From: Anadara kagoshimensis
Lineage: Eukaryota; Mollusca; Bivalvia; Arcoida; Arcidae
Reading direction: 5' to 3'
Assembly (NCBI GenBank): GCA_021292105.1
Contig: CM037862.1
Span: 30,536,169 to 30,600,168, forward strand
Length of the DNA stretch: 64,000 bases
The notes beneath the pieces are model-generated. The model saw only the letters and a program-made list of their open reading frames with translations. It was not told the DNA's origin and ran no database searches. The position numbers and the translations under genes are program-made. The first letter of the stretch is position 1. Every line of letters starts with the position of its first letter. Of the stretch, positions 1-64,000 are shown one piece after another.

Positions 1-1633
1 GAGGTCGTTCAAAAAGTCTTGTCCCTTCCTGTAAACCGTGAATAAAACACAGTGATTTATTATTTTGTCAAGGGTGATTGTGTTCTAATGGTATATCCAA
101 AAAAGAATATGCAAATGTGTTTAGAAAATGAGCCCAGCGTGTTAAAAAGTGTGTAGCCGTTAAAGGTGATTATTTTGAATGAATGAAATTAAAATTCTTG
201 AATTAGACGTTTTAATTTGTGATTTTATTATGAAGGACATTTTGGACGGTCCTCGTAGCCACACAAATCTGATGTTAGATAATCGGTTACCACTGTATTA
301 ACATATATTCTCCTTAGAACTGAGTTACCGTTTTTGTTGATTTTGTAGAGCAAAATAATCGTTGTTTTTTATATTTACAATGAAATAATGGAAAATATTT
401 TACTGACAAAACGTATATTTTCACAGCAGTAAAATGCACGTGAAAATATATGTATTTCACTACGAATTCCTCCACGTGTCATTAAGTAGAGTTGTTCCCG
501 TTTTAGATCTGGTGCCCAATCTTGTTTATCGTTGTTTACACGGCGCCAACTATAAGCCAATAAATTCGTCAATACTGTCTTTTATCGTACTGTAAACAAA
601 CACATTACTGCCATTCACGGAGCTCCATTTTTTAAAACGGTAATCAAAATGATACACCGGTAACTAACATACAAATGTAATTCTTGATGAAATGCTCACT
701 AAAGAAGAGCAGGAAGATGTACAAGGCGTATACCTAATGATTTTTTGGACAGATTTGAAGTTATGGATCCAAATGAATTGAACGTTGTACTGGAAAATTT
801 CAAATTTAGAACAGTGATATAAAATAAATAGATGCGCCCTCTTGTGAAATATTAATTTTCTCACTTCACTCGACAAAATAAAATTCATATTCATACTTTA
901 CTGTTAAATATCCTCTATTTACTTTCATACTTCACAATGTCGCAGTTTAAAGTTCTGTTATTTCGCGAAAAATTGATTTTGATACTATTAATGTACTGAA
1001 ATGCTGAAATAAATAAAGTAACAGCTAAATGACATGCACTTGACAATAGACAAATCCAAAAAACACAAAAATCAATAGTTTGAACAAAGAACACATAACT
1101 AACCATTAAAGTACAAAATAAGCACATATATATGTATGAACTAATTCAGGGAAATACGTCTTCGTAATCCGTATACGACTCCATCCCATTGACGTTAAAC
1201 AATATAATGCAATGCTCTAATATCATTCAATACCATGATATAATATAAAACCGAATAGTTAACTTAATTTTACAATCAATGTCGTACTAGGGGTTGAGCC
1301 CATTAGCTATGGTTTTGAAATACTTGTCGTTATAACTATGATGCAAATCATACAACCATGATAAAAACTGTACCAAGCAAGTCCAGGGGAAGAAATTGTT
1401 CAATGTTTGAGGATTTAAATCAAGTGATTTAAATGATTTTAATAAATAATATGCAAATTAGCTAATACAATCAATAAATTCAACAAAATAAACAAATAAT
1501 TAATGACAAAAAGCACTTTATTTATACAATCCAAGCACATATGACGTATACCTTAAGCACTTGCTTAGTTCTAGCATAAACCTTCTCGTCCTGTATGTTT
1601 TAAGCAGGAAAATACACCCGATTATTGTGACTT
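1..1633. other. 3' flanking region, no gene recognised
   Basis: AT-rich unique-looking sequence downstream of the stabilin-like gene. The short open frames here have no recognisable motif and no splice context. I see nothing supportable in it. Confidence 0.5.
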
Positions 1634-1716
1634 TTGAAAAAAAATTCAAGTGATATTGAAAATAATATTATTTCATTACTACCTACAAATTTGTTAATAT
1701 TTCGAAGTGATGATAA

Positions 1717-2525
1717 CGGTCAATGTTTGTGTACCACGTTGTTAAAATGCTCTGAAAACGTTTGGCATAACGCTCAATATTTGTGTACCACATTGTTACA
1801 ATGCTCTGAAAGTGTTTGGCATAACGCTCATTGTTTGTATACCACATTGTTACAATGCTCTGAAAACGTTTGGCATAACGGTCAATGTTTGTGTACCACA
1901 TTGTTACAATGCTCTGAAAGTGTTTGGCATAACGGTCAATGTTTGTGTACCGCATTGTTACAATGCTCTGAAAGTGTTTGGCATAACGCTCAATGTTTGT
2001 GTACCACATTGTTACAATGCTCTGAAAGTGTTTGGCATAACGGTCAATGTTTGTGTACCACATTGTTACAATGCTCTGAAAGTGTTTGGCGTAACGGTCA
2101 ATGTTTGTGTACCACATTGTTACAATGCTCTGAAAGTGTTTGGCGTAACGCTCAATGTTTGTATACCACATTGTTACAATGCTCTGAAAGTGTTTGGCAT
2201 AACAGTCAATGTTTGTGTACCACATTGTTACAATGCTCTGAAAGTGTTTGGCATAACGCTCAATGTTTGTGTACCACATTGTTACAATGCTCTGAAAACG
2301 TTTGGCGTAACGCTCAATGTTTGTGTACCACATTGTTACAATGCTCTGAAAGTGTTTGGCGTAACGCTTAATGTTTGTGTACCACGTTGTTACAATGCTC
2401 TGAAAGTGTTTGGCGTAACGCTTACTGTTTGTGTACCACGTTGTTACAATGCTCTGAAAGTGTTTGGCGTAACAGTCAATGTTTGTGTACCATATTGTTA
2501 CAATGTTTGCCGTTAGAGTTACAGT
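1717..2525. repeat. 54 bp minisatellite, about 15 copies
   Basis: Unit starts CAATGTTTGTGTACCACATT and includes TGCTCTGAAAGTGTTTGG; copies vary at a few sites (CAT/CGT, GCT/GGT). Degenerate pieces (ACAATGCCGTAAAG, CAATGCTACAATG) extend to about 2690. Because 54 is divisible by three and the unit lacks stops in several frames, long overlapping open frames arise on both strands; I do not regard them as genes. Confidence 0.95.
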
Positions 2526-2935
2526 CAATGTTGCTTCAACGCGTTTTTACAATCCTTTAAGATTGAGTAAACTGCAAATACATTTTCCAACGCTGTTACA
2601 ATGCCGTAAAGTTATTGTCATCTTTTATTCAGCAATATTTCAAAGTTACATTAAGTGTCAAGTTTTGTTAACCGCAATGCTACAATGTTTCTTAATATAT
2701 GATCTGTCAGCTTAAGTCTTTTCAAGACATCAATACTCATATTGTCATATCGGACTTTTTATTTCAGTCAAGGGTACAAACTGCTTTTCGTCAAAGTAGA
2801 GGATAACCCCTCACCTCTAAATTTCATAAACTTTAGAGAATTCCTGATGTCAACCATTTAATTCACGTCTAGATTATTATAGAATCGCATACTGTTGTTG
2901 AGAAAAAATGTTATGCCTGGCTTTGTATTACATTG

Positions 2936-2946
2936 TATATATATAT

Positions 2947-3025
<79 letters not shown>

Positions 3026-3026
3026 G
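2936..3026. repeat. (TA)n microsatellite
   Basis: About 90 bases of nearly pure TA, in the 3' flank of the gene. The Ile/Tyr-rich open frame across it is an artefact. Confidence 0.95.
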
Positions 3027-4280
3027 TTATCCCAATGATAACCTTTAATCTGCACTTTGCATATGACGATTACACATAAAACACTTTATTCATTTTGCAA
3101 TTAGGCATAGGTACAATTTTACTTGGGTAAAAGGTCGATATAAAAATATTTGTTTGATATATGTTATGAAATACAGTTGTAATAACGTATCGGAAGAATA
3201 ATCCAGAATTCACAACGACGAATAACATCAACTGCAAGAAGAAGGCGTCGGAAATCAGTAAAATAATGGGTCACCTATAATATCACCAAAAACAGCGGTG
3301 AAAGGAGAAGCAATGTGGTTGATTTATGCTACCTTCTTCTGGTGTCAAAAAACTGATGGTTAAGTAAAGAAAATTTAGATATTGAGATAAGTGAACACAT
3401 TGAAGTATAAATATTCCTTAATTTACAGAACCAAATATGCCCGAAAACTCTGTTGAAGAATGTATAAAAGTTAAAAATAATGGATATACACAAAAGAAAT
3501 CAATTCAAGATAAGATAAAGTAATCTTTCATTCGCACGTGGTTTAAAATGTAAATGTAAATGTTCAAACCATTAATCTTAACATGAACACCTTTACTTCA
3601 CATCTGAATATCATCACATTTCAATTATCATCATCACTGTACTGTATTTTGTCGGAACTGAAAATTGGATTTCCAAAGTTTATATCACTTGATATTGAAG
3701 ATGGCTCTGTAATCAAATCATCGTCATCATCATCCTGGATTGTGTGTAGTCTGGCAAATGACATACTACTGTCTGATCCCTAATAAACAGAACAATTATT
3801 ACTATTGGAATCACAGTGTTTTTGACGGTGAATCATTCTTAATTTAATAGAAAATTCAATAAATCTTGATAATGTATGATATTGTTTCCTACTTGAGACT
3901 AGTCGTACCTGAAAATCGCTATACGCATCTTTCGATTCCCACAATCTTGCCACGAAGGGGCATATTGCACCGGAAGTGACATATTGAGTGGCGTTTTATG
4001 TCGTATAGGCAACATAGTCGCTATTAATTTGCCCGTTTTTTTCGAAATGTACAATCCCAAAAGCGGCAACGTATTTCATTGTAATCATGGATGTGCATAG
4101 CAGTTTTCTGTTACAACTAATCTGAAGTGAACACAAATAACCAAACTTTATTTAAGCTTATAAGTTATGCTTGCCATATTCTGAAAAGAAAATGACTGAA
4201 TTCAAAGTCAAATGAACAGAAGCACAATCAAAGTAAAAAATGACGTAAGCTGATAATACTGTCACCATTTGCCTAATGTC
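3027..4280. other. 3' flank, no gene recognised
   Basis: Unique-looking AT-rich sequence between the TA repeat and the presumed 3' UTR. A short (ATC)n run lies near 3717-3735. No coding or RNA gene is supportable. Confidence 0.5.
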
Positions 4281-4389
4281 TTTATTTTATTGTCTAGTTT
4301 GGCTGACTTAATTTGTATTGTGTCGTGTTCTCGGTTGCATTTGTTCTTGTTAAGTGCATGTTTTGCAATTAAAAATGACCGTCTTTATT
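4281..4389 (-). promoter_or_regulatory. Candidate polyadenylation signals of the stabilin-like gene
   Basis: On the gene strand AATAAA occurs at 4384-4389 (about 116 bases after the stop) and again at 4281-4286. Either could direct 3' end formation. In AT-rich DNA the hexamer is common, so this is suggestive only. Confidence 0.35.
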
Positions 4390-4504
4390 TTAATTCGAAA
4401 CCAAGATCTTTAAACACTGCGACTTGATTACAAATTTACACCTTATTACTTTTAACACAATTCAATTCCCCATCTTGTCCGGGCTATTAAATCTATTATT
4501 ATCT

Positions 4505-4708
4505 TCATATACTGTGTAATTTCCCAGAACCTTGGGAAACAAATATTATAGGGTATAACGTGGTGCAATAATAAACCCCCTTTCTTAATTTTTGCCACAT
4601 GTCCACAATGCCAGTAGCCTCAGATTTTTTGTATATATAATAAATAATTGTTACACAGATTACCAATGTAAGTATAACGGCTACTACTGGTCCGATAATC
4701 CAACCGAC
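4505..4708 (-). CDS. E38: last exon, transmembrane helix and cytosolic tail
   Basis: 204 bp, 67 codons and TGA (4505-4507). After VGWIIGPV comes a hydrophobic run to about residue 24, then YKKSEATG, giving a type I membrane topology with a basic stop-transfer end. The tail of about 42 residues includes DMWQKLRKG. Acceptor is a long pyrimidine tract ending TTACAG. I saw no later exon, and the tail is short compared with vertebrate stabilins. Confidence 0.75.
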   Translation of the reverse strand, partial: VGWIIGPVVAVILTLVICVTIIYYIYKKSEATGIVDMWQKLRKGVYYCTTLYPIIFVSQGSGKLHSI

Positions 4709-7700
4709 CTGTAACAGTAGAAATAAAATAGAAAATCAACTAATTATTACTAAACCTGTTTTATTTTTCAGCAATAGACGGCCTAATCGGAATACAATTC
4801 CACCTTAGTAGTGCTCGGACCAAAATTGTGGAAATAACATAGACATGTTGGACTTTTGATTGAGTTTCTGGTAAAAGATACATGTAAAGGGGATACAAAG
4901 AACCTCCAACAGTACGATAACCACGCCAATTTACCTCATTTTGCCATTAAATCTATTGTCCTACCTAAGAGCAAAATACCCCGCCCCAAACATCTACACG
5001 ATTTTAATGTTTCCCGACGACCTTGGCCTCTCTGATATGAGGTCATGGGCCAGGTTTCAATAATGAAAATTATTTATGTAAAGTTTTATGACAATCGTTC
5101 AAAGCAATTATGATATATGGTCCGGGTACGATTTTACACGGACAGACAGACCGACGGACTAGATTATACTTTTTAAACCCCTTTATTAAAATATAAATAG
5201 ACAGCTTAATTATCTTAAACGGCAACAAGGAGCATGGATGACAAAGATCATCAAGACTTAATAGGACACGTGTATATAGTTACACAGTAATGACACAATT
5301 AAACACAGGAAACGATGAATGATGCTGAACTATCAAAATACAATATAATGATTGATCATTACTACTGTTATCGAGATTGGAAGAATATTGTTTAAAAGTA
5401 CATTATAGATAATTGCTCTTATTTGGAGGCCATTAGTTGAAGAAAAGTAAAAAAAACCAGATTGTCGAGAAAATCTCTAGCCCTCGGCAAGAAAACTGAC
5501 AAACAAGGCTTAACAATATGTATGGGTTGTAATCAGTATCCAACAGCTTAATATTGTAATCAATACCCAACAAATATAGCGTACAAAATAAGAAATACAA
5601 ATAACACTATCAACGCACGTGACTAATTGGTATAAAGCATGAGACGGTAAAGTTTTCCTAAAGAAATATTAATGAAAAAAGAAGTCTGATTCAAATACTT
5701 ACACTTATCTTTGATGATGACAAAGCACCGGTCTGAACATTTGTTGACTAAAAACAAAAAACAAATTGTTACTTTAAACTGTTTTTCAAACATCAAAACG
5801 CTTGAAGCAAAGATAAAGTATTTATCAAAAAAAAAAAAAAAACATTTGACAAAAATGAGAGCCAATGTTGTCATACGTTAACAACAAATAGGTTCTGAAC
5901 AGTCAAATAGCTTGAACCAAAAAAAAAAAAAAAAAAAAAAAATTACAATCCACGCAAGGTTAAAATATCATTATGTCTTACAAATATAAATACACGAACA
6001 CTGTGTACTGAAGAAACATAACTGTGTTACTGTGGCCTTGATAAAAAATCTGTATGTTGTTATAACATATCATTCAAATACAAGGTACCACTGAATAACA
6101 CTGAGTTAAATAATTACAAAATGTATGTAAATGTGTTTATAAAAGGAAAGACAGCACTAAATAAATACAACGTACTTTAAAACAATCAAAACCATCGCCG
6201 CTAGCATCGCCTATACACGTGCAATTAATTCCAGCTCCATCCTATGAATATAAAAATATACAGATCGTAAAAAGAAATTTGTCCTTGGCACTGGCAGTAG
6301 CTTACGGAACAAAGAACATTATACAATACAAGTGAATGATAGAACAGACAGGTACGTGTAAATAAATAAAAATAGCTATGTCTTTGATTTTATTAATTTT
6401 GCTTACGTCTATAAATTTGTTTATTGGAAAAACTAAAATAGTTATTTTATTGATGCGACTGTATGTGTTTAATTTCGAGTTTTGTTTATGATGCAAAGAT
6501 GCAAGAACATTCCTCCACAGGTTCTTAGTAGAAAGGGAATATCAGACAAGTAGTTGCTTGTTTTAATTAATATTGAAATTACTATTACACAATCAACTAT
6601 CATTTATATGTTGTCTTCAAACATTATAATAATGACTCAGTAAAAGGTTATTGTAAAACGATCTTTTGTTTTTACCTGGAAAACACAGGTCGCATTTTCA
6701 TGACAACCGCCATTGTTTACATCACAAGGATTATCACACGAGAATCCATCTCCAATGTAACCTAATTTACAATGGCATGATGTTGTACCCTCAACTTCTA
6801 GGCATTCTGCATGATGACTACATCCACCATTATTAAAGCTGCATGTTTTACCTGTTATTGTATCATACATAACATAATTATCTCGGTAACATGATAAATT
6901 TAACTCTTAAATATCAGAATTTATGTTGAAAAGATACCCAAAGCATAAGAATATATTTTACAGTATATATAGAACATGTCATATTACATATCATATCAGT
7001 GATTTGTATTCAAAAGGAAAATAACTTTTCCCTGACCTCTGTAAACCGGACACCACTCTAAACCTGACACAAATACGTTTTCTAGTTCGATTATTGCAAC
7101 GATTAAGGCAAGATGTCTTTCAGAATTGGTTTGAAAATCAGAGCACTCGGCCTCACTTCCCTGGTGGGAGTTCATCTGTCTAATCCGACTTGTCAGTTCC
7201 AAAGTTTTTTCTTTGCTTCTTGGTTGTGATTCGGACATTGATTAGTATGTTTGTTTTTGATTGTGTCAATGTGAATCATAAATGTTTGTTTATAATAGTA
7301 ATATCAATTATGAGTGAAAGTGAATAAACTTGTTAGTGTGTATATTTATAAATTTTAGTGTGCATACAGTGCGCTTTCGTGAATCAAAGTAACTATTATA
7401 CATATTGATAATATAATTATCACGATCCTATTTGTAGTCCCTGTAACAGTAGAGTCATTCAATCAGGAGATTTCAGTTGAGTAATGGTGTTTAACGTCCC
7501 AGTCAAAAATATTTCACTTATATCGAGACGTCGCCAGCTATAGGCGAAGGTGCAGAAATTTTGCTGTGCGTTGCGCTGATGGCATTATACAACAGGGTTC
7601 TTTAGCGTGCCAAGCCCAGCGTGACACGGGACCTCGTTTATTTTAAGTTCCCATCCGAAAGAACCGTGACTTTCATTTCGTAATGCCGATTGCTTGGCGA

Positions 7701-10700
7701 AAGAACAGTCACTACCCACTTGGGTCAGACCCAGTCGGGGATCGAACCCACGACCTCCCACTTACGGAGCGAGCACTCTACCAACTGAGCTACCGCAGTG
7801 GTCATTCATTCAACCAGGAGACTTCCAGTTCACGATCAGTATAAAAATAATACAAATGTTCACATTTGAAATCTATTTTACAGGATAAAACATCCGTAGA
7901 GTGATGTATACAAATATTAAGAAGACATGATACTTACTACATGGGTATTTGTTATCTCGACTGACACATATTTCGCAGGCTTCTCCTTCGAAACCTTCGA
8001 AACAAGAACAGACACCAGTACCATTTAACCCGTCGTTACATGCACCGTTATTATTACATGGGAATTCTTGTCCACCGGGACACTCTAAATTAAAATGTCA
8101 AAAACTGTAGTTAAGCAATGATGTAATTGTTAGGTTGAATGCCATATATGTAATTCGTTGTATAAAGTAACAGTAATAGGAACAAACTCTGTCCTAGATT
8201 ATTGTGAAACCAATACACTATTAGCTTGATCTGTATAGAAACATAAAAAATGAAGCCATTGCATGTCATGCAGCTTCAAATGTAGCCTTTCGTAATGAAG
8301 CTAATACCACCAACCTGATAATTGTAACCCTAAATCTAACACACTCATTATCATTTCAGACTTTAACATGTGACATTCTATCATGGCCAACACAAACCAC
8401 TAATAAAACACCTGATTGAAGAAAATGATCTTTGTTTAAGGTATGATCCATCCATTACATGATAGAATATGGAAATAATTTGAAGTTTCACGAAATCTCT
8501 CGAAATTAAGAAGTATGTAACCACCGTGAAAATAACCTTATAGCCAGGGCACGAATTTACAAGGTCAGAGACACAAACATGGTGATGCCAACGTAACATT
8601 GTTAATATAAATAATAAATTATTGGACAAGTTTACATTAAAAGCATGCATATCATTTCAGCAACCTTGACCTTAAGACAACGTCTATTTTATAACGGGAT
8701 ATATGTCACTCACCTAGACAATGTGGACCATAAAAACCAGAACAACATTTTTCTTTCTGAAATTGAAAATAGACTTATCAATAAAACAATAAAACCTATA
8801 CCTGATGCAGATGTAGAAATATTTTTAAGTAATTTGAAGAATTTCTATTTTCTATGTATCATAGATTTACAACACGATGCAAAACATCTAATTAAAATAA
8901 CAATCTTAAATTATAAAAAGTTAAATTTCACCCACCTTTGTAACAGTCTCGCATGTTGCTTTACAGCCAATAAACTGTTGATTGATATCTTGTCGTATTT
9001 TGAAAAAGCATTGAACATTTTGTATTGGTTCAGCAACATGATATCCAGGAGGACAGACAACACGTTGACGACAAAATTGACATTCACTCTGAAAAATGAA
9101 ATCAAATTAAATTCCCAATGACGTACACAACCTAGACCTAAGGTATATCGAGACATAACCAGCTATAGGCGAAGTGGAAGACATTTTTACCGTTTAGTGC
9201 GCTAAAGGCAATGTGCAGGGGTGCTACTTAAACGTGTCACACCTGTTTGGACGCAGGGCATTGGGCTTAAGGTCTCTTCCGAAGAACCTCATGGCTTTCA
9301 TTTCTAAATGTCAAGCGACTGGCGAAAGAACAGCTTCTACCTATTTTCAAGTCTCGGTCAAGCCCCGGTCGGGTTTTAATCTACGACCTCATACATACGG
9401 ACCGAGCAGTCTACGAATTTAGCTTTAAGCATTAGAAGCGAGTTTCTGTTACGTTTAACCCATTAGTTTTATTATGTAAATCAATCGCATTATCGACCAA
9501 AACGGACAATAGTCGTTTAAGGTGATCGAGTATGTATCGAAGTGTTTGCCAGGGTGGCCATGTATGATTCAAGTAGTGAATAATAAGCATTATTTAGACA
9601 AAAGGCAATATAACAGATTGTTGATAGCATCCATGTTTGTATTCCAAATAGTCATTCCGTTAAGATTTTAGTCTGTGCAAATCGACTTCGGAATCCTTTT
9701 TCACATGCGACATCCATCAATTAATTATTTTTATTTAAAAATATGCATCAGGAGATAAAATTTAAGAAAATGAAGTTCAACTATTACAATTCCATGCTGA
9801 TTTTACCTATGCGGTAAAATTGGTACATCCATCGTGAAAAAAAATTAACCTTGAAATCTTTATAGAATTGAGTCTCTGACGTGTTATTAAGTAATGTTAC
9901 GATTTACACAATACAGTGTCTTTTACATTATACATAATAAAATTCATAACTCAAAGCAATATCTAAAGGAATAGAACAACTAAATGTTTCATGTTACCTG
10001 ATTCATAGGAATCATACATTTAATATCTTCCTGTTGGAGAATTTCTCAAACAAAGTAAAGCTATATTAACCTTACCCACGTAGTGTTGACCAGCTTCTCA
10101 TCGCATCTGTGAAGAGTAGGAACAAGTGGACCATCTATTCCATGTATAACACCCGCATCTGTCAACATATCCGGCTTTTTTATTTCTACTTCATTTACAA
10201 ATACCTGATTTGCAAAAAAAAAATAGTAAAAGCTAAATCTAAACATATTTGCGGTTTTTGTACTGTTATATTTCAATTTTACCTACAGTGTATACATCAA
10301 TATTTAAAAAAAATAACGACACAAAAAAGTTAAAATAGGCATAACATTACCCGTCTCTGACTGTTTTTTTCTTTTCAAATTGTGAACATCCAGAGTTTCA
10401 GTAAATTACGATTATATAATTCTACTTCTTGACAGTAAAATTATGATAAAGGCCATGGACTAGTCAGTTAGTATCCATATTTTTCAAGAAATATTTTTTG
10501 AAATATATTTTATTGATCACATCAGATGAAAAATGACAGGAATAATTTCCAGTTAAATCAAATTTATAACTCTTCAGTTAAAAAAAGCCCAAAATTATTA
10601 ATTGTAATAATATATTCAGCATTAATTATTTCAATTTGACTAAGTGGGTTAAATATTAAGTTTTCATATGAACTTATTCTTTCAATGTATCGGTTCACCA

Positions 10701-13700
10701 ACTTGTAATTAATATGTTTGTTGCTCAATAAAACCTAGTCCAGGTTAATATACAAAAGATAAATGACTTCTAGCCATACAAAATAATTGCTTGGCATTCA
10801 TATACTTGTATCTTGATAATAATTGATAAAAATTGTGATAAGCTAAAATCATTCAAAGCAAAATATTGGTCAGAATTGTTTTAGATTAGTTATTCCGTCC
10901 ATATAACAATATCATTTTGTCAAATTTAATTCTCTTAAGATTATATATTGTTCTGTTATTGTTTCGTTAATTCCGTAAGAAAGACATAGAAACAAAATCT
11001 ATAATTTCAGAAGGGGCACAAAACTTTCTGGATGGAGCTTTATAAATAACATGCATTGTCCGGAACATATTAAATAGTTATTAAACACACGGTACCTGTC
11101 TTGTCCAAACTATAAATGATAATTTGTGTCTGGCACCTAAAAGTGTTTCAATTGTTTCTTGGTTTTCAAAGGACATCGATAATCTTATGTTTGGAAGAAT
11201 GTAATATTTTAGGAAATCTTTAGTCTGCAAAAAAAAAAAAAAATAATAATAATAATAATAAAAAAAACATACATGTTGTTTCCGTGTAAAGTGACCGTCA
11301 GAACATTTTCTTAAAACTGGTGACTTTAACAATACTGAAAACTGGGGAATATTGGCACTAGTTTTTCCCGCGTAAGTTCGCGAGAATAATAAAATATGAA
11401 AATAAAATTTTCAAAATATCAATTTCCATAACATTAACTTAATTACTTGAAAAGTCGGCACACGCCCAAATTAGCTGACGTAAATTTTTCCATTTACATA
11501 AAATCATAAAAGTCTCGCTCCCGAGAGGGATATAATTATGTTGTTATATTTATATATTGACTGTTAAGTCCAATGTTTTCAGTGAATCCATTGTACTTTA
11601 ACGTTATGTTTACAATATGTCATGTCATGTAAATACAATGTATTAATTATGAAACTGCAAAAGACTAGACTATTACAGGTTTCTAACTCTATCCATGTCC
11701 ATGCTACACACATATTAGAACCTCTCATTTCGATAGCATAAATCTTTTCTACTTTGAACATGTGACATTTTTAGAATTATAAGGAAAAATTAATAGATTA
11801 ATAAGTTATTATTTAAAAACAATTTCTGACATTTTTATCTATAGAAACATTGTCTTAGAAGAGCGTTGGTTTTTAGGCAAAACTAGTTCAGAATATTTAA
11901 ATTCTTTTTTCGTGGTCTTTGGTAGCATGCAAGTTTGGTTATTCGCATTGATGGATCAGCTCTAGTTATTTTTCAGTTTTTCAGCATTTTCATTAAACAT
12001 TATTTTCGATTTAAATTTATTTTAATTTTACTCACTATTTTTGTTGTGTTCAAAAAGTTCTCTACGATTCTGTTTGAAGGAACAAACAAGGTGTATTCGT
12101 CCATATCCATAAGGGTTTCCATCAATCCTTTATTCTATAGATAAAAAAAATCTTTAGTTAGACATATAAATATTCTTATTCTACAATAACAACAAAATAA
12201 TGATGTCTTTTTCAACAGTGAAAGCACTCAAACTACCTCCTTAAATACGTTGTCCTTTTAAAGTAGAAGTTTGGTCATCATTTGATTTTAATATGTGTGA
12301 ATATTGTTTCTCAGTTTTTTGTTTCAGGTTTTCAGGTGAATTAACTCTTGCCAAAAATATTTTCTAGCTAAAATAACATTTTCTTTCAATAGCTTTTTTT
12401 TTTGTATTAGCATACGCGCGAATGATATCGTTGATTAATAAACAATGATCAAAATAAACATTCTGATTTTCTTATCTTATTATATTGGTACTATAAGTAT
12501 TATTAACTTACATCAAGCCACTCTCCAAATATAGAATACTCTGGATGTTTATCAAAAAACTCTTCTAAAAATGGTGTTTCGTCATTGTCAAAGAATGGCT
12601 CTAGTGCCTGTTAATTTAGACAAATATGTTTTAATGCATTTTAGAGCATCTAAATATATGTATAACATCTTAATATTGTTTCAGTCTATAGCTAATGTAA
12701 TTTAAGAACATATTTTCATCTTCGAGTCAATTTCAGAAATAAGTAAACGTCTGTGTCTTGAACATATAACCTCTCTATATCTACACATTCACTGGGATAT
12801 TTGTCGTGTCCAGCTTTACTTTGCTTATTTTGTGTACCATTTACCCTATATTTCTGGTATTCATCTTGTTGAGCAAACCTTTGTACCGGTCTTTTTGAAT
12901 CAGGTCTATTTTTCTATTTTAGAACGAATGAAATAATTCAAACGTACTCAAATTACATGAGAGTTAGATATTGTCCTGTATATTAGAAATAAATAACACT
13001 AATTTCGTCCGTTATAAGTTCCAAGACAAGAAACACGAAAACGTTATTAATGGATACCACACCAGATTGTACCGATATCCGGATCCCTTATTGTTATCAA
13101 AAATACGTATTTGGGAATTAATACAAAAATTGGTCTTAATTCTGTGACTTACTCTGTCAATAACATGTATAAATCCATTGAAAGCTGGTATGTTTGGTGC
13201 GATTATCCTTGACCATGACCTGTTGCTTTTTTTAGAAGATACAAAAAAATCCTACAATAAAAACATTTACATTTACTTTATTATAATATTGGAACGCTGT
13301 AAGAAAATGACTTGAGATAAATGTAAAGTATGGCGTGTAAAACAATACATTTATTCGAGTTTTGATTTCAACTCATAATTACATAAATGTAGCGCTATTA
13401 AACACTATATTATAAAAATAAAATTGACGAAATTGTAAAATGAAATTTTAAGCCATTAAATAACTAAATTATTGTTCTTTCACATTATTTGTAGACCATA
13501 TGCTCTGTCAGTCTTTATTAAAAGACAATTGGTATAAAATAGGTGGCAGTATTAATGATCGCCACTGGATACTACTTCGACAAAAAAACTAATTCCTTGC
13601 TAATTCGGGAGATTTATAATTTGTGTCCCAATACAGTATATTGTATAGAGAATGAAAAATATTGATTATTTTTATTACATTGTCTTTCTTATAAAGATGT

Positions 13701-16700
13701 ATTTTGAATCCATCATAAAGGGTATCGTATCTTCCGTAATCGGTTTTAGATGCAAACATGATCTGTGTTGTTTTTACACCAAATATTGTATGGAATCTGA
13801 AAATAAATAAATGTATATTCACTACAAAACTTGTTTTAATATTACATTACTAGACGGCAGGCTCGGACCAGAGTTTCAGAAATCCAAATACTTTAAGGAA
13901 AGGGAAAAATAAAAATTTCTTTTACCAAATGCAGGCTACACAATAGTTTAAGCATGGCTTAGATTTTGGAGGAATTTTAAACTTAAACAAATTTGATTAA
14001 CGATTTAATTTGATTAAACAACCAATAACCAAAGTGCAAAGTTGTCAAATGTAACCTTAAGCTGTTAAATTAGATAATAAAATGATAATTATTAATAAAC
14101 TGGTTTTATTTTGCAAAATTAATGATATAAGAAGATCAAGATAAAAACTACAGTTTTATTATAATATATCAACATAAAGATGACTCGTGTGACAAAAAGT
14201 AGAGAAATGTACATTGCTCAGATTTTGTAGTATACTTGTAATTAATAAGTCCATTTTGTAGTATACTTGTAAATTATAAGTCCATTTTGTAGTATACTTG
14301 TAATTAATAAGTCCATTTTGTAGTATACTTGTAATTAATAAGTCCATTTTGTAGTATACTTGTAATTAATAAGTCCATTTTGTAGTATACTTGTAATTAA
14401 TAAGTCCATTTTGTAGTATACTTGTAATTAATAAGTCCATTTTGTAATATACTTGTAATTAATAAGTCCATTTTGTAATATACTTGTAATTAATAAATCC
14501 ATTTTGTAGTATACTTGTAATTAATAAGTCCATTTGTAGTATACTTGTAATTAATAAGTCCATTTTGTAGTATACTTGTAATTAATAAGTCCATTTGTAG
14601 TATACTTGTAATTAATAAGTCCATTTTGTAGTATATTGTAATTAATAAGTCCATTTTGTAATATACTTGTAATTAATAAGTCCATTTTGTAGTATACTTG
14701 TAATTAATAAGTCCATTTTGTAGTAAAATAAATGATACAAAATACCTATGTTGCATGGAGTAATCATTTTGAAAAGGCATGGTAATATTGTTTAAAATAC
14801 AATACGACAACTTCAGAGAATTAAAATTAAATTACGATAGTGACAACTCATTACACTAAATTTTATTCTTAAAACTTTAAACTTCTTAAAAGAAGATTTT
14901 ATCTTTCTGTTTCCTTTGTTTTAATTCATATTAAAACTTCATTCCAATAGGATATAAACCATCATAGTATAAAACATAATTATTTGATATGCACTCCAAA
15001 AAGTGGTAAACTAAACAATCATGATTAATTTTGTTAATGAAGAATTTTCATTTTTCGGAGTTGACAGCTATACGGAAAATATAGTAAATATATACAAATT
15101 AGGCTGCTATATAACCATATTGTTAACACTTGCGTAACATGTAGTTCGCAGGTTTTGTAAGGAAACACAGTGGATAAATTACATCGATCATAATATATAA
15201 TATATGTGTATATATTTGTTTCTTTACCGAATAAAATTGATAATATTGTTTGATTCTTGTTCCAAAAATTAGCAGGTTTTTTGGCCATCAAAATCCTCAT
15301 AGCTTTATTGGAAGGAGCAAAAAATGTAAAATTGTCTTGCAATGATAAAAGCATATTGTCCTCTTTTGGTATTAACTATAAAAGAAAAATGATAAATGAG
15401 AATATCAAACAATAAATAAATTTAAATGATATTGATTATGCAAGCAATTTAGAAAATTCCTGTAAATGTTTGAAAACCAAGAACTAAAAAGTATTTAGTT
15501 CTTTTTTGTATTCTCCACATTAAAGATACGTCAAATTCTTTATTCTTCACATTTGGACTTGTACTTCAATTACGACAACCAAGAAAGCCTAAGTTAAAGC
15601 TTTATGAAAAACGTGTCGACTCTGTTACTTTCCTTTTATATGCAGCAATATACTACTTCTCCTGCTTTTAGTGTATTTGTTTCACATTTAATACGCTATT
15701 ATGGTATTTTCCCACTTCGGAGTAGAGTGGAGTAATGGAGTTTTAGGTCCAAGTCAAAGTTCTCACTTATAGTGAGTCGATCAAATCATGGATGAAAAAA
15801 CTGGAGTACCCAGAAAAATCACCAACCTTCGGCAAGCAAACTGACAACTTTCTCACACTAGGGCGTATTCCAATTCGAACATAGGCGTCGAGAGGCATCA
15901 ATTTAAACCAATTGGCAACCAAGGCCCCTGATTTTACTGTAAGACTGTTATGCAACAAAGCAAACTGCTTACAAAAATTTCAGAGAGCTATTACAAGCCT
16001 TGGTTTATCAAGGTCCTTAAAATGTTCTATGGTCTTCATCACAATATTGTTGATAAGCATGACGTATTTGTATCAAGAATAACCCTGGATATATTTGACG
16101 CCCGATAGTTCAAGTTTCTTTCATCCTCATTATTATTACACAAAAAGTTGGTGTAGCTATCTAAACAAGTGCTTTATTAGATATTATAATTTTCAACGAG
16201 GCTCAATTTTTCGATTTCAGTGAACAGTTTGAACCCCGAATTTACGACCACGACTAATTATTAACAATAAGTATAAAGACGATATGATAACTAACAGGCA
16301 TGTAACTTTAAGAAGGAGGTGAAGAGGCGTGGTGTTTAATTAAATGGTGCAATAATTTGGTTTTTTTTCATTGGGAACTGGTCGAACGATAGTTTTCTAG
16401 CCGTAATTTTCATCATTAATTGACCTGTCTCATTTAAATTCCAACCCGATAATAAATATTGTTATATTTTAACAATGTATGAACTTACTTTGCTTATAAT
16501 TATTTATTAATAAATTGTTTGTTTTCAAAAAATATATCTTCTTCTGACATAATGCAGTATCAATAAGAACCGCCACTGTTACTCTCATAAACACCTGATT
16601 GGGTTAATGTAGAATTGTCGATGATTTCAAGGAAATAAACGATTCTGCATTAAGGGGCCATGAAACGCATTCTGATTAATGCATATCTGCATTAATTACC

Positions 16701-19700
16701 GGTTTATAATACAATATACCAACATAACAAGTAAATATACCGAAATCCGGTGTCATATAGGATATACGGTTAATTCTAATTGATGTACCAACTGGATTTA
16801 TTTAACTCCTACCCGAGAATTATTTAGTCATCAGCGTCTCCGTCACGGTCAACTGCTTTTTTTAATCCCTAATTATTTCTCACCCTACAGGTGCCGATAC
16901 ACTAACAGATTGCGATATGAATCTGGCATCCTACCTGTTATCAAGGCTCGGACAAATTAGTTTTGGTACTTCCATGAAACAACAAATTTACAATCATGAT
17001 ATAAAATGATTATTTTACAGATTCCACGAAAATAAAACCATCCTCATCTACAAGTAATACAGAAACGCTTCAAGAGGAAGCAGTACGCAAAAAAATATTG
17101 TTAACAATCAATAACAATGTATAATGTGAACTTTAAACTTTAAAGAAAAAATCATGAAATAATATTGTGGTAAGATATAACATTAACAGTGATTTTTTCG
17201 TGAGGATTTTTTTCTAAAAGGATTAGATTCCTCAGTGTTTTCATTCCTTTGTATCAATACATTAGTACAGTTAAACTCGCTTATGTAAATACTCCAACGG
17301 AAAAGCTGTAATAGTGATATATATTTTTTCTTCATTTACCGGAAATATTTTACCAGGAAGGAATTAGCATGTACATATACTTGTATGTGAAAAAAGTCAA
17401 ATTTGAAACATATTGGTAAACACATGCTACTGTATAAGATAAGTGATAAATACCTATTTCAAGCAAACATTAGAAATACATTTTTTAGAAAATAGGTTAG
17501 TATGTTGATGGACTATTATGTTTGTGTTTTGTTTCTGGTACACGTGGAATCAAAACAATACCTACTCCTAGAAATCCTGAAACCATGGATAGATCAGAAA
17601 ATTTGTCAACGAGTTTTCCTATAGCCGCATAACAAGTATAACCATCACCTCCATATTCTTCACCACACGTACATTTGTTTGTACCAGGTCCGGTTGGTGT
17701 ACATTCTGCCTAGCACATTTAATGACAAGTATATAAAAATTATAGAATAATTTTGTTTTTTACTGAAAACTGGACAAGAAACCAATTCTATCTCGAACCA
17801 AAAAGTCAACTCCACAACATCATACGATATCTGCAATTAAACTAATGGCAAAGACATTCCTGACATACACTAGATAAATCAATTGCTTATATTAAGGTTT
17901 TGAACTTTTTTTCATCGACTAAATTAAATATTTAATTAAATGCAGTATGTAATACCAGCTTATGGTATATTTGTTTCCAAACGCTACGATAGAGCTTGTA
18001 CCCACTACCGGAACTTTATACGACGAAGGAAGCTGCTTAAAAATTGTTGAAGCAAGGGCATTGCAGACATATGCTTATCAAAGCCTTAAAAAAGTTTTAT
18101 GACTGCATCACAATATTGTTGATAAGATTAATGTCTCCATATCCAAAATTAATCTGGATATATTTGACGTTTCATGTGCCTTTCATTTCCAATTACTAAC
18201 CGTTTTGGAGCACCTGAACTCACGTCCCTTGTTGAAATTTAATCTAATTTGTGAGTTTAAAAGTTTTTACTTTGCTTTGGGATTTTTGTTTGAACATGTT
18301 TGTTATTTATTTAAATAAATGTATAAGTTAGAGGAGTGTAAAGGTTATTTATTAATGGAATAAGCAACTAAATTTACAATGATTAATGCCTCTTGTACAC
18401 AAAGTTACAGAAAAATATTGGAGTCTGAGCAAAGGTATAACATTATATATTGTAACTAAAAGTACCTCATGAAAACAGATAACTTCTAGACATAAAAAAT
18501 AACGGATGGATGCAGATAACAAGCAAATGGTGCATGTGATATCTGCACACAAAAACACATTAGCACATACATTTTATCATCAACATTAAAAAATATATTA
18601 ATATTAGGATATTATAATATTTAAAAAAAATTAACTAACCACTGGATCACAATCTCCATTATTTACAGAACACATATTAGTTGGTACACAGTACGTCCCA
18701 TTACCATGGTAACCATCAATGCAGGTGCACAATGACTGTAAGTTAAAAGGATAATCCATAACAGTGTTTAGTGTTTAAATTTCGCAGTGTTTCATTAAAC
18801 AAAGAGGTCTGGCTTAAACAAGAAGAACTTTCGAAAGATTTATCGCAAGTACCGCAAGAACACGAAATTTCATCTTTCGTCAAGTTAGAATCGTAAGGTT
18901 GATTATGAGTGATGATACGTAACGATAAACCATTTGAAGATCTTCTTTATGCTTATTTTAAATAAATAAAACCAATAAAACTGAGCTATTCAACATTGTT
19001 TGATTTTATTTTCGCTCGACTAATGGCTCAATTGTAGGTAGTTTTGAGCAATAATAGCATGGTTATTAATGTTCTTTTGCTATAAGGATTGTACTTTACA
19101 TGTATATTTTGATATTGCCATGATGACTTACATCTGATGGAACTGTACTGGTTCGGCACACTGCATTACTTCCACAATCTCTATGTCTATTACAATTTGT
19201 TCCAGGGAAACAATATTCACCATTACCTACCCATCCCTTTTCACATTTACAATAATGTTGTCCCGGGTTAGTCACCACACATTTGGCCTACAATTGAAAC
19301 AAATTGCACTAAAAATAGTTTATATCTACAAAACGCTTTATTCCCCGAATATGCAAAATTGATCACCTATTTGTGATATAGGTCCAGAATTAGGCCAAAG
19401 TACAAGATAACAAACAGAAACTACGTGTGACCATATATTTAAAATCACTAGAAACTAAATAAATCTGAAGCTAGATAAAATATGAAAATCATCAAAAACT
19501 TAATTAGGTCAAATATATATCGGTCCTTTTGAATATTTTTAAACCCCTTGAACAGAACTAGGTTTCACACTTTTGTTCCAGAGGCACTGCTGATGAGGAA
19601 TTGTATTCCAAAATGGCCGTCTGGAGTTGATAAAAGAAATACTCGTATAATATGTAATTATCAATAATTTGAAAACAAGGCGAAATAACGCAGGTTATAA

Positions 19701-22658
19701 AGAGGAGATATATGCGTATTCAGTTTCAAGTTTCCAATAGATGGACAACGTACTTTCACTTACTTGTTCATTAGATATAACAAGTATTTTATACGTATTT
19801 CTCGTTGTTATTCAAAACGTTAATGAAATGTATGGAATATCCTAAAGCATTTTACTAGCCTGTTGATGGCATCCTCCTCTGTCAGAACTGTTACAAGGAT
19901 CGATAGGGAAGCATGCCTCTCCAATTTTCTCATATCCCGCTTGGCATACACATCTTCAAAATATACAAGACAAATGTCTATAGTAAATACAAGTATTTAA
20001 AAGGAAAAGGAAAACGTTATAGCTATTCTCAGTTTATGAGACAAACAACCATGATATCAAAATTATCTACGGAAATCGTTGATAGAGCAAGAGAAAAAAA
20101 TTAGACATGGATTAGTGTTCGTTTTTTTTTTATTTTAGACCATTGTTCAAAGTTCAAAAGTATTTCCTACAAAATACAGTTTATGTTGTAGTTTTACCAC
20201 TTAGTAAATCACACTACCAATCAATCAAATAATACCATCGCCTACAATTAATGACAACTAGCGTGAAAAATTAAGATTAAAACATATCATTGATTCCTTT
20301 TAAGTGATAGTTTTGGTATAAGTGAAAATTGTATTTTGTGATTATTTTCTCGCCATTATCAACTAGTATGTGCATATACGAGCGTAGATAATACTTACAG
20401 GTATTTAGAATATACGGCGTTATACTTACTGATAAATGTCGTCATCGGCCTCTTCGCTAACTTTTAGGCAATTAGAATGAGCAGGACATGATAAAATGTT
20501 CCCATTTGGACACTGTGATAAGTTTACATCACAGTCTGGACCAGTGTAATGTACTAGATGACCATTCAATGAGCCAGATCTACACGTATTTTTACGACAT
20601 CTTCCGCTCCCTTCAATACCATTATCGCAAATTCCGTACTTGCATGTACAAGCTTAAAATGAAAATGAATTCAGTGGTAAGGCAGTTGCAAACTATTTCC
20701 GAAATATTATATATGTTTATTGAGCCAGCCATCTCAAAGATTCCAACCAAGCACAAATCTGTTAACAAGGAAACTTAGAGCAACTTTAGTGGTGTTAAGT
20801 CTTTAGCAAAGGGTCGATTTATAGTCATTTTTGTTCAAAAAATCAAAGTAATACCGCAGCATACGTTCTGCTTTTACTCACGTGTAGAACAATTTGGGCC
20901 AAACATATTTGAGTCTTCACAATCTGCACAGGTAGGTCCCGTGAAACTCCTATTGCATTTGCACATGCCGTCCCCATTTAAACCATCAAAACACTATGGG
21001 AAAATAAATAAGAAAAATGACAATTTGATATACAAAATGTAATATAATATATGGCTTTTGCTATTTCAGACATCCGTTATGTTTACAAAGAAACTGCAAA
21101 CAAATGTGTTTACCAGTCATGACAAGCAACATAAGAAACTTTTGACATAGAATCAGTTATGAAATTGCCTTACGTCTTTATGTAGGCATGACAAGAGGTA
21201 AACAGGTATAATTGTATTTTGAGGAAAGAGATATCAGATATGTATTAGTAAACACATAATTTCATTGGAGAAATAAAATTAAAACTATTAACTATGTTAA
21301 GGCAAGAAACAACTCGTAAATAGTTAAATTGATTTAGTAATACCGACCTGTCCATTTCCGTTACATGGATTTTTGAAACCACCCCTGCATGGTTGACAAT
21401 CAGAACCATAAAACCCACTACAACATGTGGACCTACAAACAAGAAATACATATACACATTATGCGCCAAGTAATTACCAATTTTATTGTGACCTGTGGTT
21501 TCCTTCATATGAAACATAAAGAAAGTCAACCACCTTGGCAAAACAAACGATATATCCGTAATTGTTCAGTTTTAATGACGTACTTATCCTGTGATGCCAT
21601 GTTATGTGTCGCGCACAATAGTTGTGGAGTAGATATAATACATAAAATCATTTATTTCAATAAAGGTAATCCCAACATCCATATTGTTTCAATAAAAATA
21701 AATAATAACTGTATTTTGATTGACTTCGTGTTAATTCGCACTGAGTTATACTTGTTAGGCATGTGAATGACGAACCGTGTATTTTTCCCAGCTATATAAC
21801 GGTAAAATGTTGCTGTTTTCTAAATATAACGTAAAACTGTTTACTACTTGTATAAAATAGTTGTGTTGATATTGTCGTATATCATTCTTTGAATCTTATA
21901 TGAAACCTTCAAAAAGTGCTATATGACAGAATGACCATGATGCAAAACCCGACCATGCGTTTTGACAATATATGCATAACAATTTAATCATTGGTGTGTT
22001 AGTGGTGGTAACGCCACAGGGTAGTGAAACGCGTCTAGTATGGCAGAGATCAAACGTCTCTAGATCTCTGTTGTCGCTGGCTAGCCTATTGTAGGCGAGA
22101 GTCGAGTGCGAAAATCTTTCCCTGCCCGTACATAACCTCTACACTACCAAGACTCCTTCAATGCCTCCTCGTGGCAATACACGGTAACTTGGGTCTATTA
22201 CTCAAGGCTGAATTGGATGGGATCACGGAGTAGCAAGAGGTGAAGAGTGCAGGTCCACCGGCGCTTGGAACACGCCCTGGCTCTCACCAACCTTGCCCCA
22301 CCTATGGGTTAAATAGCTGGTCAGACAGGGGTCACACCCTTGATAGGGAACCTGTCTAGGAGAGACAACTCTACACAAACCGGGTAGATCCAGACTCGTC
22401 AGCATTGGAAGGCAACCGATCTATAGGATGGGAATCTAGACCAAAAATCTCCTGGTCCTCCTGGTAGGGGGTTGAGCGTGCGGCTAAAAACCCCATCTCG
22501 GAAAAACAACTTTATTACAGAAATCACTCTTGACCTTATGCTCCACATGGAGCGAAGAGGATAGGTAGGTAGGCATTTAATCATTGAGTTGCAATTTCTT
22601 TCAGATTTACTCATCTTGTACAATAACTTGAGATGTTATAAAGAAAAAAGTGTTTATA

Positions 22659-22696
<38 letters not shown>

Positions 22697-25600
22697 GTTT
22701 GCAAAGTACTAATTAAAAATTGTTTTTGTACATGTCCGTAACAGAGAAATGTCCAATCTTAATTAAATAGTATTAACCAGCTCGACCAGTTATTTTCATA
22801 TTCTTGAATCCGACCGTTCTTGTGTAAATTATATTTTTCGCACGCAAATTTAAAAGCTACGAAATGTTTTAGAGACACCATATTTGGTCTTTTATTTTGC
22901 ATTTTTATTGTGTTAATATGACAATTAGCATTATAAAACAACAATTTAAAATCTATTTTTTTATTTTGCATTATGTTACCAAAACGAATAGTGTTTTTGT
23001 CTAACTCGATTGGAATATGTGATTTACTTGCTAGCCAACTTTTAAGATTTCCCCATTAAACTTGAATAAACGTACAATCAAACAGTATATGTTTAATAGT
23101 TTCTCTATAAATACCACAAAAAGTACATCGGTAGTAATCACATGTACCGATGTTATTTAAAACAGAATTTGTAAGAGAGTTTTTGACAGCATTTAAACGG
23201 TATTTTGTTGAGGATACGATTGCTATATTGTTTTAGAGAGACAAACTCCCTCATCAACCCATTTTACCTGTGAAGTAGGCAAATTAAAGGATTTGTTTGT
23301 AACTGATTGTTTGGCAACCTTTAACGAACGCATTTCAGTAAAATATTCGTGTTGTATGAAACAAATGGTTTCTCTGTTTTTTGAGTTATCATATCATTTT
23401 CATTTGATATATAACTTCTCATAGAAGTGACTAAACTAGCGTACTCTATAAAATAAGTTTTAATTCTATAACTTCTCTGAAAGTTCTCGAAATCTAAAAA
23501 AAATTCCTGTATTGTCTAACAGATCATTAATAAAAAATAAACCATTTGGAGTGATATGATTCATAATACATTTATTTTCCCGCTTTTGTAATATGAGGAT
23601 TATACCAAAGGCATTTTGTCTGTATATTTTGAATTTCTATATTTTCGATTTGTTTTTGAACCATTTCTCAACTCTAAAATACATTTTTCCAAAATGCGTT
23701 AGTTACTTGTTATTTTCAGTAAATGTTGATATTAGTCCCGCTAAAAATTGTTATATTTTTAATATCAAATTGAAATTCAGATTGAAGACGTATCATTAAA
23801 ATAACTCTTCTAACCCAAGTAGATTTGAGAGCAATTAAAAAATTGAAAATTTCAGTTCAATCCACCATCTGCGTATTTTCTCTAATACTGTTCGTTTTAT
23901 TTCATCTGGTTTATTATCCTATATAAATTTGTAAAACATTTTGATTTCATTTAAGTTCTTTCAGATAGATTTGGGAGTGACAAAAATAAATGTGTCATTT
24001 GTGAATTCAATAATTTTTTACCACATTTATTCTCTCCATGAATGTTAGGTGCTTTTTAGACCAATGCTTAACAAGTGATTTGATTTTTTACTCTTTGATC
24101 ATAGTTTAATTGTGGTATTTTATCTAAATCAACCGAAACATTTATTCCGAACATTGTGAAATTACTATCCCCCATTCTAGTTTCCATTTGTCGTGATGAA
24201 ACACGAATCTTTTGTATCCAAATAACCTTTGTTTTTAAAATATTCATATTAAGACCGGACATTCTAACAAATAAATCTAATACAGCCAGCCAGTGCACTG
24301 TCAAGAGATTCGGGGGACCTATCTAAAATAAGACTTTTTCAGCTCTTTCCTGATGGCATTAAATCACCGTTGGTCTAAGAGCAACAACACTATAAGAGGC
24401 ATTTACTTTAAAAAAATTGAGATAGATCTAAACCCGGATATACGTAAGGCTGGTCACTTATTCATGTTATTGTCATGCCCTCGTATACATCAAAATGAAC
24501 ATTGTACATGAACATTAATATCTACAAATATTATATTAAACATGCATATTAAAAACGTTTAAAGTTTAAAACTTTTATAGTTTCAAATTTATAGTTTCCC
24601 TGATAATTAACCATTTCAACATTCTTTCGGATCTATGAAAAATAGTCAAGTTAAATTTAAGCCATTAAACTATTTTTAAAGAACAAAATTCAAAACATGT
24701 AACTCATTTTTCGTCCAAAGTTATCAAAATGAACAAACACTAGGCTTTAGACACTAGAGAAGTTAAATATCACATCAGATTTATTTCTCCAATCGTAATT
24801 TTGTTTCGGAGAAGAAGATTGTTTAAGGCTTTTGCACCCTTATGTCACACTGACCTAGTCATGTCAAGGCCACGAACAAATCTGAGTTGCACCGGCAAAT
24901 GCATACGATACTTCTGAACAAGTGTATTTGAAAGCTTTTAAGTAGTTTCAGGAAAAAGTCGGCGAAAGGTGTTGACGATGCACACACACATGCGAAGCGC
25001 TGCGCTATGCCATAACCTCACATGACCTTTGATCAGGTGAGTTGAAACGAGAAAGAATATAATAAACAATGTTAATTTATCTACCACTGTCAGTTAGGTT
25101 ATAATTTATGGTACTAAATATTCTAGATGAACTGAGTAAGTACAACACAACTTACATTCTGTACGATTACATATTCTGGAACAGCCATTGATCTTTATAT
25201 ACCTTCTTCCACTGGCATCTTCTATTTCATAGTTAAATACACACTCAGTTGATATTTCATCCTACAAATAACAATATAACAAACAATCTAGACAAGTCTG
25301 TATTGGCAGACAATAATAACCCCACCGTTAATAACCACTCTGGGGGAAGGAGGGGATAAAGGGTCAGCCTGGGTGAGGGGTAGTTACATTGGGAGAGGAA
25401 ATGAATATAAGCTACAAGTACAAGCTTCAGTAACACACACTCAAAAAGTTGAATAAAGGAATATAACTTTAGAATAAGGGAGGGATAGTGTACAAAGTAG
25501 GGTAAACTAAATGTGGTCAGGTAAATATGTTCTGGTAGAAACTGTTAAACAAGTTCAATGTACAAGAACAAGCAATGGAAAAAGTCTAAGATAGACTCCA

Positions 25601-28600
25601 GGTATCCATTTTGTTTTTTTTTCATTTAAAAGAAATGTACACAACATCCTCTAATCATAAGTAAAAACACCTTCATAGTTTCAAAACAATAGCTTCAAAA
25701 CTGTAGACGGAGTTCGATGCACAAGTAATGTGTAAAATATAAAAAAACCAAGATCGCTACCAGGCGACTATTTGTTGTTATTTTTCAATCTAGAAATCCC
25801 ATACGCAGTATCTTCTAGTAATAAGTAACACACCTGCAAAGATTCAAAACATTTACTCCAAAACTGTAGAAGGAGTTGGATGCACAATTGATATGTCAAA
25901 AATGGCAACAAGGCAACATTTTTTTCAATCTTGAAAAATTGTACACAACATCCTCAAATGATAAGTTACACACGTGTAAAGCTTCAAAGCATTTACTCAA
26001 GAACTGTAAAAGTAGTTTGATGTACGAGGAATGTGTATTGTAAAAATCTAAGACGGCCCAAAGCAGCCATTCTGTTGTTTTTTCTATCTCGAAAAAATGT
26101 TCAAAGCATCCTCAAGTCCTAAGTCACTCGCAAAGTTTCAAATCATTTGCACACACACACTGTGAAAGTATTTCAATGCACAAGCCAAAGTGTGACTGAA
26201 GAACGGACGAAAACGGGAGAACAAACCTATAGTCCTTTCCGGTAAGGAAACTGAAAATCGTCAATGGTGGCAAAGTATAAAGTCAAAAACTTGATAACAT
26301 TGTGCGTACTGTGTGTCGTGCTCATCACAATTTAAAAACTTAATATACCGTATATTTTAAAATACCAATATATTCATTCAGTTAGTCTATTTTAACATTC
26401 TCTTTTGTCCAAACTTCACCGAAATAGGAAGAAAATAATTGGTGACCGAAAACTTTTACTTGACAGTTTCTTAAAGGAACAAGAACATAAAGCTATAATA
26501 ACTTAAGAACGAAACAAGCAAACACGACAAGACAAACCCAACTTATAACATTGTAATAAGTATATTGGCAAAACATCGACAGATAATTGATCATCAACTT
26601 CCTGACTTTACACTGGATCTCCAAACCATCAAATGTATTTACAACTATAGTTAAACAACATTGACTTGTCACATATTCATTAAGGATAATAATATAGAAG
26701 GGTCGACCCAATACATGGGTAGAGTTAAGATTAGCAGTCAATGGATATACACATTGCCCATGATGAGGGTTCACATCATATAGAAGTTCACAAGTTTACA
26801 CGCGTGATCCCTTTTCTTAAGTCAACTCGCCCATAATGAATATTTAAATTAATAGTCAAGCAGTTAGGTCAATACTGTTTGCCTATCAATACAAGTATAT
26901 GTAGCAAACAAAATTAAATTGAACTGTCCTCTTGACCTTTAATTTTATGATGGACCGGTACATTACGCGTGTTTATGTCGTCTGCATTATGCAAAACGTC
27001 CAGAGTTTATGTATTAACTGCCAATCCTAACGCTACCTATGCATTGAATATATGAATATCCATACTGAAGAGTTGAGCCAAAAAGGTCATTGTTGATCAA
27101 AACTATCACATGAGTTTTGAAATTATATTTGGCAAAACACATTTTGTTGATGCTGCATACATTGTATCTGTATTTTATCATTTTGATATGTAGAGAAATG
27201 ATGAATATATTCAAATGGACACAGTATTTTTTATTCATTCATTTTATGGAGACTCGACAGAGACTAAGCAATCGTGTCTTTGTTTCAATTATTAAATAAA
27301 TAGGTATAAATCTATTAATGTTTGGTTGATCAATGTATGAAATACAAACCGTCGGTACGTCCTCTGGGTATTGACATACAAGTTCGGCGTGACATGGCGA
27401 ACATGAACCCTGAAGATAAATAAGATGAAGTAATCAATCCATGTGCACATTACTCGTGTATTTTATGCTTGTATAAAAAGTGCATGTTTTGTTTGCATTT
27501 ACTTTTTGACATGATCGTCAAATACGTCTCTGCATCCAAAATACTAATAGACATATATACTTCATATACTTCCACGTTTCCACCATTATTATTTTCATTT
27601 CACAGGTGGCAAGTGAAGCTAGCTAGAAAGGATTTATTCAGCCGCCTTCCGGGCACCCGGCCTCACTTTCCAGGTTTTTTTACTTAATTTGTCAGTTTTT
27701 CAAAAAACTTTTTTTAATTTGCATTGAGAATGTGATTTGACCGATATGTTTTGTGATTTGACCGATATGTTTTGTGATTTGACCGATATGTTTTGTGATT
27801 TGACCGATATGTTTCTGTTTTACACACTGAGATTTTTTAAATGACTTTTTCTAATTTCTTAAACTTCAGATGATAAAAAAATCTTAAAATGGGATTTGAA
27901 CGTTATGATTTTACTGTGTTTATACCGCGGTATAACTGAACACAGAGTTCCATGATTATCCATTACTTACCGTGACTTGTGTTTTAATCCGCTGATCACA
28001 AAAGCTTGGCAATATATTACTTAAACTATCAGGAAGTATCACACTTTCGACGTGATAATAAAATCCATTCTGTGCCGGAATATCAGTCTGTGAAATATTT
28101 ACATTTCCATTTAATCGGATCTGTCCCTTAAATTAAAACAAGAGGCCCATGGGCCTGATACGCTCACCTGATAACTAATGGCTAGCTGATAGATTTAAAG
28201 AAAACATAAATACTAAACCCCAATGACTTTTTTCTTTACATCATGATAACCGTTGTATCAATACCTACAACATTCTAGTATACATGCCTATACTAAAAGT
28301 TAATACTTTTCAAGATAATTAACCATTTCAGTATTGTTTCACATCTGTGACCTTGACCATTGAACCCATGACCTTTTTCTATACATCAAAATGATCGTTG
28401 TATCGATACCTACAACATTCTTATATACATGCCTATACAAAAAGTTTATAGTTTTCAAGATAATTAAACATTTCGGTATTGTTTCACATTTGTGACCTTG
28501 ACCTTTAAACCCATAACCTTTTTATATACATCAAAATGATTGTTGTATCAATATCTACAACATTCTAACATACATGCCTATACAAAAAGTTAATAGTTGC

Positions 28601-31600
28601 CAAGATAATAAACCATTTTGGTATTGTTTTGCATGTGTGACCTTGACCTTTGAACCCATGACCTTTTTCTATACATCAGAATGATCATTGTATCAATACC
28701 TACAACATTCTAATATACAAGCCTATACAAAAAGTTTATAGTTTTTGAGATAATTAACCATTTTGGTATTGTTTCACATCTGTGACCTTGACCTTTAAAC
28801 CCATGACCTTTTTCTATACATCAAAATAATCGTTGTATCAACCCCTACAACATTCTAATATACATGCCTATACAAGAAGTTTATAGTTTTCGAGATAATT
28901 AACCATTTCGGTATTGTTTCACATCTGTGACCTTGACCTTTGAACCCATGACCTTTTTCTATACATCAAAATGATCGTTGTATCAATACCTACAACATTC
29001 TAATATACATGCCTATACAAAAAGTTTATAGTTTTCAAGATAATTAACCATTTCAGTATTATTTTGCATCTGTGACCTTGACCTTTGAACCCTTGACTGT
29101 TTCTATACATCAAAATGATCGTTGTATCAATACCTACAACATTGTAATATACATGCCTATACAAAATGTTTATAGTTTTCGAGATAATTAACCATTTTGG
29201 TATTGTTTTGCATCTGTGACCTTGACCTTTGAACCCATGACCTTTTTCTATACATCAAAATGATCGTTGTATCAATACCTACAACATTCTAGTATACATG
29301 CCTATACAAAAAGTTTATAGTTTTCGAGATAATTAACCATTTCAGTATTGTTTCACATCTGTGACCTTGACCTTTGAACCCATGACCTTTTTCTATACAT
29401 CAAAATGATCTTTGTATCAATACCTACAAAATTCTAATATACATGCCTATACAAAATGTTTATAGTTTTCGAGATAATTAACCATTTCGGTATTGTTTCG
29501 CATCTGTGACCTTGACCTTTGAACCCATGACCTTTTTCTATACATCAAAATGATCGTTGTATCAATACCTACAACATTCTAATATACATGCCTATACAAA
29601 AAGTTTATAGTTTTCGAGATAGTTAACCATTTTGGTATTGTTTCACATCTGTGACCTTGACCTTTAAACCCATGACCTTTTTCTATACATCAAAATAATC
29701 GTTGTATCAACCCCTACAACATTCTAATATACATGCCTATACAAGAAGTTTATAGTTTTCGAGATAATTAACCATTTCGGTATTGTTTCACATCTGTGAC
29801 CTTGACCTTTGAACCCATGACCTTTTTCTATACATCAAAATGATCGTTGTATCAATACCTACAACATTCTAATATACATGCCTATACAAAAAGTTTAAAG
29901 TTTTCGAGATAATAATTATAATCAGAGGTAAAAAAAATTAGGTCACGACCTTCACAATTGACCTTGACCTTATTTTGAAGATACTAACAAGAAGATGTCA
30001 AAACTGAAAACCCCATGTCATTATCTGGTCAAATAGTCAAGTTATAACAATTTGAAGCTATTTTACGATTTTTTCAAAATTAAACGCAAAAACGCGTAAC
30101 CTATTTTTTATCCGAATTTCACAAAATGAACAAACTATAGGCTTAAGACCCTAGAGAAGCCAAATATTACATCAGATTTTTTCTCCAATCAGTACTTTCG
30201 GAGAAGAAGATTTTTTAAGATTTTTGCACCCCTAGGTCACCTTGACCTAGTTATGGTAGCCATGGCAACACCACGAACAAATCTGAATTGCACCGGCCCA
30301 TATATACTTCTGACAAAGTTTCATTAAAAACTGTCCAGTAGTTTCAGAGGAGAAGTCGAAAATAGGTGTTAACGACGCACGCACGCACGCACACACGCAC
30401 ACACGCACGCACGCACACACGCACATACACACGCTGCGCTATGCCATAAGCTCACATGACCTTCGGTCAGGTGAGCTAATAACAATGGTTGTATTATACG
30501 AAAATACAAATATCTAGTTTTCCAAGTGACAGTTGAGACGTTTTTAATAATAACGTGCGATAAAATCTTCAGGTTCGTCACATTAGGAACCATTATTGGA
30601 TGAGATCGAGAGATATGTTCTTCGTTCTTGAGAACTGTTCTCGATACGAGTGCACGTTCTCGACACAAGTCAAGAACAATATGAACACGATCTTCGTGTT
30701 GTCTTCTCCATCCGAAAACATACTCCCCTGTTGATGGTACGCAGGGGATTAGTATAGAAAAAAACTTTCGGTGATCCATCTTTTAAAATTATTGCTATAG
30801 AAAATTGCAGTATATGTGTGTTAAGATCTTTTTTCAATTTTGAGCGGAAGTTTCATTGCATTATGACATTTATTGTTGATATTTGTTCGCACGTTACAAC
30901 GGCACTGATACAGTGCCGTAAAATGGAATTACAACGATTTCATGGTTACTTTTCAATACATATTATAGTGACCGTATTTCTGAACCGACTTTGGTAAAAA
31001 AAATCGTTGTTGCGGAATTAATCATATTTTTTATAAACTTAAGTATTTTCCGACAATTATCGTCATATTTCAAATTCACGGCGCAGTATTTTTGTCTTGT
31101 GGCTGGAAATTGTGCAACATATTGTTCTCTTTGGATTCTTCTTTTTTGTGTTCGAGACCTTCATTCTCCGATTTTCATTCCTTGACGGTTCTTCGCGTGT
31201 GAGAAACCAAGAACGTGATCCTTATTCCGTTCTTGAACGCAGCCAACTCAGGTCATAATCATGCCATCATCAACCACAATTGTAGATCTATGTCACAGTG
31301 TACCACGCCTGTTAAGCCATTATCAGCCACAGTAGTATTTCTATGTTATAGCCTGCCACGCAATAAAACCTGACAAATATCTTGATGATCATGCCATTAT
31401 TAACCACAGTAGTAGATCCATGTTATAGCCTGTCACGCAATATAACCTGACAAATATCTTGACGATCATGCCATTATCAACCACAATAGTAGATCAATGC
31501 TATAGCCTTCCACGCCATCATCGACCACAGTAGTAGACCCATGTTATAGCCTGCCACGTAATATAACCTGACAAATATTTAAATGATAGCGCCATCATGA

Positions 31601-34388
31601 GCCACAGAAGTAGATCCATGGCATAGCCTGCAACACCATTATCAACCACAGTAGCATGTCTATGTTATAGCCCGCCACGCAATATAACCTGACAAATATC
31701 TTGATAATAATGCCATCATGAACCACAGTAGTAGATATATGCCATTGCCTGCCTCGTCATCATCAACAACAGTAGAAGACCAATGTTATAGCCTGCCACG
31801 CAATATAACCTGGCAAAATCTTAATGATCACGCCATTATCAACCACAGCAGTAGATCTATGTCATAGCCTGCCACGCTATCATCGACCACAGTAGTAGAC
31901 CCATGTTATAGCCTGCCACGTAATATAACCTGACAAATATCTTGATGATTATGCCATCATGAACCACAGCAGTAGATCTATGCCATAGCCTGCCACGCTA
32001 TCATCAACCACAGTAAAAGATCTATGTTATAGCCTGCCACGCTATCATCAACCACAGTAGTAGATCCATGTTATAGCTTCCTACGCAATATAACCTGACA
32101 AATGTCTTAATGATCATGTCATCATGAACCACAGCAGTAAATCTATGCCATAGCCTGCCACGCTATCATCAACCACAGTAAAAGATCTATCTTATAGCCT
32201 GTCACGCAATATAACCCGACAAATATCTTGATGATCATGCTATCATGAACCACAGTAGTAGATTTGTGCCATAGCCTGTCTCGCCATCATCAACTACAGT
32301 AGATCGATGTTATAGCCTTCCACGCAATATACGAGGGGAAGTCAGAAAGTTCATAGAACAGCGTATTTAGCCAAGCGTAACACACATTTTCTTTACTTAT
32401 TTACGCCATTGTAAACATATCAAGTTTATTTGTCACAACATATTTGTGTAATTCTCAAAAGCATTCAAAGTTGGTGACCATCAAGCAATGATGGGAAATC
32501 AAAATGTTGAGTTTAGGGCAGTAATAAAGTTCCTCACAGTAGAGGGATCAAATGCCAAAGAAATTCAGCGGCGAATGACCGAGGTGTACGGTGACAGTGG
32601 TCCTGCCTATTCCACAGTTGCAAAATGGTCAGCCGAATTTGAACGTGGGCGCACCTCACTGAAGGATGACCTACGGTCAGGTCGGCAGATGCCATCACAA
32701 AGGAAATTGTCACGTCTGTGGAGACCCTCATCATGAATGATCGTCGAATTAGGATTGATGACATGGCTAGGGAGTGTGACATTTCACATGGAAGTGTATA
32801 CACGGTTATCCACGAGCATCTTGGGATGTCAAAAGTATCCAAAAGATGGGTCCCCAGAAACCTTAATGTGCAGGATCGCTTCCAAAGACTCCAGTCAAGT
32901 CGGGAGCTTCTTGGCATTTATCATGATAACCCGGAGAGTTTAGTTTAGTAGAGAGTTTATTTACGTTTAGTAACTGGTGATGAAACATGGATTCATTATT
33001 GGGACCTAGAAACAAAAAAAGAGTCCATGCAATGGAAGCACCCTGGCTGACCCCCACCAAAGAAATTCAAAACCTAATCATCAGCAGGCAAAGTCATGAC
33101 CACTGTGTTCTGGAATTCTAAGGGTGTTCTGTTAATCAATTATAAAACTGCTGGAATCTCTATCACTGGGGCTTACTATGCTGATCTAATAAAGCAGCTA
33201 TTAAATTAAAAAGGAGGGAAAAGTTGAGCCAAGGGGTATTGTTTCTTCGCGACAATGTTCTTGTTCACAAGTCAAGGATTGCAAAAGCAGTGATTCGTGA
33301 ATGCAAGTTCGAACAATTTAATCGCCCACCCTACAGTCCCGATTTGGCACCCAGTGATTATTCCCTTTTGAAATTCCATTTACGGGGAATCAGATTTCCT
33401 GATGATGATGGACTTTAGGCTGTCACAGAGGCATGGTTTCAGGACCAAACCGAAAACTTTTAGTTCAAAGGTATAGACAGTCTTAAAGAAAAGTGGGCTA
33501 AGTGCATTGGGATAAATGGGGACTATATTGAAAAATAATAATAAAATGTATAGTTTGTTGCGGCAATATATACCCAGTTCTATGAACTTTTTTACCTCCC
33601 CTCGTATAACCTTATAAATATCTTGATAATCATGCCATCATGAACCACGGTAGTATATCTTTGTCATAGCCTTCCACACTATCATCAACCGCAGTAGTAG
33701 ATCGATGTTATAGCCTGCAACGCAATATAACCTGACAAATATCTTAATGATCATGCTATGATCAACCACAGTAGTAGATATATGCCATAGCCTGTCACAC
33801 CATCATCAACCACAGTAGTAGATCCATGTTATAGCCTGCCACGCAATATAACCTGACAAATATCTTAATGATCATGCTATGATCAACCACAGTAGTAGAT
33901 ATATGCCATAGCCTGTCACACCATCATCAACCACAGTAGTAGATCCATGTTATAGCCTGCCACGCAATATAACCTGACAAATATCTTGATAATCATGCCA
34001 TCATGAACCACAGTAGTAGATCTATGTCATAGCCTGTCACGACATCATCAACCACGTAGTAAATCTGTGTCATAGCCTTTCAGGCAATACAACAACTCAT
34101 GAATATGCCATCATCAAACACAGAAGTATATCTACTCTACTGCAGTACGTAATAACCTCCCACGCATTATAACCTGGCAAATATCTTAATGATCACGCCA
34201 TTATCAACCACAGCAGTAGATCTATGTCATAGCCTGCCACGCTATCATCGACCACAGTAGTAGACCCATGTTATAGCCTGCCACGTAATATAACCTGACA
34301 AATATCTTGATGATTATGCCATCATGAACCACAGCAGTAGATCTATGCCATAGCCTGCCGTGATCGTGTTCTTATAAGAAGCTTATAG

Positions 34389-34441
<53 letters not shown>

Positions 34442-37400
34442 ACCCCATTCTCAGCATCACATAGTTGATGATTTGATGATTTTCAAATTTGTAATATCCT
34501 TTGTTTTATGGATATTTACGAGCTCATTACATATAGTGGCGAAATCTATTTTAATGCAAAATAATTCACGCCGTGAATTTGTTCGACCTACACACCTACG
34601 TTTTGTATACGAGACATCGTCTTACGTTTATATACATTAGTACCGAGTTCAATCAAAATTCATCTATGTTATGTATGAGGTTATGGATATTTGGACAGAC
34701 TGACAAACAGATTGGGGGCGCGATTTCTATATATTCCATAAACTTCGTTTACGGAGATATAAAAACTCCAAAGTATAATTCACTAATTCACCGCCATTAA
34801 CTATATTATCAAAGAATCGTAAGAATACTGTAATCAAGAAAAATAAAAGACCCTTTATATACGATAGAATACAGACAAAATACAGGGTAATAGTGTATGA
34901 ATTTGTGTCCAGGATTGCCCTGGATATAGTTCCATGTTCCTTTCACACAATTTTGATTACACACGTGGCGGGTGTAGCTAGCTAAACAGGAGGTGCTTAC
35001 CCTTCCGGAGCACCCGGACTCACTTCCCCAGTGAAAGTTTACGTGTTCAACCTGACTTGTCAGTTCCAAAGTTTTTACTTTGTATCTGGATTGTGATTCG
35101 GACATGGATTAGTATGTTTGTTTTTGATTTGTTTTTGATTTGTAGTATAGCTAGGACGGTTGTTATAGAATAAATCCATAAGCTAACTCAAACATCAAAA
35201 GCAGATTTTCTGCTTTTCTCTATTAAAAAAATAAAATTAAAACATCCTTTGTTTGTGATATAATTTAGTTTCTTTTAAGAAGTATATTTTTTCAAATTTT
35301 CGAGTCCTGTCGAGAATAGTTCCAAAACAGGCAATTATTTTTATTACTGTATAATATTCCTATGTGAATGGCCGTCTACTAGTATTGGTTTATGACTAAA
35401 TTCACAAGACAAACAGATATATATAAATATATTTGATTTTTATTCAATATACATACCAAAGGAGATACATAAACTTCAATTTCGTTGCCAGCCATGGATC
35501 TTATTCTTCTCTGATTTATTAAGTCCATTACGTCTATCTATAAAAACCATAATTCTTAAATTAGAATGCTGTAGTGTACCTCAAAATGTCAAAAGGCATA
35601 TGTTAATATATCACCCCTTTATTTTTATGTGTAGTTTATACCATTTTTAGTTTAGAATATAAACTCGGTGTTATTGAATGATATTTAAACAATACTAGTT
35701 AACATGCAATGGAAATTACCCTTTTACAGTTATATTTTAAAAATACTCACAATTCCACTGAATATATGATTTCTCAAAACAACTTTTAGTCGATCTCTTC
35801 CCTAAAATAAAATGTTTACATTACTATTTCAATTCAATAATAATTGGGCTGATTAACGTCCATGCATCTAAAGATAACAAAACGCAGTACATCCTATGTT
35901 TTATATTTTGTTACGATTGCTAACTGTCTATTTAATGTCGCTTCAAAAATAAACACAACTTAAATATAATATTCAATTTTAAAAGCATGCCATCCCAAAT
36001 AATCTTTGGACTAGATAAAATTTTAAAAAGTTTAACGCCACATGTCATTGGTGTTATAAAGCGACAAAGTATTCATAGGCAAATATTGCAGATATATGTT
36101 AACTGTCTTACTTTTCTGTTGAAAAAATAATACCCGTAAGCTTACAACGAGGAAGTCAACTGAAAATTTAAAAGATTATCTACTAAATTCCGTAAAAATT
36201 ACAAATAAAATACTGTGAAATCATTAATTTTCGTTGGGGATCAATTTTCGTGGTTTTAGTGGACAGTCTGAACCACGAATTTACGACCACCACGAAATAC
36301 TAACCTCAAGTAAAAAGACAAGATATATGATAACTAATGGACATGCATATATGTACCATATTTTTTTGCTCTAGCGTAATTCACACATAAACACAAACTT
36401 TTCACAAGGTAAAGATGCGTGGATGTTTAATTTAATTATGAAAATTATTTAAGTACATATATTATGTTTAATAAATTCTTCATTAATTTTTTAAATGTTT
36501 GTTTTCAATTAGGAACTGGTCGGGACGATAGGGACAGACAGGTTTCTAACCGTAACTTTCATCATTAATTATGACCTGTCTCATTTAAATTCCAATCCGA
36601 TTACATATTAATTAAATAAACATTTTAACAATCTCTATAAACCTGTTTTATATTATTATTACTAAGTCAGCTGTTTGATTTCTAAAAAACGAAACTTCAT
36701 TCGAATCGGTAAGAGCCGCCATTGTTACTCTCGTAAACAGCTGATTAGGTCATCAGAGGTCAATAATTAGAATTTTTATAAAGTTGCCGATGTCACAGAA
36801 AAACATTCAGTTTCGTGTAAAGTGATTATAAAACATGTTGTGATTGATGTTCTATGCATAAACTTTTAAATCTAAATTAATTACCGCTTATTTGTACAAC
36901 GTAACAGGTAGATCTACTCAGGCCAGGTGTCACATCGCTTGTGTAGTTAATTGTTACTGATATAATGATTACAGGTAATTAGCGCCTATCCAAGACTTAG
37001 TCATTAATCCGCGTCTCTGTCACGGTTAATTGCTTTCTTATTTCAACAAATAACTTTTTTATAGGTGACGATAAACAAACAAAGTATGACTTCCTACCCG
37101 TTATCAAGGCTCAAAGGACAAACTACATTTTTGACATAACAGTAAAACCACGAATTTACGTTCCACGAAAATTGGACCCAACGAAAATTAATGATTTCAC
37201 AGTAATCACAATATACCTCATTTGATTGTAAATACGTAAGTGCATCTACACTTAGTTCATCCCAAGCTGCGTTATTTGGTGCAAAAATTGTTATGTTTTC
37301 ACCAGCAAATTCGTCTTCCATACCCACCGTCTGAAATATGTACGTGCAGTTGCTTGTTATAATAAAATTTCCACATTACCATCATGGATTGGAAATTGCG

Positions 37401-40400
37401 AGGACTTAATTTCTCAAAAATAAATAGGTTTCCCTGCAAATTCGCAAATAAAAATACTTCGAAATTTATTCTATTTAGTTTGAATATTCACTATTTACAT
37501 TGAATAATCACTTTTTATATTAAATACTCAATATTGACCTTGAATAATCTCTTTTTACACGGGATACTTACTATTTACATTGAATATTCACTATTTACAT
37601 TGAATATTCACTATATACATTGAATATTCGCTTTTTATATTAAATACTCACTATTAACATTGAAAAATTTCTATTTACTCAGAATACTTTCTATTAACCT
37701 TGAATACTCATTATTTACATTGGATACTCATTATTTACATTTATTATTTACATTGGATACTCATTATTTACATTGAATTATCTCTATTTACATTGAACAA
37801 TCTCTATTTACTCGGAATACTTACTATTTACATTGAATACTCACTATTTATATCACTATTAACATTGAATAATTTTAAAATATTCCTAATAATTATATAA
37901 TTATTGAAAATTTCATTAAAAACCCCATTAAAAATTTGACTTTTTCAAATCAATTATATTCCCATTAACAAGTTGAGATATCAAATTATTGATACTTTGC
38001 CAGCACCTCAATTACATATTATACCAGTTTTATTTTCAGAAATAGGGTTCCCATTAATCAAAGTGTTATATCATGTGCACAGTCCAAACATTATATAATT
38101 TATACCTGTTACTATACTCACATACTCAGTAAACTGTCTTAGAAATTCTTAATCCTTAGTTTTGGGCTTTAACTAAATAGGTCCAAAATACACCATTTTA
38201 GGTCTTAACTACCTAAAATAGTCACTGTACACGACGATTGTCCCTCTGGAAAATCTAGCAATGTAGGTTTTATTTACCCAGAAACTAACTCACGCAATGC
38301 CGATTTTCCTTCATTCGATTTTTTAACCTTTTATAGTAGGATAACACAGCCTCCTTCTTTTAGCAAAGTCATTTTTCTAACCTTACATTTCAATACCATT
38401 TCTCAATATTTCAGGCAACAAGTAAAGAAGATAAGCTATGACAAACGGCTTAACTTCATGTATTTCTTCATTATATACACCAGAAATGGAATTTATTATA
38501 CTAAGCCCACTGAATTTTCTATAGGATAGACGCCAGTAAGTGCTCAAAAAGGGAAGTAACTCTCATTGCAGAACACAATTGATTAAAGTGGTAGGATGGT
38601 CTACCTCATGATTTTAGTCGACACTAATTATTTGTTGAATTATTACAAAAACATGTTTATAAAAAAAAAATCTTGAAAATTATTAGAAAAATGTACATTG
38701 AGTACCCACTATTTCCATTACATACTAATCAAAAACAAACATACTAATCCATGTCCGAATCACAATCCAGAAGCAAAGTAAACACTTTGGTACTGACAAA
38801 TTAGGTTAGACACGTGAACTTCCACCAGGGAAGTGAGACCGGGTGCTCCGGAAGGGTAAGTACCTAATTATTTCAATTGCATACTTACTATTTACATTGA
38901 ATACTCACTATTTTAACTACATACTCACTATTTACATTGAATACTCACTGCAATCAGCGTTTCCATTCTGTTGTATCTTCCATCTACTTTGATCAACTGC
39001 CATATTGTTTTCTGAAAAAAAGAATAAATATAATCCAATAACAATAACAAGAACTTTACAATTACAATATTTATGTCTAAATCAGATGTAGAATAGACTT
39101 TATCTGACCATCTTTGGCGACTGTTTAAATTTGTTTTAAGATTACTGATTTAGGAGTGCATTTTGATGAACCTGCTATATATCTTTCCTTGTATGTTATT
39201 TAAGAATATTGTTCGTGTTTTTAAACCATTATCAATTATTTTTCCAGCACTCTTGTCGCCCGGGTTACAAAAGCTGAAAAAACCCCTTTTTTCAATCCCA
39301 TTCCATTGTTTTGAATACGAGTAAAGAGTTTATGAAACTAAAATTTCTTTCAAATGAAGGAAACGTTTATACAAATAAACCAATTAACAAATAAAAGATA
39401 AATGATACAAGAATACCATTTATCATGGTCATTATTGTTATTCTTGTTAAATTATTATTCATTATCTGCATCAGTATTACTTGAAATAAAGGAAAATAAT
39501 CCGTTAAAACATATGTAATATCTCGGATGGAACAAATTACAAAAAGATCTTTAATAATCATAAATACACATCCAACAAAATTGATTAAAATAAAAAAAAC
39601 GCACACAAGAAAGTTAATTGAGAGTTGGTATTTGGAACAAGTTGGTAAAAAAGTTTGAACGAGTTGGTAAAAAAGTTGGAACGAGTTGGTGATTAAACAT
39701 GGAACGATCGCGAGTTGGAAAAAGTTAGTTAGAACGAGTTGACTAGTTAGTTTTCAGTAGACAGCCTTGACATTAAACAAAGAAACTGAGAAAGCAACAC
39801 ATGCAGCAATGACCGAAAAAAGTAATAGTGAAAATGTAAATCAGACCTGAAACATACGAGTTACTGATTTTTAAAACAATACGCGTTACAATTCTGAATA
39901 CTAGTAGGTAGTAAGCAAAACCACTATGGTAGCTTGCTTCGTTAGTGGAAGGGAAGGCTTCAAATCTCGGCCGGGTCTGGCCAAGACTTAGAAATAGATA
40001 GTGAATGGTTATTCACCATTCACCAAGCACTCGGCATTTACAAATAAAAGAGATTAGGTCCTTAGTAAACCAATATTCGTCTCCCCCATATGCGCGGTAC
40101 GCTAAAAAGCACATTACCATGAGCGCACTTCATATACATGTGTCAAACTTTCTGTCACTATTACTACATCTGGTGAAGTCTAGAGAAGCAAGATATTCTT
40201 GACTGAGACGTTAAACCATTTTCAATTAATGAATCAATCTTAATAAAGTAATGCTTACTTCAAGATGACCTGGAATGACCGGTGGATTTGTTAATAATTT
40301 TCCTATCACGTGCACAATGCCATTGGCTGCAACAATATCTCCCTTAACAATAGAACTCTTACTTCCTGAACCTTTTAATCTGTATCTATATATCAATGAT

Positions 40401-43400
40401 CCCGATCTCTGAAATACATCAAGTATAAATAAACGTAAAATCTTCCTGAACCTTTTAATCTGTATCTATATATCAATGATCCCGATCTCTGAAATACATC
40501 AAGTATAAATAAACGTAAAATCTTCCTGAACCTTTTAATCTGTATCCCGATCTCTGAAATACATCAAGTATAAATAAACGTAAAATCTTCCTGAACCTTT
40601 TAATCTGTATCTATATATCAATGATCCCGATCTCTGAAATACATCAAGTATAAATAAACGTAAAATCTTCCTGAACCTTTTAATCAGTATCTATATATCA
40701 ATGATCCCGATCTCTGAAATACATCAAGTATAAATAAACGTAAAATCTTCCTGAAACTTTTAATCTGTATCCCGATCTCTGAAATACATCAAGTATAAAT
40801 AATCGTAAAATCTTCCTGAAACTTTTAATCTGTATCCCGATCTCTGAAATACATCAAGTATAAATAAACGTAAAATCTTCCTGAACCTTTTAATCTGTAT
40901 CCCGATCTCTGAAATACATCAAGTATAAAAAACGTAAAATCTTCCTGAAACTTTTAATCTGTATCCCGATCTCTGAAATACATCAAGTATAAATAAACGT
41001 AAAATCTTCCTGAAACTTTTAATCTGTATCCCGATCTCTGAAATACATCAAGTATAAATAATCGTAAAATCTTCCTGAAACTTTTAATCTGTATCCCGAT
41101 CTCTGAAATACATCAAGTATAAATAAACGTAAAATCTTCCTGAACTTTTAATCTGTATCCCGATCTCTGAAATACATCAAGTATAAATAAACGTAAAATC
41201 TTCCTGAAACTTTTAATCTGTATCCCGATCTCTGAAATACATCAAGTATAAATAAACGTAAAATCTTCCTGAAACTTTTAATCTGTATCCCGATCTCTGA
41301 AATACATCAAGTATAAATAAACGTAAAATCTTCCTGAACCTTTTAATCTGTATCCCGATCTCTGAAATACATCAAGTATAAATAAACGTTAAATCTTCCT
41401 GAACCGTTTAATCTGTATCCCGATCTCTGAAATACATCAAGTATAAATAAACGTAAACACTTTAGGTTTTATGATATTTGAAAGTACCTGAAAGTAAAAA
41501 AATATAAGTAGTTTTCCTTATTTTTACGTATCTTTCTATTTTCACCTAATTCAGAAAAAAATCAAAAACTCGGAAGAGTACCAGTATTTTAATAGGCAAA
41601 TGTGTGGCAATTTGTACCGAGAAAATACAGAGTTTTGAAACATGATTAAAATAATATAAATTATACAACAACGACTCCTTGGTATTATTATGTTTATTAA
41701 ACCTAACCATACATCGGAATAGGTTATTTTTGTATCTATTAACACACAAAATTACACATGTTTGAAAGATAATAATAATAATCGTTCCAAAAGCATCAGA
41801 TGATATATAAATGTTGTAGTTAATTAATTAATGCTCTACTACCACAAATGGTAGGGTATCAACAGGAGTCGGCGCTTTCGATAAACTCAAATTGTCACAA
41901 ACATTGTCTCAAAATAAAAGCATGTACATCCGACAGCGATACTCACTCTTCTAGTGGTAATCTCAGCAGTATTCCCTTGTAGTGTGTGTACAACTGTTGC
42001 GTTATGAAGATCATCCAATGACAATTCTCCTACTATCATGTGTTGTCGCAATACCTGCTTAGCCACGTTTTTATTGGCCAGGAAATTTCTAAACTTAAAA
42101 AGTATGAAAAAGTAGAATTCATCTGTTAAGAACTTAGTCATTCTACAAATATTCATTTTGTAAAATTTCAAAACTGCTCTGGAGTCAAATTCATTATGAT
42201 TCGTTAGAAACGTTTGGTCTTTTTATTAATAGACAGGTATGCCATAAATCGAGAACGCCACAGTGGAGGATCGCGCCACATTATTTTTGTTCTTTATCAT
42301 TGTTAGCGACTGGATAGTCAATAAAGCTGGAAATTATAAGGGTTTTCATTAAGTGCATTATTTCTGTCAATCAATAATTATTATAACCTTTATATTCATT
42401 GTTTTTTTGTTTTCAAAATTTCAATCCGCTTTCTTAGTAACGCCTTGACATTGTAGTCACTCATTTTCTTTTACTCGTACGAGTATGTTTGAAAGGGATA
42501 CTTTAAATGATGTTATTTTCAGAATTATGTTTTTCAAACAAAAAATATAAAATATACAAATTCAAACATGTTCTCCTTTATTATGAAACATGAAGAAAGC
42601 CAACTGTGGAAAAACAACGATATACACATGGCTGTTCCGCTTAACTTATGTACTCATTTTGGGACATGATGCTATGTACCTCGAACAATACTAACGACGT
42701 AGCTTTTAGTTGCAATATAATTTCTTTCAATTAACATGATGAAGGTAATTCAACTGGACAAATTGTTTCAATGCACCGTTTTGCAAAAAAATAGTAAAAT
42801 GTGCTCCATAGAAAAGAGTTCGCAGCGACTATTTCAATGCTTTTGAATTTTGCAGTAATGTAAGAATTGAAATAATCAACGTTTACTCGTGGTATGCCAC
42901 AGAATAATATACGGACCGACGTTCACATGGTACAAATATATTGCCACCTCCGCATATGAACTATAGCTCGTGTGTTAGTCTGCAATATACCACGTGTAGA
43001 TTGATTTCTCTTTGTATTTTTGTGGACGATTGATATTATTGCTTATAACTTACGGACATTTTTCTGAGAACAGTTCTAAACGCTCTGTCGGTTGGTAAAA
43101 ACATCGTAAATGGTCCATGATATTTCAATTCTTCTGAATAAACAGCTTTAAACAGTTGTTTGGCAAACTTCATACTACCTTTGAGAGTGGGGTCGTTATT
43201 GTCAAGTTCAGTAACCAACTGAAAATATACCAATGGGAAGTGTATTTCGAAATCTGGTAATAAATCAGACACACTCTTTATTTTCAGAGAAAACTAGATT
43301 ATATGAGATGTTTTCTCAAAACATAGCAGTAATTTGAAAAATATAACGTCCTTTTCGAATACGATGGTTAGCTCGAAATCAATTGAATACCATATATAAA

Positions 43401-46400
43401 CTATGTATAACTATGGTTACCTTGAAGTCACATAACATGTGTAACTCGAAGATCAAATGCCGTTGATGACTCAGAGTCAATCGAATACCAAAAATAACTC
43501 AGTGTCAATCGAAAACCATGTATAATTCACAGTCAATCGAATACCATGGATGACTAACAGTCAATCGAATACCATGATAACTCACAGTCAATCGAATACC
43601 ATGAATAACTTACAGTCAATCGAATACCATGGATAACACACAGTCAGTCGAATACCATGGATAACACTTAGTCAATCGAATACCATGGATAACTCACAGT
43701 CAATCGAATACAATGGGTAACCCACAGTCAAACGAATACATGGGTAACTCATAGTCAATCGAATACATGGATAACACAGTCATTCAAATATCATGGATTA
43801 CTAACAGTCAATCGAATACCATGGATTACTAACAGTCAATCGAATACAATGGATAACACTTAGTCAATTGAATACCATGGATAACACTTAGTCAATCGAA
43901 TACCATGGATAACTCCTAGTCAATCGAATACCATATATCACTTAGTCAACCGAATACCATGTATAACTCACAGTCAATCGAATACCATGGATAACACTTA
44001 GTCAATCGAATACCATGGATAACTCAGTGTCAATCGAAAACCATGTATAATTCACAGTCAATCGAATACCATGGATGACTAACAGTCAATCGAATACCAT
44101 GGATAACTCAGAGTCAACCGAATACCATGGATAACTCACAGTCAATCGAATACCATGGATAACACTTAGTCAACCGAATACCATGGATAACTCACAGTCA
44201 ATCGAATATCATGGATAACTCACAGTCAATCAAATACCATGGATAACTCACAGTCAATCGAATACCATGGATAACTTACAGTCAACTAATACCATGGATA
44301 ATTCACAGTCAATCGAATACCATGGATAATTCACAGTCAATCGAATACCATGGATAACTCACAGTCAATCGAATACCATGGATAACTTACAGTCAACTAA
44401 TACCATGGATAATTCACAGTCAATCGAAAACCATGTATAATTCACAGTCAATCGAATACCATGGATGACTAACAGTCAATCGAATACCATGGATAACTCA
44501 CAGTCAACCGAATACCATGGATAACTCACAGTCAATCGAATACCATGGATAACACTTAGTCAACCGAATACCATGGATAACTCACAGTCAATCGAATATC
44601 ATGGATAACTCACAGTCAATCGAATACCATGGATAACTCACAGTCAATCGAATACCATGGATAACTTACAGTCAACTAATACCATGGATAACTCACAGTC
44701 AATCGAATACCATGGATAACTTACAGTCAACTAATACCATGGATAACTTACAGTCAACTAATACCATGGATAACTCACAGTCAATCGAATACCATGGATA
44801 ACTTACAGTCAACTAATACCATGGATAACTCACAGACAACTAATACCATGGATAAGTCATAAACAACGAAAACCATGGATAACTTGCAGTCAGAGAATGC
44901 CATGTATAACTCACAGTCAGATAATACCATGGATAACTCACAGGCAGATAATACCATGGATAACTCACAGTCAGATAATACCATGGATAACTCAGAGTCA
45001 ACTAATACCATGGATAAGTCATAAACAACGAAAACCATAGATAACTTACAGTCAAGAATACCATGGATAACTCAGTCAGATAATACCATGGATAACTCAC
45101 AGTCAGAGAATGCCATGGATAACTCATAGTCATTTAAATACCATGGACAACTCAAAGTCAATTGAAAGGCATAGATATTCAATAGTCATTCTAATACCAT
45201 GACTACCTTGCGGTCAATAGATAAATCGAAACCACCTGAATATCACAGATAACTTAAACCATTTGAATATCATGGATACCTTGAACTCATTCGAAACAAT
45301 GATTAGTTTGAAGCTATTTGAATACAGGTGGTAATTAGAAATTTTTCTAATACAATACGTAGCTCGACGATATTTGAAAACCATTTATGACTGGGTACAG
45401 AACCAAAACGTACCCCAAACGTGTTGTGGACATATTGGTTTTTGCTGTGTTTCTTATTCTTTATCTTCTTATGTTTCAATCCTTGTCCGCAGTGTTTCTC
45501 AGTGATGGCTTATCTGATCTTTTGAAACTTAACAAGAGTAATCAGGAGAGGGTGTCAATGTGCCTTTTGTTATTTGGTTTTTTTAAATGACAACAAAACC
45601 TATATTTATCAGAGTTTAATGCCAAGAACATATTTTTCATTAAACAGTTATTTCTCCCTAATTACTAATTTCTCCCCAATAGTACAAAGTTTTAATTTCT
45701 CCATAGTGGAACTTTCAACTCCATAGTTATTCCAAATTCCATAGAGTCCATTTTCTCGCGAAGAAGGAGATTTAGGATAACAACAACAACAACAAAATAA
45801 TTACTTGGCAGTTAATTTTGAATCATGGTAGATACACAAAACAAAAGTCCTTTTCAAATTATATAGTGTTTTGAATAAACAAACGCTATATTTATTAGAG
45901 TTTAATGCCCACCTCAAAAAGAATGTTTTTATTAAAAACTTATAACTCACTTAACTGCTTGACAGATAACGTTGAAACTTGGTAGATACAGCATACAAGA
46001 TATAATGATTTGATAACGTGTACTATCCAGTTCGAAATAAGAATATTGCAAGTCACAGAAATAATGGCTTCGATGTGGGACTTGTAATGGCATCTCATTA
46101 CATTTATTAATGTTAATTGAAGATGATAATAAATGACTTACACCAACAATATTATTAAAGCATACAGTTCCATCACCGCCATAACCGTCTTTACAGGTAC
46201 ACCTAAAATAATAATACAAAGATTAAGATTAAAGTAAAATGACTACATTACACAGATCAAGCTGCAGGTGATATGATTGACGTTGTGTATTTTAAAAAAA
46301 CCATAAAGATATGATAACAATCTGGTTCTTATTAAACAAAATGTTTTACTGACCCCTTGTACATTCTACAATGAGTGAAGATGTCCTTATTGATATTAAA

Positions 46401-49400
46401 TTTGACCTGTAGATTGTACATATCACTTAGGATTCACTTTTTAACATTTTTACTTTATAGTTCTAGAGTTTTCTTGATTCTATTTCTCTATCCCTCGCAT
46501 TATGTTCCGCCAGGAACATTGATGTGTTTTAGTATCTTTAATTTTCATTTTAAAATTATGTTTATCTTTAAATCCTAATGATATTTATCTGCTTATTCTA
46601 AATACAAGACTCAAATATCTGATCAATCAACATTTCCAATAAAACTGTATTAATAAAAAATAAAAATTAGTAAAATACAAATAAAAAAAAAAGTATGTAT
46701 GATGATGATGATGATGGCTTGTTCGGCCATTTATCAGCGACATATTGCGTTGGTGGTGATTCATTACCGACCATAACTTTGATATGAACTGTTTTAAAGA
46801 AGAAAATAAACTGTCACATACGTAAATGTTTTCGGTGCAATGGTTTTGCATAGAGCATTTTCATCACAGTGAGACGCATTAAATGCACAGTCGTCTATTA
46901 GAGTACACCCATATTCGTCCCTGTATTCCTCATAACCTTCTTTACAACTGCAATAGCTCTGAAATAACAATACTAGTATATACACGTACCGCTATATTGA
47001 TTGATTGATCTAATTAATGGGGTTTTACGTCCCTTCAAGAAAAAATCACTTATATCGAGTTAATTTTTACCTTTGCCGTGCGTTCAGGGCAATATGTAAG
47101 TAGGTTCGCCTGTCGTGACATGGGATGTCGAGTTTAAGGTATGGATCCGCGACTCTCTAAATGCCGAGTGTTTGACGAAAGAACAGTCACTACCTATTTT
47201 CAAGTGTTGATCAGACCCGGTGGGTTCAAACCAATGATCTACAACATACAGGGAAAGCACTCTACCAACTAAGCTACCGTTATGGTACATGTATCGGTAG
47301 AAAACACGTTAAAGTATTTTATTTCAATAAATGTTTTGTTTTTCTTGAAGTCGCAAGGAATAAACATTACAAAGACAACCTAAAATTTCATATTAAAACA
47401 CCGGACCAACAAATTGAACAGAGGTTTTCCTGAAAATATTAATTGTTTCTTACTTGTTCTGGTCCAGTATATACACATACTGATGAATTTATGGCACATC
47501 CACCGTAGTTTGTCTGACATGGATCAATTGGATCACATACCAATCCGTCACCAGAATACCCGTTATTACACGTACAGTTATACGTGGCAGGCCCGGTCAA
47601 TGTACATGTAGCGTTCGCATCGCATGGACTGTCTTTAGTACAGGAATCAATAGCTGTAAAAAGTAAAACATGTTACGTGTGTGACTCGAAAAAAATACAT
47701 TAGGAGTCTTAGGTTAAGAAACCAATGTGAAATGTAATCCAGTTTGTTGTACATCGTAATATTAGTCATCGTCATTTTTATGATCTAGCCCTATGTCACA
47801 ATATTTACATTTGTGATGTTTTATAATATGACATTCTGTGTTTGAGACCAAATGTAAATTTTAAAGGTGCTAAAATGAGGTCACTTCTTTCTTGCCTGTG
47901 TATATACGCTTGACGTCATAGAATGGTTGTTCCAACAATTGGAATTGCGTGTCGTACACGCCTTTTTTAATAATTTAAATTTATTTCGGGATTTAAAAAC
48001 CAGAAAATATTTTTTTCCAAAAATGAGAAATGTAAATATTACCAGTGAACAGTCTAGCTTTACACGGTAATGGAAGTTATTTAAGAAATAACATTCTATT
48101 TGAGTGTATTCATTCGGTATTATGAATGAGAGTCAGGAATAGCATATTCAATGAACTGCGAAGCAGTTCATGTTAAATATGCTATTCCTGACTCTCATTC
48201 ATAATACCGAATGAATACACTCAAATAGAATGTTATCTCTTATATTTACAATCATAAAAACATTGATAGCATGTCCGAAATATAAAACTATCGCTACAAT
48301 AATTTATTTCATTTAAAATTCCGACAAACATACGGGATTGATGGAACAGCCTTGCTCCAAATAAGGAAAGTTACGTCGGGGGTAGACTTGGATGCTGACC
48401 AATCAAAAAATGCATGACGTAATAGATGTCATTCTGTGACGTAATCGAATGGTTAAACGTTAAGTAATCAGAGGTCATGACCCCACACTGTATCCAAGAG
48501 CAATTGAATGCCAGTAAAAACAAATAGGTTCATCTAAAGAAGGTCAATTCTAATTGTAAATATAACACTATAAACGCTATTTCTAGACAGTTCAATTGTA
48601 AAATAACTGAACTGCATTATATCCATAACACTATCCTTCGTAAAACGAGACCTGTCTATAAAAGTATCTTCTTCATAAAAGTCAAATAGGTTTATTTTAT
48701 CTCGAACTGTTTATACGTTATATTACATTTGTATATCTAATTGGTCAAAAACATCAACGTATCCATCCGTTTTTAATCAAAGACAGAATATTATAAACCA
48801 GCTGTATAGCAAAGTTTGATTTGTTTGTGAAGCAGGTTTAAAAGAATTCCGTTCAGACAGGAAAATCTGAACTATAAACACAACTGAAATACGGCCATAC
48901 ATAGGATCTTACAAAAAAGTATAATAAAAAACAAACATACTAATCCATGTCTGAATCACAATATATATATATCATATAGCCTTAGTAACCAGTGGTCTTA
49001 AGCGATAGGTAATGAATCCGATCATCTCTCACTGACTGTGACCGAATGCCACGTTGAAACAAACCTAGTGTTAGAACGGTTTTAGTTTACTTACTGGTTC
49101 GTTGATTTGACTGGCAAATCAAGTTTACTCAATAATCAATCAAAAAACTAACTGACTCAATATAGGCGAAAGAATCTTGACTTGGTGTTGTAGTTATGTC
49201 CATAAGCACCAGTTGCCTTGTTACAGCAGCTTGACTTGGTGTTGTAGTTATGTCCATAAGCACCAGTTGCCTTGTTACAGCAGCTTGACTTGGTGTTGTA
49301 GTTATGTCCATAAGCACCAGTTGCCTTGTTACAGCAGCTTGACTTGGTGTTGTAGTTATGTCCATAAGTACCAGTTGCCTTGTTACAGCAGCTTGACTTG

Positions 49401-50670
49401 GTGTTGTAGTTATGTCCATAAGCACCAGTTGCCTTGTTACAGCAGCTTGCTCACAGTAGTGCTGGCTATTTCAAAGTAAGTTCAATGCAGTTGTATTTTT
49501 CAATATACAATGTATATACTAATATATAACTTACGTATGCATTCGCCATTGCTATTTTTTTCGTACCCATGTTCACAGGCGCACATCACATATCCATGCA
49601 CATCTTGACATTTAGAATTATTACCGCATGTTTTATTTTCGCATTTTGGAATCCCTGAATATAAATGAAAGTTAACTTTAAATGAAATAGAGATTCGTTG
49701 TATTTTTCTAGAACTTTAAATAACTACTTATGGAGGGTAACTGACCTTTTTAGGTAATCCCCTCTTATGAAGGAACGAGAAGCTTCATAACAGAACGTCA
49801 CTGCATTAAAACGGAGCTAAAACTTAATCCATATGAACATATTCAAATCTTCATGGACATACAAAATAGTGATAGCTCTTTATAAAGTATAAACTATCAA
49901 TTTAACAAATCCTAATGTACTTTTGTTAGTTGATTGTTCTATTACTTGTTTTAAAATGGAGAATAGAACTTTTTAAAAAATCAAGCTACTAAGGATTTTT
50001 TTCTGAATACAGATCAGGGGCACGTTTCACGAAACATACTTAGGAAAAGGTTCTTTCCTGTTTATGATTTAGGAACCATTAATTTTCCAAGTACGTATCA
50101 CGAAACTGTCCTAAAATTATGAATGATCCTAACTCTGCTAATTTTAAGACAGGTAAACTTTGGAAAGAGCTTAACATGGCGACTTCCTACATGTATATGT
50201 TACAATAAAGATAGTTTAGACGACAACCTAAGTTATAGATAAATCTTAATCCGCAGTACAGACCTTCCAAATTAAAATCCAGGGAATTACCATGCGCATC
50301 CGCAATTAGCGTAGCATATTTCTGTATAGAATAAAACGTTGCCGCTATGAGCATTAAACATGTTTAAAAACCAGACAGATGACAAATCCCCTTTTGTACA
50401 TGTATATACCATGGGCGCCACTAGATTAAATAAATAAATACGCACAAATGTGTTTGCCGAAGGCATGTCCATTCCCCTGGAAGTGTTTTTTGGACTATTT
50501 AATGAACCAAAAATCCTATGAATACACTACATCATAGGAGAAAAACATATTTTGGATACATAATGTGATAAAAATCATTTCATTCCCTCTACAGAACTCA
50601 TCAGGTGGTGACAGGAGAGAGAATATAAAGAATTCCTATAGATATCCCCACGATTTATTATTATTATTAT

Positions 50671-50718
<48 letters not shown>

Positions 50719-53700
50719 CTTATTTATTTCGTTTTTGAAACTTCAGCAACGGCTCAAACCACATCTTGCATTTCTTCTCCGCGCTCAAATGCTAATGCAA
50801 TGCGTTTATGACCAGTGGCGTCATATTTTTAAAAAAGTCATCAGTATCTATCTGCCTGTTACGATGTATATGCATCAAAGCGAGTTCAGAAAGGCGTTCT
50901 TGGGACATTGTGTTTCTCAAAAAAGTTTTCAATCTGCGAAGGCTACTAAATGAGCACTCAACCGATGATGTTGAAACTTGCATGGTTGAAATTACGTGAA
51001 ATATTGTGTATATATTTGGTTAAAGCATGCGCGACTCATCCAGTGCTTCACATAGACGCTTGCAGTTGAACAACATTTTTCCACATATCCAGTGGGGATA
51101 TTGTCATAATGAGGCAAGAAATCGTTGTAACACTCCTTGATATCCTGCCACATGTCATTTGTCAGCAAGTTGATTTTATGACTCAGGAGGTATTGTGCTT
51201 TCAGTCTGGGTCTGGAATTACAGAGTCTTTTTTGTAATTGAGTCTTCAGGTGGTCAACAAATCATTAAAACATTAAGTCCTTAATACTCCTTTGCTGTTT
51301 CAGCGTGTACATATGCCCTATGTATTTGCCTTGCTGCAGTGCGTTATTTATCAACAGTTATTTCATTTGTATCTGCAAGAGAAGTGACTTCACGCCATAC
51401 TTTATCATAGAAAGACACATCCTCCCGTTTCGGGGACATAAATGTCACCAACGCATGAGCTTGATCATCTGCCCTTACAAGTCTGTAGTCCATCCGAACT
51501 TGAGAGTGTTGTGACAGATAAAAACACATATAACAAAGTCAAAAGAATTGATGCTTTAAAGAAAAAAAAAGCTTTTGAATTTACTTGTGTACTGTAAGTT
51601 TGTAGTTTTTCAAGGGTGTCAGAAATTGCTTAAAGTTTTTTTTATGATAGACTCTACACTATTTGCATGATTAGACCAACGAGTCTCACAAAACCTTTTA
51701 ATCCTAATACATATAAATATGCTTGAAGTCTCTGTGGAGAAGAGGTTATGAAATAGAGTATATCCCCTGCAATCCCAAACACATTCCGAATTTGTGTGAT
51801 TTTATAGGAATGACAAATAGTGAGATTTAAATTGTGGTTTCTGCGATGAATCGAATATACACCGCATTTGGATGTTGTCTCTGTACTCTCGCTTGCACTA
51901 CCCGTATGTGTCCGCTCATATTACCAGCGCCATTATAACCCTGTCCAACAATGCTGTTGGCATCCAAATCAAACTGTTTAATTCTGTCAAGAATTATTCC
52001 GGTGAGTGTCTCACCTGTGGTGTCCCTAGTTGAATCAAAGGAAATAAAATGTTCTTGTAAAGTGAGTTGTCCATCTGTATTCTGTACAAACCAAAGACAT
52101 AAAACAAACTGCTCAATGTCAATGATATCAGCAGACACTCTGCCAAGACAAAAAAGAATTTTGTATTTCTGCCTAATTTGCTCACTACATAAATATATAA
52201 CATTGTTTTGAGTTTGATGACTGATATATTCGGCATTTAGAGGAGAGTTTTGTAAGTGATAATCTAATGCTTCATCAGTCTCTGCACGAAACTTTAACAT
52301 TTCCCTAAAATTACTTAAATCATCCATTTTGCCCCGAAACGCTATGTTTTGTTTATCGCATAAAATTATAGTTTTTATGATAGATATCAATGCCGAACGA
52401 TTTCTGTCAATTTTTTCCTTATAAGCTGATTTTTCAGCAATACTTGGAGCATCTTTTTTGCAGACGCGTAGTACATTTTTACTGAGTTCAACAGTACACG
52501 TGTGTTCTTTTGTGCCTAAATGAGTATCTACTACTTTTTCAGCATTACTCCAATCAGTTACAGGTTTTGTTGACAGTACATTTTGATTTTTGCTAAAAGC
52601 AACACAGACATTACAAAACACACCATCCAACCTTGGGCTGGAGCTGAAAGTGGGATAATTGTCTTCATCAAATACAAAATTTGAAACTCTGCGTTGTTTC
52701 TTACCAATTAATGTAAGAGTAGCAGACCAACTTTTGAAATGGGGTTAGAACTTTTTCTGTACAATATTAAATCTTTCCAAATCAGACCTCTCACGACAAA
52801 AATTGAAATTTATTGTTCCAATGTCGAACATCTCAAATTCATTGCCAGATTCGATATTTTTGTATTTTTTGCACCCATACTGCATTTCTAAATTTTTAAC
52901 GCATAACTCAGAAATGGTCAGTTTTGTTTTTTCAATGGCCCGTGTGCTTTTATCACAAATATCCACATTTTCAGTAGTTTCAACATCAGAACAAGATTCC
53001 AAAGTGCAACTCTCAAATGTCGGTCGTCTTTTGACCCAAATTCTATTCGACTTTGCTGGCTTGATCCGGTCCGCTTACTCCTGTTTCCTGTTCTTTAATT
53101 ACACAGAAAATAATCAATCTATCAACATAAACGAAGTGATATAGGAATCGATATTACCGCGTTCTTTTGAGTTCAGCGTTCTTTTTAGTTACCCAAAAGA
53201 ACACTGAACTCAAACACTTCGGCACCAGGTCATTTCGGCAGCTAGTGAGTCATTTCGACACCGGGTTATTAATAACCATTAATTATGTTTCGGGGTTTTG
53301 AAGAGTATACGCACGTGCTTATTGTGCGTAAAGGGTGCGGCGCCCTTGTTATACGATGTAACACGTCACCAAGTGCACACATCGCCATTATGACAAGTAA
53401 AATCCACATAGCTCTAACATTCTTCTTTCTACAGACATGTGCAAACGAATTTTCTATGACGACTTGGCAAATGAACAGTATCAAACATTATTCAAGTTTA
53501 TAGGATTTCTATGAAAATAAAGCATAATCAACTGTCATAGAATTAGTTATTCGGACAGATAAACAATTACAATTTGTTCTTCCAGACATTGTCATATTGA
53601 ATACAAACACCGAAGTAGAAGAGTGATGGCACATAAAATACTCACAAACATCACAATTATCTCCCTTGTATCCAGAATCACAATCACAAAATCCACCACC

Positions 53701-56700
53701 ATTTACTCCATGATCACAAACACCATGTAGACATTGACATACTGAAACAAAAGTCATTACGTAATAAATGTCAAAGTTTGTCAAGTGTAAACTATCGTTA
53801 TAGATAGGATAATACCTAAAAATAACCAAGTAAAAATGTAATATGATTAAAAGTTGAATAACAAAGTAAAACCACAGATAATTCGTACGTTATCAAAATC
53901 ATTAATCATAAAACTAATCAGGATATTTAGAAAATAAAATAAAATATTCGATCTAATAACAGAACTATCAAAATACAATTACCACAAAACATAAATGCTA
54001 GAATATAGTTAAACATAATTACCGTTATTACACTGTCGTCCATAAAGGGTGTCATTGGCACATCTTTCACAAGCATACCCATCAAAATTATCCTGTCCAT
54101 AAAAAAGAAAGGGACATTGTTGTAATATATATTTATTTAGTCAGCATTTACACCAAAAAACAATGTCGAGCTGATTACAGAGAAAACTCATAACAATACA
54201 AAACATATGACAATCAAATGATTACATAAAAGAATCATAACAATACAAGACATATAGTCTGGTGGAAAAAATTGAAATTTCACAATAGGGGGACACGAGT
54301 GTTCAAAGCTGGCAACATAGCTGTCTTATATCATCATATGTTAGGGGTCAAGAATCAACCTGTTGCCAAGCTGATCGACCCTTGGTTTAGTAGATAAAAG
54401 GTCAAAGGTCAGATAGTGGTTTTTTCCCCAAAAATTAATCTTTATTAGTTTATAGCTGCCCAAATATATACTTTCTGAGATTTAAATAAATCAAATAAAT
54501 CTGTTCTCATGCAATCATAGCATTTCATGTATTTTAACATTGACTAGGAAGCTAATTGAGACTGTTTAGGCTAAAATTTAAATATTTCAATGTTATTTTT
54601 CAAAATTCTGACACAAGCTTCAAGATAGAATAAAATAAAAGTATACATTCAACATCAAAGCATGAATCAAAATGCTAAAATATAATTCTTTTGTAAATAC
54701 GTGACTGTGATTAAAATAAATATATTGTTTAAACCCAGCTTCATTAAAAGTTTAAAATCAAAGTACTGCAAGTACTGTTATCGGCAAGGCATAGTAACGA
54801 GAATCTCTGGAATATATCAGTCACATCTAACGATTTCTTTTCATTCATCAATATCACTATCTGTGGTATTATCATTCAAAGGGTTCAACCAATCAACGGT
54901 TTAACGGTCCCATTGCAAGTGCATAAGGCCACCCACTTTAAATTGTATGCCCTACATGTACATCCTGTAGTGCAACATGATTTATATTTACATTTCAGCA
55001 ATGCATGACATGATTTTGGTAAAGGTTATTTTCTCATTAAAACCCCTACCGTAGCTCGATTGGTATAGCGCTCACTCCCCGTATGTGGTGAGTCCTGGGT
55101 TCGAACCCTAGTTGGGTCTGACCAAGACCTGAAATAAGGTAGTGACTGGTTTTTTTGCCAAACCCTCGGTATTTAGTAACGAAAGTCACGAGATCCTTTG
55201 AGAGAGATCTTAAAATCCGATGCCCCGTGCCAAGGCGGGTGTAACATGTTAAGGAACTTTTCCTGCACATTTCCCTAAGTTCACTGCAAAGGTCAAAATT
55301 TTTGCAACTTCACCTATAGCTGGTGACGTCTTTGATATGACTGAAATACGTAAAAGCCCGTAAAACCCCATGCAATCAATAAATTTATAATTTTCTCATT
55401 AAAACTGTTTTAAGTCACATTCAGACTCGCACTAACTTAACTGTCTGAGAATAATCGTGAACATCAGGAAAATACTTAAGTCCAAAAAGTTAAGTTTTGT
55501 TCATAATCCTTTGACATGTAATTGTCTTAGAAAAGTTAAAGTTCAAAGTAAGATTTAAGCAAAAAAAAGTTTAACTGTGAAAAAAACTCAGATTTAAGTA
55601 TAAAACCAGTACATGTATTGTTCGTGGTCCTGTTGCCAAATGACAAGACAAAATTAGTGACGAAAAGTTTATGGTGCATCACAAAACAAGGTCGTTTTGA
55701 AACATAAACACAAAAGCGACATTGGGAATGGATAGGTCACACCATCAAAACACCTGACAACAACATCACAAAACTTTGAAATGGAACACACAAGAATAAA
55801 AGACACCTTGAGACAAGTTTCTGGAATTGAAACAGAGGGGGTAAAATTGCGCAGAACAGAGCCAGTTTGAGGGATTTTGTCGATGGACTAATCTCCACTG
55901 GGAGTGAAAGGCATACAGTACGCAATTTAGTGAGTCTAGCACCATCCGTGTCCTATAGGTGACGGGAGTTCTGGAACAAATACCAGGTATAACTAAATGC
56001 AGCCAAACTGCAGTTTAATAGTGTGCACGTTGAATATGTAGGTCTGTTGCATATGATGTTTGAAGCGAATTTTCAATTGTAATTTTCCCCTGAGAGGAAC
56101 GGTTTACATCGTAGATGAGAAATCCTTGCTAGGTACATTCAATGAAGGCATCTGCACTCACAAGTTCAGAAAAAAATTCCCTCTTGCAAAGGTGGGAAGA
56201 AGACCTGTGTTTTCCCTGGAAACACGGAATGCTGTATTTAGAATGTCCAGAGAGTTAATTGACAGTCTTACAGTCTGTAATTGCATGGAATACTGGGGGC
56301 TTATTCCTTTCCCGAGGTGATAATTTTATGCTATGAACAGGGACGAACTTTAGATGTCCCGGTCTGGAATCATACTTCCTCATTTAAAAGCAACAGAAGA
56401 ATAAGGTCATCAGTATCACGACAGACAACAACTGTTCTTTTATAGCCTTGCATGTAAGCATCAACACCATGGGGAACAATTCTAGTATCGGCTTCCTTGT
56501 GTAAAGCTTTAAGAAGGGTAACACTCCTTCCTTTGTATGAATTAAACATGCTGTCTGCTGGACCTCCTGATACCCTCAGCTAAGCTAAGAAGTGTCTTGG
56601 ATTACTACGAGATCCTATTTGTTTTCTTTGTGACTTATAAAATCTTACCAATTTGATGGTAGAGGGACATTTTAATAATCAATAATTCTTCTAACCTGAT

Positions 56701-59700
56701 CCCCTTTATCTCTAGATGGTTTCACCTTTTATGGATTAGTTGTCATATCTATCATAATGACAACAATTTTAATACATTTATCTTTCGCGTGGATAAACAC
56801 AGTTTGTGCGTTTCCTAACTCGCCGAATGCATTGATGCCTTTCCGTTTTCCCAGTGCTACAACTAAAGTTTGACCATTAATTATTTTGGTAGTAATGTCT
56901 CCATGCAAACGTCTTCCTCAGTGATATTTTGAAGATCCGACTCGTCGGCTGCGGATAACAAGGGTCCTGATGTATCAGGTATAGAAAGCGACACTGGAAA
57001 TAGTTCTTGTTTCAACAGTTCACTAATATTTCCACCAGAAAAAGAGAACACACTTGATAGTATTATACAGATACAGTCATTAAAGTTAATCAAATCTTTC
57101 AGTACCACCAGTACTTTGATTTCTTTTTTTTTTAAAGTGGATACTTATATAAATACGGGCAATATGATTCAGTAAAATTATTTTAACAGAAGTCTAAAGT
57201 TTTGTTAAACAGTTGTAAATGCACAAATGTGTTTATACTAGACGTATTTATTTGCCACAATTAATCATATTTGTAAAGGTCAAATTTGTGCGAGCGTCTA
57301 ATCTAATTTTTCATGGAAAACTTTGAAAATAAGTGACTGAATTAGTTGGATATGACTTTCTTTTAATTTGAAGATACCACTTACATATTGAGAAGACAAA
57401 ATGTATTAAGAAAAACTCCTGTAAGCCACCTTGAATTTGTGTATAGGTCAATATGGGCATTTTCACTTGAACTTTGCACCCATTGATCTTTAGCTACCCC
57501 ACAATGGCCCCTGGGTGAAATCTTGCTTGGCAACAAGCCGATTCTACCAAAGTAAAGTTCAAAGAAGGTTATGACATAACTTGCCACCTTTGAACACGCT
57601 GTCCTCCCTACATCGAAAAATAAGCGGTTTTTTCAAAATCCTCTACCAGACTAATATGACAATCAAATACAAGTTAGTTTAGTACTCGTACCATAGATTA
57701 TGAACCATTACTCAGTTTGGACCCCTCTCTCAGTCTGAGTGACTGTTGTATGAAGGAACCGATAATAGACATTTGTTTAAATCTAGGATTAAGAAGATAC
57801 TGTATTTTCTCTAAATTGTTTTTATATCGAATTCATGGAAAGAGTTACTTATATGTTTAAATAGATGGTCTCTCAGTTCTGCATTAATTTGGCACGATAG
57901 AAAAAAGGGCAGTTCATTCTCAATAGTGTTGCGTGTTATACAGGGTCTACTATCTCTAGGAATCTTTTTATATCTTCCAACTTCAATTGCTAAAGAATGA
58001 TCACTTAGACGAAATTTTTGTAAAAAGCTGTCGATAATGAAAATCATTAATTGTAAGATAACTTTCTAAATTGAGATTAATTTTTAATTTGCTGTAAAGA
58101 CTCAGTTTTGATGTGTCAATATTTAAGTCAGCTATCTTTGTAAAAATGATTTCTTTATAATAGGACTCGGTCACATTCTTTTGTTTTCTTTTTGTTTTAG
58201 GGAATGTTTTGACTTCTTGAAATCTAAATTATCAACTTATTTTTCATCAGATAGTGCCAGATCATCCTGGATTTTGTAAATAAAAGTAAACTATGTATAT
58301 ACAGATTTTTCATGCAACATTTTATTTAAGTTTAAACATTCTTTAACTAGAGGATTTAAGCGATAGAAATCTCGTTATCTCGAACTCGGATATCTCGAAC
58401 TACCGGATATCTCGAACTTTTTAAAAAAAGTCCGAACAGAGTTGTTCTTTATTAAACCAAAATCACTCCGGTTATCTCGAACTCGGATATCTCGAATTAT
58501 CGGATATGTCGAACAATTTTTTCGTCCCCTTGAATGAAAATCCTAGGAAAATTACACTCGTTAACTCGAACAAAAAATTTAGGAAAATTAAATTTGTAAA
58601 CTCGAACAAAAATTTTGGAAAATCAAATTTGTCAAGGCCTTCAGATTTTTTGGTAGAAAAAACACATTCCGACATAAATAAAATATTTGACTGTCGGCCT
58701 CGTGTATATTTTAAAATTACAACATTGCACTGACCTCCAAATTTCCTTAAGCCCTTAATTATTACCCCTTGCATAAGCAATTAAACCATCAAGGAGATTA
58801 GCAGGTGTTATAATTACTACCAAGCTGAACATGGCTGCCAAAAGCGTGTGATGTGAACATTACTCAATACAAACGGAAGCATGGAGTGATTAAAGTACAC
58901 AAAGCGAAACTGGTATGGAGACGAAAGCGGACGCCACTATTTGTCGGCTAATAAACGATGTAATAGATAATCTCCCGATTTTTATATACTACATTCTCAA
59001 TTATAAATAAAAATAATAAATAATGCAGTTTTTATATATACATACGATATAGGAGAAAACGGCAATTTAGTTTGACAAGATAAAACCGGAAGCGACTTCC
59101 GGTAGGCGTGTACGAGTTACTTCCCTTTTGTTGCCGTTTTTAACATCGGTTATCTCGAACTCCGGATAAGTCGAACTTTTTGCATTTCCCCGTCGAGTTC
59201 GAGATAACGAGAGTCAACTGTCTGTCTTTTTTATACCAAGAATGTATTTACAGAATTTTAGATGAATCTATTCAAATGGCTTTTTTCTGTCATTGATAGG
59301 TAGTCAACTACCGAACTGTTTTTAACTGCTCTGACAGAATTATATACTGACTGAAAGCTATCCATGAACCAAATTTCGGAATTGTACAATAAAACAGGCC
59401 GTATTAATTTATCAAATAGATTACAAGAGAGAGATATTGGGACATGTTCAAAATTATTTAAATATTTTTTCATTGCATGTAAAGCCTTTGAGACCTTTCT
59501 AGGATAATTCTATTGCTGTATACTTAAGATCACCTTTAAAATCAATACTATTGCCTAAAAAGTTATATTGTTTTACTTCTGATAAACAATATCCATCATA
59601 TATTAGAGGAGGTGTATCTTTAAATCTTGATTGAAACGTTAGAACTTTTGTTTTCTGTGAATTAACAGATAGTTGCCATTTATAACAATATTCTTTTAAC

Positions 59701-62700
59701 TTGTGTAAACAGTTTTGTAGACCTTTTTGTGTTTCAGATAAAATAACTAAATCGTCTGCAAAGCTAAGACTATTAACACTGGATTGATCTAAAAGGGGTG
59801 GTTCACAACTAGAGTCGAATATCTCATGCAAGTCATTAATTAATAAAACAATTAAATAGTGTTGGACTTAAACAATCACCATGCTTAACTCCTCTATGTA
59901 TAGGGAAAAATCTGTTATTTTATTATCAATTTTGATAGATGCAAGGTTGAGGAATACATACTATCTAATATATAATTTACTCTTTTTATGTTTGATATAC
60001 TTTGTTACTAAGGTTTTAAGAACAAAAAGATTGTCTGAAGTCGAAAGCTTTACGTAAATCCACAAAACAAGCATATAATTTACTCTTTTTATGTTTGATA
60101 TACTTTGTTACTAAGGTTTTAAGAACAAACAGACTGTCTGAAGTCGAAAGCTTTACGTAAATCCACAAAACAAGCATATAATTTACTCTTTTTATGTTTG
60201 ATATACTTTGTTACTAAGGTTTTAAGAACAAAAAGATTGTCTGAAGTTCTGTGATTGTTTCTAAATCCAAACTGATATTTAGTCATCAGAATAAAACAAA
60301 CTTAACCTGTTATTTAAGACAGAACTGAAGAGTTTAGCTATAGAGTTCTGCAAAGAGATACCCCTATAATTTCCAAAATCTTCATGCTTTCCAGATTTAT
60401 GAATCAATATGATAAAGGAATTTCTCCATAAAGATGGGTAATGCCCAGTATTTAATATTAAATTAAAAAGTTTTGATAATATTTTACAGGTAACACTACT
60501 AATGTGCTTAATTATTTCATTTGGTATGAAGTCAGGCCCTGTGCTTTTCCCAGATTTTAGGTTTTTTATGCATTTCTTTATTTCAAATATTGTAATTGGT
60601 TTATCAGTAATTTCATTGTAGATTAGAAAAGATTTACAGTCTGACAGTTTTGATTTATTTCATGTTCAAAGTTTTTATCATAATTTTTTATTAACCCTGT
60701 TAGCTAAAATGTTGAATTAAGCCTTCTGATGAAGCATCAATTTGACATTTTTCATGCTGATCTTTATAGTTCAATGATTTAAGAAGCTGCCAATTTGCCT
60801 TGGGATCAGTTTCTTGCAAGGTTTTCATTTTCTTAAACAAATTTATTTGATATCCTCTGTATTTTTGTTTAACAAGTTTTTAAGGACTTTTGCATTTTTG
60901 AAATAATTATCTCTTATTTGAGAGTTATAAGGATGAATTTTAAGCTTTCTACCAAGTCTATTCACTCTTTTCTTTAGTTTTATGATCTGATTATTTATCC
61001 ATGGTTTCTGTGTTTTTTGATTAAGTTTTTGTTTTCTTTTGATTATTTTACAAGATTTTGTAACAAGAGTGCCGTTGCTAGATTAACATCATCTACAGTT
61101 TCATGAAAGCTGAAATTTTCAAAAGTAGTAATCTGACAAGAAATATCTTCTTTAGAGAGAGCATTAAATAATTTATCTCTTGAAGGTTGATCCCATTAAT
61201 AGGTAACAGGTATTGGGTGAAAGTTTTCACATGCTGGAACACAAAAGTTAACATCACACTTAAGGTGAACTGATATTTGAACATGATCTGATAAATAGTT
61301 GGGGTTATCTGTTTGAATTTTTTTTATTTGTGACAACAGGTCCAAACTGGTAAGGGCGTAATCGACAGTACTCGCACCATTTGTTTTAAGCAAATCAAAT
61401 TTGCAAAAAAGTCGCCAATAAAACGACCATTTAACACATGGATCTGGGAGGCTATGCAAAGATCCAAAAGTTGTTTATCTTGGGCATTACATACAAAATC
61501 TAAAGAATTTCTTGTTAAGGTATAATCTGAAAGATAATTTACAGGAAGAATGATCATTAGAGATTTCATTTTCTATAAAATCTGGCCTATTTGCATTTCT
61601 AGCTTTCAAGTCGCCCATAAATAAAATACTACCTTTTTGACTACATTTTGCAATTTCATTTTCTAAAAGTAAACAAGAGGCCCATGGGCCTGATACGCTT
61701 ACCTGATAACAATTGGCTAGCTGATAGATTTAAAGAAAACATAAATACTAAACCCCACTGACTTTTTTCTTTACATCAAAATGATCATTGTATCAATACC
61801 TACAACATTCTAATATGCATGCCTATACAAAACGTTTATAGTTTTCAAGATAATTAACCATTTCAGTATTGTTTTGCATCTGTGACCTTGACCTTTAAAC
61901 CCATGACCTTTTTCCATACATCGAAATGATTGTTGTATCGATACCTACAACATTCTAATATACATGCCTATACAAAAAGTTAATAGTTTTCGAGATGATT
62001 AACCATTTCGGTATTGTGTTCGCATCTGTGACCTTGACCTTTGAACCCATGACCTTTTTCTATACATCAAAATAATCGTTGTATCAATACCTACAACATT
62101 CTAATATACATGCCTATACAAAAAGTTCATAGTTTACGAGATAATTAACCATTTCGGTATTGTTTCACATCTGTGACCTTGACCTTTGAACCCATGACCT
62201 TTTTCTATACATCAAAATGATCGTTGCAGCAATACCTACAACATTCTAATATACATGCCCATACAAAAAGTTAATAGTTTTCGAGATAATTAACCATTTC
62301 GGTATTGATTCGCATCTGTGACCTTGACCTTTGAACCCATGACCTTTTTTTATACATCAAAATGATCGTTGTATGAATACCTACAACATTCTAATATACA
62401 TGCCTATACAAAAATTGATAGTTTTCGAGATAATTAAACATTTCGGTATTGTTTCGCATCTGTGACCTTGACCTTTGAACCAATGACCTTTTTCTATACA
62501 TCAAAATGATCGTTGTATCAATACCTACAACATTCTATACATGACTATACAAAAAGCTTATAGTTTTTGAGATAATAATTATAATCAGAGGTAAAAAAAT
62601 TAGGTCACGACCTTTACAATTGACCTTGACCTCATTTTGAAGATACTAACAAGAAAATGTCAAAATTGAAAACCCCATGTCATTATCCGGTCAAATAGTC

Positions 62701-64000
62701 AAGCTATAACAATTTGAAGCTATTTTCCGATTTTTTCAAAATTAAACGCAAAAACGCGTATACTATTTTTTGTCCGAATTTCACAAAATGAACAAGCTAT
62801 AAGCTTAAGACCCTAGAGAAGCCAAATATCACATCAGATTTTTTCTCCAATCAATACTTTCGGAGAAGAAGATATTTTAAGGTTTTTGCACCCCTAGGTC
62901 ACTTTGACCTAATTATGGTAGCCATGGCAACGCCACGAACAAATCTGAATTGCACCGGACCATATATACTTCTCACCAAGTTTCATTGAAATCTGTCAAG
63001 TACTTTCAGAGGAGAAGTCAAAAATATGTGTTATCGACGCACGCACACACACACGCACGCACGCATACACGCACATACACACGCTGCACCATACCATAAG
63101 CTCACATGACCTCTGGTCAGGTGAGCTAAAAATCATCATGATAATATGGTGAGTCAGGGGGAGGAACATAACAAGCACATAGATATAGGTCTTTCTTGAA
63201 ACCAAAAAATCTTTTGTCCAACTTAAGCCAAAGCCTGTTGTCTGATTTAGAAATGTCTCCGTTATACCCTTGTGTAATTTTGACTTATAATAGATAACTT
63301 ATTCCTCCACTATACCTTTTTGATTTTTTCTTTTTCCTTCTACATTTTTGAAATGTTTTGAAACAAGTCAAATTGTTATCACTGTTAGGCCCTTTCCAAG
63401 ATTCTATCAAAATATTTATATCATTTTTGATTTTGGAAATGAAAAAATCCTCATTCCACTTTCCTCCCAGACCTTGTATGTTCCAAGCACCTATAGATAA
63501 ATTCTTCATATAAAAATATGTAACAACAGACGAGTATTACTAGTAAAGTCTCTGGTGTAACATTCAAATCATAAAAGTCAAAAATATTGAACAGGACCTG
63601 ACATAAACAGTTACCATTACCGTATAGAGTATCATTACATACCTGACATAAACAGTTACCATTGCCGTATAGAGTATCATTACATACCTGACATAAACAG
63701 TTACCATTGCCGTATAGAGTATCATTACATACCTGACATAAACAGTTACCATTGCCGTATAGAGTATCATTACATACCTGACATAAACAGTTACCATTGC
63801 CGTATAGAGTATCATTACATACCTGACATAAACAGTTACCATTGCCGTATAGAGTATCATTACATACCTGACATAAACAGTTACCATTACCGTATAGAGT
63901 ATCATTACATACCTGACATAAACAGTTACCATTACCGTATAGAGTATCATTACATACCTGACATAAACAGTTACCATTGCCGTATAGAGTATCATTACAT
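4505..64000 (-). CDS. Stabilin-like FAS1/EGF transmembrane receptor gene (3' part, 38 exons)
   Basis: This entry is the whole gene; exons follow separately. Seen: 38 minus-strand segments bounded by AG acceptors and GT donors whose frames join into one Cys-rich protein of alternating EGF/laminin-EGF blocks and paired FAS1 domains, ending in one transmembrane helix and a short cytosolic tail. Known: this block order (EGF cluster, two FAS1, repeated, then TM) is that of stabilins, large endocytic scavenger receptors of vertebrate sinusoidal endothelium and macrophages, with orthologues in invertebrates. Inferred: a surface receptor or adhesion protein, extracellular except for the tail. Four FAS1 domains are visible; vertebrate stabilins have seven, so at least one further module probably lies to the right. 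No Link domain was seen. Introns hold about 90% of the span and most repeats. The name stabilin-like is firm at family level; orthology to STAB1 or STAB2 is not established. Confidence 0.85.
4709..5702. other. Intron E37-E38
   Basis: Plain AT-rich intron. A fragment near 5455-5520 (CTCGGCAAGAAAACTGACAA) resembles part of the repeat at 15720-15965. Nothing else seen. Confidence 0.5.
5703..5747 (-). CDS. E37: 45 bp stalk exon before the membrane segment
   Basis: 15 codons, [15 protein letters not shown], Ser/Thr-rich as expected for a juxtamembrane stalk. Acceptor GTTTTTAG, donor AGT|GTAAGT. Only phase 0 fits both E36 and E38; the Cys-containing alternative frame would put a stop inside E38. 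Short, so less certain than its neighbours. Confidence 0.6.
5919..5941. repeat. Poly(A) tract
   Basis: A run of 23 A in intron E36-E37; a shorter A run sits at 5828-5842. No retroposon body was recognised next to it. Confidence 0.8.
6176..6241 (-). CDS. E36: end of last EGF
   Basis: 66 bp, 22 codons: [20 protein letters not shown] then FK. It completes the six-Cys EGF begun in E35. Acceptor TTCATAG, donor AAA|GTACGT, phase 0. Confidence 0.85.
6676..6851 (-). CDS. E35: EGF exon
   Basis: 176 bp, 58 complete codons: [16 protein letters not shown], then [14 protein letters not shown] completes one [21 protein letters not shown] opens the last. NNGGC and GDGFSC are textbook EGF motifs. Acceptor AATAACAG, donor CAG|GTAAAA; phase 1 in, 0 out. 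Confidence 0.9.
6996..7260 (-). repeat. Dispersed repeat of the MSESQ type
   Basis: On the minus strand it carries a short frame starting [21 protein letters not shown] sister copy at 34809-35150 starts [20 protein letters not shown], and reversed or partial copies lie at 38730-38868, 27600-27700, 18180-18320 and 48927-48965. All share a block with CTCACTTCC and an end rich in AACAAACATACTAATCC. Its class is unknown; it is repetitive intronic DNA, not an exon. Confidence 0.7.
7479..7805 (-). mobile_element. tRNA-derived SINE (V-SINE-like)
   Basis: Minus-strand head has RNA polymerase III boxes, A box GGTAGCTCAGTTGG and B box GGTTCGATCC. The body has CTATAGCTGGCGACGTC and the tail GACGTTAAAC. 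Imperfect direct repeats of about 24 bases flank it (7455-7478 and 7806-7830, sharing TCATTCAA.CAGGAGA), a target-site duplication. It sits in intron E34-E35. Resemblance to molluscan RUDI-type SINEs is from memory. Confidence 0.8.
7938..8084 (-). CDS. E34: laminin-EGF exon
   Basis: 147 bp: [20 protein letters not shown] then [19 protein letters not shown], a classic stabilin EGF (CPGG..PC...G.C..G..G.G.C.C..GF.G..CE.C). Acceptor AATTTAG, donor GTAAGT; phase 1 in and out. Confidence 0.9.
8714..8756 (-). CDS. E33: micro-exon with CC-GFYG motif
   Basis: 43 bp: [14 protein letters not shown], the stabilin-type CC.GFYGP.C. Acceptor AATTTCAG, donor GTGAGT; phase 0 in, 1 out, joining E34 as LECPGG. 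It parallels E18. Confidence 0.8.
8936..9088 (-). CDS. E32: Cys-rich exon after FAS1 D
   Basis: 153 bp, 51 codons: [20 protein letters not shown], then [11 protein letters not shown] and [13 protein letters not shown]. It is the paralogue of E16 plus E17, here fused in a single exon. Acceptor TTTTTCAG, donor AAG|GTGGGT, phase 0. Confidence 0.8.
9130..9425 (-). mobile_element. Diverged tRNA-derived SINE, same family
   Basis: It shares the body motifs CCAGCTATAGGCGAAG and CTGGCGAAAGAACAG with the copy at 7479-7805. The tRNA-like head near 9425 is decayed. Located in intron E31-E32. Confidence 0.65.
10076..10204 (-). CDS. E31: FAS1 domain D, last exon
   Basis: 129 bp, 43 codons: [20 protein letters not shown] then HGIDGPLVP, the closing FAS1 strand pair (VN...I...D....GVIHGID..L.P), followed by a Cys-containing linker [11 protein letters not shown]. 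Acceptor GCAAATCAG, donor TGG|GTAAGG, phase 0. Confidence 0.85.
11096..11224 (-). CDS. E30: FAS1 domain D, third exon
   Basis: 129 bp, 43 codons: [20 protein letters not shown], later [18 protein letters not shown]. The His-box position reads KYYILPN, so the usual His is replaced by Tyr, a mild divergence. Acceptor TTTTTGCAG, donor CAG|GTACCG, phase 0. Confidence 0.8.
11229..11266. repeat. A-rich/(TAA)n microsatellite
   Basis: Simple A and AAT repeats immediately behind the pyrimidine tract of the E30 acceptor (the tract reads T-rich on the gene strand), lengthening that tract. Confidence 0.7.
12036..12134 (-). CDS. E29: FAS1 domain D, second exon
   Basis: 99 bp, 33 codons: [20 protein letters not shown] then [13 protein letters not shown], with the LFVPSN motif. 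NTT is a potential N-glycosylation site. Acceptor CTATAG, donor ATA|GTGAGT, phase 0. Confidence 0.8.
12512..12607 (-). CDS. E28: FAS1 domain D, first exon
   Basis: 96 bp, 32 codons: [20 protein letters not shown] then [12 protein letters not shown]. It follows E27 directly and opens the fourth FAS1. Acceptor TTAACAG, donor GAT|GTAAGT, phase 0. Confidence 0.8.
13153..13251 (-). CDS. E27: FAS1 domain C, last exon
   Basis: 99 bp, 33 codons: [20 protein letters not shown] then [13 protein letters not shown], the closing FAS1 motif (NG.IHVID). Acceptor TTATTGTAG, donor AGA|GTAAGT, phase 0. Confidence 0.85.
13679..13796 (-). CDS. E26: FAS1 domain C, third exon
   Basis: 118 bp: [20 protein letters not shown] then [19 protein letters not shown], the FAS1 His-box and following strands. 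Acceptor ATTTTCAG; donor AAT|GTAATA is weak but gives phase 0 with E27. If an acceptor about 25 bases upstream (TTTTGTAG) were used the phase with E25 would fit but add about eight residues inside the domain. Confidence 0.7.
14224..14732. repeat. 31 bp minisatellite, about 16 copies
   Basis: Unit TTTTGTAGTATACTTGTAAT plus TAATAAGTCCA; some copies lack one T or have TAATA for TAGTA. Lies in intron E25-E26. Confidence 0.95.
15228..15375 (-). CDS. E25: FAS1 domain C, second exon
   Basis: 148 bp: [20 protein letters not shown] then [10 protein letters not shown], the FAS1 FFAPSN.A motif, ending [12 protein letters not shown]. Acceptor CTTTTATAG, donor TTCG|GTAAAG, leaving one base. E26's natural start needs two; see findings. 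Confidence 0.75.
15720..15965 (-). mobile_element. SINE-like repeat
   Basis: On the minus strand it has a tRNA-like stretch (GGCCTTGGTTGCC, ATGTTCGAATT) followed by TTTGCTTGCCGAAGGTTGG and CTGGGTACTCC. It is a different body from the V-SINE-like copies. Boundaries are approximate. Confidence 0.45.
15985..16140. repeat. Dispersed repeat, copy 1
   Basis: Similar to 18035-18195; both contain CATCACAATATTGTTGATAAG and CTGGATATATTTGACG. Class unknown; both copies are intronic. Confidence 0.6.
16200..17060. mobile_element. Diverged copy of the 1 kb MITE
   Basis: Shares with the MITE at 36211-37204, in the same orientation, the blocks GGAACTGGTCG, TTTCATCATTAATT, GACCTGTCTCATTTAAATTC and GTTACTCTC.TAAACA. 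Its terminal repeats are decayed. Located in intron E24-E25. Confidence 0.65.
17566..17709 (-). CDS. E24: EGF end and start of FAS1 domain C
   Basis: 144 bp, 48 codons: [20 protein letters not shown] then GDGYTC ends the EGF block; [20 protein letters not shown] is the first helix of FAS1 C. Acceptor TGTGCTAG, donor GGA|GTAGGT chosen for phase 0 with E25; the alternative GTATTG four bases on gives the wrong phase. Confidence 0.8.
18035..18320. repeat. Dispersed repeats (copy 2 of the 15985 repeat plus an MSESQ-type piece)
   Basis: The first part matches 15985-16140; from about 18190 it matches the MSESQ-type repeat (GGAGCACCTGAACTCACGTC, GTTTTTACTTTGCTTTGGG). Intron E23-E24. Confidence 0.55.
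18640..18735 (-). CDS. E23: EGF exon
   Basis: 96 bp, 32 codons: [16 protein letters not shown] closes an [16 protein letters not shown] opens the next. Acceptor CTTACAG, donor GTG|GTTAGT, phase 0. Confidence 0.8.
19132..19287 (-). CDS. E22: EGF exon
   Basis: 156 bp, 52 codons: [20 protein letters not shown] then GNGEYC closes one [18 protein letters not shown] opens another. Acceptor AATTGTAG, donor GAT|GTAAGT, phase 0 both ends. Confidence 0.85.
19860..19953 (-). CDS. E21: EGF exon with candidate GC donor
   Basis: 94 bp: [15 protein letters not shown], then [13 protein letters not shown]. It completes one EGF and opens the next. Acceptor TTTTGAAG. The exon must end in phase 0 at CAG to join E22 ([13 protein letters not shown]), and there the intron begins GCTAGT, a GC-AG intron. 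The nearby GTAAAA would shift the frame. Confidence 0.7.
20430..20652 (-). CDS. E20: laminin-EGF/EGF exon
   Basis: 223 bp, the longest exon. It begins [18 protein letters not shown], then a less typical stretch with [13 protein letters not shown] and [17 protein letters not shown] leading to E21. Acceptor ATTTTAAG, donor GTAAGT; phase 1 in, 2 out, both agreeing with neighbours. Confidence 0.8.
20882..20993 (-). CDS. E19: laminin-EGF exon
   Basis: 112 bp: [20 protein letters not shown] then [15 protein letters not shown]. It completes the EGF begun in E18 ([13 protein letters not shown]). Acceptor CCCATAG, donor GTGAGT; phase 0 in, 1 out. Confidence 0.85.
21348..21432 (-). CDS. E18: laminin-EGF exon (CC-GFYG motif)
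   Basis: 85 bp: [20 protein letters not shown] then NPCNGNGQ, the stabilin-type CC.GFYG..C..C segment. Acceptor GTTTGTAG, donor CAG|GTCGGT; phase 0 out. The incoming phase disagrees with E17 by one base. Confidence 0.75.
22004..22590 (+). mobile_element. GC-rich repeat, probably LINE 5' region
   Basis: A GC-rich island in AT-rich intron E17-E18. It contains GGTCCTCCTGGTAGGGGGTT and CATCTCGGAAAAACAACTTT, which I associate with the 5' region of RTE-type elements in molluscs; that assignment is from memory. No open reading frame for an endonuclease follows. Confidence 0.45.
22663..22692. repeat. (GA)n microsatellite
   Basis: Pure GA repeat of about 30 bases next to the GC-rich repeat. Confidence 0.9.
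22759..24304 (-). pseudogene. LINE reverse-transcriptase remnant
   Basis: Minus-strand pieces in several frames. 24068-24304 has [20 protein letters not shown], then [14 protein letters not shown], the thumb region of a common metazoan non-LTR RT. Near 23050-23130 the reading [18 protein letters not shown] matches the C-terminal Cys/His knuckle. Many stops and frameshifts; inactive. Intron E17-E18. Confidence 0.7.
24590..25045. mobile_element. 3' part of the satellite-bearing transposon (third copy)
   Basis: Matches the right ends of the elements at 28136-30478 and 61671-63129: CACATCAGATTTATTTCTCC, CGGAGAAGAAGATT, CGCTATGCCATAACCTCACA and the terminal GATCAGGTGAG. The satellite part is missing. 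Confidence 0.75.
25156..25261 (-). CDS. E17: Cys-rich exon
   Basis: 106 bp: [15 protein letters not shown] then [12 protein letters not shown], equivalent to the second half of E32 ([14 protein letters not shown]). Acceptor ATTTGTAG, donor GAAT|GTAAGT. It leaves one base of a codon, whereas E18 needs two; see findings. Confidence 0.75.
25540..26235. repeat. About 165 bp imperfect tandem repeat, four copies
   Basis: Each copy has CAACATCCTC.AAT..TAAG, then TTTCAAAACA and AAAACTGTAGA.GGAGTT. It ends near GAACGGACGAAAACGGGAG. Probably an older relative of the satellite-bearing transposons. Intron E16-E17. Confidence 0.7.
26236..27349. other. Intron E16-E17, remainder
   Basis: AT-rich, no recognised repeat or exon. 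The open frames at 26493-26774 and 27014-27238 have no family motif. Confidence 0.45.
27350..27409 (-). CDS. E16: Cys-rich exon after FAS1 B
   Basis: 60 bp, 20 codons: [20 protein letters not shown]. It matches the corresponding segment after FAS1 D in E32 ([16 protein letters not shown]), so the two modules are paralogous. Acceptor CTTCAG, donor ACG|GTTTGT, phase 0. Confidence 0.75.
27732..27815. repeat. 21 bp tandem repeat, 4 copies
   Basis: Unit GTGATTTGACCGATATGTTTT, nearly exact, in intron E15-E16, just after a piece of the MSESQ-type repeat (27600-27700). Confidence 0.9.
27971..28126 (-). CDS. E15: FAS1 domain B, last exon
   Basis: 156 bp, 52 codons: [20 protein letters not shown] then [12 protein letters not shown], the FAS1 C-terminal signature (I.VNG..I...DI.A.NG..H.VD.VL.P). 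Acceptor AATTTAAG, donor ACG|GTAAGT, phase 0. An inner AG (CACAG at 28088-28090) exists, but the longer form restores the conserved strand. Confidence 0.85.
28136..30478. mobile_element. Transposon-like element with internal 145 bp satellite
   Basis: Starts ACAAGAGGCCCATGGGCCTG and GATACGCTCACCTGATAA; ends CACATGACCTTCGGTCAGGT then GAGCTAA. The ends are loosely inverted (CTCACCTGA against TCAGGTGAG). Between them lie about 11-12 copies of a 145 bp unit (GTGACCTTGACCTTTGAACC... ATACATGCCTATAC) and a unique right part with a (CGCA)n run. No protein coding. A second full copy is at 61671-63129. Common in bivalve genomes by recollection. Confidence 0.85.
28245..29910. repeat. 145 bp satellite array inside the transposon
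   Basis: Phase markers GTGACCTTGACC recur every 145 bases; about 11-12 units with a few percent divergence. The copy at 61671-63129 has only about 5-6 units. Confidence 0.9.
30479..31254. other. Intron E14-E15, unannotated stretch
   Basis: No exon or repeat recognised. It contains several CGAGAAC/GTTCTCG motifs (30600-30670) that give small inverted repeats. Confidence 0.4.
32331..33604 (+). mobile_element. Mariner-family DNA transposon, inactive
   Basis: Terminal inverted repeats of about 28 bases begin CGAGGGGA.GTCA at the left and end CCCCTCG at the right, with TA on both sides. About 1.27 kb long. It encodes a broken mariner transposase and sits inside the 121 bp satellite. Confidence 0.92.
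32488..33538 (+). pseudogene. Broken mariner transposase
   Basis: Reading pieces: N-terminal helix-turn-helix part from [16 protein letters not shown]; a frameshift near 32700; middle part [20 protein letters not shown]; then [11 protein letters not shown] (first catalytic Asp), RDNVLVHKS (second) and [11 protein letters not shown] (third), with 34 residues between the last two, i.e. DD34D mariner. Several in-frame stops. The normal second-box H before DN is changed to R. Not functional. Confidence 0.9.
34392..34436. repeat. (CT)n microsatellite
   Basis: About 42 bases of CT at the right edge of the 121 bp satellite. Confidence 0.9.
34809..35150 (-). repeat. Dispersed repeat of the MSESQ type
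   Basis: Minus-strand frame starts [20 protein letters not shown]; contains CCTTCCGGAGCACCCGG and TAGCTAGCTAAACAGG. Same family as 6996-7260. Intron E14-E15. Confidence 0.7.
35457..35537 (-). CDS. E14: FAS1 domain B, fourth exon
   Basis: 81 bp, 27 codons: [20 protein letters not shown] then EVYVSPL. Acceptor TTTTATAG, donor TTG|GTATGT, phase 0. It is followed by a 7.3 kb intron holding a satellite-bearing transposon, a 121 bp satellite and a mariner. Confidence 0.8.
35751..35801 (-). CDS. E13: FAS1 domain B, third exon
   Basis: 51 bp, 17 codons: [17 protein letters not shown], the FAS1 His-box (L..HI..G). Acceptor TTTTAG, donor GTGAGT, phase 0. It joins E12 (LQSNE) and E14 (IDVMDLI) without gap. 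Confidence 0.8.
36211..37204. mobile_element. MITE with perfect 28 bp terminal inverted repeats
   Basis: The left end TACTGTGAAATCATTAATTT plus TCGTTGGG is exactly reverse-complementary to the right end 37177-37204. Sub-terminal CACGAATTTACG blocks are also inverted. No transposase frame. The TA at each end fits a TA target site as in Tc1/mariner-like elements. The right end is 12 bases from the E12 donor. Confidence 0.85.
37217..37330 (-). CDS. E12: FAS1 domain B, second exon
   Basis: 114 bp, 38 codons. It contains [15 protein letters not shown], matching the FAS1 F.P.N.AW motif. Acceptor TTTCAG, donor GAG|GTATAT, phase 0 both ends. A MITE ends 12 bases inside the following intron (at 37204). 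Confidence 0.85.
37450..37890. repeat. 20 bp degenerate tandem array (intron E11-E12)
   Basis: Unit TACATTGAATACTCACTATT and variants, about 20 copies. On the gene strand it reads AATAGTGAGTATTCAATGTA, containing the donor-like GTGAGTAT. Same unit as at 38870-38948. Confidence 0.85.
38730..38868 (+). repeat. MSESQ-type repeat inserted in the 20 bp array
   Basis: Opposite orientation to the copies at 6996 and 34809: ACAAACATACTAATCCATGT, GAAGTGAGACCGGGTGCTCC. The 20 bp units occur on both sides of it (around 38700 and 38877). Confidence 0.65.
38870..38948. repeat. 20 bp array abutting the E11 donor
   Basis: About four units. The genuine E11 5' splice site GTGAGTATTC is the terminal unit; the others read AATA|GTGAGTAT or AATA|GTAAGTAT on the gene strand. 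Confidence 0.85.
38949..39011 (-). CDS. E11: FAS1 domain B, first exon
   Basis: 63 bp, 21 codons: [20 protein letters not shown], the opening helix region of a FAS1 domain (..I...D..Y......I). Acceptor TTTTTTTCAG, donor GCA|GTGAGT, phase 0 both ends. The donor is itself the first unit of a 20 bp tandem array in the intron. Confidence 0.8.
39600..39745. repeat. Short GAGTTGG-type imperfect repeat
   Basis: Several AACGAGTTGGTAAAAAAGTT-like units in intron E10-E11. Low complexity, no further assignment. Confidence 0.5.
39905..40240 (+). mobile_element. tRNA-derived SINE, plus strand, degraded head
   Basis: Head ACTATGGTAGCTTGCTTCGT and CTTCAAATCTCGGCCGGGTC; tail GAGACGTTAAACCATTTTCA then ATTAATGAATCAATC. 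Same family as 7479-7805. It ends about 20 bases before the E10 donor. Confidence 0.65.
40259..40408 (-). CDS. E10: FAS1 domain A, last exon
   Basis: 150 bp, 50 codons: [15 protein letters not shown] then [18 protein letters not shown], the C-terminal FAS1 signature (..DI.A.NGVIHVID..L). Acceptor GTATTTCAG, donor GTAAGC, phase 0 both ends. Its acceptor and first roughly 35 bases are repeated about 15 more times directly upstream (40441-41455). Confidence 0.85.
40374..41455. repeat. 65/80 bp minisatellite repeating the E10 acceptor and exon start
   Basis: About 16 units including the exon copy. Long units (80 bp) keep the 15 bases that the exon also has and lie near the exon; the others are 65 bp. 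On the gene strand each unit holds a pyrimidine-rich stretch, GATGTATTTCAG, then AGATCGGGA and the start of E10. The array therefore carries about 16 near-identical 3' splice sites. Confidence 0.95.
41947..42093 (-). CDS. E9: FAS1 domain A, second exon
   Basis: 147 bp, 49 codons. It contains [15 protein letters not shown], the central FAS1 His motif, then NTAEITTRR. Acceptor chosen at TTTTTAAG (42094-42095) because it restores phase 0 with the strong E8 donor; the AG five bases on would need a weak E8 donor (GTCCGT). Donor GTGAGT. Confidence 0.8.
42094..43053. other. Intron E8-E9
   Basis: Unique-looking AT-rich intron. No repeat or exon recognised. Confidence 0.45.
43054..43218 (-). CDS. E8: FAS1 domain A, first exon
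   Basis: 165 bp, 55 codons, beginning [14 protein letters not shown]. It contains [11 protein letters not shown], the first conserved FAS1 motif (F.PTD.AF). Acceptor TTTTCAG, donor TCC|GTAAGT, phase 0 both ends. Joined to E9 the text runs RKMS then [15 protein letters not shown], as expected in FAS1. Confidence 0.85.
43400..45190. repeat. 28 bp minisatellite, about 60 copies
   Basis: Unit CCATGGATAACTCACAGTCA plus ATCGAATA, with many variants (AACTTACAGTCAACTA, AACACTTAGTC). On the gene strand most units contain GTGAGTTATC or GTAAGTTATC, both 5' splice-site-like. Intron E7-E8. Confidence 0.95.
45191..46141. other. Intron E7-E8, remainder
   Basis: Degenerate ends of the 28 bp array to about 45390, then AT-rich sequence with a (CAA)n run near 45780. 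No exon. Confidence 0.45.
46142..46202 (-). CDS. E7: EGF end, lead-in to first FAS1
   Basis: 61 bp, encodes [14 protein letters not shown] plus FNNIVG. It completes the EGF opened in E6 and, in phase 0 after GGT|GTAAGT, leads into FAS1 domain A. Acceptor ATTTTAG. The intron after it carries the 28 bp array. Confidence 0.8.
46696..46717. repeat. (ATG)n microsatellite
   Basis: Short GATGATGATG run in intron E6-E7, the source of a His-rich frame. Confidence 0.8.
46822..46958 (-). CDS. E6: EGF-like exon
   Basis: 137 bp. [18 protein letters not shown] closes the EGF begun in E5; [16 protein letters not shown] opens the next. Acceptor TTTCAG, donor GTATGT. Phase 0 in, 2 out. NAS is a potential N-glycosylation sequon. 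Confidence 0.8.
47000..47285 (-). mobile_element. tRNA-derived SINE (V-SINE-like)
   Basis: Minus-strand head GGTAGCTTAGTTGGTAGAG and GGTTTGAACCC; tail GGGACGTAAAACCCCATTAA then TTAGATCAATCAAT. Intron E5-E6. The short frame across it is not a gene. Confidence 0.75.
47454..47653 (-). CDS. E5: exon with one EGF and the start of a second
   Basis: 200 bp, 66 complete codons. First [19 protein letters not shown], then [16 protein letters not shown]. The second begins [17 protein letters not shown] and continues in E6. Acceptor TTTACAG, donor GTAAGA (CAA|GTAAGA). NGYSGDG and the GDG.-C ending are typical EGF features. Phase 1 in, 0 out. Confidence 0.85.
48084..48238. repeat. Near-perfect palindrome, arms about 75 bp
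   Basis: Centre GAACTGC-GAA-GCAGTTC at 48153-48169. Arms include CATTCGGTATTATGAATGAG and its complement; one 2-base indel near the loop and one or two mismatches. It would fold as a long hairpin; probably a foldback MITE. Intron E4-E5. Confidence 0.9.
48927..48965 (+). repeat. Fragment of the MSESQ-type repeat
   Basis: ACAAACATACTAATCCATGT then CTGAATCACAA, followed by a short TA run. Only the terminal piece is present. Confidence 0.5.
49183..49448. repeat. 54 bp minisatellite, 5 copies
   Basis: Unit starts CTTGACTTGGTGTTGTAGTT and ends CCTTGTTACAGCAG; copies almost identical (one GTACC/GCACC change). Open in frames on both strands only because the unit lacks stops. Intron E4-E5. Unrelated in sequence to the 54 bp array at 1717. 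Confidence 0.95.
49535..49654 (-). CDS. E4: EGF-like exon
   Basis: 120 bp, encodes [15 protein letters not shown] then [16 protein letters not shown], one six-Cys EGF domain. Acceptor ATTCAG, donor GTAAGT, phase 1 in and out. The intron before it holds a dead hAT element, and the intron after it holds a 54 bp array and a palindrome. Confidence 0.8.
49655..50660. other. Intron E3-E4, left part
   Basis: AT-rich, no exon seen. ACGAAAC palindromic stretches occur around 50020-50110 (CACGTTTCACGAAACAT and later ACGTATCACGAAAC), possibly a repeat. Confidence 0.4.
50671..50710. repeat. Poly(T) tract
   Basis: About 40 T on the plus strand, just downstream (gene sense) of the hAT remnant. Confidence 0.9.
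50785..53002 (-). pseudogene. Dead hAT-family transposase (ZMYM/DUF4371 type)
   Basis: Minus-strand pieces in order: 52745-53002 N-terminal part; 51827-52630 (267 codons) with [13 protein letters not shown] zinc-finger-like start, [29 protein letters not shown] and [12 protein letters not shown], all typical of hAT transposases with a DUF4371 domain; 51344-51529; and 50792-50983 with [20 protein letters not shown], the hAT C-terminal dimerisation region. The frame breaks between pieces, so inactive. It sits in intron E3-E4. Terminal repeats were not located. Confidence 0.85.
53163..53213. repeat. Small imperfect hairpin
   Basis: GAGTTCAGCGTTCTTTT and AAAAGAACACTGAACTC are inverted around a short loop. 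Possibly a flank of the hAT remnant. Confidence 0.6.
53646..53741 (-). CDS. E3: laminin-EGF exon
   Basis: 96 bp, encodes [16 protein letters not shown] then [15 protein letters not shown], a compact EGF of the stabilin type (C.C..G.C..G..G.G.C.C..GY.G..C). Acceptor TTTCAG, donor GTGAGT. Phase 1 in, phase 1 out, consistent with E2 and E4. Confidence 0.8.
54023..54092 (-). CDS. E2: laminin-EGF exon
   Basis: 70 bp, encodes [18 protein letters not shown] plus CNN; acceptor GGACAG, donor GTAATT; starts in phase 0 and ends with one base of a codon. The residues NDTLYG recur in the 45 bp units of E1, suggesting that the array was seeded by a paralogous EGF segment. Joins E3 to give [15 protein letters not shown], a laminin-EGF boundary. 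Confidence 0.75.
54093..55046. other. Intron E1-E2, right next to E2
   Basis: AT-rich, no exon or known repeat recognised. A segment at 54255-54425 (TCTGGTGGAAAAAATTG... GGTCAAAGGTCAGATAG) may be a dispersed repeat. Confidence 0.4.
55047..55385 (+). mobile_element. tRNA-derived SINE (V-SINE-like), plus strand
   Basis: Head CCGTAGCTCGATTGGTATAG (A box) and GGGTTCGAACCCTAG (B box); body CACCTATAGCTGGTGACGTC; tail CGTAAAACCCCATGCAATCA. Best-preserved member here. The head resembles a tRNA but continues into the SINE body, so no tRNA gene is called. Confidence 0.8.
55386..55955. other. Intron E1-E2, unannotated stretch
   Basis: AT-rich; a short GTTAAG/CTTAACTT-rich part at 55430-55520. No gene supportable. 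Confidence 0.4.
55960..57110 (-). pseudogene. Decayed multicopy gene remnant
   Basis: Minus-strand fragments in shifting frames: 56881-57108 open frame; then [20 protein letters not shown], a piece PLPSNW.DFI.H.ENK, GKP-like segments, and [12 protein letters not shown] with SGHSKYS. The F-H-A-I-T-x-C motif belongs to a repetitive uncharacterised family in molluscs and cnidarians as I recall it. Many stops. It is not part of the stabilin-like transcript. Confidence 0.4.
58362..59220. mobile_element. Tigger/pogo-like MITE inside the LINE
   Basis: Terminal inverted repeat CTCGTTATCTCGAACTCG at 58371-58388 and its complement at 59194-59211; internal repeats of TATCTCGAACT. About 0.86 kb, no transposase. 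The assignment to the pogo/Tigger group rests on the TIR style. Confidence 0.7.
59990..60245. repeat. 103 bp tandem duplication in the LINE RT region
   Basis: TTTGTTACTAAGGTTTTAAG recurs at 60001, 60104 and 60207. The unit covers the RT stretch [12 protein letters not shown] to VDLRKAFD, so the RT segment is repeated about 2.4 times. Confidence 0.85.
61671..63129. mobile_element. Satellite-bearing transposon, second full copy
   Basis: Same ends as 28136-30478 (ACAAGAGGCCCATGGGCCTG; TCTGGTCAGGTGAGCTAA). Only about 5-6 units of the 145 bp satellite. Inserted in the endonuclease part of the LINE. Confidence 0.85.
63596..64000 (-). CDS. E1: EGF-like coding segment built of 45 bp tandem repeats (partial)
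   Basis: Nine 45 bp units run to the window edge. On the gene strand the unit reads [15 protein letters not shown], a laminin-EGF-like fragment with three Cys. It would join E2 in phase 0 after CAG to give GNGNCLCQ followed by [11 protein letters not shown], a natural laminin-EGF continuation. Each unit contains CAG|GTATGT, a consensus 5' splice site, except the lowest-coordinate one, which has CAG|GTCCTG. The exon end therefore could lie at any unit. The only difference between copies is GGC versus GGT, silent in this frame. All units also lack stops in another frame, so openness alone proves nothing. Confidence 0.55.
63596..64000. repeat. 45 bp minisatellite, at least 9 copies
   Basis: Period is exactly 45 bp and copies differ at a single A/G site (three copies against six). 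The array touches the window edge, so its true length is unknown. Near identity suggests recent expansion or homogenisation. It overlaps coding exon E1. Confidence 0.95.

Follow-up and report, generated by a model that had tools for sequence, protein, structure and literature searches.

A minisatellite spanning an intron–exon boundary multiplies the acceptor of a FAS1 exon in Anadara kagoshimensis

Which of sixteen acceptors does a transcript use when their cores are identical base for base? The question is raised by a minisatellite in the window, as we call the whole 64,000-nucleotide stretch of Anadara kagoshimensis DNA that was analyzed. One intron with 16 base-identical acceptor cores is a natural experiment on spliceosome choice, in which mainly position differs. 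A clean choice of the last acceptor would mean that exon definition prevails in this gene over choice of the nearest acceptor; otherwise, transcripts should bear the mark of array length.

Sixteen identical acceptors at one boundary

The array (40362-41457, minus strand) consists of 16 head-to-tail units, each spanning the tail of the intron between exons E9 and E10 and the start of E10, an exon–intron boundary that is supported by a Fasciclin match and by phase. A minus-strand search for TTTCAG|AGATCGGGAT that tolerated two mismatches returned 16 copies, all of them mismatch-free. The chance expectation is a mean of 0.03 per window, and 16 copies were reached in none of 100 shuffles. The first exon bases of the 16 acceptors are 41426, 41361, 41296, 41231, 41166, 41102, 41037, 40972, 40908, 40843, 40778, 40713, 40633, 40553, 40488 and 40408. 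An earlier, sequence-only reading of this DNA had described about 16 units with a complete 3′ splice site and the start of a FAS1 exon, as found here; it had also located the array properly, but its limits of 40374-41455 are slightly too narrow.

Each unit holds about 33 intron nucleotides followed by 32 exon nucleotides in short units or 47 in long ones, and not the 20-35 exonic bases first proposed. Ten of the 15 unit spacings measure 65 bp, three measure 80 bp and two 64 bp. The first two lengths, both 2 modulo 3, had been recognized by the sequence-only reading, which missed the 64-bp spacings (1 modulo 3). The acceptor core common to all units, comprising the last 21 intron bases and the first 10 exon bases (–21 to +10), is one single sequence in 16 of 16 units here and in 14 of 14 units in a second copy of the locus. 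The intron tail of the innermost, putatively productive acceptor lies at 40409-40441 (minus strand) and includes, ∼28 nt upstream of E10, a TTTAC that we take by consensus to be branch-point-like. Upstream of the array, the unique 5′ part of the E9-E10 intron covers 41458-41946 on the same strand. Because no GTRAG donor is present inside the window's acceptor array, its units cannot become small exons by means of a strong donor. The DNA in the window is AT-rich, and the genome measures 1.115 Gb.

Reading frames behind the acceptors

Joined at the innermost acceptor, E10 (40259-40408, minus strand) is 150 nt long, in phase 0 at both ends, ends in the donor GAA|GTAAGC and codes for the terminal part of a FAS1 domain begun in E8. 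The middle of this domain is encoded by E9 (41947-42093, minus strand; 147 nt, phase 0 at both ends, donor AGAAGA|GTGAGT), so that the phase at the E9 donor agrees with that at the E10 acceptor. The N-terminal part falls into the minus-strand open frame around E8, with donor ATGTCC|GTAAGT, whose coordinates 43054-43293 are the limits of the enclosing open frame and not those of the exon. The FAS1 domain shows homology to the structures of periostin (1.4e-22) and TGFBI.

Only the acceptor at 40408 reads into FAS1, whereas all 15 outer acceptors hit a stop after 9-32 codons. That outer acceptors soon meet a TAA had been claimed before; the early stops hold throughout, but six of the 15 are TGA and nine TAA. 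In a comparison with the product of one outer acceptor, the innermost acceptor gave the complete Fasciclin match (77.7 bits, profile 5-122, versus 55.5 bits, profile 5-92), and a third, hypothetical joint deeper in E10 scored 72.7 bits. From reading frame and domain we infer that the innermost acceptor is the productive one, and mRNA from outer acceptors would be truncated and is probably decay-prone; on both points our results agree with the sequence-only reading.

The choice of acceptor changes the lengths of both intron and exon. From the E9 donor, the intron measures 520 nt to the outermost and 1538 nt to the innermost acceptor, while the exon has 150 nt with the innermost acceptor and 230-1168 nt with the others. 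Upstream of the array, TTTTTTTACTTTCAG|GTAC (boundary 41488/41487) looks like a strong acceptor and was also considered for E10. Read on from this site, the frame ends at a TGA 16 codons later, within the first unit, and in the second copy the pyrimidine tract of the site is interrupted; for these reasons we think that it does not serve E10. With its AG|GT it may have a role in recursive splicing.

A second copy of the locus with fewer units

A search of the 1.1-Gb assembly with the array unit yielded at least 30 matches, a lower bound given that the search passes over very common words, and all 30 lie in this locus or its second copy. The latter is located on the same contig at a distance of 1.117 Mb. 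A repeat family from elsewhere, such as a transposon or satellite, thus finds no support as the source. With the unit found in this search only at the two locus copies and the last unit continuing into E10, the array can be traced to the gene's own authentic boundary. An array-free paralogue that would show the ancestral state was not among the four matches of an E9/E10 query, which fell on the two copies only.

The second copy has 14 units in place of 16, in agreement with the length variation supposed by the sequence-only reading, and all 13 of its outer acceptors run into a stop. One 66-bp unit in this copy is read through in frame into the next unit before a stop is reached, after 53 codons. 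The first two units and the last unit are identical between the copies and interior units differ, as judged without a tree of units. Since E9, the E8 open frame and E10 outside the array show zero substitutions between the copies, the array changes faster than its surroundings. When the copies are compared in 46 bins of 2 kb, 36 bins have a substitution rate of ≤1.00%; multi-base differences are clustered near 41491-41498 and 42248-42255, with flanks otherwise nearly identical. For a 4-kb sample taken ∼360 kb ahead of the window, the matches listed did not include a second copy, which suggests that the duplicated block is of limited extent.

A donor-type array in the same gene region

The minus-strand EGF/FAS1 region that contains the acceptor array also contains a donor-type array (63596-64002, minus strand), whose start at 64002 lies 2 bp outside the window. 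It is built from nine in-frame 45-bp units of 15 residues each, compared with 18 in the second copy. Each junction reads CAG|GTATGT, presumably donor-like by consensus, and the last reads CAG|GTCCTG. Two boundary types in one gene region illustrate how introns can become longer or change position through tandem duplication, which has been proposed as a way in which introns are gained and slide. A 54-bp array at 49176-49449 has no overlap with the neighboring exon.

A probable mirage and its rivals

We consider it probable that the acceptor array is a “mirage”, a minisatellite that arose when the 3′ end of the E9-E10 intron, together with the start of the FAS1 exon, was duplicated in tandem several times over, and near-neutrality is its most likely state. 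Arrays of this kind already have that name and precedents, both of which escaped the sequence-only reading. Slippage or unequal exchange would keep changing the interior of the array; as far as the protein is concerned, selection would require the last unit alone. As the acceptor core is the same in all units, the right acceptor must be picked by position. An intron-defined or first-come choice would take the wrong site, because the outermost acceptor is nearest to the E9 donor. Exon definition, on the other hand, should favor the innermost acceptor with its 150-nt exon. Any leakage is predicted to go to the next two units (230- and 295-nt exons) and to depend hardly at all on total array length. 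Mis-spliced products carry an early stop and would likely be cleared by nonsense-mediated decay, which would leave the array mostly neutral.

RNA structure finds no support as the acceptor selector: predicted mean pairing spans 0.61-0.69 over all 16 acceptor regions, and the innermost, at 0.61, is the lowest by just 0.01 (others 0.62-0.69). Its AG, however, has a predicted pairing of 0.48, toward the upper end of the 0.30-0.54 spanned by the acceptors, and we see in these predictions no clear difference between the true acceptor and the others. The longest change-free run covers 33 of the 65 unit columns (P ∼0.03 by simulation, with eight events counted by eye and the run chosen post hoc). One might see in the invariant acceptor core of an otherwise varying unit a hint that the acceptors as such are under selection.

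Alternatively, the array might serve as a splicing attenuator, in which a sizeable share of transcripts acquires a stop by joining outer acceptors and is then broken down, and array length and make-up set receptor output. We regard this as unlikely. The unproductive outer acceptors of both copies (15 of 15 and 13 of 13), their splice-site cores identical to the real one, and the different array lengths would all fit, as would a VNTR near a splice site that is reported to alter the splicing of human ABCA7 (PMC5954066). The stops, however, are expected from out-of-frame reading of intron sequence and do not point to design; length past the first few units should matter little under exon definition; and lancelet mirages are reported not to disturb splicing in the texts cited (PMC3087553, PMC3902484). 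The suggestion of the sequence-only reading that length variation tunes receptor output is not supported, given predicted pairing without clear distinction and closest known cases that are reported to be spliced normally. A broader version, which we hold to be decidedly improbable, takes the acceptor array (14/16 units) and the in-frame donor array (9/18) together as length-variable splice controls through which the proportion of productive receptor mRNA, or the length of that mRNA, would differ between the copies. Were it true, copy number would be a heritable dial on a scavenger-type receptor.

Two further readings have still less to recommend them than these controls. Two copies that are nearly identical and share a contig, at a distance of 1.117 Mb, look allelic, and the low divergence, the apparently limited copied block and the clustered multi-base differences in nearly identical flanks would suit an unpurged haplotype in place of a paralogue, or an array whose length or presence is partly an assembly effect (repeat expansion or collapse). 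Both copies, though, have the array, with equal edge units and unlike interiors, which a simple assembly error would not yield, and the array stands regardless of whether the second copy is allele or paralogue; we therefore think this account very unlikely. That the units code for protein, either as small exons included by splicing or by read-through that adds amino acids, we find scarcely credible: long and short units do encode FAS1-compatible residues to their end (15 and 10 residues), and in the second copy the frame of the 66-bp unit continues into its neighbor, but the window's array lacks a GTRAG donor, none of the unit lengths 64, 65 and 80 is divisible by 3, and all outer readings end in a stop.

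Relation to known boundary repeats

The near-neutral mirage that we prefer is a striking new example of a kind already known from lancelet genes, not a new kind. Mirage minisatellites were described in lancelet Adh3, in the globins BflGb6 and BflGb9 and in troponin C, with similar but imperfect repeats in PGBD5 (PMC3087553, PMC3902484). In BflGb6, where the 3′ end of an intron and the 5′ part of an exon are duplicated, one haplotype carries 6 units and another 3, and RT-PCR suggests regular splicing according to the authors (PMC3087553). As far as these accounts go, the arrays here share with lancelet mirages the boundary-spanning tandem repeats at either 3′ or 5′ boundaries, unit numbers that differ between locus copies (16 versus 14 acceptors, 9 versus 18 donors), and edge units that escape homogenization while the interior turns over. 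They differ from BflGb6 in their larger unit numbers and from lancelet mirages in having both boundary types in one gene region, in the gene concerned, and in the 1.115-Gb genome and AT-rich window.

The repeat in ABCA7 is not known to contain the splice site itself, unlike the acceptor array, which it resembles as an intronic VNTR said to affect splicing. Human internal tandem repeats in segmental duplications, some of them at exon–intron boundaries, are likewise minisatellite expansions and are reported to alter splicing patterns and form novel introns; according to the abstract, half lie inside coding exons, where they are either retained or removed by splicing (PMC2812944), whereas here every unit has an acceptor and outer units are non-coding. 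In the Rogers model (named in PMC3087553), introns are gained when exon sequence is duplicated in tandem; potato RdRp provides a case (PMC4974935). This model too derives new splice sites from tandem duplication, and the donor array fits it; the acceptor array, in contrast, creates no new intron and extends an existing one at its 3′ end. In the mollusc literature, boundary minisatellites were not found among the matches listed, as far as titles and abstract openings tell.

The host gene

To judge from its predicted domains, the host may be an animal gene resembling stabilin, a type in which FAS1 and EGF-like domains are combined on one strand and a membrane anchor follows toward the C-terminus. 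Fasciclin matches were obtained in seven of seven FAS1 candidate frames, which had been chosen by eye; with a curated cut-off of 22 bits, three exceeded it (27.4, 24.3 and 25.3), one equalled it and three fell short. All nine EGF candidate frames gave EGF-type matches, several under their cut-offs, and one frame matched the STAB1-2 EGF model at 20.2, below its cut-off of 27. Stabilin-2 in the PDB was a weak match (E 0.23). A hydrophobic stretch was spotted by eye within 4505-4735.

Anatomy of the acceptor array

The minus strand of the window appears to hold part of a large gene, possibly stabilin-like, containing exons of FAS1 and EGF type. Three FAS1 exons of this region were analyzed: the E8 open frame (43054-43293), E9 (41947-42093) and E10 (40259-40408, donor GAA|GTAAGC). 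Joined in phase 0, they encode a single Fasciclin domain (77.7 bits, profile 5-122 of 123), which is related to structurally characterized FAS1 domains from periostin and TGFBI (best E 1.4e-22); the stabilin-2 match among known structures reaches an E value of only 0.23. A 28-bp array of ∼62 copies is located upstream of E8 (43465-45166), and Mariner-like and LINE-like coding remnants, judged by eye from the open frames, lie inside the gene span (32452-33418 and 59258-61729).

Between E9 and E10, we identified an array of 16 head-to-tail units (40362-41457), each joining the final ∼33 bases of the intron, which close with TTTCAG, to the first 32 or 47 bases of E10. The sequence TTTCAGAGATCGGGAT occurs in 16 exact copies, compared with a mean of 0.03 expected from shuffles with two mismatches allowed. 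The array of multiplied acceptors proposed in the sequence-only reading is real and well formed. The units are spaced by 65 (n=10), 80 (n=3) or 64 (n=2) bp. The acceptor core, which extends from 21 bases before the splice site to 10 bases into the exon, is identical in 16/16 units, and judged by it the outer acceptors are no weaker than the innermost one. Every unit also carries TTTAC or TTAAC roughly 28 bases upstream of the acceptor, which we take to be a branch-point-like motif, and no GTRAG donor is found within the window's acceptor array. A donor-like GGAA|GTAAGA, about equal to the real E10 donor, is present inside E10 at the array edge (40357-40366) and missing from the outer units. 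Just upstream of the array, an AG|GT site is preceded by a strong pyrimidine tract (41484-41498, TTTTTTTACTTTCAG|GTAC).

Reading frames from the individual acceptors

The E9 donor AGAAGA|GTGAGT and the acceptor TTTCAG|AGA share phase 0. Starting at the innermost acceptor (40408), E10 stays open as far as its donor and supplies the remainder of the FAS1 domain, whereas all 15 outer acceptors of the window lead to a stop after 9-32 codons. Four of these give exon lengths divisible by three (1038, 714, 585 and 375 nt), yet stops are met there too. The product of one outer acceptor lacks roughly the final quarter of the Fasciclin profile (55.5 bits, profile 5-92). The exon measures 150 nt from the innermost acceptor versus 230-1168 nt from the others, and the E9-E10 intron 520 nt to the outermost versus 1538 nt to the innermost acceptor. 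Mean predicted RNA pairing ranges from 0.61 to 0.69 across the 16 acceptors and is lowest, by 0.01, at the innermost one, the AG of which is predicted to be paired at one of the higher values of the 16.

A donor-type array in the EGF exon

A donor-type boundary array of in-frame 45-bp units follows an EGF-type exon at 63596-64002. It comprises nine units, including the exon's own, versus 18 in a second copy of the locus on the same contig, C6 (at about C6:29481489-29482298). Its junctions each read CAG|GTATGT, presumably a good donor by consensus, except for the last one (CAG|GTCCTG). Since the EGF at 8002-8082, which shares 14 of 29 aligned residues with the donor-array EGF, continues unbroken into the domain's second half, we infer that an intact EGF would most simply come from the first donor, with the remaining units left intronic. 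From strand and domain content, it follows that the acceptor and donor arrays would belong to one gene.

Comparison with known mirages and proposed mechanism

The acceptor array is best explained as a known kind of element, the mirage, a minisatellite derived from repeated tandem duplication of an intron-exon boundary. Lancelet mirages show the same anatomy (PMC3087553): in BflGb6, the duplicates comprise the 3′ end of an intron plus the exon's 5′ part, two haplotypes carry six and three units, and the interior of the array is concerted while its edges are unhomogenised. Duplication is reported to be possible at 5′ as well as 3′ boundaries, and the authors take RT-PCR and Adh3 data to suggest regular splicing. 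Further cases are Adh, TnC and PGBD5, the last with imperfect repeats (PMC3902484), and the human repeats of PMC2812944 may include comparable ones. No array of comparable size was noticed in the titles and abstract beginnings of the open-licence papers listed. Unusual here are the copy number and the occurrence of both boundary types within one gene region.

We propose that the boundary was duplicated in tandem and that slippage or unequal exchange then produced the mirage, with selection at the protein level requiring the innermost unit only. Because the acceptor cores are identical, position would have to set the choice among units, making the acceptor array a clean test of acceptor choice: exon definition would prefer the innermost acceptor; nearest-acceptor choice would prefer the outermost. 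Splicing would be expected to be mostly correct, with some events going astray to the two neighbouring units and their products being degraded. By general principles of splicing, total array length should then hardly matter, contrary to the earlier, still hypothetical idea that length variation could tune receptor output.

A second copy of the locus

A search of the 1.115-Gb assembly with the unit, in which only top-ranking candidates are scored and very frequent words are passed over, returned 30 matches. All of them fall at two sites of contig C6, namely the array of the window and C6:29459501-29460469. The latter belongs to a second copy of the whole region (C6:29401501-29501500), 1.117 Mb from the window on the same strand, which parallels the window over about 95 kb (the stretch compared) and is broken by many insertions. 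All four genome matches of E9/E10 fall within these two copies. Of the 46 two-kb bins, 36 show ≤1.00% substitutions; the remaining ten (1.2-11%) include those of large repeat arrays with overlapping alignments, which also affect the overall difference of 3.08%. For a 4-kb sample taken roughly 360 kb ahead of the window, the listed matches, with 40 of 362 candidates scored, included no second copy. The second copy of the locus may be an unpurged haplotype or a recent segmental duplication.

The second acceptor array contains 14 units spaced by 65 (n=9), 80 (n=3) or 66 (n=1) bp, and all 13 of its outer acceptors run into a stop, after 26-53 codons. Units 1, 2 and the last are the same in both copies, and the interior units differ. 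E9, the open frame of E8 and the E10 bases beyond the array are free of substitutions between the copies. Over the 1.94 kb upstream of the array, the copies are distinguished by two change clusters and three short indels, and over the 1.36 kb downstream by five substitutions and short indels (longest, 13 bases). By this between-copy comparison, the acceptor array evolves faster than its flanks. The bins of the 28-bp array align poorly between the copies. At the AG|GT site upstream of the acceptor array, the pyrimidine tract is replaced in the second copy by a clustered multi-base change within otherwise nearly identical flanks.
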